In this document: positions 1-64,000 of the stretch, in pieces | How positions within the stretch are numbered: position 1 is the stretch's first letter | Layout of the letters: each line of letters begins with the position of its first letter | Source of the DNA: Acidocella aromatica | GTDB lineage: Bacteria; Pseudomonadota; Alphaproteobacteria; Acetobacterales; Acetobacteraceae | Reading direction: 5' to 3' | DNA: 64,000 nucleotides | NCBI RefSeq assembly: GCF_014201825.1 | Contig: NZ_JACHFJ010000004.1 | Location: forward strand, 1-64,000 | Translations under genes and position numbers: made by a program | Notes under the pieces: generated by a model | What the model saw: the letters and a program-made list of their open reading frames with translations, nothing else | The model's database searches: none | Told to the model about the DNA's origin: nothing

Positions 1-35
1 GCATGCCCCAGGGCACATTGAAACCACCTCAACCA
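1..35. other. Window edge, no gene seen
   Basis: I see no supportable gene in this short edge. Together with bases 36-242 it is the unrelated DNA into which the broken thiolase gene runs. No terminal repeat or transposase fragment that would explain the truncation was recognised. Confidence 0.4.
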
Positions 36-647
36 TCAAGCATGAAGGGGAAAGACACTGCGCCTGAGCGCGAACAAAAAGGGGAGCACGTCACCACTGA
101 GACAAGAGCTTGGGTTGCATGCACCGTTTCGATGGTTCTTTGCAGGGATTCGTACAAGTGTGTCAAACTGAATACTGTATTTTTCAAAATAAAGATCTGT
201 GATGTTCGAGAATACGCAGACAAAACCAAATAATATCTTAACTCCTTCCGGTATGTAGGAGGTTTTGATGAGTACATCTCCCATAGTTGTACTGCTGAGA
301 TGTTTTATTTTTGCTGCGCCGACCACTAAAGCAAAACGTACACTTTTTTCAGCTATCGATGAAAATCCCTGGTAAATCGCAGCGGAGCCTGTGGCGCAAT
401 CGTTCTCGACACGTGTTGCTGGCTTACAATGAAGATCAGGATAGGCTTGTAGGATCAGAGACGCAGGAAACTCATGGCGGCATAGGTCTGCAGTCATGGC
501 CCCAATGTAAATTGCGTCTATATCAATAGGCTCAAGTGCTGTTTTGGCAATCGCGTCAGCTACAGCCTGAACGATCAGGCTTTTCAAATATTCATTCTCG
601 AGTTTTTCAAGTTTGCCGCAAGAGAAACCGACAATGCATGGCGACAT
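36..647 (-). pseudogene. Truncated thiolase (acetyl-CoA acetyltransferase-like), N-terminal part only
   Basis: The first ~135 residues read as the N-terminal half of a thiolase-superfamily protein, including the nucleophile region ENDCATGSAA with Cys84 and the stretch VVGAAKIKHLSS. Homology stops after SYIPEG near base 243, and the frame then continues into unrelated residues up to a stop at 36. Thiolases of this type are usually about 390 residues, so more than half is missing, including the C-terminal catalytic loops. The start at 647 is chosen because GGAGCG lies 7 bases upstream. A sigma-54-type promoter at 731-746 points at it, and a sigma-54 activator is divergent. Without the second half it cannot be active. 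Confidence 0.7.
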
Positions 648-994
648 AAAAAACGCTCCTGCGATTTTCTGTGTTGTTCCGTCCGAAAGAGGCAACCCCC
701 GAGGGGGGGGTTAATGACAATGGCGGTTCTAGCAATCGTCATGCCAAAAAGGCTGTGGATGCAATGCGCTTTATTAACTTGTTGGATTAAAAATAAAAAT
801 TGAATTTTGTGGTGTGGTTTCCGATCGCAGGGCGTTCGCGTTTCGTGCTCGTGTCCGAAATTCGGCCGCGTAGGTATGGCATGATTGCGCTGGCAGTCGA
901 GTGGTGCGCGGTTGGTCAAGGGCTTTTAAAGAAATTTATTTACAGCTTGTGAGCAAAATGGTTTGAAATAGCGCAAAGACAAAATGGGGAGTGT
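648..994. other. Divergent control region between thiolase remnant and activator
   Basis: This stretch has no gene. It holds the minus-strand sigma-54-type promoter (731-746) and, between it and the thiolase start, an inverted repeat with arms at 694-700 and 706-712 (AACCCCC/GGGGGTT) that would form a hairpin in the thiolase 5' UTR. A short palindrome, CCGAA-A-TTCGG, lies in the activator-proximal part near 858-868 and could belong to an activator site. That last point is speculative. Confidence 0.45.
731..746 (-). promoter_or_regulatory. Sigma-54 (-24/-12) promoter for the thiolase
   Basis: On the minus strand the sequence is TGGCATGACGATTGCT, which matches the consensus TGGCACG-N4-TTGC at all but one position, with correct GG/GC spacing. 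It sits ~85 bases upstream of the thiolase start. The divergent gene encodes a GAFTGA-containing activator, which such promoters need. Confidence 0.7.
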
Positions 995-1021
995 ATGGTG
1001 CGGCTCTCCCGGAGGATTCGT

Positions 1022-3016
1022 ATGAAGCGGGAAGCTGCTCGGCTCCCATCCGTCCGGCTTGGCGGTGGCCGGCCTGTAGTGAGGGCGTGGGAAAAGTTCA
1101 TATCAGATGGCGAGGTTCCGCAGGCGGCCGTCCGTCGGTTGATTGAGGATTCCTGGCGCCGCTGCCTGGAGCAGGGTGTGAATCCGCGACAGGGGGCAGC
1201 GCCTCTCGCCGTGGCCGGAGATGGCTTGTACTCGCTCCGCCAGCGTCATGCGGAATTGATTGAAGCGGCCCGGCCCGTGATGGAACATGCGCGGGAGTTC
1301 CTGCATGAGTCAGGAACAGTTATGGTGCTGACGGATTCTGAAGGTGTCATCCTGTGGATGGAGGGTGATGAGGGCGCCAAGGATAAGGGGCTGGGTATTC
1401 AGCTGGTGCCCGGGGGCATCTGGGGAGAGACGAAAACCGGGACGAATGCCATAGGCACGGCTCTGGCTTCCGGGCAGCCGGTGCAGATCTGCGCGGAGGA
1501 GCATTACTGCGCCACGATCAAGCGTTGGACTTGCTCGGCGAATGTTATTCGCGACCCTTATGACGGCCAGATAGTTGGAATATTGGATATTTCTGGTCTC
1601 AGCGGCAGCCATAATACGCATTGCTTGGCGCTTGCGGTCACCGGTGCTGGCCGCATCGAAAGCCGCCTCGCTAAGATTGAAATGGAAAAGCGGGCCCGGT
1701 TGCTGGAGATGACTTACGGCCGAAGCAATCGCTGGAGCAGCAATGGGCTGGTGATTTTCGACCGTCGGGGGCGTCTGGTCCGCGCCAACGAGGATGCAAG
1801 CATTTTCCTGAGCGGATTGGGGTTGGACCTGAAAGCCTGCGAGGCGCTCGATATCGGCCGAGGCGAAGCCCTGCCGCGCCGCCTTCCGTCGTGGCTCAAA
1901 TTGGACTGGGTCGAGCCTGTTGTCGACCGCAATGAGCGCCTGGGTACGGTGCTTGCCCTCCCGTCGCATGCGCCCCGGCCAATGCCTGTCATGCCGCAGG
2001 AAGTGCCGGAGACCGTGGTAAAGACTCCAGCCGCGCCCTTTGATGCCATTGTCGGCGCCAGCCAGGCGCTGTTTAAGGTGAAAAACAAGGCCCAGCAACT
2101 CGCCAGATTGACGGTTCCCGTGTTGCTGATGGGCCCGACCGGCGCGGGTAAAGAGGTCTTCGCCCGTGCTTTGCACGAAGGCGGTACTAATCCCGGTGGC
2201 CCATTCGTGCCTGTGAATTGCGGCGGTATGACGCGTGACCTGTTGGCCAGCGAATTGTTCGGGTATGCGGAAGGCGCCTTTACCGGCGCGCGACGTGGCG
2301 GCATGATAGGCAAGTTCGAGGCCGCGAACGGGGGGGCGCTGTTTCTGGACGAGATCGGCGAGATGCCTTTGGAACTACAGACGCATTTCTTGAGGGTATT
2401 GGAAGGTGGCGAAGTCTATCGCCTGGGCGAAAACAAGCCGCGCAAGGTCTCGGTGCGGCTAATCGCCGCCACCAACCGCGACCTTCGCGCGGACGTCGCC
2501 GCGGGCAAGTTCCGCATGGATCTGTTCTACCGTCTGGCGGTTACGGTCCTGCATTTACCGGGGCTGGCGGAGCGTAGGGAGGACATGCTGCTATTGGCCC
2601 GGCATTTTGCCGATGCCACGGCCCGGCGCTACGGCGTGCAGCCGAAATATCCTTCGCCGGAGGTATTGGAGATTTTTCAGTCCTATTCCTGGCCAGGAAA
2701 TCTGCGCGAGCTTCGTAACCTCATGGAGAGCATGGTATTGCTTTCCACTGGTGATGCCCTGACTGTGGATGATCTTCCGCCGGAATTTTTTATGTCTGCT
2801 GGCTGGGGCGAGGATACTGCGCCGGCAACCATGATATCCGCTGGAATTAGGGGGCGGCTTGCCGACAGTGAACGGCAGGCGATCCTGGCGGCCATCCAGG
2901 CTGAAGGCGGAAATTTGACCCGCGCTGCCGGGACACTGGGGATTGCCAAAAGCACGCTTTACGAAAAAATGAAGCGATACGGCATTCATCGAGCCTCGTC
3001 GGCTCGGGGTGCATGA
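1022..3016 (+). CDS. Sigma-54-dependent transcriptional activator, AcoR-like
   Basis: This 664-residue protein has an N-terminal GAF-type sensor region (roughly residues 80-220), a AAA+ domain (~345-580) and a Fis-type helix-turn-helix at the end (NLTRAAGTLGIAKSTLYEKMKRYGI). The AAA+ domain shows Walker A GPTGAGKE, the sigma-54 contact loop GAFTGA and Walker B GALFLDEIGEM, so it should be a competent enhancer-binding protein. The start at 1022 is preferred because GGAGG lies 6 bases upstream; an ATG at 995 has a poorly spaced ribosome site. Its likely target is the sigma-54 promoter at 731-746. The ligand is unknown, but AcoR relatives sense acetoin or small alcohols and ketones. It is one of two such activators in the window (the other at 34133-36001). 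Confidence 0.85.
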   Translation: MKREAARLPSVRLGGGRPVVRAWEKFISDGEVPQAAVRRLIEDSWRRCLEQGVNPRQGAAPLAVAGDGLYSLRQRHAELIEAARPVMEHAREFLHESGTVMVLTDSEGVILWMEGDEGAKDKGLGIQLVPGGIWGETKTGTNAIGTALASGQPVQICAEEHYCATIKRWTCSANVIRDPYDGQIVGILDISGLSGSHNTHCLALAVTGAGRIESRLAKIEMEKRARLLEMTYGRSNRWSSNGLVIFDRRGRLVRANEDASIFLSGLGLDLKACEALDIGRGEALPRRLPSWLKLDWVEPVVDRNERLGTVLALPSHAPRPMPVMPQEVPETVVKTPAAPFDAIVGASQALFKVKNKAQQLARLTVPVLLMGPTGAGKEVFARALHEGGTNPGGPFVPVNCGGMTRDLLASELFGYAEGAFTGARRGGMIGKFEAANGGALFLDEIGEMPLELQTHFLRVLEGGEVYRLGENKPRKVSVRLIAATNRDLRADVAAGKFRMDLFYRLAVTVLHLPGLAERREDMLLLARHFADATARRYGVQPKYPSPEVLEIFQSYSWPGNLRELRNLMESMVLLSTGDALTVDDLPPEFFMSAGWGEDTAPATMISAGIRGRLADSERQAILAAIQAEGGNLTRAAGTLGIAKSTLYEKMKRYGIHRASSARGA

Positions 3017-3075
3017 ACGCCTGATGCCGGGCTACTCTTGCGTTGTGTCTACCATTGGCGTGGGGAAACGCCGTG

Positions 3076-3425
3076 TCAGCTTGTGAAGGCCCGGGTGAAG
3101 GTAATTGTCTCGGCGTAGCCGAGCTTGGCAGCAATGTCGGATATGCTCCGTCCGTACACGGCCAGTTGCTGCCGTAGCGTATTATGGCTGGCGCGATTTG
3201 CCGGAATGCTTTGGCAAGTATGACGTTCCCCGGTGGTGATCTATTACCATCGGCCAGCGGCACTCCCGCTGCTCCTCGATGTGCCGTGCATAAGCAATGA
3301 TGGAGAAGAGGGGCGTGAATAATTCGGACGGTGTCGGCGTTGCGCCAGGTGCTTTTCCCGGTTCTTGTGGTGAGACCTGATCGATTAGGGCGCTTTTGGA
3401 CGAAAATTACAAACGCCCGCGATTT
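3076..3425 (-). pseudogene. Decayed AraC-family regulator, C-terminal remnant
   Basis: Reading the minus strand to the stop at 3076 gives SISDIAAKLGYAETITFTRAFTS, which matches the second helix-turn-helix of AraC regulators (S-IAEIAFLLGF-E-SAFSRAFK). It is preceded by SHNTLRQQLAVYG, which matches the first recognition helix. About 20 residues normally lie between these two, so an internal deletion is likely. Upstream the reading frame shifts, with an open stretch in the other frame to ~3425. No start codon fits. The gene is non-functional as read. Confidence 0.45.
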
Positions 3426-3502
3426 TTAAGTGTAGCTTCTAGGGTAATGTGCATATGATTCAACAAAAATCATGAATATAATTGAAGAATTTATTAATTT
3501 CC

Positions 3503-3554
3503 GTTCGTCTTCATAACCTGAAGGTCGTCAGTTCAAATCCGGCCGCCACAACCA
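3503..3554 (+). tRNA. 3' half of an initiator tRNA (fMet, CAT), probable att-site scar
   Basis: The stretch contains the anticodon CAT with loop TTCATAACC, the 3' anticodon stem, the variable arm AAGGTCGTC, a T arm with GTTCAAATCC, and a 3' end in ACAACCA. This matches the second half of the alphaproteobacterial initiator tRNA (CTCATAACCCGAAGGTCGTC..., ending CGCAACCA) with a few mismatches. The 5' half (acceptor strand and D arm) is absent, so it is not a working tRNA. Such 3' fragments are typical of integration sites used by tyrosine recombinases. No integrase was found in the window. Confidence 0.6.
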
Positions 3555-3781
3555 GAAATAAGCCATTGAAATATATAATGCTGTTCATTGCGAACTATAG
3601 CGCGCGCTGATGTGACCAGCAGAGTGTCAAGCAAAAATGGATTGGCTTTTGTGGAAATTACATCATGAAAACAAAATGTTGTGGTGGCGGTAAACGGCGC
3701 GTTCCGATAGCGCAGAGTTGGGGCAATTCAGATTCACTTGGAGTGCCTGACTGCTAATGGTCGAACGTGGCAAATCCTCGA

Positions 3782-3798
3782 AGTCTAATTGTTAGACT
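3782..3798. repeat. Perfect inverted repeat (7-bp arms, 3-base loop)
   Basis: AGTCTAA-TTG-TTAGACT is perfectly self-complementary. It lies downstream of the paaE stop with no T-tract, so its role as terminator or binding site is open. Confidence 0.4.
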
Positions 3799-3860
3799 GA
3801 GGACGGTGTGTCTGGTCCCTGCGCCGCTCTGGCGCACAGGGCCTCGACCAAAAATCAGCA

Positions 3861-4946
3861 TCAACTATCGTAGCTGATCACCACGTCATCGCTTTTCGGC
3901 GTCGATTGGCATGTGAGGATATAACCTTGCGCCACCTCGTCATCGGTGAGGCCGTAATTAAGCAGCATCTCGACACTGCCCGAGATCACCTTGGCTCGGC
4001 AGGTGGCGCAGACGCCGCCCTTGCAGGCATAAGGAGCGGACATTCCGGCGGCGCGCACGCTGTCGAGAATATTTCCCAACTCGGCATTGAAGGTCACGGT
4101 CGATTTGCGGCCATCCAGCACCACGCCGATCTTCCGGCCTGCGGCGGCCTGCGCGGCTTCACGGGCTTGGGCGCTGTGGGCGGGGCTTTCTCCGGCTGCG
4201 GCGAAGCGTTCAAGCAGGATTTTCGCTGGCTCGATGCCCGCTTCCAACAACGCCGCTTCGGCCGCCAGCATCATGCCCTCCGGCCCGCAGATAAAAAACA
4301 GGTCAATTTCCGCCGGGTTGATGAGGGTGCGCAGGATCTCGTTGCATTTCTCAAGGGTAAGGCGGCCGTTGAACAGGGCGATGTCGTCTTCTTCCGCGGA
4401 GAGGAAGTGGAACACTTCCAGGCGTTCCATGAAGAGGTTTTTGAGCCCGGCCAGTTCTTCAAGAAACAGAATGTCGGTGCTGTGGCGGTTGCCATAGAAT
4501 AGCGTAAAGCGGCTGGATGGCGCGGTTTGCAGCGCGGTCCTGATCAGCGAGAGCACAGGGGTGATGCCGGACCCCGCCGCGAAAGCCGCGTAGTGGCGCG
4601 TCTGGCCGGGCGCGAATTCGGTGGTGAAATGGCCCGATGCGGGAAGGACTTCGAGCACATCCCCCGCGCGTAGCGTCTGGTTGGCGTAGGTGGAAAAACG
4701 TCCGCCCGGCAGCGCCTTGATGGCCACGCGCAACTCGCCATCCAGTGGCGAGGCGCAAACCGAATAATTGCGGCGGACATCCTCACCGTTGATATCGGCC
4801 TTCAGCGTCAGATACTGCCCCGCCTTGAAGCTGAATTGCGGCTGCAGCGGTGCGGGAACGTCAAAGCTGATGGAGACCGCGCTTGGGGTTTCCCGCCGGA
4901 CGTCGCGGATGCGCAGGGAATGAAATTGGTTTTTGGTGCTTGTCAT
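3861..4946 (-). CDS. paaE: Phenylacetyl-CoA 1,2-epoxidase, reductase subunit PaaE
   Basis: This 361-residue protein passes electrons from NADPH to the PaaA diiron centre. The first ~240 residues form the FAD and nicotinamide-binding reductase (RRNYSVCASP for FAD; GSGITPVLSLI for the nucleotide). The last ~90 form a plant-type 2Fe-2S domain with CKGGVCATC and a final Cys in ILTCQS. It is the last gene of paaABCDE. ATG 4946 lies just after the paaD stop and gives the family N terminus; an ATG at 4967 overlaps paaD. Confidence 0.93.
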   Translation of the reverse strand: MTSTKNQFHSLRIRDVRRETPSAVSISFDVPAPLQPQFSFKAGQYLTLKADINGEDVRRNYSVCASPLDGELRVAIKALPGGRFSTYANQTLRAGDVLEVLPASGHFTTEFAPGQTRHYAAFAAGSGITPVLSLIRTALQTAPSSRFTLFYGNRHSTDILFLEELAGLKNLFMERLEVFHFLSAEEDDIALFNGRLTLEKCNEILRTLINPAEIDLFFICGPEGMMLAAEAALLEAGIEPAKILLERFAAAGESPAHSAQAREAAQAAAGRKIGVVLDGRKSTVTFNAELGNILDSVRAAGMSAPYACKGGVCATCRAKVISGSVEMLLNYGLTDDEVAQGYILTCQSTPKSDDVVISYDS

Positions 4947-4957
4947 GGAAGATCCAA

Positions 4958-5488
4958 CTAGATGCATTTGAAGCGATCAAAGGGTTCGGCGCAGTCGAGG
5001 CAGCGCCACAACGCCTTGCAGGGGGTGGAACCGTACCGGCTGATCTCCTGGGTGCGCGCGGAGCCGCATTGCGGACAGATCGCCGGAGCGTCGCCTTTAA
5101 GCTTCAGTCTGGCTTCGGCGCTTTCCGGCGGGGCGATGCCGTAAGCCAGGAGCTTCTGGCGCCCAGCCTCGGAGATCCAATCCGTCGTCCAGGCCGGGGA
5201 AAGCTCGGTTCTGATCTGGATGTCGGCCAGCCCGGCGGCGTCCAGCGCTTGGCGGATGCTGAGTTGAATGGCGATGGACGCGGGACAGCCGGAGTAGGTG
5301 GGCGTAATGACCACCTCCGCGGGGGAACCCGGCCTGACCTCGCGGATGATCCCGAGATCCGTCAGCGAGATGACGGGAATTTCAGGGTCAGGCACCGCGG
5401 AGAGCAGGGTGAAAACGCGTTCCGCTAGGCCGTTGGCATCCGCTGCCATGGCGCTACCACTGTGCGTTGGGGTGGCAGCGCTGGACAT
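4958..5488 (-). CDS. paaD: Phenylacetate epoxidase maturation protein PaaD (MIP18/DUF59)
   Basis: This 176-residue protein has an N-terminal MIP18-type domain (PDPEIPVISLTDLGII) and a C-terminal zinc ribbon with CPQC...C...CLDC. PaaD helps assemble the iron-sulfur centre of the epoxidase system. It overlaps paaC by 35 bases. The start at 5488 is supported by GGAG 7 bases upstream, while ATG 5449 would avoid the overlap. Order and spacing fit one operon with paaC and paaE. Confidence 0.9.
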   Translation of the reverse strand: MSSAATPTHSGSAMAADANGLAERVFTLLSAVPDPEIPVISLTDLGIIREVRPGSPAEVVITPTYSGCPASIAIQLSIRQALDAAGLADIQIRTELSPAWTTDWISEAGRQKLLAYGIAPPESAEARLKLKGDAPAICPQCGSARTQEISRYGSTPCKALWRCLDCAEPFDRFKCI

Positions 5489-6176
5489 ACTGCATCTCCG
5501 CCAGAAGATGGCCCAGATACTCCGAATGGCGTCCCTCGCGTCCCCCGGTGATGCCGCGCACCGGGGCAGGGAGGTCGAGCCCGGCTTCGTTCAGCGTGGC
5601 GCGCACGCGCGCCTCCCAGGCGGGACGCAGGGCGGCGTCTTCGCCGGTGAATAGTTCATCTACAAAACGCCAGGACCAAGAGATGCCGTCCGCCACGCGG
5701 CATTTGCTCTCTTCCGTGCCATCGCCCAGCCGCACAACCCATTCGGCGGCGAACTGCACATGGTAGGCGATCTCCTTCAAGGCTTTTGTGGCAATGGCGG
5801 CCATAGTGGCGTCGCCTGACTTTGCCAGCTCGTGAAAGCGCAACTGCTGCCAAGCCGAGAAAAAAAACTGGCGTACGATGCTGCGGGCGAAATCGCCATT
5901 GGGCTGCTCCGTCAGCAGGCAGTTTTTAAACTCGTGCTCATCGCGGTGATAAGCCAGAGCATCGGCGTCACGTCCCGCATTTTCCATTTCACCGGCATAG
6001 TTGAGAAAGAATTGCGCCTGCCCGAGCAGGTCCAGTCCGATATTGGAGAGCGCGAGATCAACCTCCAGCGTTGGTGCATGGCCGCACCATTCGCAGAGCC
6101 GGTGGCTGAGGATAAGCGCGTCGTCGCCCAGGCGCAGGGCGAGTTCGGCGGGGGAGAGCGTGAAGGTCTGTGACAT
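5454..6176 (-). CDS. paaC: Phenylacetyl-CoA 1,2-epoxidase, structural subunit PaaC
   Basis: PaaC (240 residues) is a ferritin-like helical protein that pairs with PaaA but lacks a working diiron site. The N terminus (LGDDALILSHRLCEWCGHAPTLEVDLALSNIGLDLLGQA) and the HEFKNCLLTEQPNGDFA region are typical. Its ATG overlaps the paaB stop (TGATG), which suggests translational coupling. Confidence 0.93.
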   Translation of the reverse strand: MSQTFTLSPAELALRLGDDALILSHRLCEWCGHAPTLEVDLALSNIGLDLLGQAQFFLNYAGEMENAGRDADALAYHRDEHEFKNCLLTEQPNGDFARSIVRQFFFSAWQQLRFHELAKSGDATMAAIATKALKEIAYHVQFAAEWVVRLGDGTEESKCRVADGISWSWRFVDELFTGEDAALRPAWEARVRATLNEAGLDLPAPVRGITGGREGRHSEYLGHLLAEMQYVQRCHPNAQW

Positions 6177-6460
6177 CAGATGTGCTTCACGTTGTCAGGG
6201 ACGACATAGAAGGTCGGATGACGGTAGATCTTATCTTCCGCCGGGGCGAACAGAGCTGCGGCCTCGCCGGGGTCGGAGGCGATGATGGTGCTGGAGGGAA
6301 CAACCCACAGGCTGACGCCTTCCGCGCGGCGGGTATAGACGTCGCGCGCCGCCTCCACCGCGCCGCGGGCGTCGGCGGCGTGCACGCTGCCGACATGGCG
6401 GTGTGAAAGACCATTCTTCGCGCGGACAAAAACTTCCCAGATCGGTGTTACATTGCTCAT
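6176..6460 (-). CDS. paaB: Phenylacetyl-CoA 1,2-epoxidase subunit PaaB
   Basis: This 94-residue protein begins PIWEVFVRAKNGLSHRHVGSVHAADA and continues with the usual RRAEGVSLWVVPS segment, which identifies PaaB, the small subunit that bridges the epoxidase complex. It starts one base after the paaA stop. Longer upstream starts on the same frame fall inside paaA and are rejected. Confidence 0.93.
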   Translation of the reverse strand: MSNVTPIWEVFVRAKNGLSHRHVGSVHAADARGAVEAARDVYTRRAEGVSLWVVPSSTIIASDPGEAAALFAPAEDKIYRHPTFYVVPDNVKHI

Positions 6461-6461
6461 G

Positions 6462-7448
6462 TCAGGCTGCCTGTTTCGTTGAACGTTTCGCGGCGTGGGC
6501 CAGGGCGGCTTCGCGCACCCAGGCGTTCTTTTCCCAGGCGTCGATGCGCGCCTGGATGCGGTCTTTCGCGGTCGCCCCTTCGCCGCGCACCACGGCGTAG
6601 AATTCCTCCCAGTCGATCTGCCCGCAATCGTAGTGCTGCGTGGCTTCATTCCACTTCAGCGCGGGATCGGGGATGCTCAAGCCCAGCGCCTCGGCCTGGG
6701 GCACGGTGGCGTCGATGAAACGCTGACGCAACTCGTCATTAGTTTCGCGCTTGATGCGCCAGCGGATGGACTGCGCCGAGTTCGGCGAGTTGTCGTCCGG
6801 CGGGCCGAACATCATCAGCGATGGCCACCACCAGCGGTTCAGCGCGTCCTGCGCCATGCGCCGCTGGGCGTGCGTGCCGTTGGCCAGCACCATCAGCGCC
6901 TCGTAGCCCTGACGCTGGTGGAAACTTTCCTCCTTGCAGATGCGCACCATAGCGCGGGCATAAGGGCCGTAGGAGGTGCGTTGCAGCGCCACCTGGTTCA
7001 TGATCGCCGCACCGTCCACCAGCCAGCCGATGGCGCCGATATCCGCCCAGGTGAGCGTTGGGTAGTTGAAGATGGTGGAGTATTTCGCGCGACCGGAATG
7101 CAATGCCTCGATCAGCTCCTCGCGGGTGACGCCCAGCGTCTCGGCGGCGGAGTAAAGATACAGCCCATGTCCGCCTTCATCCTGGATCTTGGCCAGCAGA
7201 ATGGCCTTGCGGCGGAGCGAGGGGGCGCGGGTGAGCCAGTTGCCCTCGGGCAACATGCCGACAACCTCGGAATGGGCGTGTTGTGAGATCTGGCGGATCA
7301 GCGTCTTGCGGTAGGCCTCGGGCATCCAATCCTTTGGCTCGATGAAATCATCGGCGGCGACGCGGGCGTCGAAGGCGGCAAGCCGGTCGGCATCCTCAAC
7401 CTGGGCTGCGCGCGCGTCCTGGGGTTTTGAATAATCGACTGTGTACAT
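6462..7448 (-). CDS. paaA: Phenylacetyl-CoA 1,2-epoxidase, catalytic subunit PaaA
   Basis: PaaA (328 residues) is the catalytic diiron subunit that inserts one oxygen atom into the ring of phenylacetyl-CoA. Diiron motifs are visible in [14 protein letters not shown] (E-x2-H) and [15 protein letters not shown] (E-x2-H). The start at 7448 ([11 protein letters not shown]) has GGAGGAG 7 bases upstream; upstream extension would run through the operator region. It is the first gene of the minus-strand operon, divergent from paaG, with operator candidates between them. Confidence 0.95.
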
Positions 7449-7486
7449 GATGGCTCCTCCACTAGTGGTGAGCCTAGCTTTAATAA

Positions 7487-7500
7487 ATTGACCGGTCAAT
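7487..7500. promoter_or_regulatory. Palindromic operator in the paaA-paaG divergent region
   Basis: ATTGACCGGTCAAT is a perfect 14-bp palindrome 39 bases upstream of paaA. The half-site TTGACCG recurs at 7533. The two TetR proteins encoded at 10.8-12.1 kb are the obvious candidates to bind here, with phenylacetyl-CoA or a related CoA ester as likely inducer. Confidence 0.65.
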
Positions 7501-7532
7501 CGATTTATTTTCGATCGCGTGGGCTGAATTAA

Positions 7533-7548
7533 TTGACCGACCGGACGG
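7533..7548. promoter_or_regulatory. Second, imperfect operator-like site upstream of paaG
   Basis: TTGACCGACCGGACGG carries the same TTGACCG half-site as the perfect palindrome 45 bases away, but the right half is degenerate. It lies 59 bases before the paaG start. Confidence 0.45.
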
Positions 7549-7606
7549 ATATGGTTATGGAGTAGAAGCCAGAACCACAAAACTGAATCACCGGGGGCGT
7601 TGTATC

Positions 7607-8395
7607 GTGGCCTTTGAAACCATCCTGTTTTCGATCACTGACGGCGTTGGCCGGCTGACGCTGAACCGCCCCGAGCGGCTGAACAGCTTTACCGTGCGGA
7701 TGCACCAGGAGGTGGCCGAGGCGTTGAGCGCACTGGAGGCCGCTCCGGATATGCGTGTCTTGCTCCTCACGGGTGCCGGGCGGGGATTCTGTGCCGGGCA
7801 GGATCTCGCTGACCGTGCCGTGACGCCGGGCGAGAGCGTCGATCTCGGAGACTCTGTGGAACGTTTCTACAACCCGCTCATTCGCCGGCTGGTGGCGTTG
7901 CCCTTTCCCGTGGTGTGCGCGGTGAACGGCGTGGCGGCTGGGGCAGGGGCCAGCATCGCCCTGGCGGGGGACATCGTGATCGCCGCGCGCAGTGCCAAGT
8001 TCATCCAATCCTTCGCCAATATCGGGCTGATCCCGGATTCAGGCGGTACCTGGGTGTTGCCGCGCCTCGCCGGTCAGGCGCGGGCGCTGGGCATGGCGCT
8101 TACCGGCAAGCCCATCTCCGCTACCCAGGCCGCCGAATGGGGGCTGATCTGGGAGGCGGTGGAGGATGACGCGCTTGGCGCGACGGTGGAGGCGCTGCTG
8201 GCGCAGTTCCAGCAAGCCCCCACGGCGGGGCTGGCCGCAACCAAGCAGATGATCCGCGCCAGCTGGCTGCACAGCCTGGACGAGGAGCTGGATCTTGAGC
8301 GCGATACCATGCGCCGTCTTGGCCGCACGGCGGATTATCAGGAAGGCGTCGCCGCTTTCATCGCTAAGCGCAAACCCAATTTTCAAGGCCGCTAG
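7607..8395 (+). CDS. paaG: 1,2-epoxyphenylacetyl-CoA isomerase PaaG
   Basis: PaaG (262 residues) is a crotonase-fold isomerase that converts the ring epoxide to oxepin-CoA. The oxyanion-hole segments ([10 protein letters not shown] and [20 protein letters not shown]) and the catalytic-loop region [20 protein letters not shown] match PaaG closely. A GTG start at 7607 gives the family N terminus. It reads away from paaA and toward paaZ, 16 bases downstream. Confidence 0.9.
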
Positions 8396-8411
8396 AAATC
8401 GGAGCATGACC

Positions 8412-10436
8412 ATGACCTCCACTGTTCTTCAGAATTATATTTTGGGCGGCTGGTACACGGCTTCCACCGGGCTGAGCGTGATTCCCTCGGCGCTGGACGG
8501 CGCGGCTGTGGCGCAGATCGGCTCGTCAGGCATCGACTTTGCCGCCGCCGCCGCCTACGCCCGCCAAACGGGTGGGCCTGCTCTGCGCGCGCTGACCTTC
8601 CATGAACGCGCCAAGATCCTGCGTGGTTTGGCTGACGCCATCAACGCCCGCAAAGAGGAGCTCTATGCCCTTTCTGCCCACACCGGCGCCACGCGGACCG
8701 ATAGCTGGATCGACATTGAGGGCGGTGCCGCCACGCTGTTCACCTACGCCTCCAAGGGCCGCCGCGAATTGCCCAACGACCGCGTGCTGATTGATGGCGG
8801 GGTGGAAGCCCTTTCCAAGCGCGGCAGTTTTGTCGGCCAGCATCTTTACACCTCGTTGCAGGGCGTGGCGGTGCATATCAACGCCTTCAACTTCCCCGTC
8901 TGGGGTATGCTGGAGAAGCTTGGTCCGACGCTGCTGGCCGGCGTGCCGGCGATCGTGAAGCCCGCGACTGCCTCAGCCTATGTCACCGAGCATTGCGTGC
9001 GCATCATGGTCGAGACCGGGCTGCTGCCTGAAGGCGCGCTGCAGCTCATCGCCGGTTCTACCGGTGATCTGTTTGACCATCTCACCGGTCAGGATGTCGT
9101 CTCCTTCACCGGCTCGGCGGCAACGGCGCAGAAGCTGCAGAACCATCCCGTCATCGCCCGTGAGAGCGTACGCTTTGTCGCCGAGCGCGACAGTTTGAAC
9201 GCCACCGTGCTGGGGCCGGATGCAACGCCCGAGACGCCCGAGTTCGATTTGTTTATAAAAGAGATCGTCCGCGAGATGACAGTGAAGGCTGGGCAGAAAT
9301 GCACCGCCATCCGCCGAGCCTTTGTTCCCAGTGCGCTGATGGACGCCGTGGAAGCCGCCCTGCGTGCCCGCTTGGAGAAAGTGGTGGTTGGTAACCCGGT
9401 GCAGGACGGCGTGACCATGGGCGCGCTCATCAGCACATCGCAGCTGCGTGACGTGCGTGGGACCATTGCCAAGCTGGCCGAGGATGCGACGATTGTGTTT
9501 GGGGACCCGAACATCCCGCCCCCCGGAACCGATGCCGATGGCGCGTTCATCTCGCCCGTGCTGTTACGTTGTGATGCCCCGTGGGCGGCGCGGAATGTGC
9601 ATGAAATGGAAGCCTTTGGCCCGGTTTCCACGCTGATGCCCTATACGGATCTCGCCGACGCCATTGCGCTGTGCAATCGCGGCGCCGGGTCTCTGGTCAT
9701 GTCGCTCTTTACCCATGACCCAGATGTGGCGGTCGCTGTGGTTGAGGGCGCAGCATCCTTCCATGGCCGTGTACTTATCAATGATCGCGACTGCGCCCGG
9801 GAATCCACCGGGCACGGCTCGCCGTTGCCCGCTTTGGTGCATGGCGGCCCTGGCCGTGCTGGTGGCGGCGAGGAGATGGGCGGTATCCGTGGCGTGAAGC
9901 ATTATATGCAACGCACCGCCCTGCAGGGCTCACCGCGGATTTTGAGTGCCGTAACCCGCCGCTGGATTTCCGGGGCGCCGGAGCTGGAGAACACGGTCCA
10001 TCCTTTCCGCGAGAGCTTCACCCAGCTGGCTTTGGGCAAGACCTTCACCAGCCCGTTGCGCGTCATCACGCTCGATGACATCGAGCATTTCGCCAATTTC
10101 ACCGGCGACACCTTCTACGCGCATATGGACGAAGAGGCTGCCGCGGCCAATCCGTTTTTCCCCGGCCGTGTGGCGCATGGCTATCTCATCCTCTCCTTCG
10201 CTGCCGGGCTGTTCGTGGACCCCGCGCCTGGCCCCGTGCTGGCCAATTACGGGCTGGAAAATTTGCGTTTCCTCAAACCCGTCTCGCCGGGCGATTCCAT
10301 CAAGGTACGCCTCACCGCCAAGGCCAAGAACCAGCGCAATGCCGAATATGGCGAAGTGACCTGGGACGCGCTGGTGACCAATCAGGACGATGACACGGTG
10401 GCGAGTTACGAGTTGCTGACCATGAACGCGATCTGA
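8412..10436 (+). CDS. paaZ: Oxepin-CoA hydrolase / 3-oxo-5,6-dehydrosuberyl-CoA semialdehyde dehydrogenase PaaZ
   Basis: PaaZ (674 residues) opens the oxepin ring and oxidises the aldehyde. Residues ~1-515 are an aldehyde dehydrogenase domain with a glutamate in AERDSLN and the catalytic Cys in AGQKCTAIRR. Residues ~535-674 are a MaoC-type hot-dog hydratase (FANFTGDTFYAHMDEEAAAANPFFPGRVAHGYL). Both active sites look intact. ATG 8412 has GGAGC at a workable distance; ATG 8406 is too close to it. Likely co-transcribed with paaG. Confidence 0.92.
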   Translation: MTSTVLQNYILGGWYTASTGLSVIPSALDGAAVAQIGSSGIDFAAAAAYARQTGGPALRALTFHERAKILRGLADAINARKEELYALSAHTGATRTDSWIDIEGGAATLFTYASKGRRELPNDRVLIDGGVEALSKRGSFVGQHLYTSLQGVAVHINAFNFPVWGMLEKLGPTLLAGVPAIVKPATASAYVTEHCVRIMVETGLLPEGALQLIAGSTGDLFDHLTGQDVVSFTGSAATAQKLQNHPVIARESVRFVAERDSLNATVLGPDATPETPEFDLFIKEIVREMTVKAGQKCTAIRRAFVPSALMDAVEAALRARLEKVVVGNPVQDGVTMGALISTSQLRDVRGTIAKLAEDATIVFGDPNIPPPGTDADGAFISPVLLRCDAPWAARNVHEMEAFGPVSTLMPYTDLADAIALCNRGAGSLVMSLFTHDPDVAVAVVEGAASFHGRVLINDRDCARESTGHGSPLPALVHGGPGRAGGGEEMGGIRGVKHYMQRTALQGSPRILSAVTRRWISGAPELENTVHPFRESFTQLALGKTFTSPLRVITLDDIEHFANFTGDTFYAHMDEEAAAANPFFPGRVAHGYLILSFAAGLFVDPAPGPVLANYGLENLRFLKPVSPGDSIKVRLTAKAKNQRNAEYGEVTWDALVTNQDDDTVASYELLTMNAI

Positions 10437-10446
10437 GGAGGGGAAT

Positions 10447-10755
10447 ATGGCAACAGTAAAACTCATGGTTTTCTACCGCCGCCCCGAGGATGAGGCGGCG
10501 TTTTGGACGCATTACCGCGAGGTGCATCTGCCGCTGGTGACGAAAATTCCGGGGCTGCAGAAGGTTCTGGTCAACCGTGTGGACCAGAACCCGATGGGTG
10601 GCGAGCCAGCCTATTTCATGATCGCGGAACTGCATTTCGCCGATCAGGCCGCGTTCGACGCCGCCATGGCCTCGCCCGAGAACCGTGCAGCCGGGCGGGA
10701 TGCCATGCAATTCGCCAAGGGGCTGTTCACCATGCTGGCGATGACCGAAACCTGA
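10447..10755 (+). CDS. EthD-domain protein
   Basis: This 102-residue protein has the EthD/dimeric alpha-beta barrel pattern: MVFYRRPEDEAAFWTHYREVHLPLVTKIPGL, then YFMIAELHFADQAAFDAAMASPENRAAG. It starts 10 bases after paaZ, so it belongs to the paa transcript. EthD proteins are small accessory proteins, sometimes isomerases or stress proteins, found in catabolic operons. Its role in phenylacetate breakdown is unknown. Confidence 0.8.
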   Translation: MATVKLMVFYRRPEDEAAFWTHYREVHLPLVTKIPGLQKVLVNRVDQNPMGGEPAYFMIAELHFADQAAFDAAMASPENRAAGRDAMQFAKGLFTMLAMTET

Positions 10756-10758
10756 TCA

Positions 10759-10770
10759 CCGACCGGTCTG
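10759..10770. promoter_or_regulatory. Weak operator-like site upstream of first TetR gene
   Basis: CCGACCGGTCTG contains the palindrome GACCGGTC, which resembles the cores of the sites at 7487 and 7533. It lies ~66 bases before the TetR start, so autoregulation is plausible, but the flanks do not match. Confidence 0.3.
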
Positions 10771-10834
10771 GCGGTGCATCCTGTCGCAGGATATTAAGGC
10801 GGGCGGCGGGGGTGCCGCGTGAGAAGGGCTTTGC

Positions 10835-11425
10835 ATGGCGAGAACGCAATCGGCGGATTACGATAAGCGCCGAGACATGATCCGGGACGTTGCGGCGGAG
10901 CTTTACGCCAAGAAAGGCTTTCTTGGCGCCTCGATCGCGGCCGTCGCCGAAGCCTGCGATACATCGAAATCGCTCATCTACCATTACTATCCTTCGAAGG
11001 AGGACATCCTCTTCGATGTGATGGATACGCATGTGCAGATGCTTGTCGAGGCGGCGCAGCGGGTCGAGGCCGAGGGAGGTGCGCCCGAAACAAGGCTACG
11101 GCATTTGGCGCATGAATTGATGCGCCTTTACAACGGTGCCCAGGTTGACCAGAAGATCCTGCTCAACGAGCTGAGCAACCTCCCGCCTGAGCGGCGCGCC
11201 GAAATCGTGCGGCAGCAGCGCCTGGTGATAGATGTGGTGGACCGGCTTTTGATCGAGCTGCGGCCTCATCTGAGCGATAACCCCACCCTGCGCCGGCCCA
11301 TTGTCATGATGTTTTTCGGGATGCTCAACTGGACGCATATCTGGTTCGACCCGAACGGTCCGGTGAAGAGCGGAGCCATCGCCGATATGGCGACGGACAT
11401 GTTTCTGGGCGGCTTGCCTGCATAA
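10835..11425 (+). CDS. TetR/AcrR-family regulator, PaaR-like (copy 1)
   Basis: This 196-residue protein has an N-terminal TetR helix-turn-helix (AKKGFLGASIAAVAEACDTSKSLIYHYYPSKEDILFDVM) and a helical ligand domain ending in MMFFGMLNWTHIWFDPNGPV. It lies inside the paa cluster next to a paralog at 11526, and both begin with MART...DY. The likely job is repression of the paa operons through the ACCG/CGGT palindromes, with induction by an aromatic CoA ester. That role is inferred from location and operator pattern. Confidence 0.8.
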   Translation: MARTQSADYDKRRDMIRDVAAELYAKKGFLGASIAAVAEACDTSKSLIYHYYPSKEDILFDVMDTHVQMLVEAAQRVEAEGGAPETRLRHLAHELMRLYNGAQVDQKILLNELSNLPPERRAEIVRQQRLVIDVVDRLLIELRPHLSDNPTLRRPIVMMFFGMLNWTHIWFDPNGPVKSGAIADMATDMFLGGLPA

Positions 11426-11462
11426 GGGCTGACCATTTGACATGAGGCTTGGCCGGGCTGCA

Positions 11463-11482
11463 TTGATCGACCGAACGATTAA
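11463..11482. promoter_or_regulatory. Palindromic operator upstream of second TetR gene
   Basis: The 20-base site has outer half-sites TTGATCG and CGATTAA that match in 6 of 7 positions. It lies 44 bases before the second TetR start, and its outline resembles the other paa sites. Autoregulation is likely. Confidence 0.5.
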
Positions 11483-11525
11483 TAAGGGTCGGTAGCATGA
11501 CGGTTGACAAGGATATTCCAGGCTG

Positions 11526-12128
11526 ATGGCCCGGACGCGCGCCCAGGATTACGTCGAGAAGCGGGAGTTGATCCTGCATCAGGCTGCCCAGCTTTTCGCG
11601 CAGCACGGGTATACCGGTACCTCGATCAGCATGATCGCCAAAGCCTGCGGTGTCTCAAAGGCATTATTGTACCATTATTACCCTGACAAAGAGGCGGTTC
11701 TGTTCGACATCCTGCATGCACATTTGATCAGGCTGGTTGCACTCATGGAAGCTGTCGTGGCGACAGCACCTCCCGGCGCCCCCCGTCTGCTCGCCATTGG
11801 AGAGGCCCTGCTCGACGCGTACCGCGATGCCTATGCCGAACACCAGGTGCAGATTGCCAATCTAGGCTTGCTGCCGGAGGACAAGCAGGCCGTGCTGCGC
11901 GGTCTTGAACGTTCCTTGGTGACGCCTGTCGCCGAAGCAATCAGCCAGGTCGTACCTGGCGTTGCCGGAACCACCACGCTCAAGCCGCTGACCATGGCAT
12001 GGTTCGGTATGATCAACTGGCATTATCTGTGGTTCCGCGAAGGGCGCGGCTTCTCTCGCGCCGACTATGCGCGCATGGCCTGCCAGTTGATCATCTGCGG
12101 CGGCAAAGAGGCAATAGCCCCAGGGTAA
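11526..12128 (+). CDS. TetR/AcrR-family regulator, PaaR-like (copy 2)
   Basis: This 200-residue regulator is a clear paralog of the upstream one: MARTRAQDY..., the HTH GTSISMIAKACGVSKALLYHYYPDKEAVLFDIL, and a C-terminal MAWFGMINWHYLWFREG corresponding to MMFFGMLNWTHIWFDPN. It has its own upstream palindrome, so the two regulators may be separately expressed. Which operator each binds cannot be told from sequence. Confidence 0.8.
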   Translation: MARTRAQDYVEKRELILHQAAQLFAQHGYTGTSISMIAKACGVSKALLYHYYPDKEAVLFDILHAHLIRLVALMEAVVATAPPGAPRLLAIGEALLDAYRDAYAEHQVQIANLGLLPEDKQAVLRGLERSLVTPVAEAISQVVPGVAGTTTLKPLTMAWFGMINWHYLWFREGRGFSRADYARMACQLIICGGKEAIAPG

Positions 12129-12154
12129 GGACAGCACAGCCCGGGGCGCTCTCG

Positions 12155-13495
12155 TTACCGATCCTTGGGCCGACGATCCACCACCCGCTTGGCCTTGCCC
12201 GTGGCCGAGCGTTCAACTCCGCCCGGCTCATGCAGTACCGCGTAGGTGGTAACACCAAGATTGGCCTTGATCCGCCGGATCAGATCCTGCGCTGCCCGGT
12301 CCACATCAAGGCCATCAAACATTTCGCCTCTGACCTCGGCATGTACCGTCAGATCATCCATCCGCCCGCTGCGTGTGAGTTCAAGCTGATAATGCCCGGT
12401 GCACCAGGGGGTCGCGAGCAGCAGCTCCTCAATTTGCGTTGGGAAGACATTAACTCCACGCAGAATGATCATATCGTCGGAACGGCCTGTCACCTTCTCC
12501 ATGCGGCGCATTCCGGGCCGGGCCGTGCCAGCCAGCAGGCGCGTAAGGTCGCGGGTTCGATAGCGAATAATCGGGAATGCCTCCTTGGTGAGCGAGGTGA
12601 ACACCAGTTCGCCCTTTTCGCCATCCGGCAGCACTTCGCCAGTGTAAGGATCGATCACTTCCGGGTAGAAATGATCCTCCCAGATATGCAGCCCATCCTT
12701 GGTCTCGACACATTCCTGCGCCACGCCGGGGCCGATGACCTCGGAGAGGCCGTAAATATCGGTGGCGTCGAGGCCAAAGGATTTCTCTATCTCCAGGCGC
12801 ATGGCGTTGGACCATGGCTCGGCGCCGAAGATGCCAAAGCGCAGCGAGGTTTCACGCGGGTCGATCCCGGCCTTGATGAATCCGTCGAGCAGGGTGAACA
12901 TGTAGCTCGGCGTCACCATGATCGCGTCGGGGCGAAAATCCTGGATCAGTTGCACCTGCCGCTCGGTCATGCCGCCGGAAATGGGCACCACGGTGCAACC
13001 CAGGCGTTCGGCCCCGTAATGTGCGCCAAGCCCGCCGGTGAACAGGCCATAACCATAGGCGTTATGCACCGTCATGCCCGGCCTCACGCCTGCCGCGCGC
13101 AATGAACGAGCCACCACGTCGGCCCACATGTCGATGTCATTCTGCGTGTACCCGACGACAACAGGCTTGCCGGTTGTGCCCGATGACCCATGCAGCCGTG
13201 CGATTTTCTCGCGCGGTACGGCAAAAAGCCCGAACGGGTAATTGTCGCGCAGGTCGGTTTTCACCGTGAAGGGGAAATGCCGAAGATCGGAAAGCTCCTT
13301 GAAATCCTCAGGCTTTACGCCGGCCGCATCGAACGCGGCGCGGTAGTGCGGCACGTTTTCGTAGGCGTGGCGCAGGGTCCAGGCCAAGCGCTCACGCTGC
13401 AGGGCGAGTATCTCGTCCCGCGAGGCGCGTTCGGCGGCGTCAAGTCCGTTGGTGATGGACCGGTCAGGCGTCCGTTCTAAAAAAGCCGTGGACAT
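12155..13495 (-). CDS. paaK: Phenylacetate-CoA ligase PaaK
   Basis: PaaK (446 residues) activates phenylacetate with ATP and CoA, the entry step of the pathway. The AMP-binding P-loop-like motif LHGSSGTTGKPVVVGYT is intact, as are YGLSEVIGPGVAQEC and the hinge TGRSDDMIILRGVNVFPTQIE that marks this subfamily. ATG 13495 has GGAGGGG just upstream, and ATG 13507 overlaps that site. It is convergent with the second TetR gene and follows paaI on the same strand, 20 bases apart. Confidence 0.95.
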   Translation of the reverse strand: MSTAFLERTPDRSITNGLDAAERASRDEILALQRERLAWTLRHAYENVPHYRAAFDAAGVKPEDFKELSDLRHFPFTVKTDLRDNYPFGLFAVPREKIARLHGSSGTTGKPVVVGYTQNDIDMWADVVARSLRAAGVRPGMTVHNAYGYGLFTGGLGAHYGAERLGCTVVPISGGMTERQVQLIQDFRPDAIMVTPSYMFTLLDGFIKAGIDPRETSLRFGIFGAEPWSNAMRLEIEKSFGLDATDIYGLSEVIGPGVAQECVETKDGLHIWEDHFYPEVIDPYTGEVLPDGEKGELVFTSLTKEAFPIIRYRTRDLTRLLAGTARPGMRRMEKVTGRSDDMIILRGVNVFPTQIEELLLATPWCTGHYQLELTRSGRMDDLTVHAEVRGEMFDGLDVDRAAQDLIRRIKANLGVTTYAVLHEPGGVERSATGKAKRVVDRRPKDR

Positions 13496-13515
13496 TATCC
13501 CCTCCATTTATCTGC

Positions 13516-14016
13516 TTAGATAGGTTCGCCTGCGCCACCGGGCACGCCGGAAGCTGGTATGAACGAACCGCCAATGGTGCGCGAATGACCGCGAAACTCG
13601 GCAATGACCTCGTCATCGGCGCTGATGCGCACATCGTAGATACCTGACCGGCCCGAGCGGGAAACCTCCCGCGCCTCGGCGATCAGCCGTCCACCCCGCT
13701 TGCCAGGGCGGATGAAGGTGATGGCGCATTGCGCTGCGACAGTGACATGGCCGTGCGAATTGCAGGCATAGGCGAAGGCGGTGTCCGCCAGCGCGAAGAT
13801 GAAACCGCCATGCGCGGTCTCATGGCCATTTACCATGTTTTCCCGCACGGTCATGGCCAGTGTCGCCGTGCCGGGGCCGACGGCGAGCAGTTCAATGCCG
13901 AGTTCCTGCGCGGCGCGGTCGGTGGTCCATAGCGTTTTGGCGGCCAGCTCGGCGGTCGCCTGTGGGTCCGCCCGATGCGGGGCGCTGCCGTTCGGCGCTG
14001 TACTTGGTAGGCCCAT
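13516..14016 (-). CDS. paaI: Hydroxyphenylacetyl-CoA thioesterase PaaI
   Basis: PaaI (166 residues) is a hot-dog thioesterase that clears dead-end CoA esters from the pathway. The active-site stretch NGHETAHGGFIFALADTAFAYACNS is intact, with the catalytic Asp in ALAD. It is divergent from paaJ, and a good operator palindrome (14069-14090) lies between them, so paaI-paaK and paaJ are probably controlled together. Confidence 0.9.
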   Translation of the reverse strand: MGLPSTAPNGSAPHRADPQATAELAAKTLWTTDRAAQELGIELLAVGPGTATLAMTVRENMVNGHETAHGGFIFALADTAFAYACNSHGHVTVAAQCAITFIRPGKRGGRLIAEAREVSRSGRSGIYDVRISADDEVIAEFRGHSRTIGGSFIPASGVPGGAGEPI

Positions 14017-14068
14017 CTCGTTCTACACCCCAGTTTGCTTTAACGGCCGCTCTTGACGCAGCTCTTGA

Positions 14069-14090
14069 ATTAACCGAACGTACGGTCAAT
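14069..14090. promoter_or_regulatory. Palindromic operator between paaI and paaJ
   Basis: This 22-bp site reads ATT-ACCG, a central ACGT, then CGGT-AAT, with 18 of 22 positions self-complementary. It sits 53 bases before the paaI start and 63 before paaJ. It has the TetR-operator shape seen in other phenylacetate clusters. Confidence 0.7.
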
Positions 14091-14152
14091 CTAATGCAAG
14101 GCCCAGGCTTGTCAACAGATAAGTGCAGCGGGCCGCACATGAGGAGATGACC

Positions 14153-15361
14153 ATGAGCGACGCCTATATCTGTGATTTCGTCCGAACGCCGATCGGCCGC
14201 TATGCCGGCGCCTTGAAGGATGTGCGCGCGGATGATTTGGCGGCACATCCGCTCCGCGTTCTTAAGGCGCGCAACCCCTCGATTGATTGGGGGGCTGTGG
14301 ACGATGTGATCCTGGGCTGCGCCAACCAAGCCGGCGAGGACAACCGGGATGTCGCACGCATGGCTGTGCTGTTGGCCGGTCTTCCTGTTTCCGCGCCCGG
14401 TACCACGATCAATCGCCTGTGCGGCTCGGGGCTGGATGCCGTCGGCATGGCCGCCCGCGCGATCCGGGCTGGTGATGCGGAACTGATCATCGCGGGAGGC
14501 GTGGAGAGCATGACGCGCGCGCCTTTCGTCCAAGGTAAGGCTGCGGAGGCATTCTCCCGCGCGGCGGAGATCTACGACACCACCATTGGCTGGCGTTTCA
14601 TCAACCCTGTGCTCAAGGCGCAATATGGCATCGATTCCATGCCCGAGACCGCCGAGAACGTGGCGCAGGATTTCAACATCTCGCGCGAGGACCAGGATCT
14701 CTTCGCCTGGCGCTCGCAGCAGCGTACCAAGGCTGCGCGGGAAGCCGGGTTCTTTGCACGCGAAATCGCACCAATCGAGGTTCCCGGTAAAAAGGGTGCG
14801 ACCACCTTGGTCAGCATCGACGAGCATCCGCGCTCCGATACCACGATGGAGCAACTCGCAAAACTCAAGGCGCCATTCCGCAAGGAGGGAGGGTCGGTGA
14901 CGGCGGGCAATGCTTCGGGCGTGAATGACGGTTCCGCGGCGCTGATCATCGCCTCGGAGGCCGCGGTGCGCAAATACGGGCTGACGCCGAGGGCCCGCAT
15001 TGTGGCCACCGTGGCAACCGGTGTGCCGCCGCGTATCATGGGCTTTGGCCCCGCCCCGGCGACGGAGAAGCTTCTCGCCCGGACCGGCCTGACTTTGGCC
15101 GATATCGACCTGATCGAGCTGAACGAAGCTTTCGCCTCGCAGGCGCTAGCCGTGCTGCGCCATCTTGGTCTGCCTGATGACGCCGAACATGTGAATCCGC
15201 ATGGCGGCGCCATTTCGCTGGGGCACCCGCTTGGCATGTCCGGCGCGCGTCTGGCCATGACTTGCGTGAGCGCGCTGGAGCAGCGTGGCGGCAAGCGGGC
15301 CATCGCCACCATGTGCATCGGCGTCGGCCAGGGCATCGCCGCGCTCATCGAGCGCGTGTAG
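14153..15361 (+). CDS. paaJ: 3-oxoadipyl-CoA / 3-oxo-5,6-dehydrosuberyl-CoA thiolase PaaJ
   Basis: This 402-residue thiolase has Cys in NRLCGSGLDAVG, the subfamily signature GGVESMTRAPFV, the His loop NPHGGAISLGHPLGMSGARL and the C-terminal Cys in MCIGVGQG. It carries out both thiolytic steps of the phenylacetate pathway. GAGGAG at 14141-14146 supports ATG 14153. The next gene starts 2 bases after its stop. Confidence 0.92.
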   Translation: MSDAYICDFVRTPIGRYAGALKDVRADDLAAHPLRVLKARNPSIDWGAVDDVILGCANQAGEDNRDVARMAVLLAGLPVSAPGTTINRLCGSGLDAVGMAARAIRAGDAELIIAGGVESMTRAPFVQGKAAEAFSRAAEIYDTTIGWRFINPVLKAQYGIDSMPETAENVAQDFNISREDQDLFAWRSQQRTKAAREAGFFAREIAPIEVPGKKGATTLVSIDEHPRSDTTMEQLAKLKAPFRKEGGSVTAGNASGVNDGSAALIIASEAAVRKYGLTPRARIVATVATGVPPRIMGFGPAPATEKLLARTGLTLADIDLIELNEAFASQALAVLRHLGLPDDAEHVNPHGGAISLGHPLGMSGARLAMTCVSALEQRGGKRAIATMCIGVGQGIAALIERV

Positions 15362-15363
15362 CC

Positions 15364-17430
15364 ATGGCGCAGGTCAGCATCGCCCGGCACGGCGCGGTAG
15401 CGGTCGTGCAGATCAACGAACCCCCCGTGAACGCGCTGAGCAAGGCCGTGCGCGAGGGGCTTATCAGCGCAATGCGGGAGCTGGCACAGGATCAAGCCGT
15501 TACCGCCATTGTGCTGAGCGGCGGGGCAGGGCGGTTCATCGCCGGGGCGGATTTAAGGGAGATGAGCCTGCCGCCGGATGCACCGTTTCTGCCCGATGTG
15601 GTGGCGGCGATCGAAGCCATGACGAAGCCAGTGGTGGCGGCCATCGATGGCGCGGCACTAGGCGGAGGGCTGGAAATCGCGCTGGCCTGCGATCTACGGC
15701 TCGGCAGTCCTGGCGCCACGCTGGGACTTACCGAGACACGGCTTGGCATCATTCCCGGTGCGGGCGGCACCCAGCGCTTGCCACGCCTTGTTGGTGTGGG
15801 GCAAGCGATGACACTGATCGCCGAGGGGCGTGTTATGGCTGCGAACGAGGCGCGAGACCTCGGGATTCTAGATGAGGTGATTGAGGCAGACCTGCTCGCC
15901 GTGGCAGTGAGTAGGGCGCCGGGCACAGCCAAACGGCCTGTGTCGGCCCTGCCGGTGCCCGCCCGTGATACGGTGGCTGAAGACGCTGCGTCAGAAAAGG
16001 CGTTGAAGGGAGCAAAGGGCGTTCCGGCCATCGCTGAGGCGCTACGTGTCGTCCGCGCGGCAGGGGAGATGGACTTTGGTGAGGGGCTGGCCCTGGAGCG
16101 CGCCTCCTTCCTCGGTTTACGAGAAAGCGAGGAAGCCAAGGCGCTGCGGCACTTGTTCCTGGCTGCGCGCGAGGCCGGCAAAGTACCCGGCCTAGCCGGA
16201 GCGACCGCACGGCCTGTGGTTCGCGCGGCGGTGATCGGTGCAGGCACGATGGGCGCCGGCATTGCCGTGGCGCTGGCCGATTCCGGCTGGCCCGTGGCAC
16301 TAATTGAGCGCGACGACGCTGCGGCCACCGCTGGTCTTGCGCGCGTACGGGGAACGTATGAGAAACAGGTACAAAGCGGGCGGCTGAGCGGGGATGACGC
16401 CGCCGCCAAGCTGTGCCGCGTGAGCGCCACGGCGGACTGGGCAGCGCTCATGGAAGCTGATCTCGTCATAGAGGCGGCCTTTGAGGACCTTGAGGTAAAG
16501 CGCAGCATTTTCAGGCGGCTTGACGGGGCGGCCAAACCCGGCGCGGTGTTGGCCAGCAACACTTCGTATCTGGACATTGACGCCATTGCCACCGTCACCA
16601 GCCGCCCGCGAGATGTTGTCGGCTTGCACTTTTTCTCGCCAGCCAATGTGATGAAGCTGCTGGAAATCGTCCGCGCAGCGCACACCGCGCCAGATGTGTT
16701 GGCCACCGCTCTGGCTGTGGCCAAGAGGCTCGGCAAGCAGCCCATCGTTGCGGGCAACTGCGATGGCTTTATCGGAAACCGCATCTATGCCGTTTACCGC
16801 CGCCACGCCGAATATCTCGTCGAGGACGGTGCCGCCCCGCAGGAGGTGGATGCCGCTCTGGAGGCTTATGGTTTCGCGATGGGGGTCTTCGCGGTATCTG
16901 ACATGTCGGGGCTCGACATTGCCTACGCCATGCGCCAGCGCCGCGAGGCGCGCCGTGACCCGAGGGAGCGCTACGTCGTCATCCCCGATCGCCTGTGCGA
17001 GGCCGGGCGGCTGGGGCGCAAGACTGGCGCAGGATGGTATGCGTACGATGCTACCGGCCGCAAGATCGTGGACACGGCGACAGAAAAACTGATCTCCGAA
17101 GCGCGGGAAGCAAAGGGAATTGTCCCGCGTCTGCTATCGCCCGAGCAAATCCAGCGCCGCTTGCTGGCCGTGATGGCCAATGAGGGCGCGAAGGCGCTGG
17201 CCGAGGGCGTGGCGCTGCGTGCTTCCGATATCGACCTCACCTTCGTCAACGGCTACGGCTTTCCGCGCCTCAAGGGAGGGCCGATGTTTGCCGCCGACCA
17301 GATCGGGCTGGCCCAGGTTCTGGCCGAGGTGGAGGCCGCTTACGCCTCTGGCGGCGCGGGCTCTGAACCCGCGCCTCTCCTCATTGAACTCGTCCGTCGC
17401 GGCGGCAGCTTCGCGGGCTGGCGGGGCTGA
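15364..17430 (+). CDS. Fused enoyl-CoA hydratase / 3-hydroxyacyl-CoA dehydrogenase (PaaF+PaaH function)
   Basis: This 688-residue protein joins a crotonase domain (residues ~1-190; ALGGGLEIALACDLRLGS and ETRLGIIPGAGGTQRLPRLVG) to a 3-hydroxyacyl-CoA dehydrogenase. The latter has the NAD motif VIGAGTMGAGIAVALADSG near residue 288, the catalytic region GLHFFSPANVMKLLEIVRA, and two C-terminal helical domains. No separate paaF or paaH is present in the cluster, so this FadB/FadJ-like fusion probably does the hydration and dehydrogenation of 2,3-dehydroadipyl-CoA. Coupling to paaJ is tight. Confidence 0.88.
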   Translation: MAQVSIARHGAVAVVQINEPPVNALSKAVREGLISAMRELAQDQAVTAIVLSGGAGRFIAGADLREMSLPPDAPFLPDVVAAIEAMTKPVVAAIDGAALGGGLEIALACDLRLGSPGATLGLTETRLGIIPGAGGTQRLPRLVGVGQAMTLIAEGRVMAANEARDLGILDEVIEADLLAVAVSRAPGTAKRPVSALPVPARDTVAEDAASEKALKGAKGVPAIAEALRVVRAAGEMDFGEGLALERASFLGLRESEEAKALRHLFLAAREAGKVPGLAGATARPVVRAAVIGAGTMGAGIAVALADSGWPVALIERDDAAATAGLARVRGTYEKQVQSGRLSGDDAAAKLCRVSATADWAALMEADLVIEAAFEDLEVKRSIFRRLDGAAKPGAVLASNTSYLDIDAIATVTSRPRDVVGLHFFSPANVMKLLEIVRAAHTAPDVLATALAVAKRLGKQPIVAGNCDGFIGNRIYAVYRRHAEYLVEDGAAPQEVDAALEAYGFAMGVFAVSDMSGLDIAYAMRQRREARRDPRERYVVIPDRLCEAGRLGRKTGAGWYAYDATGRKIVDTATEKLISEAREAKGIVPRLLSPEQIQRRLLAVMANEGAKALAEGVALRASDIDLTFVNGYGFPRLKGGPMFAADQIGLAQVLAEVEAAYASGGAGSEPAPLLIELVRRGGSFAGWRG

Positions 17431-17441
17431 GGTTCAGCCCC
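17423..17441. terminator. Bidirectional hairpin between convergent genes
   Basis: GGGGCTGA-GGT-TCAGCCCC has perfect 8-bp arms and spans the end of the fusion gene and the end of paaY, which converge 3 bases apart. There is no clear T-run. Confidence 0.5.
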
Positions 17442-18039
17442 CCGCCTTCACCTGATGCAGCGGTGTGGCAGCGGCCTGCTGCACGCGATGGCGTTCGGGC
17501 TCCACCTCGGTGAGTGGCGCGCAAGGCGTGAGCCCCGCAAGGCAGCGCCGCGCAAGCTCCTGATACTGCAGCGTGCCGTTGTACTTCCATGTCATCTCCC
17601 GCTCTTCCAGTTCCCGGATGAGCTTGGCCGGTACGCCCGCCACTAGGCTGCGCGCCGGAACCTTGAACCCGGCGCGTACAAAGCTCATGGCCGCGACAAA
17701 TGCGGCCTCGCCCACCTCAACGCCATCCATCACCACTGCATTCATGCCCACCAGCGCATTGCGTCTTACCACGCAGCCATGCAGCACGGCACCATGGCCG
17801 ATATGGCCATTCTCTTCGACAACGACATCCTGCCCCGGAAAGCTGTGAGTTGTGCAGTTGTCCTGAATGTTCGATCCGGCCAACATGATAATCCGCCCGA
17901 AATCACCACGCAGCGACGCCCCCGGGCCGACATAGCAATGCGGACCGATGATGACATCACCAATCAGATCGGCGGAGGGATGAACATAAGCCAGCGGATC
18001 AACCACCGGAACCAAGTTTTCGAATTTATAGATCGGCAT
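17434..18039 (-). CDS. paaY: PaaY, left-handed beta-helix thioesterase of the gamma-carbonic-anhydrase family
   Basis: This 201-residue hexapeptide-repeat protein has DLIGDVIIGPHCYVGPGASLRGDFGRI and the metal-binding histidine pattern THSFPGQ...GHIGHGAVLHG. The tail around TWKYNGTLQYQELARRCL marks PaaY. In characterised systems PaaY hydrolyses ring-derived CoA esters and relieves inhibition of the pathway. ATG 18039 has AGGA at a suitable distance; a TTG at 18045 is too close to it. Confidence 0.9.
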   Translation of the reverse strand: MPIYKFENLVPVVDPLAYVHPSADLIGDVIIGPHCYVGPGASLRGDFGRIIMLAGSNIQDNCTTHSFPGQDVVVEENGHIGHGAVLHGCVVRRNALVGMNAVVMDGVEVGEAAFVAAMSFVRAGFKVPARSLVAGVPAKLIRELEEREMTWKYNGTLQYQELARRCLAGLTPCAPLTEVEPERHRVQQAAATPLHQVKAGG

Positions 18040-18599
18040 GGACAAAATCCTGCTTTCTGAATGCCCTGGTTAAAAGAAGTATATATAAGAGCCATGCGCA
18101 ATACGCGACAGGCGAAGCCCCTCTTATTACGACTGCCCAAAAACTAACGCTCTTGAGGCAGCAGCGGAGAAATATCGCCGCCGGGTGCTTGCTCCCTATC
18201 TCGGCCATGCGCCTGAGCACGAGATTTAGAGAAGCCGGCAAGAGCTTTCCGGAATCTGTACGGTTGAAATAGTTGCCTTCGATGAGTTTGCTGGGCGATT
18301 GGCTGGAGACGGACTGGCCGCTGGGTGCGACCATATCGTTTTTCGGCACGGCTCCCACGGAGCCATACCCTTCGGCTGTTAAGTCTGCCACGCGCATGGC
18401 AGGTTTTAAAGCAGGTACCGCCGCTGGCGGATATGACACCCAAGATTAGGCTTTCCGTGGAGATGATGCCATGATTGGCTTCCAGCACTGCTGGGCCGAA
18501 GCCATCCACTCCGGCCGATCAAGTGATCTTCCGTCTGTGCGCGTTGCGCTTTTAAAGCCTAATTTGAAGGTGCTGTTGCCTTGAGGCGGCAGGTTGGTT
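18040..18599. other. Gene-poor region with a VIT-family remnant
   Basis: No intact gene is seen. The minus strand carries a short stretch resembling the start of a VIT/CCC1-type metal transporter (18415-18510). The rest of the frames show no recognisable family. Confidence 0.4.
18415..18510 (-). pseudogene. Possible VIT/CCC1-family transporter remnant (N-terminal fragment)
   Basis: The minus strand reads AVLEANHGIISTESLILGVISASGG, close to the first helix of VIT/CCC1 iron/manganese transporters (AVLGANDGIVSTASLILGVA). The similarity ends after about 25 residues. Its place beside a metal-transport locus makes a decayed transporter plausible. Evidence is limited to this one helix. Confidence 0.3.
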
Positions 18600-19295
18600 T
18601 TACGTTACCGTACTCGCTGTCCAGGTTGCGGTCTTCACGGCTGGAGATTTTTCGAGGGTCGTGACTACTTGGTCCAACTCGCCAGCGGCGGCACTGGAAG
18701 CAACCAATGTCGCGCCAAGTTCCACGAGATCGTCGCTCTCGGTCAGGACCGCTACCTCACGCACCGGGTAGTGGGCGGCTTCCAGCTTGTCGAACAGCAA
18801 GTCGCGGACGTCTGGCACGTCCTCCGGCGCGCAGGTGGCGTGGACCGTGTATTGCGCCTCGGTGCTGGTCTCATCCACCGGGCGCCGGTTGATGTAGTTC
18901 ACCAGCGGGCGCAGCAGCGTGTTGCCAGCCAGCACGAAGAAGGTGAGCAGCGTGGCCTGCCCCGGATAGCCGCAGCCCGAGAAGGCTCCCACCGCCGCCG
19001 AGCACCACAACGTTCCAGCCGTGTTGAGGCCGCGGATGTTGGCGCCGTCCTTGAGGATGACGCCAGCCCCGAGGAAGCCGATACCGGAGACGATATAAGC
19101 GACGATACGGGTCGAACCCTCCGGCCCGGCCAGCTGTATGCCCAGATCGGCGAAGGCCGCCGCGCCCAGCGCCACCAGTACCGTGGTGCGCAGCCCAGCG
19201 GAACGCTGGCGCCATTGTCGCTCAGCGCCGATGAGTGTGCCCAGCACGAAGGCGGTGGCGAAAGCGACGAAGCTTTGGGGCAGGTGTGAGAGCAT
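18600..19295 (-). CDS. MgtC/SapB-family inner-membrane protein
   Basis: This 231-residue protein has the MgtC membrane core: FATAFVLGTLIGAERQWRQRSAGLRTTVLVALGAAAFADLG, then GSTRIVAYIVSGIGFLGAGVILKDGANIRGLNTAGTLWCSAAVGAFSG. A soluble ACT-like C-terminal domain (~150-231) follows. The family is linked to magnesium homeostasis and to control of ATP synthase in low Mg2+. It lies downstream of the Nramp-type transporter on the same strand. ATG 19295 is chosen because it begins the conserved region. Confidence 0.88.
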   Translation of the reverse strand: MLSHLPQSFVAFATAFVLGTLIGAERQWRQRSAGLRTTVLVALGAAAFADLGIQLAGPEGSTRIVAYIVSGIGFLGAGVILKDGANIRGLNTAGTLWCSAAVGAFSGCGYPGQATLLTFFVLAGNTLLRPLVNYINRRPVDETSTEAQYTVHATCAPEDVPDVRDLLFDKLEAAHYPVREVAVLTESDDLVELGATLVASSAAAGELDQVVTTLEKSPAVKTATWTASTVT

Positions 19296-19306
19296 GCTGC
19301 CCCCGG

Positions 19307-19504
19307 CTACTGGCCGAGATTGTGATAAAAGCCCCAGCCCATCACCGCGAGCATGACCGCGATGTAAAGGCGCAGTCCCCAGAACACTGTCTGCTGCCAG
19401 GGGCGTAATACCACGCGGCCAATTTCCATGGGCGGCGCTAGCCAGTTCTCTTGTTCCGCCAATGCGATGAGGGCTTGTTCTTTGCTTTTGTCGTAATAGC
19501 TCAT
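19307..19504 (-). CDS. Small single-pass membrane protein (65 aa), function unknown
   Basis: It starts MSYYDKSKEQALIALAEQENWLAPPMEIGRVVLRPW and ends with one hydrophobic helix, VFWGLRLYIAVMLAVMGWGFYHNLGQ. It sits between the Nramp-type transporter and MgtC with gaps of 8 and 11 bases, so it is surely co-expressed. No family is recognised. A role as accessory subunit of one of its neighbours is inferred from position only. Confidence 0.65.
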   Translation of the reverse strand: MSYYDKSKEQALIALAEQENWLAPPMEIGRVVLRPWQQTVFWGLRLYIAVMLAVMGWGFYHNLGQ

Positions 19505-19512
19505 CACAGACC

Positions 19513-20886
19513 TCACAGCGCGTTGGGGAAGACGGTGACCAGACCGTAGAGGCCATTGCATACGATCAGCAGCACCATCACGCCAATCGACAAGGCGTTG
19601 CGGATTGGTGAATTCACGTGTTCCCCCAGCAACTCACGGTCATTGAGTAGCATCAGCAGGAACAGCATGGCCGCGGGCATGAACACGGTGGCGATGACTT
19701 GGACGGTGAGGTTGAGGAAACCAACCGGCACATGTGGGAGCATCAGCACACCGGCCGCCAGCGCAGTGCCGGCGATGGCCGGGCCGTAGAACGGCAGAGC
19801 CTGCATCGGCTCCAGGTTGATCGAGCGCGGCAGGTCAAACGCCTCGCCGATCGCCCAGGCGCTGCTGGCTGTGACGACGATGGCGGCGATCAATCCGGCC
19901 TCGACCAGCCCCAGCGCGAAGATGATCATGGCGGCGCGGCCGATGTGCGTGCCAATGGCGCTTAGTACGTCATTGTCGCCCAGCGATGCGGCATTGGGCA
20001 GGCCGTGCAGGTACTGCGCGGCCAGGGCGATGATGGCGGCGGCTACCAGCACCATGCCGACCACGCCCAGCATCAGGTCGCGCCGGCTGGCGGCGATGTC
20101 CTGCGGCAGCAGCCCTTTGTCGACCACACAGGATTGCTGGAAGAAGAGCTGCCAGGGCGCGATGGTAGTACCGATATTGGCCGAGACCAGTATGAGGAAC
20201 GAGGCCGAGAACAACCCGCCCGGCACCGCCCAGCCGCCACCCGCGAAGGTACGGCCGATGGCGCTCCAGTCCGGATGAGCGCACAGGGCCAGTGGGATGA
20301 AGACTAGGTTGAGCGCCGCCACGAAGAGCGAGATGCGTTCCCAGCTATGATATTTCAGAAAGAGCAGAATGCCGATGATGAAGCAAAACGCCAGTGGGAT
20401 GGTGATAAGGTAGGAAACCCCGAACACCGCGCTGGCCACGCGGATGCCGATGAACTCGGTCATGAGCGTGAGGATGTTGGCGGCGACGAGGTCGATGAGA
20501 GAGAACGCGCCCCAGAAAGCGCCATAGCGCTTCCAGATCATCTCGGCGTGGCCGCGGCGGGTGACGGCGCCGAGGCGGATGGTCATCTCCTGCACGAGAT
20601 ACGCGATGAAACCTAGCGGGATCAGTAGGGGGATGAACAGGCTGAAGCCATACGTGGCACCAGTCTGCGCGTAGGTGACAACGCCGCCAGCGTCGTTGTC
20701 ACCTAGCATAACGAGTAGGCCCGGCCCCACCAGGGCGAGCCCCAGGGTGAGGCGGTTGGTGAGCGTACGTGGGGCGGCGCGCAGTTTGGCGATGCGCAGG
20801 CGGTCGCGCAGACGGGCCTCAAGGCCTTCGGGCATGGAGAGCGGCGCCCCGTCAGCGGGCAGCACGTTGATACGGTCGGTGGACAT
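19513..20886 (-). CDS. Nramp-superfamily divalent metal transporter, atypical (Mg-type motifs)
   Basis: This 457-residue membrane protein has about eleven hydrophobic helices. In canonical Nramp proteins helix 1 carries DPGN and helix 6 carries MPH, which bind Mn2+ or Fe2+. Here helix 1 reads LGDNDAGGVV (residues 61-70) and helix 6 reads TTIAPWQLFFQQ (241-251), so the metal-selecting Met is replaced. This pattern agrees with the Nramp-related magnesium transporters. The neighbour MgtC also points to Mg2+. Start at 20886 follows a short cytosolic N terminus. MntH remains possible as a name but would be misleading. Confidence 0.85.
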   Translation of the reverse strand: MSTDRINVLPADGAPLSMPEGLEARLRDRLRIAKLRAAPRTLTNRLTLGLALVGPGLLVMLGDNDAGGVVTYAQTGATYGFSLFIPLLIPLGFIAYLVQEMTIRLGAVTRRGHAEMIWKRYGAFWGAFSLIDLVAANILTLMTEFIGIRVASAVFGVSYLITIPLAFCFIIGILLFLKYHSWERISLFVAALNLVFIPLALCAHPDWSAIGRTFAGGGWAVPGGLFSASFLILVSANIGTTIAPWQLFFQQSCVVDKGLLPQDIAASRRDLMLGVVGMVLVAAAIIALAAQYLHGLPNAASLGDNDVLSAIGTHIGRAAMIIFALGLVEAGLIAAIVVTASSAWAIGEAFDLPRSINLEPMQALPFYGPAIAGTALAAGVLMLPHVPVGFLNLTVQVIATVFMPAAMLFLLMLLNDRELLGEHVNSPIRNALSIGVMVLLIVCNGLYGLVTVFPNAL

Positions 20887-20929
20887 GAGAAAAACTCCGG
20901 AAATGAGGAACGTACGGAGGGCCGGCGTG

Positions 20930-21109
20930 TCAGCGCACCAGCGGGGCCTCGAGCGAACCAAGTAGTTTCCAGACAATTCTCACGCGGCCGGTTGCCTCGT
21001 CTCGGCGCCAAGTGGCGACGATACGGCGGTGCGGGGGCAGCATGGCCATCGCGTCGGTATGCGCAACAGAAACAGCAACGGGGCGTGCGGTGGTCTTACG
21101 GAAGATCAT
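20930..21109 (-). CDS. Small conserved-looking protein (59 aa) upstream of the transporter
   Basis: The ORF starts MIFRKTTARPVAV and contains HRRIVATWRRDEATGRVRIVWKLLG before its stop. An ideal ribosome site (GGAGGG, 6 bases upstream of ATG 21109) and the 43-base gap to the transporter support translation. The basic HRRIVATW...TGRVRIVW core suggests a small beta-sheet or nucleic-acid-binding protein, but no family is assigned. It may be a leader-type or accessory protein of the metal operon. Confidence 0.6.
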   Translation of the reverse strand: MIFRKTTARPVAVSVAHTDAMAMLPPHRRIVATWRRDEATGRVRIVWKLLGSLEAPLVR

Positions 21110-21359
21110 GATGATCCCTCCTTCGTGTTTGACATTCAGACAAACCGGGAGGGACAGGCCTAAGGATCAACAGCCGGAGCGTGTTGTTCCTCCAGTATAT
21201 CCATCCCGGACGTATTGGCAGACCATGGTTAGCGGAGGAGAAGACGTTAAGCGTCTACTATCGCTTTCCGAGGTCTGACCGGTAGATCGCGGGTTCATGT
21301 GATCCTGCTTTGGGTTGTGGGATGCTCGTGGCGCCGGGCGCCATCGAGCGGTTGCCGGG

Positions 21360-21377
21360 TATACCCGTGGGGGTATA
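21360..21377. promoter_or_regulatory. CsoR/RcnR-type operator
   Basis: TATACCC-GTGG-GGGTATA has perfect 7-bp arms around a G/C-rich centre, the usual form of operators of the CsoR/RcnR/FrmR family. It lies 15 bases before the repressor start, indicating autoregulation. Confidence 0.7.
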
Positions 21378-21391
21378 TAGTCAAGCCCATA

Positions 21392-21667
21392 ATGAGATAC
21401 GCTGACAGTGAAAGACGCAAGCTCGTCAACCGTCTGAGCCGGATACGCGGCCAGATCGAGGCGATACAGGCGGCCTTGGCCGAGGACGCCTCGTGCACCG
21501 CGCTTTTGCAACAAGCCGTAGCCTGCCGGGGGGCCATGGACGGGTTTATCGGCACGGTGATCGAGCATCATGTGCGTCAGCATGTCGCCGGGCCTGACGC
21601 CACTGACGAAGACCGTGCCCGCGCCGCCGAGGAACTGATCAAGGTGGTGCACGCCTATTTAACATAG
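21392..21667 (+). CDS. CsoR/RcnR/FrmR-family metal- or formaldehyde-sensing repressor
   Basis: This 91-residue all-helical protein has the family pattern: RKLVNRLSRIRGQIEAIQAALAEDASCTALLQQAVACRGAMDGFIGTVIEHHVRQHV. It shows Cys in DASC, a second Cys in VACRG, and His residues in EHHVRQH, which are candidate ligands. The start at 21392 lies just after the palindromic operator. It is divergent from the 59-aa ORF and metal transporter, which it may also control. Which inducer it senses is not clear from the residues. Confidence 0.85.
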   Translation: MRYADSERRKLVNRLSRIRGQIEAIQAALAEDASCTALLQQAVACRGAMDGFIGTVIEHHVRQHVAGPDATDEDRARAAEELIKVVHAYLT

Positions 21668-21685
21668 ACCACTGACAGTGGACGA

Positions 21686-21707
21686 GCCGGTATCTGCTGA
21701 TACCGGC
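21686..21707. terminator. Hairpin after the CsoR-type gene
   Basis: A perfect stem with 9-bp arms (GCCGGTATC and GATACCGGC) and a TGCT loop lies 19 bases after the stop. No T-tract follows, so intrinsic termination is uncertain. Confidence 0.4.
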
Positions 21708-22084
21708 ATAGGTGGGCTAAGATTTGCAAATTCCCGACCATGTTAATGATGGCGTACGCAGTTTCCAGTGCGCTGTCGCCCAGGCTTGAATCGGCCTTCC
21801 TCTCTACGGATTAGGATCGTCGCGCGGCAGCCTTTCTTGGTATGCATGAGCTTATGGGGAGAGCTGTATTCTGTGTCTCCATTCCAGCCTCGCGAGAGAG
21901 CGGAAGACGAACGCCGAAACCACCCGGACCAGAACAGTGGCCGCTTGTGCAATTGCCGGGGGGCGGGTTACATCCCCAAGCTGGTCACCAATAAATTACG
22001 CAACAGGCGGAGCCAGAGCCTATGTGGCCGCCAGAGATCCGTATCGTCATCTTGCCTGTCTTGTTGGCGGCCTGGCGAGGGGAT
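21708..22084. other. Intergenic region, no gene supported
   Basis: Short open frames exist on both strands, but none has a ribosome site or a recognisable family. I see no repeats or mobile-element features here. Confidence 0.4.
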
Positions 22085-23059
22085 TCAGTGCGCGGATGTG
22101 TTTTCGGCGGAAGAAGTGCCGGTAGTGGAACCGCTGTTGCCCGCCGATGCCGGCGGGGTAACTTGGCCGGACGAGGAGGAGGATGCCGCAGGCGCCGGAG
22201 TGATGACGGCGGCCGCTTGGTCTTGTGCCGACGAGGCTGTAGCAGTGTTTTTCGCGGCCGTTTGTAGAGTTGGGCTGGCTTGGTTCGAGCTGGCCGTAGA
22301 GGAGGAGCTTGCCGGTGACGTGGAACTCGGTGTTGCTGGCGTCACCTGGGCAGGCGCGGCGGCCTCGCCGGACGTGGTCGATGATGCAGCTGGCGTCGCG
22401 GTGACTGCGGCAGGTCCCGGAGTTTGCGCCGACGAGGCTGTAGACCCACTTGTAACGGCAGCTGGGGGCATTGGGCTGCTGGGTTGATTTGAAGTGGCCG
22501 TAGAACCAGCCGATGTGGCCGCTCCGTTGGACGCCTTGGCAGCTACAGGCGTCGTTGCCACGGGCGCCGGTGTCTGCACGGTGTAGTCAGGCACGATCCG
22601 CGCCTGCTTGGTGCCGTCGATCACCAGCACATGCAGCCCGATCGGAAGCGCTGTCTTGCTGGTCTGAGTAACGGAAACCAGGTTTCCGCTGGTCTGCTGG
22701 ACGATGTATTCCCAGCCCTTGGTATCCGCGACCGCCTGCTCGGCTGCCACGCCGCCAATGCCACCGACCAAAGCCCCCCCGATTGCTCCGAATGCAGTTG
22801 CTTCCGGCGCGCCTGACAATTGTGCCCCCGCGACGCCGCCAGCGGCACCACCGGCGGCCGCGCCGACCGTGCCATCCGCGCTAATGAGCACCTGCCGCAC
22901 GCCGATAATCACCCCACGCTGCACAGGCGCCTCTAACTGGGCGGCGTCGGCGGCATAGGTGTTTGGGGAGTAGCTCTCATGGCATCCAGCAAGGAACAGT
23001 GGGAGGAACCCCGGAAACAGGAAAAAGGGTAAAGTAACGAGGCGCAAGGCGAGGTCCAT
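22085..23059 (-). CDS. Glycine-zipper outer-membrane lipoprotein, SlyB-like, with low-complexity tail
   Basis: This 324-residue protein starts with a signal peptide and lipobox (FLPLFLAGC, Cys ~26). Next comes a SlyB-like region: RGVIIGVRQVLISADGTVGAAAGGAAGGVAGAQ, a second glycine zipper (GAIGGALVGGIGGVAAEQAV) and GWEYIVQQTSGNLVSVTQ...GLHVLVIDGTKQARIVPDY. Residues ~165-324 are a Ser/Thr/Ala/Pro-rich tail with imperfect repeats. SlyB proteins are small (~155 aa) and act in envelope integrity under Mg2+ limitation, so the doubled length is odd. Its position next to the Mg-type metal locus fits that link. Confidence 0.75.
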   Translation of the reverse strand: MDLALRLVTLPFFLFPGFLPLFLAGCHESYSPNTYAADAAQLEAPVQRGVIIGVRQVLISADGTVGAAAGGAAGGVAGAQLSGAPEATAFGAIGGALVGGIGGVAAEQAVADTKGWEYIVQQTSGNLVSVTQTSKTALPIGLHVLVIDGTKQARIVPDYTVQTPAPVATTPVAAKASNGAATSAGSTATSNQPSSPMPPAAVTSGSTASSAQTPGPAAVTATPAASSTTSGEAAAPAQVTPATPSSTSPASSSSTASSNQASPTLQTAAKNTATASSAQDQAAAVITPAPAASSSSSGQVTPPASAGNSGSTTGTSSAENTSAH

Positions 23060-23244
23060 GTTCTTAGATCAGGCTGGCGTTAATTTAGCCTTTGAGACGC
23101 TGGCTGTCACGCTGGGGTTCGCAAGTAGGGCAGCTTGCCATCAACCATTACCGGTCCGCCTTGTGTCCAGACCAAATTTCCAGCGGCGGTTCACTGCTGC
23201 AAAACGGGTTTTTGTCTCCTAATGGGCGGCTGAAATCTGCCTGA
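23060..23244. other. Spacer between lipoprotein and its inverted remnant
   Basis: No coding signal is seen. It contains the upstream control region of the lipoprotein gene. The transition into the inverted remnant begins at about 23245. Confidence 0.35.
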
Positions 23245-23470
23245 GCGCTTCCTGTCGGGTTACATGTGCTGGTGATCGACGGCACCAAACAGGCGAGGAT
23301 TATGCCTGGCTAGACCGTGCAGACTTCGGCGCCCGAGGCAACGATGCTCGCAGCTGCCTAGCCATCCAACGGGGCGGCCACATCGAACCAAGACAGCTCA
23401 GCTCTACAAGCCACCGTGAAAAGTGCTGCCGTTGTCCGCCTCTCCCGTCCCGTGCACAAATCCGCTGTAT
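23245..23470 (+). pseudogene. Inverted, decayed copy of part of the SlyB-like lipoprotein
   Basis: The plus strand reads ALPVGLHVLVIDGTKQARIMPG, stop, TVQTSAPEAT..., stop, PSNGAATSNQDSSALQATVKSAA. The intact minus-strand gene has ALPIGLHVLVIDGTKQARIVPDYTVQTPAPVATTPVAAKASNGAAT. Stops lie at 23311 and 23359, and there is no start. The copy is cut at 23470 by the IS21-family element. Confidence 0.7.
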
Positions 23471-23499
23471 TGTGCGGATTCCGACGAAGTCGCCCGTTG

Positions 23500-23529
23500 A
23501 TTCCGATTTGATGGCGCCCGGGATTCCGA
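23500..23529 (+). repeat. IS21-family left inner terminal inverted repeat (30 bp)
   Basis: This 30-bp segment begins ATTCCGATTTGATGGCG and is perfectly complementary to 26015-26044. It also contains two of the GATTCCG units that recur at the element's ends. Confidence 0.8.
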
Positions 23530-23596
23530 CATGAAGCCGCCCGTCTCGCCTCGCTTCGCTGGCTGCGTTTTTTCTGGCATTGATATTTTGATTGCG

Positions 23597-24343
23597 TCAA
23601 GTTTTCTCGGCGGTTTTGATTCTGGTTTTGCGCAGGCTGTCGCCGGTGAGGTTGAGCCGGTGGGCGTTGTGGACGAGGCGATCGAGAATGGCGTCCGCAT
23701 AGGTGGGATCGCCGATGACGGCGTGCCACTGCTCGACGGGCAGTTGGCTGGTGACGATGGTCGAGCGCCTGCCGTATCGTTCTTCGAGGATTTCAAGGAG
23801 GTCGTGCCTTGCCTGGCCGTCGAGCGGCTCCAGACCCCAATCGTCGAGGATCAGAAGATCGATCCTGCCGAGCGCCCGGCTGATGCGGACGTAGCGGCCG
23901 TCACCGCGGGCCAGCGCCAGCTCGCCGAACAGTTTCGGCACACGCTGGTAGAGGACGGAGCGGTTATCGCGGCAGGCTTTGTGGCCGAGCGCACAGGCGA
24001 GCCAGCTCTTTCCCACGCCGGTTGGCCCACTGATCACCAGATTGTCGTGCGCGTCGAGCCAGGCACCGGCCACGAGTTTCTGGAACAGCGGCCGGTCGAG
24101 CCCGCGCGCGGCACGGTAATCGACATCCTCGACCAGAGCATTCTGGCGTAGCTTGGCAAGGCGCAGCCGGGCGGCGAGTTTCTTGTCGTGGCGGTAGGCC
24201 AATTCCCGGTCGAGCAGCAGGGCCAGCCATTCGGGATGGGTTAGCGTGGCAGCCTCGGCCGAGGCTTCGGTTTCCCCGAATGCCTTGGCCATGCCGAACA
24301 GTCCCAGCTGGTTGAGCTGGTCGAAGGTGGGGTGAGTCAGCAT
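23597..24343 (-). CDS. istB: IS21-family ATP-binding helper protein IstB
   Basis: This 248-residue AAA+ protein has Walker A ISGPTGVGKSWLACALGHKA, Walker B IDLLILDDWGLEPLD and the usual IstB N terminus (HPTFDQLNQLGLFGMAKAFGE). It helps the IstA transposase choose and bind target DNA. ATG 24343 has GAGGAG upstream and starts just after the original istA stop, the normal IS21 arrangement. A longer upstream frame is ruled out because it overlaps istA coding sequence. Confidence 0.9.
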   Translation of the reverse strand: MLTHPTFDQLNQLGLFGMAKAFGETEASAEAATLTHPEWLALLLDRELAYRHDKKLAARLRLAKLRQNALVEDVDYRAARGLDRPLFQKLVAGAWLDAHDNLVISGPTGVGKSWLACALGHKACRDNRSVLYQRVPKLFGELALARGDGRYVRISRALGRIDLLILDDWGLEPLDGQARHDLLEILEERYGRRSTIVTSQLPVEQWHAVIGDPTYADAILDRLVHNAHRLNLTGDSLRKTRIKTAEKT

Positions 24344-24441
24344 GCTGGTCTCCTCAATGGTAATAGCCCGCGCCGCGGATGTTGCGGTGCTCGATCGCCT
24401 GGTTGTCCGCGGCGTGCTGGGGTGGGGCATGGCGATCGAGG

Positions 24442-25881
24442 TTATTGTCCAAGATGGATTTGACCGAGCCGTAGGTTCGCGCGCGCGATCTCCAGCGCCC
24501 GGGCACAGGCGGCCTCCACCCGTTCCCGGCCAAACGCTTTCACCAGCCGGACGATGCCAAGACAGGCCCGGAAGCCTTGTTCCGGGTGCGCGCGCTCCTC
24601 CAGGATCCGTGTGCATAAAGCGTCGGCGGCGGGACCGATCGTAGCGGCATCCCGTTGGATACGCTCGACCGTCCAGCCCGCGTAACGCCGGTGGCTGGAG
24701 GGCATGTGCTCGGGCAATGTCGTGTGCTTGCCATTGCCGCTCCCGCGCATATGCGCCGCGATGCGCTCGCCGCGCATGAAGATCTCCACACTGCGCGCCG
24801 TCAGGCGCACCTCCACCTGCTCCTTCGCGAAGCGGTACGGCACGCTGTAGTAATGCCGGTCGACATCGACGTGATAATCGAGCCCGACGCGCCGGATGCG
24901 CCATTCCGCGAAGACATAGGGCTCCACCGGCAGGGGCTTGAGGTGCGGGCGGTCCAGGCTTTCCAGGAGTTGGCGGCGGGTAACGCCCAGCCGGCGCAGC
25001 GGTCGCTCATCGTTCACCCGCACCAGCAGGTCCCGGATCGCGGCGTTCAGCTCGGCCAGGCTATGGAAAACCCGGTGGCGTAGGCGGCCCAACAGCCAGC
25101 GTTCCATGATTAGCACGGCAGCCTCGACCTTGGCCTTGTCGCGCGGCTTGCGCGGACGTGCCGGCAGAATGGCGGTGTCATAATGCGCCGCCATCTCGGT
25201 GTAGCTGCGGTTGACCGTGGGCTCAAAGAAGCAGGCTTTGACCACCGCCGTCTTCGGATTGTCCGGCACGATCAGCCGTGGCACCCCGCCGATCGCGGCA
25301 AACGCGCCCGCATGCGCGCCAATCCAGTCGCCCAAGCCCTGGGTCCAGGTCGCTTCGGCATAGGTGAAGCTCGATGCCCCCAGCGCCGCGACAAAAATCC
25401 ACGCCGGCCGGGTCTCGCCGGTCAGCCGGTCAACCACCACCGGCACCGCATCCCCGGCATAATCCACGAAGAGTTTGTCGCCGCCCGCGTGCGATTGTCG
25501 CATCGTCACCGGCAGCTTGCTCTCCCAGCCCCGGTACAGCTCACAGAACCTGGAATAGCGATACCCCGCCGGTACCTGGGCAATATACTCGTCCCATAGG
25601 ATCGAAAGCGTGACGTGCTTGCGCTTGAGTTCCTGGTGCATCCAGGCCCAATCCGGCTCGGCATGCTGGCGATGCCCCTGCCTGGTGCCGTTGTTCTTGT
25701 ACAGCAGCACTTCCAGCGCCGCGTCCGTGACCTCCGCCGCCAACGGCCAGGCCAACCCGGCGCCGGCAGAGCGGCGCAGCGTCTCGCGCACCGTCGAGGG
25801 CACCACGCCCAGCCGCCGGGCAATCTCCCGCTTCGAAACCCCGGCTGCCGTCAAACGCAAAATCTCGCGCACATGGCGCAT
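24442..25881 (-). CDS. istA: IS21-family transposase IstA, C terminus frameshifted
   Basis: The 479-residue product has an N-terminal HTH (ILRLTAAGVSKREIARRLGVVPSTVRETLRR) and a DDE integrase core (LFVDYAGDAVPVVV, VPDNPKTAVVK, PRDKAKVEAAV). It ends abnormally with ARANLRLGQIHLGQ. Reading one base over, from the alternating GC tract at 24479-24488, restores RTYGSVKSILDNNLDRHAPPQHAADNQAIEHRNIRGAGYYH and a stop at 24354, right before istB. So one extra base in this tract removes the last ~40 residues. ATG 25881 has GGGGAG well spaced. Confidence 0.8.
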   Translation of the reverse strand: MRHVREILRLTAAGVSKREIARRLGVVPSTVRETLRRSAGAGLAWPLAAEVTDAALEVLLYKNNGTRQGHRQHAEPDWAWMHQELKRKHVTLSILWDEYIAQVPAGYRYSRFCELYRGWESKLPVTMRQSHAGGDKLFVDYAGDAVPVVVDRLTGETRPAWIFVAALGASSFTYAEATWTQGLGDWIGAHAGAFAAIGGVPRLIVPDNPKTAVVKACFFEPTVNRSYTEMAAHYDTAILPARPRKPRDKAKVEAAVLIMERWLLGRLRHRVFHSLAELNAAIRDLLVRVNDERPLRRLGVTRRQLLESLDRPHLKPLPVEPYVFAEWRIRRVGLDYHVDVDRHYYSVPYRFAKEQVEVRLTARSVEIFMRGERIAAHMRGSGNGKHTTLPEHMPSSHRRYAGWTVERIQRDAATIGPAADALCTRILEERAHPEQGFRACLGIVRLVKAFGRERVEAACARALEIARANLRLGQIHLGQ

Positions 25882-26014
25882 GCAAACTCTCCCCGCTGGC
25901 ATCGATCATCCCCCTTCAGCAAAAGCCAAAGAGGAAACTCTACCGCAGTCAGCGAAGATGCCTTCACCCCCAAACCCCGGGCGACATCATCCCGGAATCG
26001 AGGGCGGGGCTAAA

Positions 26015-26044
26015 TCGGAATCCCGGGCGCCATCAAATCGGAAT
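26015..26044 (-). repeat. IS21-family right inner terminal inverted repeat (30 bp)
   Basis: This is the exact reverse complement of 23500-23529. Further GATTCCG-type units occur outward of it near 26058-26070 and 26084-26094. Confidence 0.8.
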
Positions 26045-26100
26045 GGGTGAGCGTCATCATCTCGGAATCAGTGGGCGCCTTGCCCCGGAATCATCAGTAT

Positions 26101-26471
26101 TGAATTCGACGGGCTCAGGCATACCCATCTGGTATGTCACCGGGGTAAAAAAAGTATTTTTCCCGATGAGTGCAAAAAAATAGTCTTACCCCCAAAATGG
26201 GAGCTGAGAAAACCAAATCGTTCGAAAGCATCTCGCGTAGAGTTTCGGAAGGTTTTGGGTAAGTGAAGCAGGATTAAACCTGGAAAATAAAGTGCGCGAT
26301 GATCTTTGTAGATTTCCGTATGCCTACTTGTACGCAGGGCGTGCACCAGAGAAGGTTTGATGAGTTTGGCCGCACGGCTGAGCGGCCACCTCAGTTGATG
26401 GCATAACTCGTAATGCAGAGCGGCGTTTTTAACAAATTCGTACAAGAAATAAGAAAAAAGGAGATAACTTT
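26101..26471. other. Region upstream of the phenol hydroxylase operon
   Basis: No gene is supported here, although a 102-codon minus-strand frame exists without any recognisable domain. The last 20 bases hold a strong ribosome site for dmpL. I looked for a sigma-54 promoter, which phenol hydroxylase operons often have, and found none with correct spacing. The IS21 element directly upstream may have separated the operon from its original regulator. Confidence 0.45.
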
Positions 26472-27461
26472 TTGACCATCCAGATCAAGACAGTGGAATT
26501 CACGCCCAAGCGGCACACGTTCGGCCATATAGCTCGGCGTCTGGGGGGTGACAGATCTGCCTCACGCTACCAGGAGGGGACGTTGGACCTCCAGGCCACC
26601 GAGAATTTCCACTATAAGCCACTCTGGGAGCCCGAATTCTGGCATTACGATCAGGCGAAGACAGCTGTGAAGATGGCAGATTGGTATAAACCGCTCGACC
26701 CACGCCAGTATTACTACGCCACGTACAACATCGCCCGCGCCAATATGCAGCAGGCTGTTGAACGCAATTTCACCTTTGCCGATGAGCGCGGCCTGTTGGC
26801 TAATTTGCCTGCCGAGCTGAAGGCCAAGATTATCGATACCCTGCTGCCGCTGCGCCATGCGCACTGGGGGAGCAACATGAACATGGCGGAGATTTGCCAG
26901 CGCGGTTACGGCACGGCGGTAACGGCCCCGTGCATCTTTTCAGCCATGGACCATCTCGGAATGGCGCAGATCATCAGCCGCATCGGGCTTCTGCTCGATG
27001 GCCTGACCGGCGAGAGCCTACGCGCCGCCAAACAGACGTGGATGACCGTGACCGCTTGGCAAGGCATCCGCAAGCTCATGGAGGATAGCTTGGTGGAGCG
27101 TGACTGGTTCCACCTTTACGTCGCGCAGACCCTGGGGATGAATGCCGTACTGTTGCGCATTGCCTATACGGGGCTGGAGGCGAGCTACGGAACCGCGGGT
27201 ATGGCGCTGGCCATGCTCACTGAGTTCTGCGCTGACTGGTTGGCCGAGGAAGGCCGCTGGAGTGATGCCGTCATCAAGGCAGTCGCGGCTGAATCACCCG
27301 AGAACAATGCGCTGGTTTCCAAGTGGGCCAAGGACTGGATTGCCCGTGCCGCCGATGCAGCCGTGCCGCTCAGTGTGGCCGTACTTGGTGATGACACTGC
27401 CGCCCGCGTCGCCGGCGAGGCCACGACGGCTCATGCCCGCGCCCTTGGATTAGCTCTGTAA
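26472..27461 (+). CDS. dmpL: Phenol hydroxylase P1 (beta) subunit DmpL
   Basis: This 329-residue protein is the structural subunit of a soluble diiron monooxygenase. Signatures include ASRYQEGTLDLQATENFHYKPLWEP and the mid-protein LPLRHAHWGSNMNMAEICQRGYGTAV...MDHLGMAQIISRIGLLLDGLTGES. The start is a TTG with AAGGAG about 8 bases upstream. Length matches DmpL/PhP1 (~330). No early stops are present, so the gene looks intact, unlike the following dmpM. Confidence 0.92.
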   Translation: MTIQIKTVEFTPKRHTFGHIARRLGGDRSASRYQEGTLDLQATENFHYKPLWEPEFWHYDQAKTAVKMADWYKPLDPRQYYYATYNIARANMQQAVERNFTFADERGLLANLPAELKAKIIDTLLPLRHAHWGSNMNMAEICQRGYGTAVTAPCIFSAMDHLGMAQIISRIGLLLDGLTGESLRAAKQTWMTVTAWQGIRKLMEDSLVERDWFHLYVAQTLGMNAVLLRIAYTGLEASYGTAGMALAMLTEFCADWLAEEGRWSDAVIKAVAAESPENNALVSKWAKDWIARAADAAVPLSVAVLGDDTAARVAGEATTAHARALGLAL

Positions 27462-27470
27462 GGAAGCGAC

Positions 27471-27733
27471 ATGACGCAGATCGCCTCCGTCACGCTGATG
27501 CAGAACGGCGAAGCCCGTCCGGTCATCGATGCCATCATGCAGATAATCCCGGTGTATGCGTGTTGAATATGCCAGGTGCCATCAAACTCAATTGCGATGG
27601 TCTGATCATCGTCAACCGCGCCTCGGTTGAGGAGCGGTTAGGCAAACCATGGAGTCCATAAGAGATCCAACTCACGCTTGTCTCCATGGCGGGCCATTTG
27701 GATGAGGATGACGACCAGTTTACATTGAGCTGA
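27471..27733 (+). pseudogene. dmpM: Phenol hydroxylase coupling protein DmpM, broken by a frameshift and a stop
   Basis: The first frame reads TQIASVTLMQNGEARPVIDAIMQ and then fails, ending at TGA 27564. If one base is restored after 27542 the frame continues DNPGVCVLNMPGAIKLNCDGLIIVNRASVEERLGKPWSP, then hits TAA at 27659 where a Gln codon (CAA) is expected, then EIQLTLVSMAGHLDEDDDQFTLS and the natural stop at 27731. This is a full DmpM (~90 aa) with a one-base deletion and a nonsense change. The coupling protein is essential for hydroxylase turnover. Confidence 0.85.
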
Positions 27734-27757
27734 CAAAAATAAGAAGTGAGGAACAAT

Positions 27758-29272
27758 ATGACCGCCAAGAAACTGAGCCTGAAGCAGCGCTACGAATTCT
27801 TAACCCGCGATCTGGATTGGGAGCCAAGCTACCAACCCATTGATGCAATCTTTCCCTATGACCAGTTCGAGGGGATCAAGATCAAGGATTGGTCCGGCTG
27901 GGAGGATCCGTTCCGCCTGACCATGGATTCCTACTGGAAATTCCAGGCTGAGAAGGAGCGGAAGCTCTACGCCGTGATCGACGCATTTGCCCAGAACAAC
28001 GGCCAGACCGGGATCTCCGATGGGCGCTACGTCAATGTTCTGAAGATCTTCCTCACGGGCATTTCGCCGGAAGAGTATCAGGCGCATCGCGGCTTCGCCT
28101 TCACCGGCCGCCATTTCCGTGGCGCCGGTACGCGTGTGGCTTGCCAGATGCAGTCGATCGACGAGTTGCGTCATGTGCAGACACAGATCCACACGATCAG
28201 TCACTACAACAAGTTCTTCGATGGCATGTCGGAATTCCCGGCCCAGCATGATCGTGTGTTCTACCTATCCGTGCCGAAAAGCTTCTTCGACGATGCGCGC
28301 TCGGCAGGGCCGTTCGAGTTCATGATCGCGATCGGCTTTGCCTTCGAATACCTGTTAACAAACCTTCTGTTCGTGCCGTTCATGTCCGGTGCGGCGTATA
28401 ATGGCGACATGTCAACGGTGACTTTCGGCTTTTCAGCGCAGTCGGATGAAAGCCGTCACATGACGCTGGGTATCGAAGTGATCAAGTTCCTGCTGGAGCA
28501 GCACCCGGACAACTTGCCGATCGTGCAGAAATGGGTGGACAAGTGGTTCTGGCGTGGTTTTCGCCTGCTCGGCATCGTCGCCGCGATGATGGACTACATG
28601 CTGCCGAAGAAAGTGATGTCATGGAAGGAGGCGTGGGATATATACTTCGTTGAGGCCGGCGGTGCACTCTTCAAGGATCTGGCGCGCTATGGCCTGAAGA
28701 TGCCAAAATATGCGGACGTGGCGACCGAGGCGTGCGAGCATATTTCTCACCAGAACTGGGGGCTCTTCTACCAGCTCTGCCACGTCGCGGGCTTCCATGC
28801 TTGGATGCCGGACGCCGCACATCTCGACTGGCTCTCGGAGAAATATCCCAATACGTTCGATAAATATTATAGGCCTCGCTTCGAAATGTGGGCGAAACAG
28901 GAGAAGGACGGAAAGCGCTTCTACTTCAACGGTCTGCCGCAGCTTTGCAGCTGCTGCCAGCTGCCCATGCTCTATACCGAGCCGGGCGATCCCACCAAGA
29001 CCTGCTTCCGCAGTTCAACCTTCAAAGATACCCGCTATCATTTCTGCTCCGATGGCTGCAAGGACATCTTCGACAACGAGCCTGAGAAATACGTGCAGTC
29101 CTGGTTGCCTGTGAACCAGATTTTCCAGGGCAATTGCGGCGGAGCTACGGTTCCGGAGGTGTTGAAGTGGTACCATATCAATGTTGGCGTGGATAACGGT
29201 GACTATGTGGGCTCGCCAGACGAAGCTCTATGGAAGTCCTGGGCCGAACAACGCCTGAGCGAAGCCAGCTAG
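27758..29272 (+). CDS. dmpN: Phenol hydroxylase P3 (alpha, catalytic) subunit DmpN
   Basis: This 504-residue subunit holds the carboxylate-bridged diiron centre. Two E-x2-H ligands sets are visible, DELRH (Glu136, His139) and DESRH (Glu231, His234), with further ligand Glu candidates in SPEEYQAH and FAFEYLL. The C-terminal region has the CSCCQLP and CSDGCKDIFDNEPEKYVQSWLPVNQI motifs, a YHS-type metal site. ATG 27758 has AGTGAGGA upstream; an ATG-like start 12 bases earlier is less likely. The gene is intact. Confidence 0.95.
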   Translation: MTAKKLSLKQRYEFLTRDLDWEPSYQPIDAIFPYDQFEGIKIKDWSGWEDPFRLTMDSYWKFQAEKERKLYAVIDAFAQNNGQTGISDGRYVNVLKIFLTGISPEEYQAHRGFAFTGRHFRGAGTRVACQMQSIDELRHVQTQIHTISHYNKFFDGMSEFPAQHDRVFYLSVPKSFFDDARSAGPFEFMIAIGFAFEYLLTNLLFVPFMSGAAYNGDMSTVTFGFSAQSDESRHMTLGIEVIKFLLEQHPDNLPIVQKWVDKWFWRGFRLLGIVAAMMDYMLPKKVMSWKEAWDIYFVEAGGALFKDLARYGLKMPKYADVATEACEHISHQNWGLFYQLCHVAGFHAWMPDAAHLDWLSEKYPNTFDKYYRPRFEMWAKQEKDGKRFYFNGLPQLCSCCQLPMLYTEPGDPTKTCFRSSTFKDTRYHFCSDGCKDIFDNEPEKYVQSWLPVNQIFQGNCGGATVPEVLKWYHINVGVDNGDYVGSPDEALWKSWAEQRLSEAS

Positions 29273-29284
29273 AGGGAGCCTGAA

Positions 29285-29650
29285 ATGTCAGTCATTGCCA
29301 TTACCCCAGATTATGAAAAGCATATCCAGTACCGTGACGAGCAGGAACTCTACCACGGATCCTTATTGGTTTATGTGCACTGGGAGGAGCATATCTCCTT
29401 TGTCTCCGCCTTTGGCGTGCCGCTGCCGCCGGACACGCCCTTCGGTGCCATCTGCGAGATCGCCAAAGGCATCTATGGCGATCATCCTGACGCCGCCGAC
29501 GTCGACTGGGCCAAGGCCGAATGGATGATTGATGACAAGAAGGCCACCCCAGATTTCGGTAAGTCCATTGGTGAGAATGGTGTTGGTCATAAATCCCTCA
29601 TCCGTTTCTGGACCCCCGGCCTACACGGCTACAAGGGGACGTCCAACTGA
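29285..29650 (+). CDS. dmpO: Phenol hydroxylase P4 subunit DmpO
   Basis: This 121-residue protein has the DmpO pattern: LLVYVHWEEHISFVSAFGVPL..., HPDAADVDWAKAEWMIDDKKATPDFGKSIGENGVGHKSLIRFWTPGLHGYKG. P4 is the small gamma subunit of the hydroxylase. It follows dmpN by 12 bases. The usual next gene, the reductase dmpP (~350 aa), is absent. Confidence 0.92.
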   Translation: MSVIAITPDYEKHIQYRDEQELYHGSLLVYVHWEEHISFVSAFGVPLPPDTPFGAICEIAKGIYGDHPDAADVDWAKAEWMIDDKKATPDFGKSIGENGVGHKSLIRFWTPGLHGYKGTSN

Positions 29651-30254
29651 TATGACGGTGAACGACGCTCAGCCGTTGCCTTGTTGATGGCTACGGAGGT
29701 TCGTGTAATGCCTACGCTTGACCGTCACCACCGCCGAGGCCGCCATCGAAGCCGCATGGGCTAGGGGTTACGTGTGTGCTTTCTTTCCTACCAAGCTCAG
29801 GTGGGGCGGCGGCAGGCGAGTTGGTCCGCCTGCTGCCGGCTTTAGAGCCTCCGCCCGTGCCAGTGAGCCTGATGCATGCGGGCCGGCCGTAAATGCCCCT
29901 GAAGCTGAGAGTGTGTCTTGACTTCGTCGCCTCGGCCCTGCGCAACGCCTTGCCAGCCCATGTTCATACATCCAGAGATTTCATAGCGCTTATGGAGATA
30001 ATGAGAGGTTGTTGTGGTCGCCAAAAGCGCTCACCTCGCAGGGGGGCAAAAAACTACAATCCCAACATGCCAACGGCAAGGTAGTGAAACAGTTTGAGGC
30101 TCGCTGTTTAAAGGCCGATCAGCTTGGCGCTCCGCCAGCGCATAGAGCGTAAAACAGTAATGAGGCGGCCGCTGGCCGGGCGACAGCCAGAAGAGGGAGC
30201 GCATTGCCCCTATCCTGCATACTAATTTCCTCATCAGCTGAGTTGGGACATGGT

Positions 30255-30288
30255 TTATCCACAGGCATCTTGATAACCCAGTGGATAA
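30255..30288. promoter_or_regulatory. Pair of DnaA boxes, possible replication-origin remnant
   Basis: TTATCCACA at 30255-30263 is a perfect DnaA box. AGTGGATAA at 30280-30288 is a box on the other strand with one mismatch, and TGTGGACA follows at about 30294. Clustered boxes in a gene-free stretch recall plasmid or chromosomal origins, but chance cannot be excluded. Confidence 0.35.
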
Positions 30289-30482
30289 GTATGTGGACAT
30301 TGTGACAAGAGCCGGGACAACCCAGCTAGGGCCCAAAGCTGCCGTAAATTGCCCTTGACTTTGCTGAATCCGTTTAATGCTTTGTATTTGTTTGAAAATC
30401 TTTCGAAGATCGGCGACTCGAATGCAGATCGAAACCTGCGCAAACCCACTGATTCAAAAGAAAATGAAAGCAGTGGAAAACT

Positions 30483-30560
30483 AAATCTTGCGTCGCTCTA
30501 TCTCGGCATACGCGGTTAGCGCATCCTCATCGGAGAATATCGCGTTCTTTCGTTCAGATC
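30483..30560 (-). pseudogene. Orphan C-terminal tail, unknown family
   Basis: The minus strand reads SERKNAIFSDEDALTAYAEIERRKI followed by a stop at 30483, with a stop just upstream. The composition is protein-like and acidic-amphipathic, but only 27 residues remain and no family is recognised. Confidence 0.3.
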
Positions 30561-30676
30561 CGGCTCATCGGGAGGTTTCGGTCAAAAAGACAGGTTTTGG
30601 TTGGCTGCCCAGTCTGTGTTTTCAAGTAGGGCCGGACAGAGCCGGCGCAGCCAAGGGCAGAAATGACGTTTTTATT

Positions 30677-30905
30677 GGCCGTTATCCGGCTTGAGCACGT
30701 GGACGACTTGCTTGCGCGTCTCCATGGCTGCTTTCACGCGCTCTGCCTTATAACATTCCCACCCCTCGGCGGATTGAGCCTGCTGAGGTTGCTGGTAGGT
30801 TTGGCTGTTACATATCGGGTGGCGTGGAGGGGGGCTGTATCTCCTTTCGAGACGCAGATTATTGGTGATGATATGGGCAATTTCAGGCCGGCATTAGCGG
30901 AAATT
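30677..30905 (-). pseudogene. Orphan C-terminal ORF fragment, unknown family
   Basis: About 73 codons are open on the minus strand, reading PEIAHIITNNLRLERRYSPPP..., then a Gln-rich linker, then EGWECYKAERVKAAMETRKQVVHVLKP and a stop at 30677. No start codon precedes it before an in-frame stop. The residue composition looks coding, and the tail is basic-helical. I do not recognise it. It could be the end of a plasmid-type protein. Confidence 0.3.
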
Positions 30906-31095
30906 GTGAGAAAATTTTTCAGTATAATCAATAACATAAAGAAGAACCTTAAGGTTGGCTGGTTTGCATCAGGCCAGCTTCTGTTTTCGCGGCGAATATT
31001 TTTTGTGAGTGCCCGGGTCGCTTGCTCGGCTACGCTAGGCGACTCATGTTCGGCATTTAGGGCTGGCGTTACGCCGCCAGCCCCATTCTTTTAAA

Positions 31096-32913
31096 TCAGC
31101 GCAGATGATGCACCTGTTGCAGACCATAAACCGGCGTGGGTAGACCTTCCATCCGCGCCTTGAGCTGCAACGCCAGATACAGCGAGTAGTGGCGCGACTG
31201 ATGCAGGTTACCGCCATGGAACCACAGGTTTTCCTGCTGCGTCGGCTTCCACATATTGCGCTCCTCACCCTCCCATGGACCGGGGTCCTTGGCCGTGGCG
31301 GAACCCAGGCCCCACACCTTGCCCACCTTGTCCGCCACCTCCTGGCTGATGAGGTCGGCCGCCCAGCCATTCATCGAGCCATAGCCGGTGGCGTACACGA
31401 TGAGATCGGCGGGCAGCTCCGTGCCGTCGACGAATTTGACGCCCGTCTCGGTAATTTCCTCGATCTCCACCCCGCTCTTGAGCTTGATGCCGCCATTGAT
31501 GACCAGCTCGCAGGCACCGACATCGATGTAATACCCAGAACCACGGCGCAGATATTTCATGAACAGGCCGGATCCGTCGTCGCCGAAATCCAGCATGAAC
31601 CCAGCCTTACGCAGTGCATCGTAGAATTCCTTGTCGCGCTGCTGGATCTTCTCATACACTGGGATGTGGAATTCGTGCATGATCTTGTACGGTATGGAAG
31701 CGAAGGTCATGTCCGCCTTGCGGGTGGTTACGCCATTGGCCACGGCCTGTTCCGAGTAGAGCCCGCCGAGCGCCTCTTCCATTAGCGAGTCAGAGCGAAC
31801 GATATGCGTGCTGGACCGCTGCACCATCGTCACATCGGCGCCCACCTCCCACAATGCGGCACAGATATCATGCGCGGAGTTGTTGGCGCCGATTACCACA
31901 ACTTTCTTGCCGGCATAGGCATCCGGTCCCGGATGCTGCGAGCTGTGCTGCTGTTCGCCACGGAACTTGTCCATGCCTTTGAAGTTGGGGATGTTCGGCT
32001 TGCCGGACATGCCGGTGGCCAGCACAAGCTGGGTGGGGCGCAGCTCGATCTCCTGTCCGTCCCGCACCACTGTCACGCGCCAGGTCTTGGTCGCCTCGTC
32101 GAATTCCGCATGCTTGGCGATGGTCTTGGACCAGTAATTGATCTCCATGACCTTGGTGTAGAACTCCAGCCAGTCGCCGACCTTGTCCTTGGGCGAGAAC
32201 ACAGGCCAGTTCTTGGGGAAATCGATATAGGGCAGATGGTCGTACCACACCGGGTCGTGCAGGCAGAGGGATTTGTAGCGCTTGCGCCACTGGTCGCCGG
32301 GGCGGTCGTGCTTGTCGATGACGATATGCGGCACACCGAGCTGGCGCATCCGCGCGCCGAGCGCGATGCCGCCCTGGCCGCCGCCGATGATCAGCACGTA
32401 AGGTTGTGTCTCATAACCCAGAGTGCGCACTTCCTCCTCGCGTTTCTCTAGCCAGCTCTTGCGGGTTTTCGAAATGCCATGCTCCGCACCCATCGGGCGA
32501 CGAAAGCCCGTGGCCTCCTCATAGCCTTTAAGCTCGGTCAACGTGGTCAGCAGCGTCCAGGCCACGCCGTCGCGCAGGCGTACATAGGCTTCGCCACGGC
32601 CGATGCCGGTTTCGAAGCTCAGCCACGCCTCCACAATCTCGCCGCTCTGCGTCGGCTCATCGGCAATGGCGAAGCGCACGCCACCCAGATGCGGCAGCGT
32701 GGCGCTCAGCATGTCGCGCACGCCGTCGGGGTTCTCCACCGTCTTGAGGTTCCAGGTGAAGGCGATGAGATCGCGCCAGAAGCTGGTGGTGGCGAAGAGG
32801 CGCGCGGCGTTGTCCACATCGCCCTCGGCCAGCGCGCTGTTGAAGGCGGCGAGCCAGGATTCCGTGATCGCGCGGGGCGTGCCGGTTTTCAGGCCCATCG
32901 TCATATCGTTCAT
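31096..32913 (-). CDS. Flavin-containing monooxygenase with N-terminal SnoaL-like domain
   Basis: This 605-residue protein has an NTF2/SnoaL-like N-terminal ~150 residues (ITESWLAAFNSALAEGDVDNAARLFATTSFWRDLIAFTWNL). A flavin monooxygenase domain follows, with FAD motif VLIIGGGQGGIALGARM, NADPH motif VVVIGANNSAHDICAAL and the fingerprint FRGEQQHSSQH. That fingerprint is F-x-G-x3-H-x3-H, with His where FMOs have Tyr/Phe and Baeyer-Villiger enzymes have Trp. It follows an alcohol dehydrogenase by 18 bases, probably one transcript. It may oxidise the ketone made by that enzyme. Confidence 0.85.
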   Translation of the reverse strand: MNDMTMGLKTGTPRAITESWLAAFNSALAEGDVDNAARLFATTSFWRDLIAFTWNLKTVENPDGVRDMLSATLPHLGGVRFAIADEPTQSGEIVEAWLSFETGIGRGEAYVRLRDGVAWTLLTTLTELKGYEEATGFRRPMGAEHGISKTRKSWLEKREEEVRTLGYETQPYVLIIGGGQGGIALGARMRQLGVPHIVIDKHDRPGDQWRKRYKSLCLHDPVWYDHLPYIDFPKNWPVFSPKDKVGDWLEFYTKVMEINYWSKTIAKHAEFDEATKTWRVTVVRDGQEIELRPTQLVLATGMSGKPNIPNFKGMDKFRGEQQHSSQHPGPDAYAGKKVVVIGANNSAHDICAALWEVGADVTMVQRSSTHIVRSDSLMEEALGGLYSEQAVANGVTTRKADMTFASIPYKIMHEFHIPVYEKIQQRDKEFYDALRKAGFMLDFGDDGSGLFMKYLRRGSGYYIDVGACELVINGGIKLKSGVEIEEITETGVKFVDGTELPADLIVYATGYGSMNGWAADLISQEVADKVGKVWGLGSATAKDPGPWEGEERNMWKPTQQENLWFHGGNLHQSRHYSLYLALQLKARMEGLPTPVYGLQQVHHLR

Positions 32914-32931
32914 GTCCGTTTCCCTTTTTGG

Positions 32932-34008
32932 TTAGCTGTTGAGGTCGATGAGGATTTTGAGATGCTTGCCGGACGGGTCGAGCAGCGCCTCGAACCCTTG
33001 CGCCACGGCGTCCTGCAGCTTGATGCGCGCGGTGACGACCTTGGAGGCCGGCAGCGCGCCGGAGGCGATGAGGCGGATCACGCGCGGCCAGTAATGCGTG
33101 GGGTAGGCCCAGGCGCCACGCAGATCGACGTCCTTGAACGTCACCTGGAACCAGTCGAGCGGGTTCTCGCGCGGGTGCAGCCCGGTCTGCACCACCACGC
33201 CCTGCTTGCGCACGGCGTCCAGGCAGGCTTTCAGCGCGTGCTCATTGCCCACGCATTCCAGCGCCACGTCGCAGCCCACGCCGCCCTCGGTGCCCGCGCG
33301 CACGGCCTCGCCAATATTGTCGCGCTTGGGGTTGAGGGTGACGAGATCCGGCAGCACCGTGCGGGCGAAGGCGAGACGGGAGTCGTTGAGGTCCGAGAGG
33401 AAGAGCAGCCCGGCCCCGGCGGCGCGGGCGGCGAGTAGCGTGAGCAGGCCGATCGGCCCAGCACCGGTCACCAGCACGGAATTGCCCGCACGCACCCCGC
33501 CACGGTCGCAGGAATACACGGCGACGGCGGTGGGTTCGACGAGCGCTGCCTCCTCGTCGCTTAAACTCTCGGGGATTTTCTGGACGTTATAGTCATACAC
33601 CGTGGCGGCATCGGCCATGCCGCCCCAGGCCCAGCTCAGCCCCGCCAAAGCCAATTGCGGGCTTAAGTGAAATAGCCCGCGCTCGGCAAAATATTCCCCC
33701 GCGCGGGGCATGATCAGCGGCTGGATGGAGACGCGGTCGCCGGGTTTTACATTGGTGACGCCATCGCCCACTGCCTCGACCACGCCGCCGAACTCATGCC
33801 CCAGAATCTGCGGGCCAAACGCCCCGGTAAAGGGATGCGGCGTGGTGGGGATGAAGATCGGCCCGTAGGCGTATTCGTGCAGATCGGTGCCGCAGATGCC
33901 GACAAAGCGGTTGCGCACTCGCACCTGGCCCGGCGGGGGCTGGTCGGACGGGGCGGGAATGTCTTCCACGCGCAAATCGCGCGCGGCATGGAATCGTAGG
34001 GCTTGCAA
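32932..34008 (-). CDS. Zinc-type medium-chain alcohol dehydrogenase, 2,3-butanediol dehydrogenase-like
   Basis: This 358-residue enzyme has catalytic zinc ligands in GICGTDLHEY and LGHEFGG, and the nucleotide motif VTGAGPIGLLTLLAARAAG. Similarity in layout is to (R,R)-butanediol/threonine dehydrogenases. The lobe that normally carries four structural-zinc Cys reads MPRAGEYFAERGLFHLS, so structural zinc is absent. A sigma-54 promoter at 34048-34063 lies directly upstream. It likely oxidises a secondary alcohol or diol to the ketone for the downstream monooxygenase. Confidence 0.85.
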   Translation of the reverse strand: MQALRFHAARDLRVEDIPAPSDQPPPGQVRVRNRFVGICGTDLHEYAYGPIFIPTTPHPFTGAFGPQILGHEFGGVVEAVGDGVTNVKPGDRVSIQPLIMPRAGEYFAERGLFHLSPQLALAGLSWAWGGMADAATVYDYNVQKIPESLSDEEAALVEPTAVAVYSCDRGGVRAGNSVLVTGAGPIGLLTLLAARAAGAGLLFLSDLNDSRLAFARTVLPDLVTLNPKRDNIGEAVRAGTEGGVGCDVALECVGNEHALKACLDAVRKQGVVVQTGLHPRENPLDWFQVTFKDVDLRGAWAYPTHYWPRVIRLIASGALPASKVVTARIKLQDAVAQGFEALLDPSGKHLKILIDLNS

Positions 34009-34047
34009 GCGGCTCCTCCTGGTTTTTGTTGTCGCAAGGAGACCAGG

Positions 34048-34063
34048 AGCAACCGCCGTGCCA
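34048..34063 (-). promoter_or_regulatory. Sigma-54 (-24/-12) promoter for the alcohol dehydrogenase
   Basis: On the minus strand TGGCACGGCGGTTGCT matches TGGCACG-N4-TTGC-T exactly. It is about 40 bases before the dehydrogenase start. The adjacent upstream gene is a GAFTGA-type activator. Confidence 0.88.
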
Positions 34064-34102
34064 AATTCAACTCATTGAAAAGGCTTGAGAAGCTGTGGAT
34101 GT

Positions 34103-34121
34103 GCCGCCACACTGTGGCGGC
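34103..34121. promoter_or_regulatory. Upstream activator site (19-bp palindrome)
   Basis: GCCGCCACA-C-TGTGGCGGC is a perfect inverted repeat 40-58 bases upstream of the -24 element. TGTGGCG half-sites repeat at about 34125 and 34138. This is the expected layout of an enhancer for the neighbouring sigma-54 activator. Confidence 0.65.
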
Positions 34122-34132
34122 AGGTGTGGCGC

Positions 34133-36001
34133 CTAACTGTGGCGCATCAGCCCCATACGGCGCATCCTCCGGTGGATGGTCGTGCGGTCCACGCCCAATT
34201 GCCGCGCCAGGGCCGAGACATTGCCGCCACATCCCGTCAATGCCGCGCGGAGTTGCTCGGCCTCGGAGCCTGCCAGTCCGCCGGCAAGACGCTCCGGCAG
34301 ATCCACCAGCCCGATTTCTCCGCCCTCGCACAATGCCGCCGCCGTGGCGATGGCGTTGTCCAGCTCGCGCAGATTCCCCGGCCAGCGATGCGCCCGCAGC
34401 GCCTCCCGCGCCTTCGGGGCGATGGACAAGTAGCGGCCTGACGGGCTGTGCCGTGCCAGCAGCCGCTCCACCAGCCAGTCAAAATCCGCCCGCTCGCGCA
34501 AAGGCGGCAGGGTGAGGGCGGCGGCATGCAAGCGGTAATAGAGGTCTTCGCGGAACCGTCCTTCGGCCACCAGGGTGGCGAGGTCGCGGTGCGAGGCGGA
34601 AATCACCCGCACGCGCACCTGACGCGGTTGGGTGCCGCCCAGGGGCAGCACCTCCTGCTCCGCCAGCACGCGCAGCAGCCGGGTTTGCAGCAGCAGCGGC
34701 ATATCGCCGATTTCATCGAGGAACAGTGTGCCGCGGTTGGCGGTCTCCACGAGCCCCTTGCGGCCCTTTGGGGCGGCGCCGGTAAAGGCGCCGGGGGCAT
34801 GGCCGAACAACTCCGCCTCGGCGAGAGCTTCCGGGATCGCGGCACAGTTCACCGCCACGAACGGCCCCTCCAGCCCGCTTGCCGCATGGATGGCCCTGGC
34901 CAGGAATTCCTTTCCTGTGCCGGTTTCGCCATGCAGGCACACCGGCAGCGCGGTGCGGGCGAGGCGCGTTGCCTTCTCCAGAAGCGTGTCGATACCCGGC
35001 ACCCCGCCGCCGAATTCCCGCAGCGCCACGGGGATGGCGGGGGAAGGCGCGCGTATCCGCGTGCCGGGCGGCGGCTCAATGGCGTGGGCAAACAGCAGCT
35101 GGCCGTTCCGCGCGCTTAGCACGCGCTCCTGGGTGGGGCGGGCGCGGGTTAGGCTGGGCAGATCGTCCACGGTGAGGTTGAGGAAATGCGAAACCGGCTT
35201 GCCAAGCACCAGCTCAGGCCGCCGCCAGTCCAGCTCGGCCGACTGCGCCAGCATGCGCGCCGCGGCGTGCGTCATACCCGCAATGCGCCCGGCATTGTCG
35301 ATGGCGACAGCGCCCTCCGGGTCCACGTCCAGAAACTCGGGCGAGAGCGCAAAGCGCAGCACCCATTGCCGGCGCGTCTGCGCCATCAGATTGGCAAGCT
35401 CGATACGCCGCGCCGTGGCGGTGACCAGATGCCGCGCCAAGGTCTGGCTGATCTTCTCGCGCGGGGAGGAGAGCAGGGAAATATCCAACACCGCCGAGAG
35501 CTCCCCGGTCGTGTCGTAGATTGGCGCGGCGGTGCAGGAGAGCGGCGTGTGCGTCATGTCGAAATGGTCGGTCTGGTGGATGGTCAGCGCCTCACCTGTG
35601 GCAATGCATGCGCCCACGGCGCAAGTGCCGGCACGGGCTTCGGCCCAGTCGGCGCCCAGATACAGCCCTGCCTTACGTAGCTCATGCGTTTGCCTCGGGT
35701 CGCCGAAATACTCCACGGCGATGCCCTGGCGGTTGGTCAGCAGCAGCACGTAATTCTGGCCCGAGACATGGCCGTACAGCCGCTCCAGCCCCGAGCGGGC
35801 GATGACGATCAGTTCCTCCGCCTGCTGGCGATGCTCTTTCAGCCGCCCCTCGGGCAGGATGACCGCCTCGCAATTCACCGCCGGGTCCAGGCGGTATTCA
35901 TCCAGGCAGCGGCGCCAGGACTGCACGACATAGGCATCCCGACCGGACGTGCCGCCGCGCCAAGCGGTCTCGATCTCGCGCACATGCTCGGCAGTGCTCA
36001 T
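34133..36001 (-). CDS. Sigma-54-dependent activator, AcoR-like (second copy)
   Basis: This 622-residue protein has a GAF sensor region (~70-210), a AAA+ domain with Walker A LHGETGTGKEFLARAIH, the loop GAFTGA and Walker B GTLFLDEIGDM, and a C-terminal Fis-type HTH (NVSALARQLGVDRTTIHRRMRRMGLM). ATG 36001 is preceded by a GGGGGA site; upstream extension has no support. It lies just before the perfect sigma-54 promoter and palindrome at 34.05-34.12 kb, which it should control. It is a relative of the activator at 1022-3016. Confidence 0.9.
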   Translation of the reverse strand: MSTAEHVREIETAWRGGTSGRDAYVVQSWRRCLDEYRLDPAVNCEAVILPEGRLKEHRQQAEELIVIARSGLERLYGHVSGQNYVLLLTNRQGIAVEYFGDPRQTHELRKAGLYLGADWAEARAGTCAVGACIATGEALTIHQTDHFDMTHTPLSCTAAPIYDTTGELSAVLDISLLSSPREKISQTLARHLVTATARRIELANLMAQTRRQWVLRFALSPEFLDVDPEGAVAIDNAGRIAGMTHAAARMLAQSAELDWRRPELVLGKPVSHFLNLTVDDLPSLTRARPTQERVLSARNGQLLFAHAIEPPPGTRIRAPSPAIPVALREFGGGVPGIDTLLEKATRLARTALPVCLHGETGTGKEFLARAIHAASGLEGPFVAVNCAAIPEALAEAELFGHAPGAFTGAAPKGRKGLVETANRGTLFLDEIGDMPLLLQTRLLRVLAEQEVLPLGGTQPRQVRVRVISASHRDLATLVAEGRFREDLYYRLHAAALTLPPLRERADFDWLVERLLARHSPSGRYLSIAPKAREALRAHRWPGNLRELDNAIATAAALCEGGEIGLVDLPERLAGGLAGSEAEQLRAALTGCGGNVSALARQLGVDRTTIHRRMRRMGLMRHS

Positions 36002-36097
36002 CTCTGTTCCCCCTGCCGCCCATGCACGCCAGCGTGTCAGACGGCAAATTTTTACTTTTGCGGGAAATCTGCGCGCCGCGCAGGGGGAATGCAAGAA

Positions 36098-37105
36098 TTA
36101 TCGCGCCAGCAGCTCCCGCATGGTTTGCTCGATTTTGGCGGTTTCCACCGGAAAACGTCCCGGCGCGCCGGCGCAATGGCCATAGACGGAGTCGAGCACC
36201 TCCAGCCGCGCGCCAGGGATGAAGCTGGTCTCGTGAGCCGCCTCCTCGGCGGTGAAATAGGCATCGTACCGGCAGGGCATCGCGATGGTTCGGGCGGTGA
36301 TGTGGCTGAGAGCGGCGCGGTAATCTCCGCTGCAGCCGGGCAGGGCGCCGATATCCGCGTTGGCCCAGGTGCTGAGCATGGCAAGCAGATCGCCTGCATC
36401 GAAGGACAGATGCTCATTCTCCCACTGCACCAGAAACGCCTCTAGGCTGTCGGCGCCGAGTTGGCGGTAGAGCGCCTTGCGGAAGAACGGCGCTGAGTAG
36501 GCCCAGCCGCAATAGGCGCGGCCAAAGGCTTTCAGCCCCTCGGTGGGAGGGCGCAAATAGGCACCGCCTGCGTAATTGCAGTCGGCCCTCAGCGCCGCGG
36601 CCACCCCTTCGAGAAACACCCGGTTGAGCGGCCAGCAGCGTGACGTGCCGCAGATGGGTAGTAGCGCCTTCACCATCTCAGGGTAAGCGGCGGCCCAGGA
36701 ATAGGCTTGCATCGCGCCCATCGACCAACCAGCGGCGAGAGCGATACGCCGCACGCCCAGATGTTCACTCAGCAGCCGGTGCTGGCAGGCGACGTTGTCG
36801 TGGATATCCACAGCCGGGAAAGCGCCCCGTGCCGCCCCCGCGGGGCGGTGGCTAGGCGAGGTGGAAACGCCGTTGCCGAACATATTGGGTGAGACGATGA
36901 AATACCGGTCCGGGTCCAGCGCCCGCCCCGGCCCGATCAGCCCGGCATAGGATTGGTGCGTGCCGGTATAATAAGTCGGCAGCAGGATACAGTTATCGCC
37001 CGCCGTATTCAGCCGCCCCCATGTGGCATAGGCGAGGACCGCATCTTCCAGCATCGCGCTGGAACGCAGCGTGACATCGCCAAGAGGAAAACGCGCCAAC
37101 TCCAT
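36098..37105 (-). CDS. Alpha/beta hydrolase, homoserine O-acetyltransferase-like fold
   Basis: This 335-residue protein has the nucleophile elbow GWSMGAMQAYSW and the MetX-type N-terminal half (LAYATWGRLNTAGDNCILLPTYYTGTH...), with C-terminal Asp (CRYDAYFT) and His (YGHCAG) of the triad. Many such proteins in catabolic loci are esterases or acyltransferases rather than MetX. ATG 37105 has GGGAG 8 bases upstream. It lies upstream of the activator, ADH and FMO genes on the same strand, so an ester-cleaving role is an inference from context. Confidence 0.75.
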   Translation of the reverse strand: MELARFPLGDVTLRSSAMLEDAVLAYATWGRLNTAGDNCILLPTYYTGTHQSYAGLIGPGRALDPDRYFIVSPNMFGNGVSTSPSHRPAGAARGAFPAVDIHDNVACQHRLLSEHLGVRRIALAAGWSMGAMQAYSWAAAYPEMVKALLPICGTSRCWPLNRVFLEGVAAALRADCNYAGGAYLRPPTEGLKAFGRAYCGWAYSAPFFRKALYRQLGADSLEAFLVQWENEHLSFDAGDLLAMLSTWANADIGALPGCSGDYRAALSHITARTIAMPCRYDAYFTAEEAAHETSFIPGARLEVLDSVYGHCAGAPGRFPVETAKIEQTMRELLAR

Positions 37106-37124
37106 GCCGCCAGCTCCCAGTAAA

Positions 37125-37150
37125 GGCCCTGGAAGCTTTGTCCCAGGGCC
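37125..37150. terminator. Hairpin between the glutamine-synthetase-like gene and the hydrolase
   Basis: GGCCCTGG and CCAGGGCC form a perfect 8-bp stem with a 10-base loop in the 53-base gap between the two minus-strand genes. No T-run follows on the minus strand, so it may only attenuate. Confidence 0.45.
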
Positions 37151-37158
37151 GTTGAGGC

Positions 37159-38514
37159 TCAGAAAAACTCGAGATAGCGCTTGGTCTCCCATTCGGAGAC
37201 GTGCGCCATGTAGGAGAGCCATTCGTCGCGCTTGTATTCGAGCCAGGAGGCCTTCATCTCCGGGCCAAAGACCTGTTCGGAGAGCGGATCAGCCTCGAAG
37301 GCGTCCAGCGCTTCGCCCAGCGTGTGCGGCAGCTGGCGGATGCCTTTGCGCTCCAGCTCCTCGTTGGTGGCCTTGTACATGTTCGCGCGGTTCGGCTCGC
37401 CGGGATCGGCGGCGGCGCGCACGCCTTCCAGCCCCGCGGCCAGCACCATTGCGGCCCCCAGATAGGGGTTGCAGGAGCTGTCCGCCGACCGCAGCTCGAT
37501 ACGTCCGCCGCCGCCGGGAATGCGTACGGCGTTGGTACGGTTGTTGTTGCCGTAGCAGGCGAAGATCGGCGCCCAGGTGAAGCCGGACATGCTGCCCTGC
37601 TTGACGAGACGCTTATAGCTGTTGACTGTGGGCGAGATCACCGCGCAGATCGCGGGCAGATGCGCGATGACGCCAGCGATGAAATGATAGCCGAGCGTGG
37701 AGAGGCCGCAACCGCGCGGGTCGGCATTATCTGCAAAGAGGTTTTTGCCCGTTGCAAGATCGGCGAGCGACATGTTGAAGTGAGCGCCGCTGCCCGAGCG
37801 GTTGGCGTAAGGCTTGGGCATGAAGCTGGCGAAGCAGCCATGCTTGCGGGCGATCTGGTTGGCCATCATGCGCAGGAACACGTAGCGGTCGGACATCGTC
37901 ACCGCTTCGGCATATTGGAAGTCGATCTCGAACTGTCCCTGTCCGTCCTCCTGATCGAAGGAATAGACATCCCATCCCAGTCCGTTCATCGCGGTGACGA
38001 GTTCGCTTAACCAGTCGAAATTATCGAGAGCCGCACCGATATCGTAGCATGGCTTGCTGAGCTGGCGCTTGGTCACGTGCTCAGCATTGCCGCCCGCGTC
38101 CCGGCGCAGCACGTAGAATTCCGCCTCCATGCCGAGATTGAACTTATAGCCGAGATCGGCTGCTGCCTTGGTCTGGCGTTTCAAAATTCCCCGGCTGCAG
38201 GCCGAGAAGGGTTTGCCACCCAGCCAGAGATCGCTCGCCAGCCAGGCAACGTTGGTACGCCAGGGAAGAACGGTGACGGAGGAGGGATCGGGCCTTGCCG
38301 CCACCTCGTCGTCATGCACACTCTGCGGTACGCCCTCAAGGGCGGCGCCGGTAAATAGTTCTGAACCGTGCAGCATCTGGTCGGCATGGTCGACCGGCAC
38401 AATCTTGCCTTTGGAAACGCCATGCATGTCAACATAACTTGCCAAAAGAAATTCAATCTTCTTTTCAGCGATGGCAGCTTCAAGCAAAGATGTCTCTTTT
38501 ATCATGATATTCAT
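37159..38514 (-). CDS. Type III glutamine-synthetase-family ligase (GlnT / gamma-glutamylamide synthetase-like)
   Basis: This 451-residue protein is of the GlnT type: SYVDMHGVSKGKIVPVDHA at the start, the metal-binding NLGMEAEFYVLRRD, GSGAHFNMSLAD, PTVNSYKRLVKQG, GGGGRIELRSADSSCNPYLGAAMVLAAGLEG and the late NEELERKGIRQLPHTLGEALDAF. Family members make glutamine or N-substituted glutamines such as gamma-glutamylmethylamide. It lies directly downstream of a Rieske oxygenase, so ligation of glutamate to an amine substrate or product is more likely than basal nitrogen assimilation. Substrate is not predictable. Confidence 0.82.
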   Translation of the reverse strand: MNIMIKETSLLEAAIAEKKIEFLLASYVDMHGVSKGKIVPVDHADQMLHGSELFTGAALEGVPQSVHDDEVAARPDPSSVTVLPWRTNVAWLASDLWLGGKPFSACSRGILKRQTKAAADLGYKFNLGMEAEFYVLRRDAGGNAEHVTKRQLSKPCYDIGAALDNFDWLSELVTAMNGLGWDVYSFDQEDGQGQFEIDFQYAEAVTMSDRYVFLRMMANQIARKHGCFASFMPKPYANRSGSGAHFNMSLADLATGKNLFADNADPRGCGLSTLGYHFIAGVIAHLPAICAVISPTVNSYKRLVKQGSMSGFTWAPIFACYGNNNRTNAVRIPGGGGRIELRSADSSCNPYLGAAMVLAAGLEGVRAAADPGEPNRANMYKATNEELERKGIRQLPHTLGEALDAFEADPLSEQVFGPEMKASWLEYKRDEWLSYMAHVSEWETKRYLEFF

Positions 38515-38604
38515 GTCTCTCTTCTATCCGGGGCGTGGGCGTGCACCTCCTCATCCGCCAGCGGAATGGCCAGCAGTCATGGGAAGCGTTGCGTGAATGG
38601 AGGG

Positions 38605-39797
38605 TTACTGCGCGATTTTCGCGCGGACGTATTCGGATAATTGCCAGACCGCTTTTTCCAGATGGCTCAAGCGGCCGGGGCGGGCGGCACCTGTTTTTGC
38701 TCCAAGTTGCTGCATCTCATTAACGGCAAAATCTTCTTAACGGCAAAATCTTCCAGATTGACCTTGTCGACGAACTGCATCTCCTTTTCCATGAAGGCTT
38801 CGTAACCGGGCATATCCCTGGCTTTGGGGCGGGCGAGCACATAGGTCTGCACCATCGTGCGGTTTGCCGCGACCGGCTGCGAGCGGAACCAGTATACACG
38901 ATCAGGCCAGATATTAATCATATGGAATGGATACACGAGGAAGAGCTGAAAACAGCGCCGATCAAACGTGGTCAGATCATCACTTAACAAAGGCGTGCCA
39001 ATCAGGATGTCTTCGTCGCGTACTGTTTCGCGCGCGGGCGAGACCCCATACGTCCAGGCCGGATGTCCATCCTCGATATAAGACAGCCGGGCAGGGAAGG
39101 AGGCCTCAAACGTCTCGGGATGTGCGGCGATATGGTGGTAACATTCCATGAACGTTTCCACCATGATTTTCCAGTTGGATTTACAGTCATAGCTGTATTC
39201 ACCAACTACGATCAGTTCATCGAGTTTGAACTTGGCGAGTTGCGCGGAGAGGTCAGCCAGTTGCGGCGCCAGCGAGGGAGCATCGCCGGAGAGATTGGCA
39301 TAGATGAAGCCGTCAACAACCTCGGTTGAAAAGCCGGGCAGATCGCAATCATTCTGGTGGAATTCAACCTTGTCCATCAGCGGCGCACCAAGCAGCTTGC
39401 CGGTGAGGTCGAAGCCCCATTTATGGAATGGGCAGGAGAAAAGCTTGATGTTTCCTTTGCCTTCGACAAGCGGTGCCCAGTGATGGGTGCAGATGCCCGA
39501 CAAGGTGCGAATAACGCTATCTCGCCCCCGAACGATGACAAGCATCTCATCGAACAGGTCGAGAGTAAAATAGTCCCCGGCTTCTGGCACCTGGGAGACG
39601 TGCCCCACGCAAACCCAGCCGGGTTTAAAAATCTTCTCGACTTCCAGAGCAAAGAACTCATCGGACACGTAGGTTGATGGGGGTAGGGTCTCGGCGTGTT
39701 CCAGGGCGCGGCAGGCGCCGCGCGTGGCGGCATTCAGCATCGCCACCAGGGCATCCCGCCCGGCAGTTTGTGGCGGGACATCTAAGATCGAACGCAT
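38605..39797 (-). pseudogene. Rieske non-heme iron oxygenase alpha subunit, C terminus frameshifted
   Basis: The N-terminal Rieske domain is intact (CTHHWAPL with Cys103 and His105; SCPFHKW with Cys122 and His125), as is the mononuclear iron region ETFMECYHHIAAHPETF. A perfect 17-bp tandem duplication (38720-38753) shifts the frame, so the current product ends at 38667 after 376 residues with an unrelated tail. Removing one copy restores VNLEDFAVNEMQQLGAKTGAARPGRLSHLEKAVWQLSEYVRAKIAQ and a stop at 38605 (391 residues). ATG 39797 has AAAGGAG upstream. No reductase gene is adjacent. Confidence 0.8.
38720..38753. repeat. 17-bp perfect tandem duplication in the Rieske oxygenase gene
   Basis: TTAACGGCAAAATCTTC occurs twice head-to-tail at 38720-38736 and 38737-38753. 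Since 17 is not a multiple of 3, it causes the frameshift described for the oxygenase. Confidence 0.95.
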
Positions 39798-40097
39798 GTT
39801 CAACTCCTTTCGTCTGGCCTCAAAAATGCTCTGGCTGCGGGTTCGCATGCTTAGCTCGTGCAGAGTTTAATTTCTGCGTAGAAAATGCGCAACAAATAAT
39901 AAGCTGATTAATTAATTATTTTTGTGGCCGCGTTTTTTGTAATTATGACTATAAAATAGTCTCTTTGATTAAAATATATGCAGTATCAGAGGTGTTGCTT
40001 GCGTACCATCTTTCTCCTTGCTACTGCTGCGGGTGTGAAAACTTCGCACAAGAACAAGGCCGCAAGCTCCGTTCAACCGCTGGCCGAAAAGGGCCTC
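39798..40097. other. AT-rich divergent control region, Rieske oxygenase / TetR
   Basis: No gene is assigned, although the TetR frame stays open upstream to ATG 39978. The region is strongly AT-rich near 39890-39980 and holds the palindrome at 39947-39961. It likely contains both promoters. Confidence 0.5.
39947..39961. promoter_or_regulatory. Palindromic operator candidate upstream of TetR
   Basis: GACTAT-AAA-ATAGTC has perfect 6-bp arms and lies between the divergent Rieske oxygenase and TetR genes, as expected for a TetR operator. Confidence 0.5.
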
Positions 40098-40736
40098 ATG
40101 CAAACAGCAGACATCGAAGCGCCCGTCAAAAAGCGGCTTGGCCGGCCGAAAAACTCGTCGGGTGATAATGCGGCGACTCTGCTCCGCGTCGCGCTCGATC
40201 TGTTTTCGGAACAGAATTACTCGTCCGTGACGGTTAAGAATATCGCCAGTGCCGCGGGGGTGAATGCGGCTCTTGTTCATTACTATTTTGCGAGCAAGGA
40301 AGATTTGTTCCTGAAAGTCGTCGAGGCGGCGGCGAACGAGGCTTTCGAGACCTTCGAGGCGATCCGCAACAATGCGGTCGCGCCACGGGAGGTAATCTCC
40401 CTGTGGATCGAGAATCATATCCTGCAGTTCAGCCTGATGCAGAAGCTCATCAAGATCAGTCTGGATTACGCGACTATCCACGACCGGTCCGAACGTATCG
40501 ATAACGCCATCCGCAAGTTCTACGATATCGAGGAAGAGGTTCTTGGCAACGCCTTGCGCCGGGGCATCTCTGAAAGCGTTTTCAAGCCGTGTGATGTAAA
40601 CGGTATGATCACCTTTATCTCGACCTTCCTCGATGGCGCTCTGATCCGCTCGGTAATGTTCCGTGATAAATTCGACCAGCGCGCGGCGATCCGGAATCTG
40701 TGCGACGTAACCCTGCGCTATCTGGAAGAAAAATAG
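40098..40736 (+). CDS. TetR/AcrR-family regulator (divergent from Rieske oxygenase)
   Basis: The product of ~212 residues has a basic lead-in (KKRLGRPKNSSGDNAATLLRVALDLFSEQ) and a TetR helix-turn-helix (YSSVTVKNIASAAGVNAALVHYYFASKEDLFLKVV), then a helical ligand domain. The start is uncertain: ATG 40098 is preferred on family length, while ATG 39978 would add 40 residues with no family support. It should control the divergent Rieske/ligase genes. Confidence 0.8.
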   Translation: MQTADIEAPVKKRLGRPKNSSGDNAATLLRVALDLFSEQNYSSVTVKNIASAAGVNAALVHYYFASKEDLFLKVVEAAANEAFETFEAIRNNAVAPREVISLWIENHILQFSLMQKLIKISLDYATIHDRSERIDNAIRKFYDIEEEVLGNALRRGISESVFKPCDVNGMITFISTFLDGALIRSVMFRDKFDQRAAIRNLCDVTLRYLEEK

Positions 40737-40815
40737 CGACATGCCGGGATATTTGCCTTCTGGCGGGTTCAAGATACATTAATTGATACTGACCAGATTG
40801 GGGAGGCTCCGCCGC

Positions 40816-41649
40816 GTGACGACAGACGCAACCAAACCGCCAATTGGCCCGAAAACCCGCTTGTGCATGTCGTTGGCCGCGCGGCCGGGAACGTTCGGAA
40901 CCCGTTTCCATAACAGGCTCTATGAGCAGCTGGGCCTCGACTACGTCTACAAAGCCTTCACCACCACCGACCTGCCTGCCGCCATTGGCGGCGTGCGCGC
41001 GTTGCAGATTCGCGGTTGTGCCATCTCCATGCCGTTCAAGGAGGCGGTGATCCCGCTGCTGGATGCGATGGCCCCCTCCGCCGGGGCGATCGACAGCGTC
41101 AACACCATCGTCAACGATGATGGGCGCCTGACAGGCTACAATACCGACTATACGGCGATCTACACGCTGCTGGAACGTGCCGGCATTGGCCCGGATACGA
41201 GGTTCATCCTGCGCGGCGCAGGCGGCATGGCCAAGGCGGTGGCCGCCGCGCTGTTCAATCGTGGTCAAACAAATGGCGTGGTTGTGGCACGCAACGAGGC
41301 GAAGGGGCGTGCGCTGGCGGCGTTGTATGGGTTCGGGTGGGAAGCGGCGCCTGATGACCTGACAGCGCCGCTGCTCATCAATGCCACGCCGCTGGGCATG
41401 GCCGGGGCTGACGAGGACAGTCTTGCGTTTCCAGAAGCGGCGATCAAGGCCGCCCATACCGTGTTCGATGTCGTCGCGCTGCCGGTGGAAACACCGCTCC
41501 TGCGCGCGGCTGAAAAAGCGGGCAAGCAGCGCATCTCGGGTGCTGAGGTCGCTGTGTTGCAGGCGCTGGAGCAATTCGTGCTTTACACGGGGGTACGCCC
41601 TTCTACCGAACTGGCGGCCCAGGCGGCAGCTTTCGCGCGGGGGGCGTAG
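40816..41649 (+). CDS. Shikimate dehydrogenase-like protein (AroE family)
   Basis: This 277-residue protein has the AroE fold: N-terminal substrate region RPGTFGTRFHNRLYEQLGLDYVYKAF, catalytic Lys in GCAISMPFKEAVIP, Asp in YNTDYTAIYTLL, nucleotide motif LRGAGGMAKAVAAALFNRG, and INATPLGMAG. The usual shikimate-binding S-x-S near the start is SLAARPG, which resembles the SdhL/YdiB-type side branches rather than biosynthetic AroE. GTG 40816 has GGGGAGG 9 bases upstream. It follows the TetR gene and overlaps the 3' end of the convergent MocR gene by 47 bases. Confidence 0.75.
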   Translation: MTTDATKPPIGPKTRLCMSLAARPGTFGTRFHNRLYEQLGLDYVYKAFTTTDLPAAIGGVRALQIRGCAISMPFKEAVIPLLDAMAPSAGAIDSVNTIVNDDGRLTGYNTDYTAIYTLLERAGIGPDTRFILRGAGGMAKAVAAALFNRGQTNGVVVARNEAKGRALAALYGFGWEAAPDDLTAPLLINATPLGMAGADEDSLAFPEAAIKAAHTVFDVVALPVETPLLRAAEKAGKQRISGAEVAVLQALEQFVLYTGVRPSTELAAQAAAFARGA

Positions 41650-43138
41650 CCTGTCCGCTTGCAACAGCGGCGGCCAGACGTTCAACACCCCGGACGATGC
41701 TCTTTGGCGGAATGGCGGCAAAACCAAGGATCACGCCATTCCGCCGCGGCTCTGCCGTGTAATAGGCGGACAGAGGTTGGACAGACACGCCCCATGATTT
41801 TGCTGCTTGGCAGAAGCTGACATCATCAACGCCATCGGGCAGCTCCGCCACCAGATGCATGCCGGATTCGGCTTGGGTGATTTGCAGAAAACCGCCGAGC
41901 TTGCGCTCGATCTCCTGGATCAGGACCTGCTGCCGTTCCTCATAAAGCTGCCGCATGCGCCTTATATGCGCGGCGAATTGTCCGCTTTGCATAAAGCCCA
42001 GAAGCGTCATCTGTTCCAGCAGGGAAGGGTGCCGGTCGATGACGCTCTTGGCATTGCCGAAGGCGCGCGCGAGGTAGCCAGGCACCACCAGAAAGCCAAG
42101 GCGGAAGGAGGGCAGCAGAGATTTACTGAAGGTGCCGAGATAGATCACGCGCCCTGTGCGGTCTAGGCTCTGCACTGCGGGCAACGGTGTGCCGTGGTAA
42201 CGGAACTCGCTGTCATAATCATCCTCGACGATCCATGCTCCGGATTTTTCGGCAAAGGCGAGCAGCTCCTTGCGGCGTTCCATACTCATCGTCATGCCCA
42301 GCGGATATTGCCGCGACGGCGTGATGAAAATCAGCCGTGGCCTGGGCTCAAGCATCTCGCCAGCACTCACCAGCAGCCCCTGGCCGTCAACGGGCACCGG
42401 TACCAGCCGCGCACCGGCGGCGATCAGCGCGCTGCGTGTGCCGACATAACCCGGCTCCTCGACCCAAACGGAATCGCCATGGTCGAGTAGCACGCGGGCG
42501 AGCAGGTCCAGCGATTGCTGCGAACCTGATGTCATGATCACATCCTGCCCGACGCAATCCAGAAAACGTGTGGCTTTCAGGTGCTGGCTGATCAGTTCGC
42601 GCAGCGGTTCGTAGCCAGCCGGATCGGCATAGCCCAGCATGTCCGGCTGCACCTGCCGCCAGCTTTGCACCATCAGCCGCGCCCAGGCGTGCAGCGGAAA
42701 CGCGTCGAAGGCCGGTAGATCCGCGACGAAGGGCACCGGTTGCGCTGGACCGGCGGTGACAGACAGTTCGGTAAGCAACCGTCCTCGCGCCGAGAGCGAA
42801 GGATGGGAGGCTGCCGGGGGGGGACCGTCGGCTTTCGAGGATTTGCGTGGCAGCAGCCTGTCCTCGGGCAGGATATTGGCGACGTAAGCGCCGTCGCCAA
42901 CGCGGGTCAGGATATACCCCTCGTTGCTCAACAACTCATAGGCCGAGGTGACCGTATTCCGGGAAAGCTTCAGTTCTTGCGCCAATACACGGCTCGCGGG
43001 CAGGCGCGTGCCGCCGGGCAGACGGCTGCCGACAATCGCGCCGCGCAGTTGTTCGTATAATTGCTGGTACAGCGGCTCTGGCTGTGCCGCGTCCAGCGTG
43101 AGCGCGATTAGCGACCCGAACGAGGCCCGCTTTTTCAC
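41603..43138 (-). CDS. MocR-type regulator (GntR HTH fused to aminotransferase fold)
   Basis: The 511-residue protein has an N-terminal GntR winged helix (EPLYQQLYEQLRGAIVGSRLPGGTRLPASRVLAQELKLSRNTVTSAYELLSNEGYI) and a fold-type I aminotransferase domain with the PLP lysine in YLGTFSKSLLPSFRLGF. Such PdxR/MocR regulators bind PLP. It is divergent from a pyridoxamine-phosphate-oxidase-like gene, which it probably controls through the palindrome at 43210-43224. GTG 43138 has a good GGAG; a TTG at 43213 opens the same frame but falls in the palindrome. Confidence 0.85.
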   Translation of the reverse strand: MKKRASFGSLIALTLDAAQPEPLYQQLYEQLRGAIVGSRLPGGTRLPASRVLAQELKLSRNTVTSAYELLSNEGYILTRVGDGAYVANILPEDRLLPRKSSKADGPPPAASHPSLSARGRLLTELSVTAGPAQPVPFVADLPAFDAFPLHAWARLMVQSWRQVQPDMLGYADPAGYEPLRELISQHLKATRFLDCVGQDVIMTSGSQQSLDLLARVLLDHGDSVWVEEPGYVGTRSALIAAGARLVPVPVDGQGLLVSAGEMLEPRPRLIFITPSRQYPLGMTMSMERRKELLAFAEKSGAWIVEDDYDSEFRYHGTPLPAVQSLDRTGRVIYLGTFSKSLLPSFRLGFLVVPGYLARAFGNAKSVIDRHPSLLEQMTLLGFMQSGQFAAHIRRMRQLYEERQQVLIQEIERKLGGFLQITQAESGMHLVAELPDGVDDVSFCQAAKSWGVSVQPLSAYYTAEPRRNGVILGFAAIPPKSIVRGVERLAAAVASGQATPPARKLPPGPPVR

Positions 43139-43209
43139 GCATTCTGCTCCTGCTGTTTCATCGTGTTCGAGCGTGGCATGAACCAATGGCGCTTGGCGAG
43201 TGGAAAAGG

Positions 43210-43224
43210 CCAATTTTAAATTGG
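43210..43224. promoter_or_regulatory. Palindromic operator candidate between MocR and PNPOx-like genes
   Basis: CCAATTT-T-AAATTGG is a perfect 15-bp palindrome, and TTGG-CT-CCAA follows directly at 43221-43230, with another TTGG at 43244-43247. Repeated TTGG/CCAA elements in this gap suggest a regulator-binding array. Confidence 0.5.
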
Positions 43225-43316
43225 CTCCAAACGAGAGGTGGTATTGGCCCTGTTATGCCTCGTCTCCGGCGGACAGGATGGTGGCACTGGTTCATCCCGA
43301 ACGAAGGATATCGCCC

Positions 43317-43958
43317 ATGTCCACCCCGCCGAGCGAACGTGCCCGTGTGAAGCGTTACAACCATATCGCCGATTACGATCCTGCGACCATCCACGCCATT
43401 CTCGACGCGATGCCGCTATGCCATGTCGGCTACGTGTTCAACGGCTCGCCCTTTGTCACGCCGACACTGCAATGGCGCGATGGTGACTGCATCTTCTGGC
43501 ATGGCTCCGCCGCCAGCCGTATGCTGGAGAGTGCGGAATGTCAGGATGTCTGTGTGACTGTCAGTATCTATGACGGCCTGGTGATGGCGCGCTCCGCCTA
43601 TAATTATAATATCAACCATCGCTCGGTGATGATCTTCGGCAAGCCGGAGAAACTCTCGGACGAGGAAAAAGCCGTACAGCTGCGCAATATGGTCAACAAG
43701 ACGATTCCCGGCCAGTGGGAGCGCTTGCGCCCGGTCAAGCCGCAGGAACTGAAGGCGACCACGGTGCTGAGCATGAAGATCACCGAGGCTTCGGCCAAGC
43801 TGCGCTCGGGCCAGCCGGATGACGACGAGGACGCGGATTTCCCGGTCTGGACCGGCGTAATCCCGGTTCGCCATGAAATTGGCGCTCCGATTCCCAACCC
43901 GAAGAACGTGCCCGGGGTGGAATTCCCGGAGGACGGCCATAAGTTCAAAATCGGGTAG
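43317..43958 (+). CDS. Pyridoxamine 5'-phosphate oxidase-like flavin-binding protein
   Basis: This 213-residue protein has the split-barrel FMN-binding pattern: MPLCHVGYVFNGSPFVTPTLQWRDGDCIFWHGSAASRML, then VCVTVSIYDGLVMARSAYNYNINHRSVMIFGKP. It is of the FMN-flavin-reductase or nitroreductase-like group rather than true PdxH. ATG 43317 has AAGGA 9 bases upstream. It is divergent from a MocR regulator, a common pairing, and may act in B6 or nucleophile detoxification. Confidence 0.75.
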   Translation: MSTPPSERARVKRYNHIADYDPATIHAILDAMPLCHVGYVFNGSPFVTPTLQWRDGDCIFWHGSAASRMLESAECQDVCVTVSIYDGLVMARSAYNYNINHRSVMIFGKPEKLSDEEKAVQLRNMVNKTIPGQWERLRPVKPQELKATTVLSMKITEASAKLRSGQPDDDEDADFPVWTGVIPVRHEIGAPIPNPKNVPGVEFPEDGHKFKIG

Positions 43959-43968
43959 CTCCCCCGTG

Positions 43969-43985
43969 GCCATCCGCCGGATGGC
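43969..43985. terminator. Hairpin after the PNPOx-like gene
   Basis: GCCATCC-GCC-GGATGGC is a perfect 7-bp-arm stem 11 bases after the stop. There is no T-run. Confidence 0.4.
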
Positions 43986-44217
43986 ACATAAGCGTCTGAG
44001 ACAAGAATTCCTGCCCATCCGGTAAATAACGCCGCTATACTTGGCGTATAAATATCGAAAATTCCAATGTCCTCGGCCGGGGCTTCCCCGGCGGCGGAAC
44101 GGAAACGGAGGAAAATTGTCTTAGCCCCTTCGGCCAGTGCCGGGCGGGAGCGGTTTTGTCCCTGTTCCGTCTTCCCGCCGCCAGCAAGCAGCCCAGGTGT
44201 GCAGGCAAGGAGGGGAG

Positions 44218-45144
44218 ATGACCAAGAATATGGCCAGCATGGAGGGCCGTTGTGGTACGGCGCTGCCGTTCGACCTCTGGCGCGAGGCGCTGGACCGCGA
44301 CTACGCCCTCGGGTGCCGGCAGCCGCGCGGCGCCGCCTTCGCCTCCGCCATCAGCATGGATTGGATCGGCGGGCTAAAGGTCGCGGATGTGCGGATGCCC
44401 CCCCAGACGCTTTCTCCCCAAGGCCGCCAGCGCGTTGAGGAAGACGTGCTGATGGTCAAGATGATCGTGGAGGGCGAGGCTGTGTTCGAGCGTGATGGCG
44501 AGCAATGCCGCTTCGGCGCGGGCGGGCTGGTCATCGTGGACCCGGCGCAGCCCTTCCTGGAGCATGTGGTGGAGCACGCCAAGCTGTTGGTGGTGAGCTG
44601 CCCCAAACAGGCTTTGCGTGAGCGTGGCTACCGTTACCGGCTGAACCGCTGGGTGGCGCCGGATACCAGCTCGCCCGATGTACGGCTGGTGCAGGATATG
44701 ATCCGCCTGATCGCCACGCATAGCCCCGTACTGAACGAGGAGATGCGCACCCGCCTTGGCTACCAGTTGCTGGACCTGATGGATGTCATCATCCGCGAGG
44801 ACATGGCCGCCCCAGCCGAGACAACGCGGCTGAAGGTGAAGCATTACATCGCGCAGAACCTGGGTGATACGGCACTGGATGCGGCGAAGATCGCCGCCGC
44901 CGTGAACCTCTCCACCGGGCATCTCAACCGGTTGTTCGCGGCGGAGGATAGCTCGCTGATGCGCTTTGTGTGGAACCGCCGGCTGGATCTGGCGCGCGAG
45001 ATGCTCGCCGCCCCGCGCTGGCGCGGGCAGAGCATCGAGGCCATCGCCTGGCGCTGCGGCTTTGTCAGCGCCGCGCATTTCAGCCGCATGTTCAAGGAGC
45101 GTTATGGCGTAACGCCGCGCCAGATGCGCATGCTGCCACCCTAA
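44218..45144 (+). CDS. AraC-family activator (FeaR/CbdS type)
   Basis: This 308-residue protein has an AraC_binding_2-type N-terminal half (AISMDWIGGLKVADVRMPPQTLSPQG...DVLMVKMIVEGEAVFERDGEQCRFGAGGLVIVDPAQPF) and two C-terminal helix-turn-helices (LDAAKIAAAVNLSTGHLNRLFAAEDSSLMRFVWNRRL and SIEAIAWRCGFVSAAHFSRMFKERYGVTP). The ATG at 44218 has AGGAGGGGAG right upstream. It is the likely activator of the benzaldehyde/benzyl alcohol dehydrogenase genes that follow on the same strand, 130 bases away. Confidence 0.85.
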   Translation: MTKNMASMEGRCGTALPFDLWREALDRDYALGCRQPRGAAFASAISMDWIGGLKVADVRMPPQTLSPQGRQRVEEDVLMVKMIVEGEAVFERDGEQCRFGAGGLVIVDPAQPFLEHVVEHAKLLVVSCPKQALRERGYRYRLNRWVAPDTSSPDVRLVQDMIRLIATHSPVLNEEMRTRLGYQLLDLMDVIIREDMAAPAETTRLKVKHYIAQNLGDTALDAAKIAAAVNLSTGHLNRLFAAEDSSLMRFVWNRRLDLAREMLAAPRWRGQSIEAIAWRCGFVSAAHFSRMFKERYGVTPRQMRMLPP

Positions 45145-45274
45145 CCGTCACCCATCCCGCCGGACGAACCGCCTTGCACGCCCCCTGCGTGCCGGGAATG
45201 GCGCCGCACGGCCTGTTCTCAACCCCCAAGGAGGAAACGATGACGATGAAATCCACCACAAGGAGGCCTATGGC

Positions 45275-46750
45275 ATGGACCAGATGACCGGCATTCCCCC
45301 GCATGCCGAGCCGCATTGGAGCGGTACGCTGTATGACGGCACGTTCAGCCCTGCCTCTGGCGGTACGCTGATTGTATACGAGAAAGCCACCGGCGCGGAG
45401 TTGGCCGCCACTGGCCTCGCCACGGCGGAGGACGTCACCCGCGTGACCGAGCGCGCCGCCGCGGCCCAGGCCGCCTGGGCCGCTACCCCGGCCGCCGAGC
45501 GCGCCGCCATATTGCGCGATGTCGCCGCCCGGCTGGAGGCCAACTGGGACGTGGCCGCCGCGTGGATCATGCGCGAGACCGGCGGCGTGCGTCCCAAGGC
45601 GGATTTCGAGATCTTCACCGTTGCCGCCTTCTTCAAGGAGGCCGCCGCGATGCTGGACGAGCCCCATTACCTGGAGGTGCAGGCCACGGGTGCTGCGCAT
45701 AGCTATGCGCAGCGCGTGCCGCACGGGCTGGTGGGCATCATCGCGCCGTTCAATTTCCCGCTGATCCTGTCCATGCGCGCCGTCGCCCCGGCTTTGGCCA
45801 CCGGCAATGCTGTGCTGCTGAAGCCGGACCCGCAGACGCCCATCAGCGGCGGGCTGATAATGGCCCCGCTCTTCGAGGCCGCAGGCCTGCCGCCGGGCCT
45901 GTTCAACGTGCTGCCGGGCGGCGCGGATGTCGGCGAGGCGCTGTGCCGCGAGCCGCGCATCCGCATGATCGCCTTCACCGGCTCCACCGCCGCCGGGCGA
46001 AAAGTGGGCGCGCTGGCTGGCGAACACTTGAAGAAGACCAGCCTGGAGCTCGGCGGCAAGAACGCGCTCATCGTGCTGCCGGATGCCGATCTGGAACTCG
46101 CTGTCTCCGCCGCCTCCTACGGTGCCTTCCTTCACCAGGGGCAGATCTGCATGGCTTCCGGGCGCATCCTGGTGCACGAGGCTATCGCCGATGCGTTCGC
46201 CGCCTCGCTCGCCGAGCACGCGGCGCGCCTTCCGGCGGGAGACCCGATGTCCGGTCAGGTGGCGCTTGGCCCCATCATCAACCAGCGCCAGGCCGAGCGT
46301 GTGCACCGCTTGGTGCAGGAGAGCATGGCGGCAGGAGCAAAACTGCTGGCGGGCGGCACGCCGGACGGGCTGTTCTACCCGGCCACGGTGCTGGATGGCG
46401 TCACCCCCGGCATGGCGGTGTTCGAGGAGGAGGTGTTCGGCCCTGTCGCCAACATCGTCCGTTTCAGCACCGAGGATGAAGCCGTGGCCATGGCCAATGC
46501 CGGCCAGTATGGCCTGAGTGCTGGCATCATCACCGCCGATATCGAGCGCGCCAAGGCGGTGGGCGCGCGCATCCGCACCGGCATGCTGCACATCAACGAC
46601 CAGACCGTCGTGCACGAGCCGCATATTCCCTTCGGCGGTGTTGGCAGCTCGGGCAATGGCGGACGCATCGGCGGTCCGGCCAACTGGGACGAGTTCACCC
46701 AATGGCAATGGGTGACGGTGAAGGACACCCCGCCCGCCTATCCCTTCTGA
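45275..46750 (+). CDS. xylC: Benzaldehyde dehydrogenase, XylC-like
   Basis: This 491-residue aldehyde dehydrogenase has the catalytic Glu in LELGGKNALIVL and Cys in HQGQICMASGRIL, the cofactor motif FTGSTAAGR, and the closing TQWQWVTVKDTPPAYPF seen in benzaldehyde dehydrogenases. It converts benzaldehyde to benzoate. Tight linkage to a benzyl-alcohol dehydrogenase (35-base gap) supports this. AAGGAGG precedes the ATG. Confidence 0.82.
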   Translation: MDQMTGIPPHAEPHWSGTLYDGTFSPASGGTLIVYEKATGAELAATGLATAEDVTRVTERAAAAQAAWAATPAAERAAILRDVAARLEANWDVAAAWIMRETGGVRPKADFEIFTVAAFFKEAAAMLDEPHYLEVQATGAAHSYAQRVPHGLVGIIAPFNFPLILSMRAVAPALATGNAVLLKPDPQTPISGGLIMAPLFEAAGLPPGLFNVLPGGADVGEALCREPRIRMIAFTGSTAAGRKVGALAGEHLKKTSLELGGKNALIVLPDADLELAVSAASYGAFLHQGQICMASGRILVHEAIADAFAASLAEHAARLPAGDPMSGQVALGPIINQRQAERVHRLVQESMAAGAKLLAGGTPDGLFYPATVLDGVTPGMAVFEEEVFGPVANIVRFSTEDEAVAMANAGQYGLSAGIITADIERAKAVGARIRTGMLHINDQTVVHEPHIPFGGVGSSGNGGRIGGPANWDEFTQWQWVTVKDTPPAYPF

Positions 46751-46785
46751 ACCACCAACAACAAACCAACCTCCAAGGAAAAATC

Positions 46786-47895
46786 ATGGTATCCTGCACA
46801 TGCGCCGTCGTTCACGGCAAGTCCCAGCGCTTCTCGGTGGAGACACTTACCCTCGAAGACCCTCGCCCCGGCGAGGTGCTGGTGGAGATTGCCGGCGTCG
46901 GCATCTGCCATACCGACATCGTGGTCCGCGACCAGTATTACCCCACCCCGCTACTCGCCGTGCTGGGGCATGAGGGCTCGGGCCGCGTGCTGAAGGTTGG
47001 CGCTGGCGTCACCAAGGTGGAGCCGGGCGATCATGTGGTGCTGGCCTTCGGCTCCTGCGGCGAGTGCATCAACTGCAAGCAGGGCAAGCCGGGCTATTGC
47101 CTCAACTTCTTCGGCTACAATTTCGCCGGTTGCCGGCCGGACGGTTCCAAGCCCTACCAAGCCGCCGACGGTTCGCCCATCTCGGGCTGCTTCTTCAGCC
47201 AGTCCTCCTTCGGCACCCATGCCCTGGCGCTGGAACGCAATGTGGTGAAGATCGGCAAGGATGTGCCGCTGGAGCTGATGGGCCCGCTGGGCTGCGGTAT
47301 TTCCACGGGTGCGGGCACGGTGATGAACGCGCTGCGCCCCGGCGCCGGCAGTTCCATCGCCATCTTTGGCGCGGGCTCGGTGGGGCTTTCGGCGGTCATG
47401 GCGGCCAAGGCGGTGGGCTGCACCACCATCATCGCCGTGGATTTGAACCAGGACCGCCTGAACTTCGCCCTGGAACTTGGCGCCACCCATGTCGTCAACG
47501 GGCGCGAGGGCAACAGCGTGGAGAAGATCCAAGAGCTGACCGGCGGGCTGGGTGTGGAATACTCCATCGAGTGCACCTCCGTCCCCGCCGTGTTCCGCCA
47601 GGCGGTGGATTGCCTGCGCGTCACCGGCCAGTGCGCCCTGGTGGGCGCGGCGGCGCTGGGGACCGAGGTGACGTTCGATATGAATTCCATTCTGTTCGGC
47701 CGTTCCGTGCGCGGCGTCATCGAGGGGGAGTCTGTGCCGGATATCTTTATCCCGCAGCTTATCGAGCTGTGGAAGCAGGGGCGCTTTCCGTTCGACAAGC
47801 TGGTCCGCTTCTATAAGCTCGATGAAATCAACGAGGCCGTTGAAGCCTCCGAGAAAGGCAGCGTGCTGAAGCCGATCCTGTGTACGGCGGCGTAA
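46786..47895 (+). CDS. xylB: Aryl-alcohol (benzyl alcohol) dehydrogenase, XylB-like
   Basis: This 369-residue zinc MDR enzyme has the catalytic Cys/His pair in GICHTDIVVRDQYYP and LGHEGSG, the complete four-Cys structural-zinc lobe (CGECINCKQGKPGYC), and NAD motif IFGAGSVGLSAVMAAKAVG. The MVSCTCAVVHGKSQRFSVETLTLEDPRPGEVLV start is typical of XylB. It oxidises benzyl alcohol to benzaldehyde for XylC. AAGGAAA precedes ATG 46786. Confidence 0.85.
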   Translation: MVSCTCAVVHGKSQRFSVETLTLEDPRPGEVLVEIAGVGICHTDIVVRDQYYPTPLLAVLGHEGSGRVLKVGAGVTKVEPGDHVVLAFGSCGECINCKQGKPGYCLNFFGYNFAGCRPDGSKPYQAADGSPISGCFFSQSSFGTHALALERNVVKIGKDVPLELMGPLGCGISTGAGTVMNALRPGAGSSIAIFGAGSVGLSAVMAAKAVGCTTIIAVDLNQDRLNFALELGATHVVNGREGNSVEKIQELTGGLGVEYSIECTSVPAVFRQAVDCLRVTGQCALVGAAALGTEVTFDMNSILFGRSVRGVIEGESVPDIFIPQLIELWKQGRFPFDKLVRFYKLDEINEAVEASEKGSVLKPILCTAA

Positions 47896-47944
47896 GACTC
47901 TACTTGGCCGATGACGGGCGGCGCACGGTGAGGCTGGACGCCGC

Positions 47945-49666
47945 CTAGCCAAAGGTAAAGCTATAAGCGTCCACATCCGGGTCGAGGAACTGGATGGTGA
48001 AGACACGGTCGCGCACCGTGCCGCTCTGGCGCACCAGCTGATACAGGCGCTCGCCATCCACCACGCCGTAGCCCTGGGCGTCGGTATCGGCGCCGTGGTC
48101 GGCTCCGGGGGCGGCGCCGTCCAACAGTACGCGGAAGCGGATCGTTTCGCCCGGCTTGCCGGGGCCGAGTACTAGATGCAGGTCGCGCGCCTGGAAATGG
48201 AAGGCGATGCTGCCGGGCGCGCTAACCAGCCGCGCGGCTTGCGCGCCATCCTGCCAGGTGCCGCCAAGCGCCCATTGGTTCAGGCCAAGCCTGGCGGGGA
48301 TGGTGTAACTCGCGGGCTGGTCGTCGGCCATGCCCTGCGGCGAGGCGAAATTCTCCGCTCGCGCATAGCCGATATAGGTCTCGGGCGAGTTGTCATCCGC
48401 CATGTCGGCTGCGGCCTCGGCGCCGCTGCCGCCGGGGGTAACTACCCCGCCCGGCACATCGGCATAGCCCGCCAGGCGAAGCTGCTGCTGGATCTCCATC
48501 TCAGTGGCCGCATAGTCGCCTTCTCCGAAATGGCTGCTCACGACCTCACCCTGGGCATTCACCAGATATTCCGCTGGCCAGTACTGGTTGGCGAAGGCGT
48601 TCCAGATGGCGAGGTTGCTGTCCACCGCCACGGGGTAGGTGATGCCGAGCCGCTTCACCGCCGCCGCGACATTGGCGGTATCACGCTCGAAGGCGAATTC
48701 CGGCGAATGCACGCCGATGATGACGAGGCCATGATCCTTGTATTTGGCGTTCCAGGCCGTGACGTAAGGCAAAGTGCGCAGGCAGTTGATGCAGGAATAG
48801 GTCCAGAAATCGATCAGCACCACCTTGCCGCGCAGGTCTGCCGGGGCGAGGGTAGGTGAGTTCAGCCAGGCGGTGGCGCCCGTCAGTGGCGGCATCTGGT
48901 CGGCCTGCGCCACGCTTGCGAGCATCGGGGCGGAGCCTGAGGGCTTGGCGCCGAACAGCCGCAGCAGTCCTTGCTCCAGCGCCGTGGTGTTGGCCGAGGA
49001 GAGGCGCGCCAGCACGCCGGTCTCGGCGCCCGAGGCGATGCCCGCAACGGCCAGCAGCACTACCACCCCGGCGCCGCGGCGCACCCACTCCCCCAGATGC
49101 AATTCGCGCTTCATCTGCTTGAATAGCCCGCCGCCTACGCCCACGGCCAAGCCCAGCGAGGTCGCGGCCCCGGCGGCATAGGCCAGCAGCAGGAAACCGG
49201 TGCGCAGGCTGGCCCCGGTGAGCGCCGAACCCGCCAGCACCAGCCCCAGGATCGGCCCGGCGCAGGGGGCCCATAAAAACCCCACCGCCACGCCGAGCAG
49301 CCCGGCACCCAGGGTTTCGTGCCGCTGCGTCTGCGCCGCCGCCGAGAGCTTGTTGCCCAGCGCAACCAATGGGCGCGTCATGCGGTCGGCCAAGCTGGGG
49401 AAGAGCAGGCTCAATCCCAGCAAGGCGAATAGGGCCAGGGCAATGTTCCGGCCATATTCGTTGGTCCGCACGATCCAGGCCCCGCCAAGCGCCGCCACCG
49501 AGGCCAGCCCTGCGAAAGTGATAGCCATGCCCGCCAGAAGCGGCAGGGTGCTGACGGTGAATGGCCGTCCGGCACGGGCAAACACGAAGGGCAGCACAGG
49601 CAGAATACAGGGGCTCAGAATGGTGAGCACGCCCCCCAGATACGTCACCAGCAACAAACTCAGCAT
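47945..49666 (-). CDS. CcdA-thioredoxin fusion (DipZ-like) thiol-disulfide transporter
   Basis: This 573-residue protein joins a CcdA-type membrane domain (six helices, cysteines in SPCILPVLPF and APCAGPILGL) to a TlpA-like thioredoxin domain with WTYSCINCLRTLPY, and a C-terminal beta-rich region similar to the DipZ tail (~450-573). It moves reducing equivalents across the membrane for cytochrome c or protein disulfide maturation. ATG 49666 has GGGGAG upstream; the longer frame lacks a hydrophobic start. Confidence 0.85.
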   Translation of the reverse strand: MLSLLLVTYLGGVLTILSPCILPVLPFVFARAGRPFTVSTLPLLAGMAITFAGLASVAALGGAWIVRTNEYGRNIALALFALLGLSLLFPSLADRMTRPLVALGNKLSAAAQTQRHETLGAGLLGVAVGFLWAPCAGPILGLVLAGSALTGASLRTGFLLLAYAAGAATSLGLAVGVGGGLFKQMKRELHLGEWVRRGAGVVVLLAVAGIASGAETGVLARLSSANTTALEQGLLRLFGAKPSGSAPMLASVAQADQMPPLTGATAWLNSPTLAPADLRGKVVLIDFWTYSCINCLRTLPYVTAWNAKYKDHGLVIIGVHSPEFAFERDTANVAAAVKRLGITYPVAVDSNLAIWNAFANQYWPAEYLVNAQGEVVSSHFGEGDYAATEMEIQQQLRLAGYADVPGGVVTPGGSGAEAAADMADDNSPETYIGYARAENFASPQGMADDQPASYTIPARLGLNQWALGGTWQDGAQAARLVSAPGSIAFHFQARDLHLVLGPGKPGETIRFRVLLDGAAPGADHGADTDAQGYGVVDGERLYQLVRQSGTVRDRVFTIQFLDPDVDAYSFTFG

Positions 49667-49838
49667 GGCTAACTCCCCTTTGGCGCGGCCCCGTCCGCCG
49701 GGGCCGTCTCCAGCCGTTGATTTGATCGCCGTCCGCTTCAGCGTCCAATTCCAAATGGGCATCGTTTTGATGCCTTGGCAGGGGAGCCGATGGTTTGGAC
49801 GGCGGAAAATGCTAATCAGGAAACCAATGGAGGGCATG

Positions 49839-50450
49839 ATGAGCCAGACGATCCCCGGCCCCGACGGCCAGTCGCGCTGCGCCTGGTGCGCGGCGACGCC
49901 GGAATATCTGCGCTACCACGACACCGAATGGGGTTTCCCGGTGGCCGATGATACGCGCCTGTTCGAGAAGCTCTGCCTGGAGGGTTTCCAGTCTGGGTTG
50001 AGCTGGCGCACCATCCTGGCCAAGCGCGAGAATTTCCGCGCGGCGTTCAGGGACTTCGACTACAATGCCGTGGCGCAATTCGGTCCGGCGGATGTCGAGC
50101 GCTTGTTGCGGGATGCGGGCATCGTACGCCATCGCGGCAAGATCGAAGCCGCGATCAACAACGCCAAGCGCGCCCAGGAGCTGGTGCGCGAGGCGGGGTC
50201 GCTGGCCGCGTTCATCTGGAGCTTCGAACCCCCGGCATTGGCGAAGCCGCAGATGGTTGCGACGTCCCCGGCTTCGATTGCCATGTCCAAGGCGCTGAAG
50301 AAGCGCGGCTGGGCGTTCGTGGGGCCGACCACCGTTTATGCCTTCATGCAGGCGATGGGCCTCGTGAACGACCATGCCGAGGGCTGCGCCGTCCGGGTGC
50401 AGGCCGAGCAGGCCCGCGCCGCGTTCCGGCGGCCGGGGTGGTCAGCCTAG
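49839..50450 (+). CDS. tag: DNA-3-methyladenine glycosylase I
   Basis: Tag (203 residues) removes 3-methyladenine from DNA. It has the zinc/N-terminal region CAWCAATPEYLRYHDTEWGFPV, the substrate-pocket FEKLCLEGFQSGLSWRTILAKRENFR and the C-terminal WAFVGPTTVYAFMQAMGLVNDHAEGC. ATG 49839 has GGAGG 5-6 bases upstream. It converges with the tautomerase gene, overlapping 9 bases. Confidence 0.93.
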   Translation: MSQTIPGPDGQSRCAWCAATPEYLRYHDTEWGFPVADDTRLFEKLCLEGFQSGLSWRTILAKRENFRAAFRDFDYNAVAQFGPADVERLLRDAGIVRHRGKIEAAINNAKRAQELVREAGSLAAFIWSFEPPALAKPQMVATSPASIAMSKALKKRGWAFVGPTTVYAFMQAMGLVNDHAEGCAVRVQAEQARAAFRRPGWSA

Positions 50451-50888
50451 CGTCGCCTCCGCCTTGGCGCGGGCGGCCAGCTCGGCGGCGCGGGCAATGC
50501 TGGCGGGGGTGCCGCCAATGCCCCAGCTATCCGGCTGCGCAGGGGCGATATGCACGCGGATGCGCCCTTTTTCGGTGCCCAGATTGCGGTGCAAAATCTC
50601 GGTGATGGCGGCGATGATACGATGGTGCTGCTCTTTCGGGCGGCCTTCCATCAGCACCATCTGCACGAATGGCATCTCCACCTGCCCGCGTGGGGTGGAT
50701 TTCAGCACCTCGGCGGCGGGCGCGCCTGCAATGCCCCACAGCTCGGGGTCGATCTCGGTGATCCACACCTCCAGCCGGTCCTTCGGCGCGATCAGGATGT
50801 CGGACATCGCTTCCGAGACCTCGGCGATGACATTGCGCAGCACGGCGCGCGGATGGCCTTGCAGCAGGTTGATATGGGCGACAGGCAT
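50442..50888 (-). CDS. Fused double-domain tautomerase, 4-oxalocrotonate tautomerase family
   Basis: The 148-residue protein has two 4-OT-like units. The first begins with the catalytic Pro after the Met, PVAHINLLQGHPRAVLRNVIAEVSEAMSDILIAPKDRLEVWITEID. The second begins MPFVQMVLMEGRPKEQHHRIIAAITEILHRNLGTEKGRIRVHIAPAQ. Usual DmpI/XylH is ~62 residues. In this operon it is the only candidate to convert 2-hydroxymuconate to 4-oxalocrotonate. Only the first unit can use an N-terminal proline. It lies 16 bases after the SDR-like gene. Confidence 0.8.
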   Translation of the reverse strand: MPVAHINLLQGHPRAVLRNVIAEVSEAMSDILIAPKDRLEVWITEIDPELWGIAGAPAAEVLKSTPRGQVEMPFVQMVLMEGRPKEQHHRIIAAITEILHRNLGTEKGRIRVHIAPAQPDSWGIGGTPASIARAAELAARAKAEATLG

Positions 50889-50904
50889 GGAGGTTCCTTT
50901 CCGG

Positions 50905-51654
50905 TTACGGCAGGCCGCGTCGGCGGCCGGAATCGAGCATCAGGGTCGAGCCGGTCATGGCGTCGGCCTCGGGGGCGAGAAGTGTGGCCACACCCCAGGC
51001 CACCTGCTCGGACGTGGTGAAGGCGCCAATGGCGGATTCGGCCTTCAGCTCAGCGAACACCTCAGCCATATCCACGCCGCGCTGGGCGGCGCGGCTGGCG
51101 GCGACGTTACGCAGCCGCTCGGTGTCGGCCGGGCCGGGGGCGACGACATGCGCGGTAACGCCGCGCGGCCCATAGGCCAGGGAAAGCTGGCGGCAGAGAT
51201 TCATCAGCGCCGCATTGCCAACGCCCGCCGTGGCGGCATAGGCGGTGGGTTCCAGCCCGTAATGCCCGCCAATGGCGATGATGCGTGATTGCGGCACGAA
51301 CCGCGCCTCGGCAGCGCGCACTAGGCGCAGCAGGCCGCAGACCTTCACGTTCACCGCCCCCAGCAGTGCCTCGGTGGAGGCTTCCAGCACCCCGCCCGCC
51401 ACTGGTACACCCACCGAGTGCACGATGGCCCGCACCGGCGCATCCAGCGCCGCGCTTACCGTGGCGATGGCGTCGTCGCTGGCGAGGTCGGCCGGGCAGG
51501 GGCGGATATGCGGGCTAGTCGCGGCCAGCGCCTCCAACTCCTCCGCGCGGCGACCGACGATGATCACATCCAATCCACGCTCCACCAGCCGGCGCGTAAT
51601 CACCTGCCCGATGGCTCCGGTCCCGCCGGAGACGATGGCGAGTTCCCGCGCCAT
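50905..51654 (-). CDS. SDR-fold protein in the meta-cleavage operon, catalytic residues missing
   Basis: The 249-residue protein has an SDR cofactor motif (VSGGTGAIGQVITRRL) and HSVGVPVAGG. Its catalytic region reads IIAIGGHYGLEPTAYAATAGVGNAAL: Tyr139 is present, but the Lys four residues later is Ala143, and the Ser is Gly. The end (MTGSTLMLDSGRRRG) is normal for SDRs. The start ATG overlaps the dmpH stop (TAATG). Such an SDR is not part of the known meta pathway, so its role is unclear: a divergent reductase or a binding protein. Confidence 0.8.
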   Translation of the reverse strand: MARELAIVSGGTGAIGQVITRRLVERGLDVIIVGRRAEELEALAATSPHIRPCPADLASDDAIATVSAALDAPVRAIVHSVGVPVAGGVLEASTEALLGAVNVKVCGLLRLVRAAEARFVPQSRIIAIGGHYGLEPTAYAATAGVGNAALMNLCRQLSLAYGPRGVTAHVVAPGPADTERLRNVAASRAAQRGVDMAEVFAELKAESAIGAFTTSEQVAWGVATLLAPEADAMTGSTLMLDSGRRRGLP

Positions 51655-52442
51655 TACACGAACCGCGCGGAGACGGTGCCGAGATCCTGCATGCGCAGGC
51701 ACACATGGTCGCCCGCTTTGCAAGCAACGGCCTCGGTGATGCCGCCTGTCATGATCAGCGTTCCGGCCTCCAGCCCTTCATCGCGCCGGGCCAGCAGGTT
51801 CACCACCAACGCCACGGCTAGCGCCGGATGCCCCAGCACCGCCGCCCCCGCACCGAAGGAGAACGGCTTGCCGTTATGCTCTAGAGCCATGCCCAGCGTG
51901 CGCAGGTCGAGGTCTTCCACAGGCCGGGCGCGCCCGCCCAGCACGAAACGCGAGGAGGATGAGTTGTCGGCGACCACCGAGGCGAAGTCGAACTTGAAAT
52001 TCTCGTAGCGGGAATCGATGATTTCAAGTGCGGGCATCACGAACTCGGTGGCCGCCAGCACGGCGCCGATATGGCAACCAGGGCCGCGCAAGGGTTTCTT
52101 CAGCACGAAGGCGATTTCCGGCTCGACACGCGGGTGGATGAGCTTGGCGCGCTCGATCTCCCCGCCATCGGGCACGGCGAAATAATCGGCCAGAAATCCG
52201 TAGGACGGATTCTCCACGCCCACCTGGCGCATCTTGGCGCGCGAGGTGAGCCCGGCCTTCATGCCGACGATCTGGGTTCCGCGTGCTATCTTGCGGCGGC
52301 GGATTTCGTGCTGGATGGCATAGCCATCGGCCTCGGTAATGCCGGGATAGCGCAGAGAGATCTGCGGCACGGCCTTGGCGTTCAGCTCGGCGTTTTCCAG
52401 ATACTCCGCCAATTCAGCGGTCTGCTCGGGGGAAAGTGTCAT
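51654..52442 (-). CDS. dmpH: 4-oxalocrotonate decarboxylase DmpH
   Basis: This 262-residue protein belongs to the fumarylacetoacetate-hydrolase-like hydratase/decarboxylase family: IVGMKAGLTSRAKMRQVGVENPSYGFLADYFAV, HPRVEPEIAFVLKKPLRGPG, ALEIIDSRYENFKFDFASVVADNSSSSRFVLGG. It turns 4-oxalocrotonate into 2-oxopent-4-enoate. Adjacent dmpE is its homologous partner, with which it forms a complex in characterised pathways. ATG 52442 has AAGGGA upstream. Confidence 0.88.
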   Translation of the reverse strand: MTLSPEQTAELAEYLENAELNAKAVPQISLRYPGITEADGYAIQHEIRRRKIARGTQIVGMKAGLTSRAKMRQVGVENPSYGFLADYFAVPDGGEIERAKLIHPRVEPEIAFVLKKPLRGPGCHIGAVLAATEFVMPALEIIDSRYENFKFDFASVVADNSSSSRFVLGGRARPVEDLDLRTLGMALEHNGKPFSFGAGAAVLGHPALAVALVVNLLARRDEGLEAGTLIMTGGITEAVACKAGDHVCLRMQDLGTVSARFV

Positions 52443-52452
52443 GGCAGGTCCC

Positions 52453-53256
52453 TTAGGCAAAGCGGACGGAGCAGGAGCCAAGCCCGCCGATGGTCATGCT
52501 GAGATGATCGCCTGCGGCGATGGGAATGAGCGTGGCGAGCGAGCCGGAGAGCACAACCTCCCCAGCCTTGAGCGAGATGCCGAGTGGCCCGAGCGTATTG
52601 GCAAGCCACGCCACCGCATTGGCCGGATGCCCCAGCGCCGCAGCTCCGGCACCCGTTGCCACCACCTCGCCGTTCTTCTCCAGCACCATGCCGCAAAGTG
52701 CAAGGTCCAGCTTACGCGGGGCCAGCGCCATGCCGCCGAGCACGAACACGCCGCAGGAGGCGTTATCCGCCACCGTGTCCTGGATGTTGATCTTCCAGTC
52801 CTGAATGCGGGAGTCGACGATTTCAAAGCACGGCATCACGGCCTCGGTGGCGGTGATGACATCGGCCACCGTCACCCCCGGCCCGGTGAGGTCGCGCTTC
52901 ATGAGGAAGGCGATCTCCCCCTCCGCCTTGGGCTGGATGAGCCGGGACATCGGGATCACGTCGCTCTCGTTGTAGATCATATCCGAGAGCAGCAGCCCGA
53001 AATCCGGCTGGTTTACGTCCAGCAGCGTCTGCACGGCGCGGGAGGTGGCGCCGACCTTCTTGCCGACGATGCTAGCCCCCGTCGAAAGGCGGTGACGCAG
53101 CATATGTTCCTGAATGCGGTAGGCGTCCTCAATGGTGAGGTCATGCCCGCGCGAGGTGAGGGGGGTGACAGGCGTGCGCGCCACCAGCGCTGCGTGCAGT
53201 TCGTCACCTAGGGTGGCGAGCAGGACCTCGCGGGAATTAGAGCTTAATGCAGACAT
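52453..53256 (-). CDS. dmpE: 2-oxopent-4-enoate hydratase DmpE
   Basis: This 267-residue protein has the hydratase pattern IVGKKVGATSRAVQTLLDVNQPDFGLLLSDMIYNESD, KAEGEIAFLMKRDLTGPG, CFEIVDSRIQDWKINIQDTVADNASCGVFVLGG. It hydrates 2-oxopent-4-enoate to 4-hydroxy-2-oxovalerate. It overlaps dmpC by 20 bases. Which of this and dmpH is hydratase or decarboxylase follows from gene order and from the ~267 vs ~262 residue lengths; the two are paralogs. Confidence 0.87.
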   Translation of the reverse strand: MSALSSNSREVLLATLGDELHAALVARTPVTPLTSRGHDLTIEDAYRIQEHMLRHRLSTGASIVGKKVGATSRAVQTLLDVNQPDFGLLLSDMIYNESDVIPMSRLIQPKAEGEIAFLMKRDLTGPGVTVADVITATEAVMPCFEIVDSRIQDWKINIQDTVADNASCGVFVLGGMALAPRKLDLALCGMVLEKNGEVVATGAGAAALGHPANAVAWLANTLGPLGISLKAGEVVLSGSLATLIPIAAGDHLSMTIGGLGSCSVRFA

Positions 53257-54694
53257 TTTTCAACTCGGTGTAGAATTCCAGGGAATGCACGCCGCCTTCG
53301 CGGCCAATGCCCGAATGTTTCGCGCCGCCGAAGGGCGTGCGCAGGTCGCGCAGGAACCAGGAGTTCACCCAGACCACGCCCGCCTCCACGGCGGCGGCCA
53401 TGCGGTGGGCGCGGGCGAGGTCGCGCGTCCACACTGCGGCGGAGAGGCCGTAATTGGTGGAGTTGGCGCGTTCGATCACCTCGTCCTCGGTATCGAACGG
53501 CGCGATATGGCAGCACGGGCCGAAGATTTCCTCGCGGCAGATGGCGGCGTCGTCGCCCAGCCCGATCCAGATGGTCGGCTGCACCCAGGCGCCGTTCGCA
53601 TATTCGCCCGGCATCCCCGGTACGCCGCCGCCGGTCACCACGGTCGCCCCTTCCTCCACGGCTTTGGCGTAGTAGGACAGCACTTTCTGCCGGTGCTCCT
53701 GTGAGATCAGCGGCCCCATGGCCACGCCCGGCTCGTGCGGCGGGCCGACGCGCATGCCCTCAGCAGCAGTTTTCAGCGCGGCCACGAATTTGTTGAAGAA
53801 CGGACGTTCAACGAACAGCCGCTCGGTCCCCAGGCAGACCTGCCCGGTATTCATGAAACAGGAGCGCAGCGTGCCCTCGATGGCGGCATCGAGATCGGCA
53901 TCAGCAAAGATGACGCCTGGGTTCTTGCCGCCCATCTCCAGGGAGACAGGGCGCGCGCCATCGGCGGCGGCCTTCATGATCGCGGCACCCGTACGGGTTT
54001 CACCGGTGAAGGTGACGGCGGAAACACCCGGATGGGTGGTTAGGAACTCGCCCGTGGAGCCGGGGCCGAAGCCGTGCACCACGTTGTAAACGCCCGCGGG
54101 GATGCCAACGGCATTCATCACCTCGCCCAGCAGGGCGGCGGTTTGCGGCGTCTCTTCGGAGGGCTTCACCACCACGGCATTGCCACAGGCGAGGGCAGGG
54201 CCGACCTTCCAGGTCATCAGCAGCAACGGCGCGTTCCAGGGGCAGATGACGCCCACCACACCCACCGGCCTGCGGATGGCGTAGTTCAGCGCGCCCCGGC
54301 CATCGGGGGTGGACATCTCGAAGAATTCTGTTGGCACGTTCTTCACCACATCGGCGAAGACGCGGAAATTGGCGGCACCCCGCGCGCACATATGCTTGGC
54401 CACACCCGCGGGCATGCCGGTATCGGCAATCTCGGCGGCGATGAAGTCATCCGCGCGCCTCTCCATCTCGGCGGCAACGGCGTTGAGCAGTTCGACACGG
54501 TCGGCCAGGGTAAGCTTACCCCATTTGCCCTTCATCGCGGCCCTGGCGGACGATACCGCCGCGTCCACATCCGCTTTCGCCGCCTCGGCCACCGTGGCGA
54601 TGACCGTGTTGTTCAGCGGTGAGCGTTTTTCAAAGCTCTTCCCTTCGGCGCCTTCGCTGAAAGCGCCGTTGATAAAATTCAGAATGTGGGTCAC
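53237..54694 (-). CDS. dmpC: 2-hydroxymuconic semialdehyde dehydrogenase DmpC
   Basis: This 485-residue aldehyde dehydrogenase has FTGETRTGAAIMKAAADG, catalytic Glu in SLEMGGKNPGVIFADADL and Cys in MNTGQVCLGTERLF. It oxidises the catechol ring-cleavage product to 2-hydroxymuconate, the dehydrogenative branch of the meta pathway. It lies between the dioxygenase and dmpE genes. No hydrolytic-branch enzyme (DmpD) is present here. Confidence 0.9.
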   Translation of the reverse strand: MTHILNFINGAFSEGAEGKSFEKRSPLNNTVIATVAEAAKADVDAAVSSARAAMKGKWGKLTLADRVELLNAVAAEMERRADDFIAAEIADTGMPAGVAKHMCARGAANFRVFADVVKNVPTEFFEMSTPDGRGALNYAIRRPVGVVGVICPWNAPLLLMTWKVGPALACGNAVVVKPSEETPQTAALLGEVMNAVGIPAGVYNVVHGFGPGSTGEFLTTHPGVSAVTFTGETRTGAAIMKAAADGARPVSLEMGGKNPGVIFADADLDAAIEGTLRSCFMNTGQVCLGTERLFVERPFFNKFVAALKTAAEGMRVGPPHEPGVAMGPLISQEHRQKVLSYYAKAVEEGATVVTGGGVPGMPGEYANGAWVQPTIWIGLGDDAAICREEIFGPCCHIAPFDTEDEVIERANSTNYGLSAAVWTRDLARAHRMAAAVEAGVVWVNSWFLRDLRTPFGGAKHSGIGREGGVHSLEFYTELKNVCIKL

Positions 54695-54727
54695 GAGGTT
54701 TCGTCCGTCAGTAATTCTGTTCAGAGG

Positions 54728-55657
54728 TTAGCTGAACACGGTCAGGAAGGTTTCGTGCAGCTTGCGCTGCGCGTAGTCCAGGCCTTCGGGCAGATGCTCG
54801 ATGGGCCAGGTGAGCTTGTGCATGTCCGGGTAGGAGATGTAGCCGCCCGCGAAGGTCTCGAAGCGGTTTCCCGAACGGTCGAACGCGTAGATCGTCGCAC
54901 CACGGGTAATGCCATGGCGGGTCGGGCCAATATCCACCGGCACGTGGTTCATCGACATCAGGTCAGCCGCGCGCAGCACTTTCTCCCAGGTGTCGATCCA
55001 GTAGGAGACGTGGTGCAGTTTGCCGTCTTCCGGCGCGCGCACGAAGGCGATGTCGTGCGTCTTGTTTGAACAGGATAGCCACACGGCGATCTGCGTCTTG
55101 CCGTCCTCGGCCACCACTTCCTCAGTGAGGTAGAAGCCCAGCACGTTGATGAAGATATCGCGGGAGCCATCAAGGTCGCCGCCGCCCAGCAGCGCGTGGT
55201 CCATGCGGGTGGGGGCGATGCCCTTCTCCGCCTGGGCCGGCCAGGGCGCCGGGTTGGAGTAGGAGAGGCCGTTGCCCACGTCCTTCTTCTCAGCATATAG
55301 CTCGATGACATGGCCGGTCGGCACGGTGAAGCGTACGCGCTCACCGGTGGCCAGCAGCTCGCCGGCCGGCACGCGCTCGGTCTTCACGCCATAAGCGTTC
55401 AGATCGGCCTCCAGCTTGTTCAGCGTGGCGTTGTCGGAAACCTTGAAGCCGAAGAAGTCGAGACCCGCCTTGTCGGCCTGACGGATGATGACGCTGTGAT
55501 GGTCGCGCTCGTCCCAGGCCTTGAAATAGACGCGGTCCTGCGCGTCGCGGCCAACTTCCTCCAGCCCCAGAACCTCGCGGTAGAACTTCGCGTCCTCTTC
55601 CAGGTTCAGCACGCGAATTTGCGCGTGGCCGGGACGCAGTACACCATTAATACCCAT
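54728..55657 (-). CDS. dmpB: Catechol 2,3-dioxygenase DmpB
   Basis: This 309-residue type I extradiol dioxygenase has Fe(II) ligands in MDHALLGG (His~153), LHHVSYW (His~214) and NRFETFAGGY (Glu~265). It opens catechol to 2-hydroxymuconic semialdehyde. Length and motifs match the XylE/DmpB subgroup. It is 33 bases upstream of dmpC and downstream of its ferredoxin. Confidence 0.94.
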   Translation of the reverse strand: MGINGVLRPGHAQIRVLNLEEDAKFYREVLGLEEVGRDAQDRVYFKAWDERDHHSVIIRQADKAGLDFFGFKVSDNATLNKLEADLNAYGVKTERVPAGELLATGERVRFTVPTGHVIELYAEKKDVGNGLSYSNPAPWPAQAEKGIAPTRMDHALLGGGDLDGSRDIFINVLGFYLTEEVVAEDGKTQIAVWLSCSNKTHDIAFVRAPEDGKLHHVSYWIDTWEKVLRAADLMSMNHVPVDIGPTRHGITRGATIYAFDRSGNRFETFAGGYISYPDMHKLTWPIEHLPEGLDYAQRKLHETFLTVFS

Positions 55658-55686
55658 ATCCGCTTTCTCCCTTTGTTTTTAAAACT

Positions 55687-56055
55687 CTATGCGGCCGGTT
55701 GGCCAGGACGCGTGATGCTCTTGTGAAGCTTGCCGATGACCGCGACGCTCACCTCCTCCAACGGGCGCACGCAGCAGGCCAGCACACGGCCCTGCGCGAG
55801 GTCTTCTTCACTGACATATTCGCGGCTCATGGGGCGCATCTGCTCATAGGCGCCGGCGATGACCTGCACCTTGCATACCGAGCATCCACCGCCCCGGCAC
55901 CCCACCGGAATGCCGCGCTTGCCCAGCCTGTGCATGCCGGTGAGTAGGCTCTCATCGGTCCGGCAGCGATAATTCTCGTTGGTGTCCGTTATCGTCACCA
56001 CAACATGCTCGACCGCACCTTGTTTGCCCGGCGCGGTGCCGGCGGGAACGTCCAT
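55687..56055 (-). CDS. dmpQ: Chloroplast-type ferredoxin DmpQ/XylT
   Basis: This 122-residue 2Fe-2S protein has PVGCRGGGCSVCKVQVIAG with C-x4-C-x2-C and the distal Cys in LACCVRPL. XylT-type ferredoxins re-reduce the iron of catechol 2,3-dioxygenase when substituted catechols inactivate it. It is the first gene of the minus-strand meta operon, divergent from the LysR gene. Confidence 0.88.
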   Translation of the reverse strand: MDVPAGTAPGKQGAVEHVVVTITDTNENYRCRTDESLLTGMHRLGKRGIPVGCRGGGCSVCKVQVIAGAYEQMRPMSREYVSEEDLAQGRVLACCVRPLEEVSVAVIGKLHKSITRPGQPAA

Positions 56056-56139
56056 TGCCCTAAACCTCTTGATTCTTGTTAGTTTCGAGAGATTGCAAGA
56101 TTTGCGCTATTCCTGAAAATACTTTTTTTAGCTATTAAT

Positions 56140-56158
56140 TCATACTCGCTGGGTATGA
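56140..56158. promoter_or_regulatory. LysR-type operator between dmpQ and LysR
   Basis: TCATAC-N7-GTATGA is a perfect inverted repeat with 6-bp arms in the divergent gap. It has the T-N11-A form of LysR binding sites and lies 70 bases before the LysR start and 85 before dmpQ. Confidence 0.65.
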
Positions 56159-56227
56159 GGTTTGCTGCATCTGCGAATTGTGCTCTGCAAAACGAGACGC
56201 GGCATTTATGAGGAACAATCGAGAAAA

Positions 56228-57139
56228 ATGCTGGAACTTCGTCATCTAAAATACTTCGTCGCCGTGGCCAAGGAGCAGAATATCGGCCGTGCGGCGCTGG
56301 CGCTGAACATCTCGCAACCGCCGCTGACGCGTCAGATCCAGCAATTGGAGGAGATTATCGGCGCGCCTCTGTTCATCCGCTCGGTAAAGGGCGTGGAGAT
56401 GACCGCAGCCGGTCAGGCGCTGTATGCCGATGCCAAGGCGATTCTCTCACTGGCCGATCTTGCCGTGGAGCGCTCCCGCCGGGCCGCCCATGGGCAGCTC
56501 GGGCGGCTTGATGTCGGTATCTTTGGTACAGGCATGTTCGATATCGTGCCCCGCGTGCTGCTGAGGTTCCGCAACGCCTTCCCGGATGTGGAAATCGCCA
56601 TGCACACCATGACCAAGACCGAGCAGGTGGAGGCGCTGCGCCAGCGGCGTATCACCATCGGCTTCAACCGGCTGGTGCCGAAATACCCCGATATCAAGTC
56701 GCGTGTGGTGATGTGGGAGCGCTTGGTCGTGGGCCTGCCGCGTTCCAACCCGTTGGCGGAGCGGGAGGCTTTGTCCATTGCCGATCTGGCCGGGCAGCCT
56801 TTGGTACTGTTCCCCAGCACGGGGCATCCGAATTTTTCCGATTTCGTGGCGCACCAATGCCGCGAGCACGGCTTCATCCCCCAGGTGGTGCAGGAGGTGG
56901 GGGATGCTGTCACCGGCGTGGCGCTGGTGGCGTCGGGCTTTGGCGTTTGCATTGTCCCGGAATCAGCCACCCACTTCAGAGCCTCGGGCGTGGTATATGT
57001 GCGGTTGAAGGAATCGCCGCCCACCATGCTGGATGTAAGCTGCTTATATCTGCAGGACGATCCCTCACCGATCTTGCGTGAATTCCTGCGCATTCTGGAG
57101 GAGTTCCGCGCCGAGAACGGCGTGACTGACGATGCATGA
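56228..57139 (+). CDS. LysR-family regulator of the meta-cleavage genes
   Basis: This 303-residue protein starts MLELRHLKYFVAVAKEQNIGRAALALNISQPPLTRQIQQLEEIIGAPLF, a standard LysR helix-turn-helix, and has a substrate-binding domain (~90-300). ATG 56228 gives the usual N terminus; the open frame extends upstream without support. It is divergent from dmpQBCEH and just before dmpF, so it likely activates both, with a pathway intermediate such as muconate as effector (inferred). Confidence 0.85.
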   Translation: MLELRHLKYFVAVAKEQNIGRAALALNISQPPLTRQIQQLEEIIGAPLFIRSVKGVEMTAAGQALYADAKAILSLADLAVERSRRAAHGQLGRLDVGIFGTGMFDIVPRVLLRFRNAFPDVEIAMHTMTKTEQVEALRQRRITIGFNRLVPKYPDIKSRVVMWERLVVGLPRSNPLAEREALSIADLAGQPLVLFPSTGHPNFSDFVAHQCREHGFIPQVVQEVGDAVTGVALVASGFGVCIVPESATHFRASGVVYVRLKESPPTMLDVSCLYLQDDPSPILREFLRILEEFRAENGVTDDA

Positions 57140-57245
57140 GAGGTATGGCGCACACTGCCAAATGGTATTGGACGGCATGACGCTTGCCACCTAGCCTGCC
57201 TGCTTAACCGCCGCCCAGCCAATCGGGGCGGGAAAGTGGGAGGAC

Positions 57246-58160
57246 ATGGCGAAGATCCGATGTGCATTGATCGGTTCCGGCAATATCGGGACTGATCTGA
57301 TCTACAAGCTGCGCCGCAGCGAAGTGCTGGAACCTGTATGGATGGTCGGTATTGACCCTGAATCCGAAGGGCTGAAGCGCGCCGCCGGGATGGGGCTGAA
57401 GACCACCGCCGAAGGTGTGGAGGGGCTGCTGCCACATGTGCTGGCAGATAATATCCAGATCGCTTTTGATGCCACCAGCGCCTATGTGCATGCGGAGAAC
57501 AGCCGCAAGCTCAACGCGCTGAGCGTGATGATGATCGACCTGACCCCCGCCGCCATCGGCCCGCTTTGCGTCCCGCCGGTGAATCTCAAGCAGCACACCG
57601 CCAAGCTGGAGATGAACGTGAACATGATCTCCTGCGCGGGCCAGGCGACCATTCCCATCGTGCATGCCGTCTCGCGCGTCCAGAGCGTGGATTATGCCGA
57701 GATCGTCGCGACACTGGCCTCCAAGTCGGTCGGTCCTGGTACGCGCGCCAATCTCGATGAATTCACTTACACCACTTCCGACGCACTGGTGGCGGTGGGA
57801 GGTGCGCGGCGTGGCAAGGCGCTGGCGGTCATCAACCCGGCCGAACCGCCGATGATTATGCGCAACACCGTCTATTGCCTTACCGACGACGAGCCGGACG
57901 AGGCGCGCATCACAGCCTCGGTGCGGGAGATGATCGGCGACGTGCAGAAATACGTGCCCGGTTACAAGCTGGTGAACGGCCCGGTGTTCGACGGCAATCG
58001 CGTCGCCGTGTTCCTAGAGGTGGCGGGGTTGGGTGACTACCTGCCAACTTACGCGGGCAATCTCGACATCATGACAGCCGCCGCCACCCGCACCGCCGAG
58101 ATGTTCGCCGAGAAAATCCTGGCGGGCAGCCTGAAACTTCCCACGCCGCAGGAGGCATGA
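57246..58160 (+). CDS. dmpF: Acetaldehyde dehydrogenase (acylating) DmpF
   Basis: DmpF (304 residues) converts acetaldehyde to acetyl-CoA. It has the NAD motif [17 protein letters not shown] and the catalytic Cys in [17 protein letters not shown]. It works in a channelling complex with DmpG, whose gene starts 1 base after its stop. The start follows GGGAGGAC. Confidence 0.93.
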
Positions 58161-58161
58161 G

Positions 58162-59214
58162 ATGAGCTTCCCCGACCTTAAGGGCCGTAAGGTCCTCATC
58201 CACGACATGTGCCTGCGCGATGGCATGCACGCCAAGCGCGAGCAGATCTCGCTCGACCAGATGGTAAAGGTTGCTTCGGCGCTGGATGCCGCAGGTGTGC
58301 CGATGATGCAGGTGACGCACGGCGCCGGTCTGGGGGGCAATTCCATCCAGCATGGTTTCGCCCCGCATACCAACGAGGCTTACATCTCCGCCGTGGCCGA
58401 GGTGGTGAAGCAGGCGACCATCTCTGTGTTGCTGATCCCCGGGCTCGGCACAATGCGCGAGTTGGACGCAGCCTATAACTGCGGCGCGCGCTCGGTGCAT
58501 GTGGCCACGCATTGCACCGAGGCCGACACCGCCCAGCAGCACATCGCCTATGGCCGCAAGCTGGGCATGGATACCTCGGGCTTCCTGATGATGTCCCACC
58601 TCAACTCGCCCGAGGGCATCGTGGCCCAGGGCAAGCTGATGGAAAGCTACGGCGCTCAGACGATCTACGTGACGGACTCGGCTGGCTACATGCTGCCCGA
58701 GGATGTCACCGCCCGCATCGGCGCCCTGCGCGACGCGCTGAAGCCCGAGACGGAAATCGGCTTTCACGGGCATCATAATCTCGGCATGGGCATCGCCAAC
58801 TCCATCGCCGCCATCGCGGCGGGCGCCACGCGCATCGACGCGTCGGTGGCTGGCCTCGGCGCTGGGGCGGGCAATACGCCGCTGGAAGTGTTCGTTGCGG
58901 TATGCGAGCGCATGGGCATCGAGACCGGCTGCAACCTGTTCGGCCTTATGGACATGGCCGAGGAAGTCGTCGTGCCGATGATGGACCACATGGTGCGCGT
59001 CACCCGCGAGGCGCTGACGCTCGGCTTCGCTGGCGTCTATTCCACCTTCCTGCTGCACGCCAAGCGCGCCGAGGCCCGCTATGGCGTCCCGGCCCGTGAC
59101 ATTCTGGTGGAGTTGGGCCGAAAGAAGATGATCGGCGGTCAGGAGGATATGATCGAGGATACCGCGCTGACCATGGCCAAGGAGCGCGGCATCAAGGTCA
59201 GCCACGCCGCCTGA
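58162..59214 (+). CDS. dmpG: 4-hydroxy-2-oxovalerate aldolase DmpG
   Basis: This 350-residue TIM-barrel aldolase has the metal and catalytic start [18 protein letters not shown], the channel-lining region [19 protein letters not shown], and [46 protein letters not shown]. It splits 4-hydroxy-2-oxovalerate into pyruvate and acetaldehyde, which passes to DmpF. Confidence 0.95.
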
Positions 59215-59217
59215 GGC

Positions 59218-59257
59218 GGGCTGGCGCGCGCGGTTAATCCCCCGCGCGCGCCAGCCC
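59218..59257. terminator. Strong bidirectional hairpin between dmpG and the DUF4015 gene
   Basis: Two perfectly complementary 16-bp GC-rich arms (59218-59233 and 59242-59257) flank an 8-base loop at the point where the two genes converge. It overlaps the last codons of the minus-strand gene. Confidence 0.7.
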
Positions 59258-60478
59258 GGCATTGCTGTAGTCGTTGCGCGGGTTCCACAGCATCCAGCCG
59301 TCGGCGCCGAAATCCGCGGCGGCCTTGGTCTGCTCCCCGATCTCCTCCGCTCCGAAGGGGCGATGGTCGAAGGCGTAATCCGTAAAGGCCTGGAGCCAGG
59401 GGCGGAAGCGCAGCGGTGAAATGTTCAGCCGCTGCCGCGCCTGCGTGAGTGAAAGATAGACGATCTGGTAGGCATGGGCGACCGGGTTCGGGTAGCCGGG
59501 GATGCCGAATTGGAAGCCGGAGGGGTAGAGCATCGGGGAGATGTAGTCGACATTGGGGGCCACGGCGTCGAGCGTCTGGCCGATGCCGGTATCGTTGCGG
59601 TTCCAGCAGACATAGCCGAAGATGTCGGCGGAGATGTAAACATTATAGGGCAGTAATTGCTGTCTCGCCTCGGTCAGGAACCCGGCGATGGCGGCGATGC
59701 GCGCCGGAGCGGATACCGGCTGTGAGAATTGCAGGGTCTGCGAGGCATCGGGGAAGCGCAGATAGTCGAACTGGATTTCGTCGAACCCGGCCTTCGCGGC
59801 CTCGGCGGCGATGGCGATGTCGTACTCCCGCACCTCGGGCTGGAACGGGTCGGTCCAGGCCATGTTCTCGCGGTCGCGGAACAACCCGCCGCCGGTATGT
59901 ACGGCGAGGTCAGGCCGGTAGGTGGCGAGTGGATCGTCCTTGAAGGTGACGATGCGGGCGATGGCGTAGAGGCCCTTGGCGTGCAGCATCCGCACGAAGG
60001 CAGCGAGATCGGGGATGGTGGTGATGCGCCTTGCGCCGTCCTGCTGCGCCAGGGGCACCGCGCTGGGATAGGGGATGAGGCCGTTATCGTCCTTGATGTT
60101 CACAACCAGCGCATTGACCGCGCCGCCTTGCGCGAGCGCCAGCGCATTGCCCAGAAGAACACGCGAGCCCGCGCCGTAGGCGCTAAGATACAGAGCATGC
60201 GGTGTGAATGGGGGGAGGGGGAGCTTGCCGTTGGTGGGCAGGGTGGCGAGGTCGAAGCTGCCGGCGCGGTAGCCGGGGGCGCGGATGAACAGCATTCCCG
60301 TGTTGCCCTGCGGGTCGAACCCGTCTTTGGCATCAGGGCGCAGCATCTGGCCGGCTTCCACGGCCATGGCATCCGGGATCGCCTTGCCCGTGACGGCATC
60401 CACCACTTGCAGAGATGCCGCCCATGCCGGGGGTGACAGCGTCAGTACGAGCAGGGCCGAGATCAGGCGGCGCATCAT
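59234..60478 (-). CDS. DUF4015 putative glycoside hydrolase, exported
   Basis: The 414-residue protein has a signal peptide (LISALLVLTLSPPAWA) and a TIM-barrel-like DUF4015 domain: ALYLSAYGAGSRVLLGNALALAQGGAVNALVVNIKDDNGLIPYPS, YRPDLAVHTGGGLFRDRENMAWTDPFQPEVREYDIAIAAEAAKAGFDEIQFDYLRFPD. The EIQFDYLRFP region is where catalytic acids sit in the related fold. Its start overlaps the end of a polysaccharide deacetylase gene by 4 bases, so the two are co-translated, and they probably act on one envelope or matrix polysaccharide. Confidence 0.82.
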   Translation of the reverse strand: MMRRLISALLVLTLSPPAWAASLQVVDAVTGKAIPDAMAVEAGQMLRPDAKDGFDPQGNTGMLFIRAPGYRAGSFDLATLPTNGKLPLPPFTPHALYLSAYGAGSRVLLGNALALAQGGAVNALVVNIKDDNGLIPYPSAVPLAQQDGARRITTIPDLAAFVRMLHAKGLYAIARIVTFKDDPLATYRPDLAVHTGGGLFRDRENMAWTDPFQPEVREYDIAIAAEAAKAGFDEIQFDYLRFPDASQTLQFSQPVSAPARIAAIAGFLTEARQQLLPYNVYISADIFGYVCWNRNDTGIGQTLDAVAPNVDYISPMLYPSGFQFGIPGYPNPVAHAYQIVYLSLTQARQRLNISPLRFRPWLQAFTDYAFDHRPFGAEEIGEQTKAAADFGADGWMLWNPRNDYSNAGLARAGD

Positions 60479-61227
60479 TGCGCGGGCTCAGCGACCAGAG
60501 CAGCGAAACCGGAAAGACTCAGCCCGCCGGAAACGGGGATGCGTGGAATGGCCAGTGCGTCACTCTCAGGGTGCGCCTGCCCGCCAGCGAAGGCGAACCC
60601 CCATTGATAGCCCGCGCGCTTGGCGGCGGCTTCAAGGCCCGGGTCGTAAATCCCATAGGGCCAAGCCAGCATGGTCACGGAGATGCCGAGCTTCTGCTCC
60701 AGTAGGCTCTTGGAGCGGGTCAACTGCATGTTCACGAAGGCGCTGTAATCGGCCGGGCTGCGCGTCGCCCGCTCCTTGCGGAAATCAGGGTGCCAATAGG
60801 TGTGAGACTGCACATCGACGAGGCCGGATTTCACCATCTCGTCCAGCTGCGCCCAGGTGAGGGCATAGGAGGCGTTGGAGATCGCCGAGGGGTAGATGAA
60901 CAGCGTGACGTGGATATGACGCTGCTGGAGGATGGGATAGAGCTGGGTGAAGACGGATTCATGCCCGTCATCGACCGTGATCGCCACGGCATGAGCAGGA
61001 ATATCGTGCCACTGCACGAGGTTTTGTAACGGAACGATTTTGCAATGATGCGCCGCCAGCCAGTCAAGCTGTTGCTCGAACGCGCTTGTGGTTACGGTTG
61101 TCAGCCCGGATTTTACGGGGTCGAACCGGTGATACACGAGTATGAGAACAGATGGCTCCGCCATGGCGGAGCCGGCAAGGGCGCAGAACAAGCCTGCAAT
61201 AACGGCGCGAAGCCCAAAAAGCGGCAT
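60475..61227 (-). CDS. Polysaccharide deacetylase, exported
   Basis: The 250-residue protein has a signal peptide (FGLRAVIAGLFCALAGSAMAEP) and a NodB-type deacetylase fold: LILVYHRFDPV, AITVDDGHESVFTQLYPIL (Asp-Asp) and the metal-binding HTYWH in DVQSHTYWHPDF, followed by LAWPYGIYD. It is likely periplasmic and removes acetyl groups from an amino sugar polymer. Together with the next gene it resembles PgaB, which has deacetylase and glycoside hydrolase parts in one chain. Confidence 0.85.
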   Translation of the reverse strand: MPLFGLRAVIAGLFCALAGSAMAEPSVLILVYHRFDPVKSGLTTVTTSAFEQQLDWLAAHHCKIVPLQNLVQWHDIPAHAVAITVDDGHESVFTQLYPILQQRHIHVTLFIYPSAISNASYALTWAQLDEMVKSGLVDVQSHTYWHPDFRKERATRSPADYSAFVNMQLTRSKSLLEQKLGISVTMLAWPYGIYDPGLEAAAKRAGYQWGFAFAGGQAHPESDALAIPRIPVSGGLSLSGFAALVAEPAQ

Positions 61228-61415
61228 GAACGGAGCAACCTGATTGCAAGCGAGTTAAACAATTTATAGTCGCAGCGTAGAGGACGGGCCGTTGCGGTGG
61301 CAAGCCCAGTGGGGGCATTGACGCGGATCAACGCCCCTGCCGCACGTCAGGAATATGAATAGGCCGCGACTGAGGCGGGAGATCGTTGACCTTTTTAACT
61401 GAAACGCGGCGCAAA

Positions 61416-62750
61416 ATGATTGAACAAAGCCTGCTGCTGACCGATGCGTATGAGCTGTCGATGTTGGAGGCCTACCGGGCGCACGGCATGGCGGAGATCG
61501 CGGTGTTCGAGCTGTTTTTCCGAAAGCTGCCACCGGAGCGAGGGTTTTTGCTGGCGGCCGGGCTGGAGCAGGCGGTGGAGTTCCTGCAAAATTTGCGGTT
61601 TGGGGCGGAGGAGCTGGACTGGCTCGCCGCCTCCGGCCTGTTCGCGCCGGATTTCGTGGCATCACTGGCTGAATTCCGCTTTACTGGTGATGTCGATGCC
61701 GTGCCGGAGGGGACGGTGGTGTTTGCCGATGAGCCCGTGCTGCGCGTCATCGCCCCGCTGCCGCAGGCGCAGCTGGTGGAAACCAGGCTGCTCAACTTGG
61801 TTCATTTCCAGACCGTGATTGCCACCAAGGCGGCGCGCGTGGTGCTGGCTGCGCCCGGCAAGCAACTGGTGGATTTCGGCCTGCGCCGGGCGCATGGGGC
61901 CGAGGCCGGGCTGCTGGCGGCACGGGCCAGCTACCTTGCCGGGTTCGGCGGCACCGCGACATTGCAGGCCAGCCGGGACTTCGGCATCCCCGCCATAGGC
62001 ACCATGGCGCATTCCTACGTGCAGGCGCATGACGACGAGGCAGCTGCCTTCGAATACTTCGCCCGGGTGCGGCCTAGGGTGCTGACATTGCTGATCGACA
62101 CCTACAACACCGAGCGCGGCGCCCGGATCGTCGCGGCCCTGGCCCCACGCTTGGCGGCGGAGGGCGTCACGGTGGGCGCCGTACGGCTGGATAGTGGCGA
62201 CCTCGCCGCCCATGCCCGCGCCGTGCGCGCCATTCTGGACGATGCCGGGCAGCCCAACATCCGCATTTTCGCCAGCGGCGGGCTGGATGAATACAGCGTG
62301 CAGGCGCTGTGCAACGCTGACGCGCCGATCGAGGGTTTCGGCGTTGGTACCGCACTGACCACGTCCTCGGACGTTCCAGCGCTGGATTGCGCCTACAAGT
62401 TACAGGAATATGCCGGTACGCCCCGGCGCAAGCGCAGCGAGGGCAAGGCGACATGGCCCGGGCGCAAGCAGGTGTATCGGCGTTATGCCCCGGATGGTAC
62501 GATCCTGAGCGACACTGTGGCCCTGCTCGACGAGCTGGTGGCCGGAGAGCCGTTGTTGCAACCCGCGATGCGCGGCGGCCTGCCAGTGCCAAGCCTGACC
62601 GGGCTGGCTGAAGCTCGTACCCGCGCTGCCGCCTCTCTGGCCCAACTGCCCCCGCCGTTACGGCGGCTGGAAAAGGCAGATGTGCCGGTTGAAATCAGTC
62701 CTGGTTTGCGCGCCCTGGCGGCGCGGCTGGACCGGGACAACGCCGCATGA
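61416..62750 (+). CDS. pncB: Nicotinate phosphoribosyltransferase
   Basis: This 444-residue protein joins nicotinate and PRPP in NAD salvage. Family signatures are LLTDAYELSMLEAY, AVFELFFRKLPPERGFLLAAGLEQAVEFLQ, VDFGLRRAHGAEAG, GTMAHSYVQAHDDEAAAFEYF and VGAVRLDSGDLAAHAR. The start at 61416 gives MIEQSLLLTDAY, as expected. The stop overlaps the next start by 4 bases (ATGA). Confidence 0.92.
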   Translation: MIEQSLLLTDAYELSMLEAYRAHGMAEIAVFELFFRKLPPERGFLLAAGLEQAVEFLQNLRFGAEELDWLAASGLFAPDFVASLAEFRFTGDVDAVPEGTVVFADEPVLRVIAPLPQAQLVETRLLNLVHFQTVIATKAARVVLAAPGKQLVDFGLRRAHGAEAGLLAARASYLAGFGGTATLQASRDFGIPAIGTMAHSYVQAHDDEAAAFEYFARVRPRVLTLLIDTYNTERGARIVAALAPRLAAEGVTVGAVRLDSGDLAAHARAVRAILDDAGQPNIRIFASGGLDEYSVQALCNADAPIEGFGVGTALTTSSDVPALDCAYKLQEYAGTPRRKRSEGKATWPGRKQVYRRYAPDGTILSDTVALLDELVAGEPLLQPAMRGGLPVPSLTGLAEARTRAAASLAQLPPPLRRLEKADVPVEISPGLRALAARLDRDNAA

Positions 62751-63820
62751 CGAACAGCCAGGACGAGGTGATCGGGTTTCTTTCCCGCCCGGAAAGCTAC
62801 GGGCTGCATGGCGGCACTGTGGAGAAGATCGAGACCCATTGCTCCATCGTGTTCCTGGCTGGGGAGCGCGCCTATAAGTTGAAACGCATGCTCCGCTATT
62901 CGTCGCTCGACTACACCACGCTGGCGCGGCGCCAAGCCGCCTGTGCGGTTGAGTTGGTCCTCAACCGGCGTACCGCGCCGGCAATCTATCTTGGTGTCAG
63001 CAATATCTGCCGTGCCCCGGATGGCAAGCTCGTGTTTGACGGCCCCGGCCCGGTGCTGGAGCCCCTGGTGGCCATGCGCCGCTTCGCGCAAACCGCGCTG
63101 TTCGACCATTTGCTGGAGCATGGCAGGCTGACGCCCGCGTTGATGCAAGCGCTGGGCCGGGCCATCGCGCGGCTGCATAATGGCGCCGAGCGGACGCCGC
63201 AATTCGGTGGTAGTGCCGCGATGCGGCGTGTGATCGCGGATAATGCGCGCGAACTGGCCCGCGTGGCCAGCGCGTTGGACGGGGCCGATGCCAGCGCGCT
63301 CACCGCCCGCACCGCCGCGGCGCTGGAGGATGTGGCGGAGTTGCTCGACCGGCGACGGGCCGAGGGCAAGGTTCGGCGTGGCCATGGCGATTTGCGGCTG
63401 GCCAATATCTGCCTGTGGGCGGGGGTGCCGACGCCGTTCGACGCCATCGAGTTCAGCGACGAGATCGGCTGTATCGACGTGTTGTACGACCTCGCCTTCC
63501 TATTGATGGACTTGCTCGTGCATGGCTGTGCCGACCTCGCCAATGCCGCGCTTGATGCGTATCTGGATGTGGCGCCGGAAACCGACGGGCTGCGCGCACT
63601 GCCTTTGTTCCTGGCCCTGCGTGCCGGAACCCGCGCCTATGCTCTGGCGGGCAGCGCCACCCGGCAAGCGGATCCGGCCCAGGCCGCGCGCAAGATGGCG
63701 CTGGCGCGGCGGCACATAGCCGCTGGACGGAGCTTTCTTGCACCGCACTGGCGAGGCTTGACGCGGATCAATGCAGAAATGCAGCGGAAAGAGTTTGAGT
63801 CTCCCCGAAGCAAGGGCTGA
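62747..63820 (+). CDS. Aminoglycoside-phosphotransferase-family kinase (APH fold)
   Basis: The 357-residue protein shows the phosphotransferase catalytic loop GHGDLRLANICL and the Mg-binding region PFDAIEFSDEIGCIDVLYDLAFLLMDL. A nearby N-terminal part (HCSIVFLAGERAYKLKRMLRY) supplies the Lys of the nucleotide pocket. Proteins of this group often carry a C-terminal P-loop kinase domain, absent here. Substrate is unknown. It overlaps pncB by 4 bases, so a link to NAD or nucleotide metabolism is possible. Confidence 0.8.
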   Translation: MTNSQDEVIGFLSRPESYGLHGGTVEKIETHCSIVFLAGERAYKLKRMLRYSSLDYTTLARRQAACAVELVLNRRTAPAIYLGVSNICRAPDGKLVFDGPGPVLEPLVAMRRFAQTALFDHLLEHGRLTPALMQALGRAIARLHNGAERTPQFGGSAAMRRVIADNARELARVASALDGADASALTARTAAALEDVAELLDRRRAEGKVRRGHGDLRLANICLWAGVPTPFDAIEFSDEIGCIDVLYDLAFLLMDLLVHGCADLANAALDAYLDVAPETDGLRALPLFLALRAGTRAYALAGSATRQADPAQAARKMALARRHIAAGRSFLAPHWRGLTRINAEMQRKEFESPRSKG

Positions 63821-63827
63821 GAGGATC

Positions 63828-64000
63828 ATGTCCGAGTTTGGCCGTACTCTCCAGGTGCGCCTGCCGCCATTCGAGCGTGAGGGGGCGCTCGGCCTGCCGG
63901 CGGGTACGCCGCGCGGGATCGTGCTCTTCGCCCATGGCAGTGGCAGCAGCCATGGCAGCCCGCGCAACATGTTCGTGGCCGAGGCGCTGCGGAAAGCCGG
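63828..64000 (+). CDS. Alpha/beta hydrolase (dienelactone-hydrolase-like), partial at window end
   Basis: Only the first 57 residues are in the window: MSEFGRTLQVRLPPFEREGALGLP..., then GIVLFAHGSGSSHGSPRNMFVAEALRKAG. The HGSGSSHGSPRN segment is the oxyanion-side loop of the alpha/beta hydrolase group often paired with phosphoribosyltransferases. It starts 7 bases after the kinase stop, with GAGGA ahead of the ATG. Confidence 0.75.
   Translation, partial: MSEFGRTLQVRLPPFEREGALGLPAGTPRGIVLFAHGSGSSHGSPRNMFVAEALRKA

Follow-up and report, generated by a model that had tools for sequence, protein, structure and literature searches.

A second phenol hydroxylase operon in Acidocella aromatica, apparently reduced to its hydroxylase core

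The phenol hydroxylase operon in the 64 kb of Acidocella aromatica DNA analysed here (the window) is on balance best read as a redundant second phenol hydroxylase that was cut down to its hydroxylase core and is probably served in trans by a complete operon on another contig, C14, of the same genome. The window operon keeps open frames for the three hydroxylase subunits; its effector gene, dmpM, is a pseudogene, and it has neither the reductase gene dmpP nor the assembly factor gene dmpK. The operon, the second of two in an Acidocella, probably descends from a complete K-L-M-N-O-P set, from which K, P and M would have been lost in this lineage and L, N and O retained. The window LNO hydroxylase may still be made and used, with the C14 operon supplying M, P and K. 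The reference family is the dmpKLMNOP phenol hydroxylase of the Pseudomonas CF600 and OX1 type (PDB 2inn, 2inp and 3u52). Window L, N and O are of this same family, from which the window operon departs in being without an effector, reductase and assembly factor of its own.

Hydroxylase genes and the dmpM pseudogene

The operon comprises the following features:

26472 to 27461, plus strand: dmpL, hydroxylase beta subunit (Pfam PF02332), open frame
27471 to 27733, plus strand: dmpM pseudogene, effector/coupling protein, ATG at 27471, three lesions
27758 to 29272, plus strand: dmpN, hydroxylase alpha subunit (PF02332 and YHS), open frame
29285 to 29650, plus strand: dmpO, hydroxylase gamma subunit (PF04663), open frame

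As the first-pass annotation had stated, dmpL, dmpN and dmpO are intact: all three are free of internal stop codons and match their Pfam families, with PF02332 and PF04663 exceeding cut-off for the beta and gamma subunits. DmpN carries both diiron ExxH motifs (ELRH at 136 and ESRH at 231) and matches PDB 2inn, 3u52 and 2inp with E-values of 3e-244 to 1e-243, the alignment to 2inn and 3u52 spanning 492 residues. The TTG start of dmpL was considered as a possible lesion and discarded, the same start being found in all three second copies of the operon (window, STC_75 and KAb 2-4, described below).

The intact C14 DmpM matches dmpM in two frames by tblastn (27471–27551 and 27539–27730), and an open piece at 27545–27658 matches PF02406. 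At 27540–27541, after codon 23 (which ends at 27539) and before an Asp codon at 27542, the frame is broken by the absence of one base relative to the intact copies; the loss had been noticed earlier and was placed slightly too far downstream, after 27542. An in-frame TAA at 27659–27661 replaces a Gln codon, as had also been proposed, Gln being present in all six intact Acidocella copies compared. The third lesion, which that annotation did not contain, is a TGA at 27731–27733, where the six copies have Trp, and it cuts off the last three residues. The frame break and two stops leave the window operon with no intact DmpM, the intact copy being on C14. Programmed frameshifting was discarded, as no slippery heptamer was found in 27471–27760 and two stops would still have to be passed.

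Flanks of the operon

Four features were delimited on the two sides of the operon:

23500 to 26044, minus strand: IS21-family element, bounded by a 30-base inverted repeat, with istA and istB open reading frames
26045 to 26471, no strand assigned: stretch from the IS21 element to dmpL, without dmpK in DmpK searches
26148 to 26163, plus strand: 16-base element AAAAAAGTATTTTTCC, 324 bases upstream of window dmpL
29651 to 31095, no strand assigned: expected site of dmpP, with no remnant; similarity to both orthologous operons stops at the dmpO stop

The absence of dmpP, part of the original description, was confirmed. Two DmpP queries against 29600–31300 gave nothing above noise (best E 1.2), and the 20-residue stretch near 29714 that had been put forward as a possible dmpP start is therefore without detectable DmpP similarity. 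For dmpK, the best match in the whole window had an E-value of 0.24, a profile of 76 DmpK sequences reached 0.76 at best in 26000–26475, and PF06099 found nothing at the window operon, its matches in this genome lying on C14 only. Remnants of either gene were likewise not found in the flanks of the window and KAb 2-4 operons by tblastn, short-word blastn and the DmpK profile; downstream in KAb 2-4, one 21-residue stretch resembling DmpK (E 0.004) was discarded, the best profile E-value there being 5. Neither DmpK nor DmpP is encoded in the window operon, and the C14 DmpP is intact.

The inverted repeats of the IS21 element lie at 23500–23529 and 26015–26044, and its true ends may be slightly outside them. 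Its istA (24442–25902) matches NF033546 with 280.7 bits, and plasmid sequences matching this part of the window carry istA and istB annotation. The genome holds one full copy, and C2 and C20 carry short fragments that resemble it. When 23–33 kb was searched against plasmids, none of 100 records covered 80% of the query, and the 20 matches listed reached only the IS21 part or a flavin monooxygenase part. The suggestion that decay followed the IS21 insertion found no support: the element is located upstream of dmpL, no dmpK, dmpL or dmpM similarity was found around it, and the orthologous KAb 2-4 operon, also without K and P, has unrelated genes as neighbours by ORF reading.

The sequence AAAAAAGTATTTTTCC is identical in KAb 2-4, where it stands 234 bases upstream of dmpL, and forms part of a 44-base block (26120–26163) with 73% identity between the two loci. 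With up to two mismatches allowed, there is a single occurrence in the window and a single one in 21 kb of KAb 2-4 sequence. We infer a possible role as an upstream control element. Sigma-70 and sigma-54 promoter scans near dmpL gave no match above chance.

The C14 operon and comparable loci

Contig C14 carries intact dmpK, L, M, N, O and P together, and on it lie the genome's one DmpP more than 36% identical to the query, its one PF06099 DmpK and its one intact DmpM above 35% identity. Its proteins share 84% (N), 68–70% (L) and 53% (O) identity with those of the window, and its M is 74–77% identical to the dmpM relic over the longer matched part and 59% in the first 27 residues. The first-pass annotation regarded the operon as inactivated and phenol attack as probably lost. 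By itself the window operon indeed cannot make a complete phenol hydroxylase, but the loss of phenol attack does not follow: phenol use is probably retained because the same genome has the complete C14 operon, through which phenol attack would persist in any case. The genome-wide search for other DmpM and DmpP homologues that had been recommended returned this intact pair, together with K, L, N and O; its pairing with the window enzyme is a prediction. The catechol pathway, earlier placed at 50–59 kb, was recovered at 51.6–59.2 kb with NCBIfam models over cut-off, except for the ferredoxin and LysR calls, which are below family cut-offs:

51654 to 59214, genes on the minus strand: dmpH, dmpE, dmpC, dmpB and a ferredoxin-like gene of catechol meta-cleavage
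51654 to 59214, genes on the plus strand: a LysR-type gene, dmpF and dmpG of the same set

Among 37 genomes of the genus, DmpN (E <= 1e-50) was found in eight and a second copy in three, all three of which also hold the first copy (chance 0.007). The nearest relative of the window operon in trees is the second copy of the Acidocella MAG STC_75 (JAQUAC010000173.1), with identities of 95% (N), 87% (O) and 76% (L). Unlike the window operon, this copy retains intact M and P genes beside L, N and O, with the end of K preserved at the edge of the contig. The second copy of Acidocella sp. KAb 2-4 (NZ_JAJDJU010000022.1; N 93% identical) resembles the window operon in having no K and P alongside and in the 16-base element upstream, and its genome, too, carries a first copy from K to P elsewhere. 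It differs in its intact dmpM, L, M, N and O all being kept, and in its neighbours (ORF reading). STC_75 has two copies each of M and P; KAb 2-4 has two of M and one of P. The trees disfavour one common event that removed K and P in both the window and KAb 2-4 lines. We keep this reading as a candidate because it is between these two that synonymous distance is lowest for L, M and N, because KAb 2-4 deviates in base composition and because the upstream element is common to both.

Thirteen further loci, of 80, have K, L, M and N without DmpP beside N, eight of them titled Candidatus Thiodiazotropha. In contrast to the window operon, K is present in all 13, and 12 of them (L070 being the exception) have M over the greater part of its length. 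P need not adjoin N, since in 10 of these 13 genomes a full-length DmpP, 61% identical or more, lies beyond the locus examined. Acidocella and phenol hydroxylase occur together in PMC8203775. Among the matches listed from the phenol hydroxylase/DmpM literature, no hydroxylase-only cassette appears in titles and abstract openings.

Constraint and competing explanations

In a seven-row alignment, window M had changed at 8 of 56 otherwise invariant columns, whereas the pooled figure for six intact copies was 7 of 295 (p 0.0007); the count for window M omits its codons at the break in frame, at the stop and in the final three positions. Window L, N and O had changed at 7/178, 3/381 and 1/52 (pooled 11/611), no different from intact copies. 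The 21-row test joined 17 loci hand-picked as near relatives to four operon copies, and the 21-row tree 14 hand-picked rows to seven operon copies; in the test, window M ranked first (3/35 changed; others 4/724, p 0.003) and window N 16th. The test on about 80 rows omitted L036 and L037, which duplicate the records of the second copies in STC_75 and KAb 2-4, and also rows below 70% coverage, so that 79 (L), 80 (M), 82 (N) and 81 (O) remained; only seven to nine M columns were usable, and window M had changed at 0 of 7. Window dmpM looks to be under relaxed constraint, a view that rests on eight changes and is weaker in the wider alignments. Its branch omega of 0.148 is not high; those of window N, O and L are 0.031, 0.045 and 0.133. 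Among the second copies, dS (0.66–1.46) is near saturation.

The implied neutral divergence per site in the seven-row set is at least 0.018 for M and at most 0.016 for L, N and O pooled; in the 21-row set the bounds overlap (at least 0.006 and at most 0.010). For single genes, the upper bounds of L (0.040) and O (0.051) leave room for the drift time implied by the lower bound of M, whereas that of N (0.011) rules it out. The earlier view of an operon with decay in progress stands for dmpM, with its lesions and excess changes. For the whole operon it is doubtful, because L, N and O show neither stops nor an excess of changes at invariant sites and M does show an excess; no relaxation was found in the three hydroxylase genes, whose private changes are as in intact copies.

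Plain early decay is nevertheless a strong rival to the hydroxylase-core reading. The whole window operon may be a redundant relic in which M broke first and decay is too recent to show in L, N and O, and we rate this a real, though not the probable, case. The loss of K, M and P strips away every auxiliary protein, the intact C14 operon renders the window copy redundant, and the 21-row and 80-row comparisons separate M poorly from L, N and O. Yet all three lesions fall within the 90 codons of dmpM out of 1044, for which the chance under random placement is 0.0006 (0.15 for all in any one gene), and N, had it drifted for as long as M's point estimate, would be expected to have some 45 private changes, where 3 are observed. 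The KAb 2-4 operon also argues against early decay, its L, M, N and O staying open despite the loss of P.

That the hydroxylase is partnered by something other than C14 seems very improbable. One possible source of partners is a toluene-monooxygenase-like operon on contig C6, where a reductase-like ORF and an intact effector gene (PF02406, 106.6 bits) are present. A different reductase could also serve, for example the one inside the window itself:

3861 to 4967, strand not given: PaaE-like reductase, exceeding the PaaE cut-off

Identity to phenol-hydroxylase DmpM is about 33–35% for the C6 effector, and the C6 reductase reaches 36% with DmpP, compared with 74–77% between C14 M and the longer part of the relic, and the score of the window reductase speaks for PaaE. 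Errors of sequencing or assembly, which the first-pass annotation had already thought unlikely, are scarcely credible as the source of the dmpM lesions. The assembly is a draft of 29 contigs, but there are three separate lesions, the eight unusual residue changes lie in the same 90 codons, and the frame break is outside any homopolymer, the sole run of five or more bases in 27471–27760 being at 27735, past the end of dmpM.

Beyond the hydroxylase-core reading, we tentatively propose, as something that may well hold although we stop short of calling it probable, that L-N-O is a cassette kept by selection, with one paralogous auxiliary set serving two phenol hydroxylases, and that K and P were lost, perhaps independently, in two Acidocella lineages that still share an element upstream of dmpL. 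For multicomponent monooxygenases, it is an open question how closely a hydroxylase must be matched by its effector and reductase. Two hydroxylases with one partner set, and STC_75 and KAb 2-4 at what would be earlier stages, may offer a natural series for the study of partner sharing. The case also counsels caution, as one broken operon does not prove that a pathway step is lost unless the whole genome has been searched.

Lesions and constraint in the window operon

The reading frames of dmpL, dmpN and dmpO are open in the window and match their families, as the first-pass annotation had stated. The effector gene dmpM starts at 27471 and breaks frame after 23 open codons, at 27540-27541, where it has one base fewer than the intact copies; homology continues beyond this point in a different frame, and the break lies outside any homopolymer of five or more. 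The TAA at 27659 occupies a position that is Gln in all six intact Acidocella copies. These two dmpM lesions, proposed earlier, are real, and a further one had been overlooked, a TGA at 27731 where the same six copies have Trp. The reductase gene dmpP, reported missing, left no detectable remnant adjoining the operon, and neither did dmpK (assembly factor).

In a set of seven operon copies, counting columns identical across the six other copies, window dmpM had changed at 8 of 56, against 7 of 295 pooled over the six intact copies (p 0.0007) and 3 of 99 in the two other second copies of the operon (p 0.018). Window dmpL (7/178), dmpN (3/381) and dmpO (1/52) showed no difference from intact copies. 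Among 21 rows, window dmpM ranked first (3/35, the others 4/724; p 0.003), with dmpL 4th, dmpN 16th and dmpO 19th. With about 80 rows, only 7-9 dmpM columns were usable and window dmpM had changed at 0 of 7; wider row sets weaken the relaxation test of dmpM.

An IS21 element with a 30-base inverted repeat lies upstream of dmpL; it is the genome's single full copy, with short IS21-like pieces elsewhere. The operon had been thought to decay after its insertion; nothing was found tying IS21 to the loss of dmpK, dmpM or dmpP. To its left, a 142-base stretch occurs twice in opposite orientation with 85% identity (22511-22652 and 23244-23385). Elsewhere in the window, 34048-34063 on the minus strand matches the sigma-54 pattern TGGCAC-N5-TTGCW exactly, and an alcohol-dehydrogenase-like ORF lies about 40 bases downstream of it; across the whole window there is no excess of such matches.

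Features near the sigma-54 pattern match
31096-32913, minus strand, flavin monooxygenase-like ORF, following the alcohol-dehydrogenase-like ORF
32932-34008, minus strand, alcohol-dehydrogenase-like ORF
34133-36094, minus strand, sigma-54 regulator gene, adjoining the pattern match

Other monooxygenase operons and reductases in the genome

The genome (2.88 Mb, 29 contigs, with the window as contig C4) holds three diiron monooxygenase operons and six PF02332 matches. Contig C14 carries dmpK, dmpL, dmpM, dmpN, dmpO and dmpP, all intact and in that order, and contig C6 a gene set that resembles toluene 4-monooxygenase in gene order, as read from ORFs, with an intact effector. The state of the window operon therefore does not imply the probable loss of phenol attack that had been suggested. 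A search for homologues that might complement the operon finds intact dmpM and dmpP on C14; the remaining DmpP-like reductases are distant (36%, 35% and 31%). The window itself encodes a PaaE-type reductase (3861-4967, minus strand; TIGR02160 over cut-off), a distant DmpP relative.

Catechol pathway genes, again read from ORFs, lie close to the C14 operon on the opposite strand, and several align with window pathway genes. The genome apparently has two catechol meta-cleavage sets, at 51654-59214 in the window and 11452-18291 in locus L010, about 70% identical in DNA across the longer aligned pieces.

Second copies and detached reductases

DmpN was found at E <= 1e-50 in 8 of 37 genus genomes searched, three of which have a second copy: the window genome, Acidocella sp. 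KAb 2-4 and the Acidocella MAG STC_75, the latter two with 93-95% identity to window DmpN. The STC_75 second copy, on a 5.4 kb contig from a MAG with low stated coverage, has dmpL, dmpM, dmpN, dmpO and dmpP intact and the last residues of dmpK at the contig edge. That of KAb 2-4 has dmpL, dmpN, dmpO and an intact dmpM; dmpK and dmpP were not found there, the contig continuing for about 4 kb. In both, homology to the window ends at the dmpO stop.

Four data sets of dmpL, dmpN and dmpO (all codon positions, positions 1+2, position 3 and protein) all join the window and STC_75 second copies and reject a window and KAb 2-4 grouping (p-AU 2e-9, 0.007, 0.015 and 0.009, respectively); a 21-row protein tree of DmpL and DmpN agrees. 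Among first copies, the window genome groups with KAb 2-4, unresolved at third positions. Read literally, the trees would have dmpK and dmpP lost separately in two lineages. Separate losses are made less firm by the synonymous distances, which for dmpL, dmpM and dmpN are smallest between the window and KAb 2-4, by the deviating composition of KAb 2-4, and by an upstream element common to these two operons. This is a 44-base block of 73% identity upstream of dmpL (blast E 0.0005-0.0007 on short stretches; none of 60 mononucleotide shuffles did as well). Within it, a 16-base core is identical in the two operons and starts 324 bases ahead of dmpL in the window, against 234 bases in KAb 2-4. The core, at up to two mismatches, was absent from ten other operon loci searched, including first copies and C6. 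The element could be a retained control element or the ancestral operon front, and could reflect a common ancestor of both operons that already lacked dmpK.

Reductases apart from their hydroxylase locus are not rare, since 14 of 80 genome-contig loci have no DmpP match beside dmpN and most of these genomes have DmpP elsewhere. KAb 2-4 is one of the 14; of the other 13 genomes, ten encode a full-length DmpP (>= 61%) outside the fetched locus, one a DmpP piece (71% over 90 residues) and two distant relatives only. Unusual loci were also seen. In a Candidatus Thiodiazotropha sp. (ex Ustalcina ferruginea) MAG (L070, 7840-8000), just the last ~29 residues of dmpM were found between dmpL and dmpN, and dmpP is not beside the operon, with only a piece elsewhere in the assembly. 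In the alphaproteobacterial MAG OFTM225 (L091, 7658-10979), dmpK immediately precedes dmpN, dmpO and dmpP, and dmpL and dmpM were not found in the locus. Solimonas aquatica (L113) has dmpK, dmpL, dmpM and dmpN, no dmpO or dmpP matches beside dmpN, and additional dmpL- and dmpM-like matches within the same 17.5 kb.

A hydroxylase without its auxiliary genes

The main rival to a retained hydroxylase is plain early decay of the window operon. In the seven-row set, neutral divergence is at least 0.018 for dmpM and at most 0.016 for pooled dmpL, dmpN and dmpO (singly at most 0.011 for dmpN, 0.040 for dmpL and 0.051 for dmpO); in the 21-row set the corresponding bounds, 0.006 and 0.010, overlap. A divergence at the point estimate, 0.057, predicts 6.2 nonsense changes in the three hydroxylase genes, which have none; a divergence of 0.018 predicts 2.0, and zero is then unremarkable (chance 0.14). 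The upstream element leaves the odds of the readings unchanged, because it aids that of a kept operon about as much as it weakens a double loss.

In this enzyme family, DmpK, DmpM and DmpP are established as auxiliary proteins, and DmpL, DmpN and DmpO as the hydroxylase; the window operon has lost the auxiliary set and kept the hydroxylase. With a retained hydroxylase, the C14 operon would supply effector and reductase to the window DmpL, DmpN and DmpO, and such supply would explain most simply why the hydroxylase genes look healthy next to an effector gene in decay.
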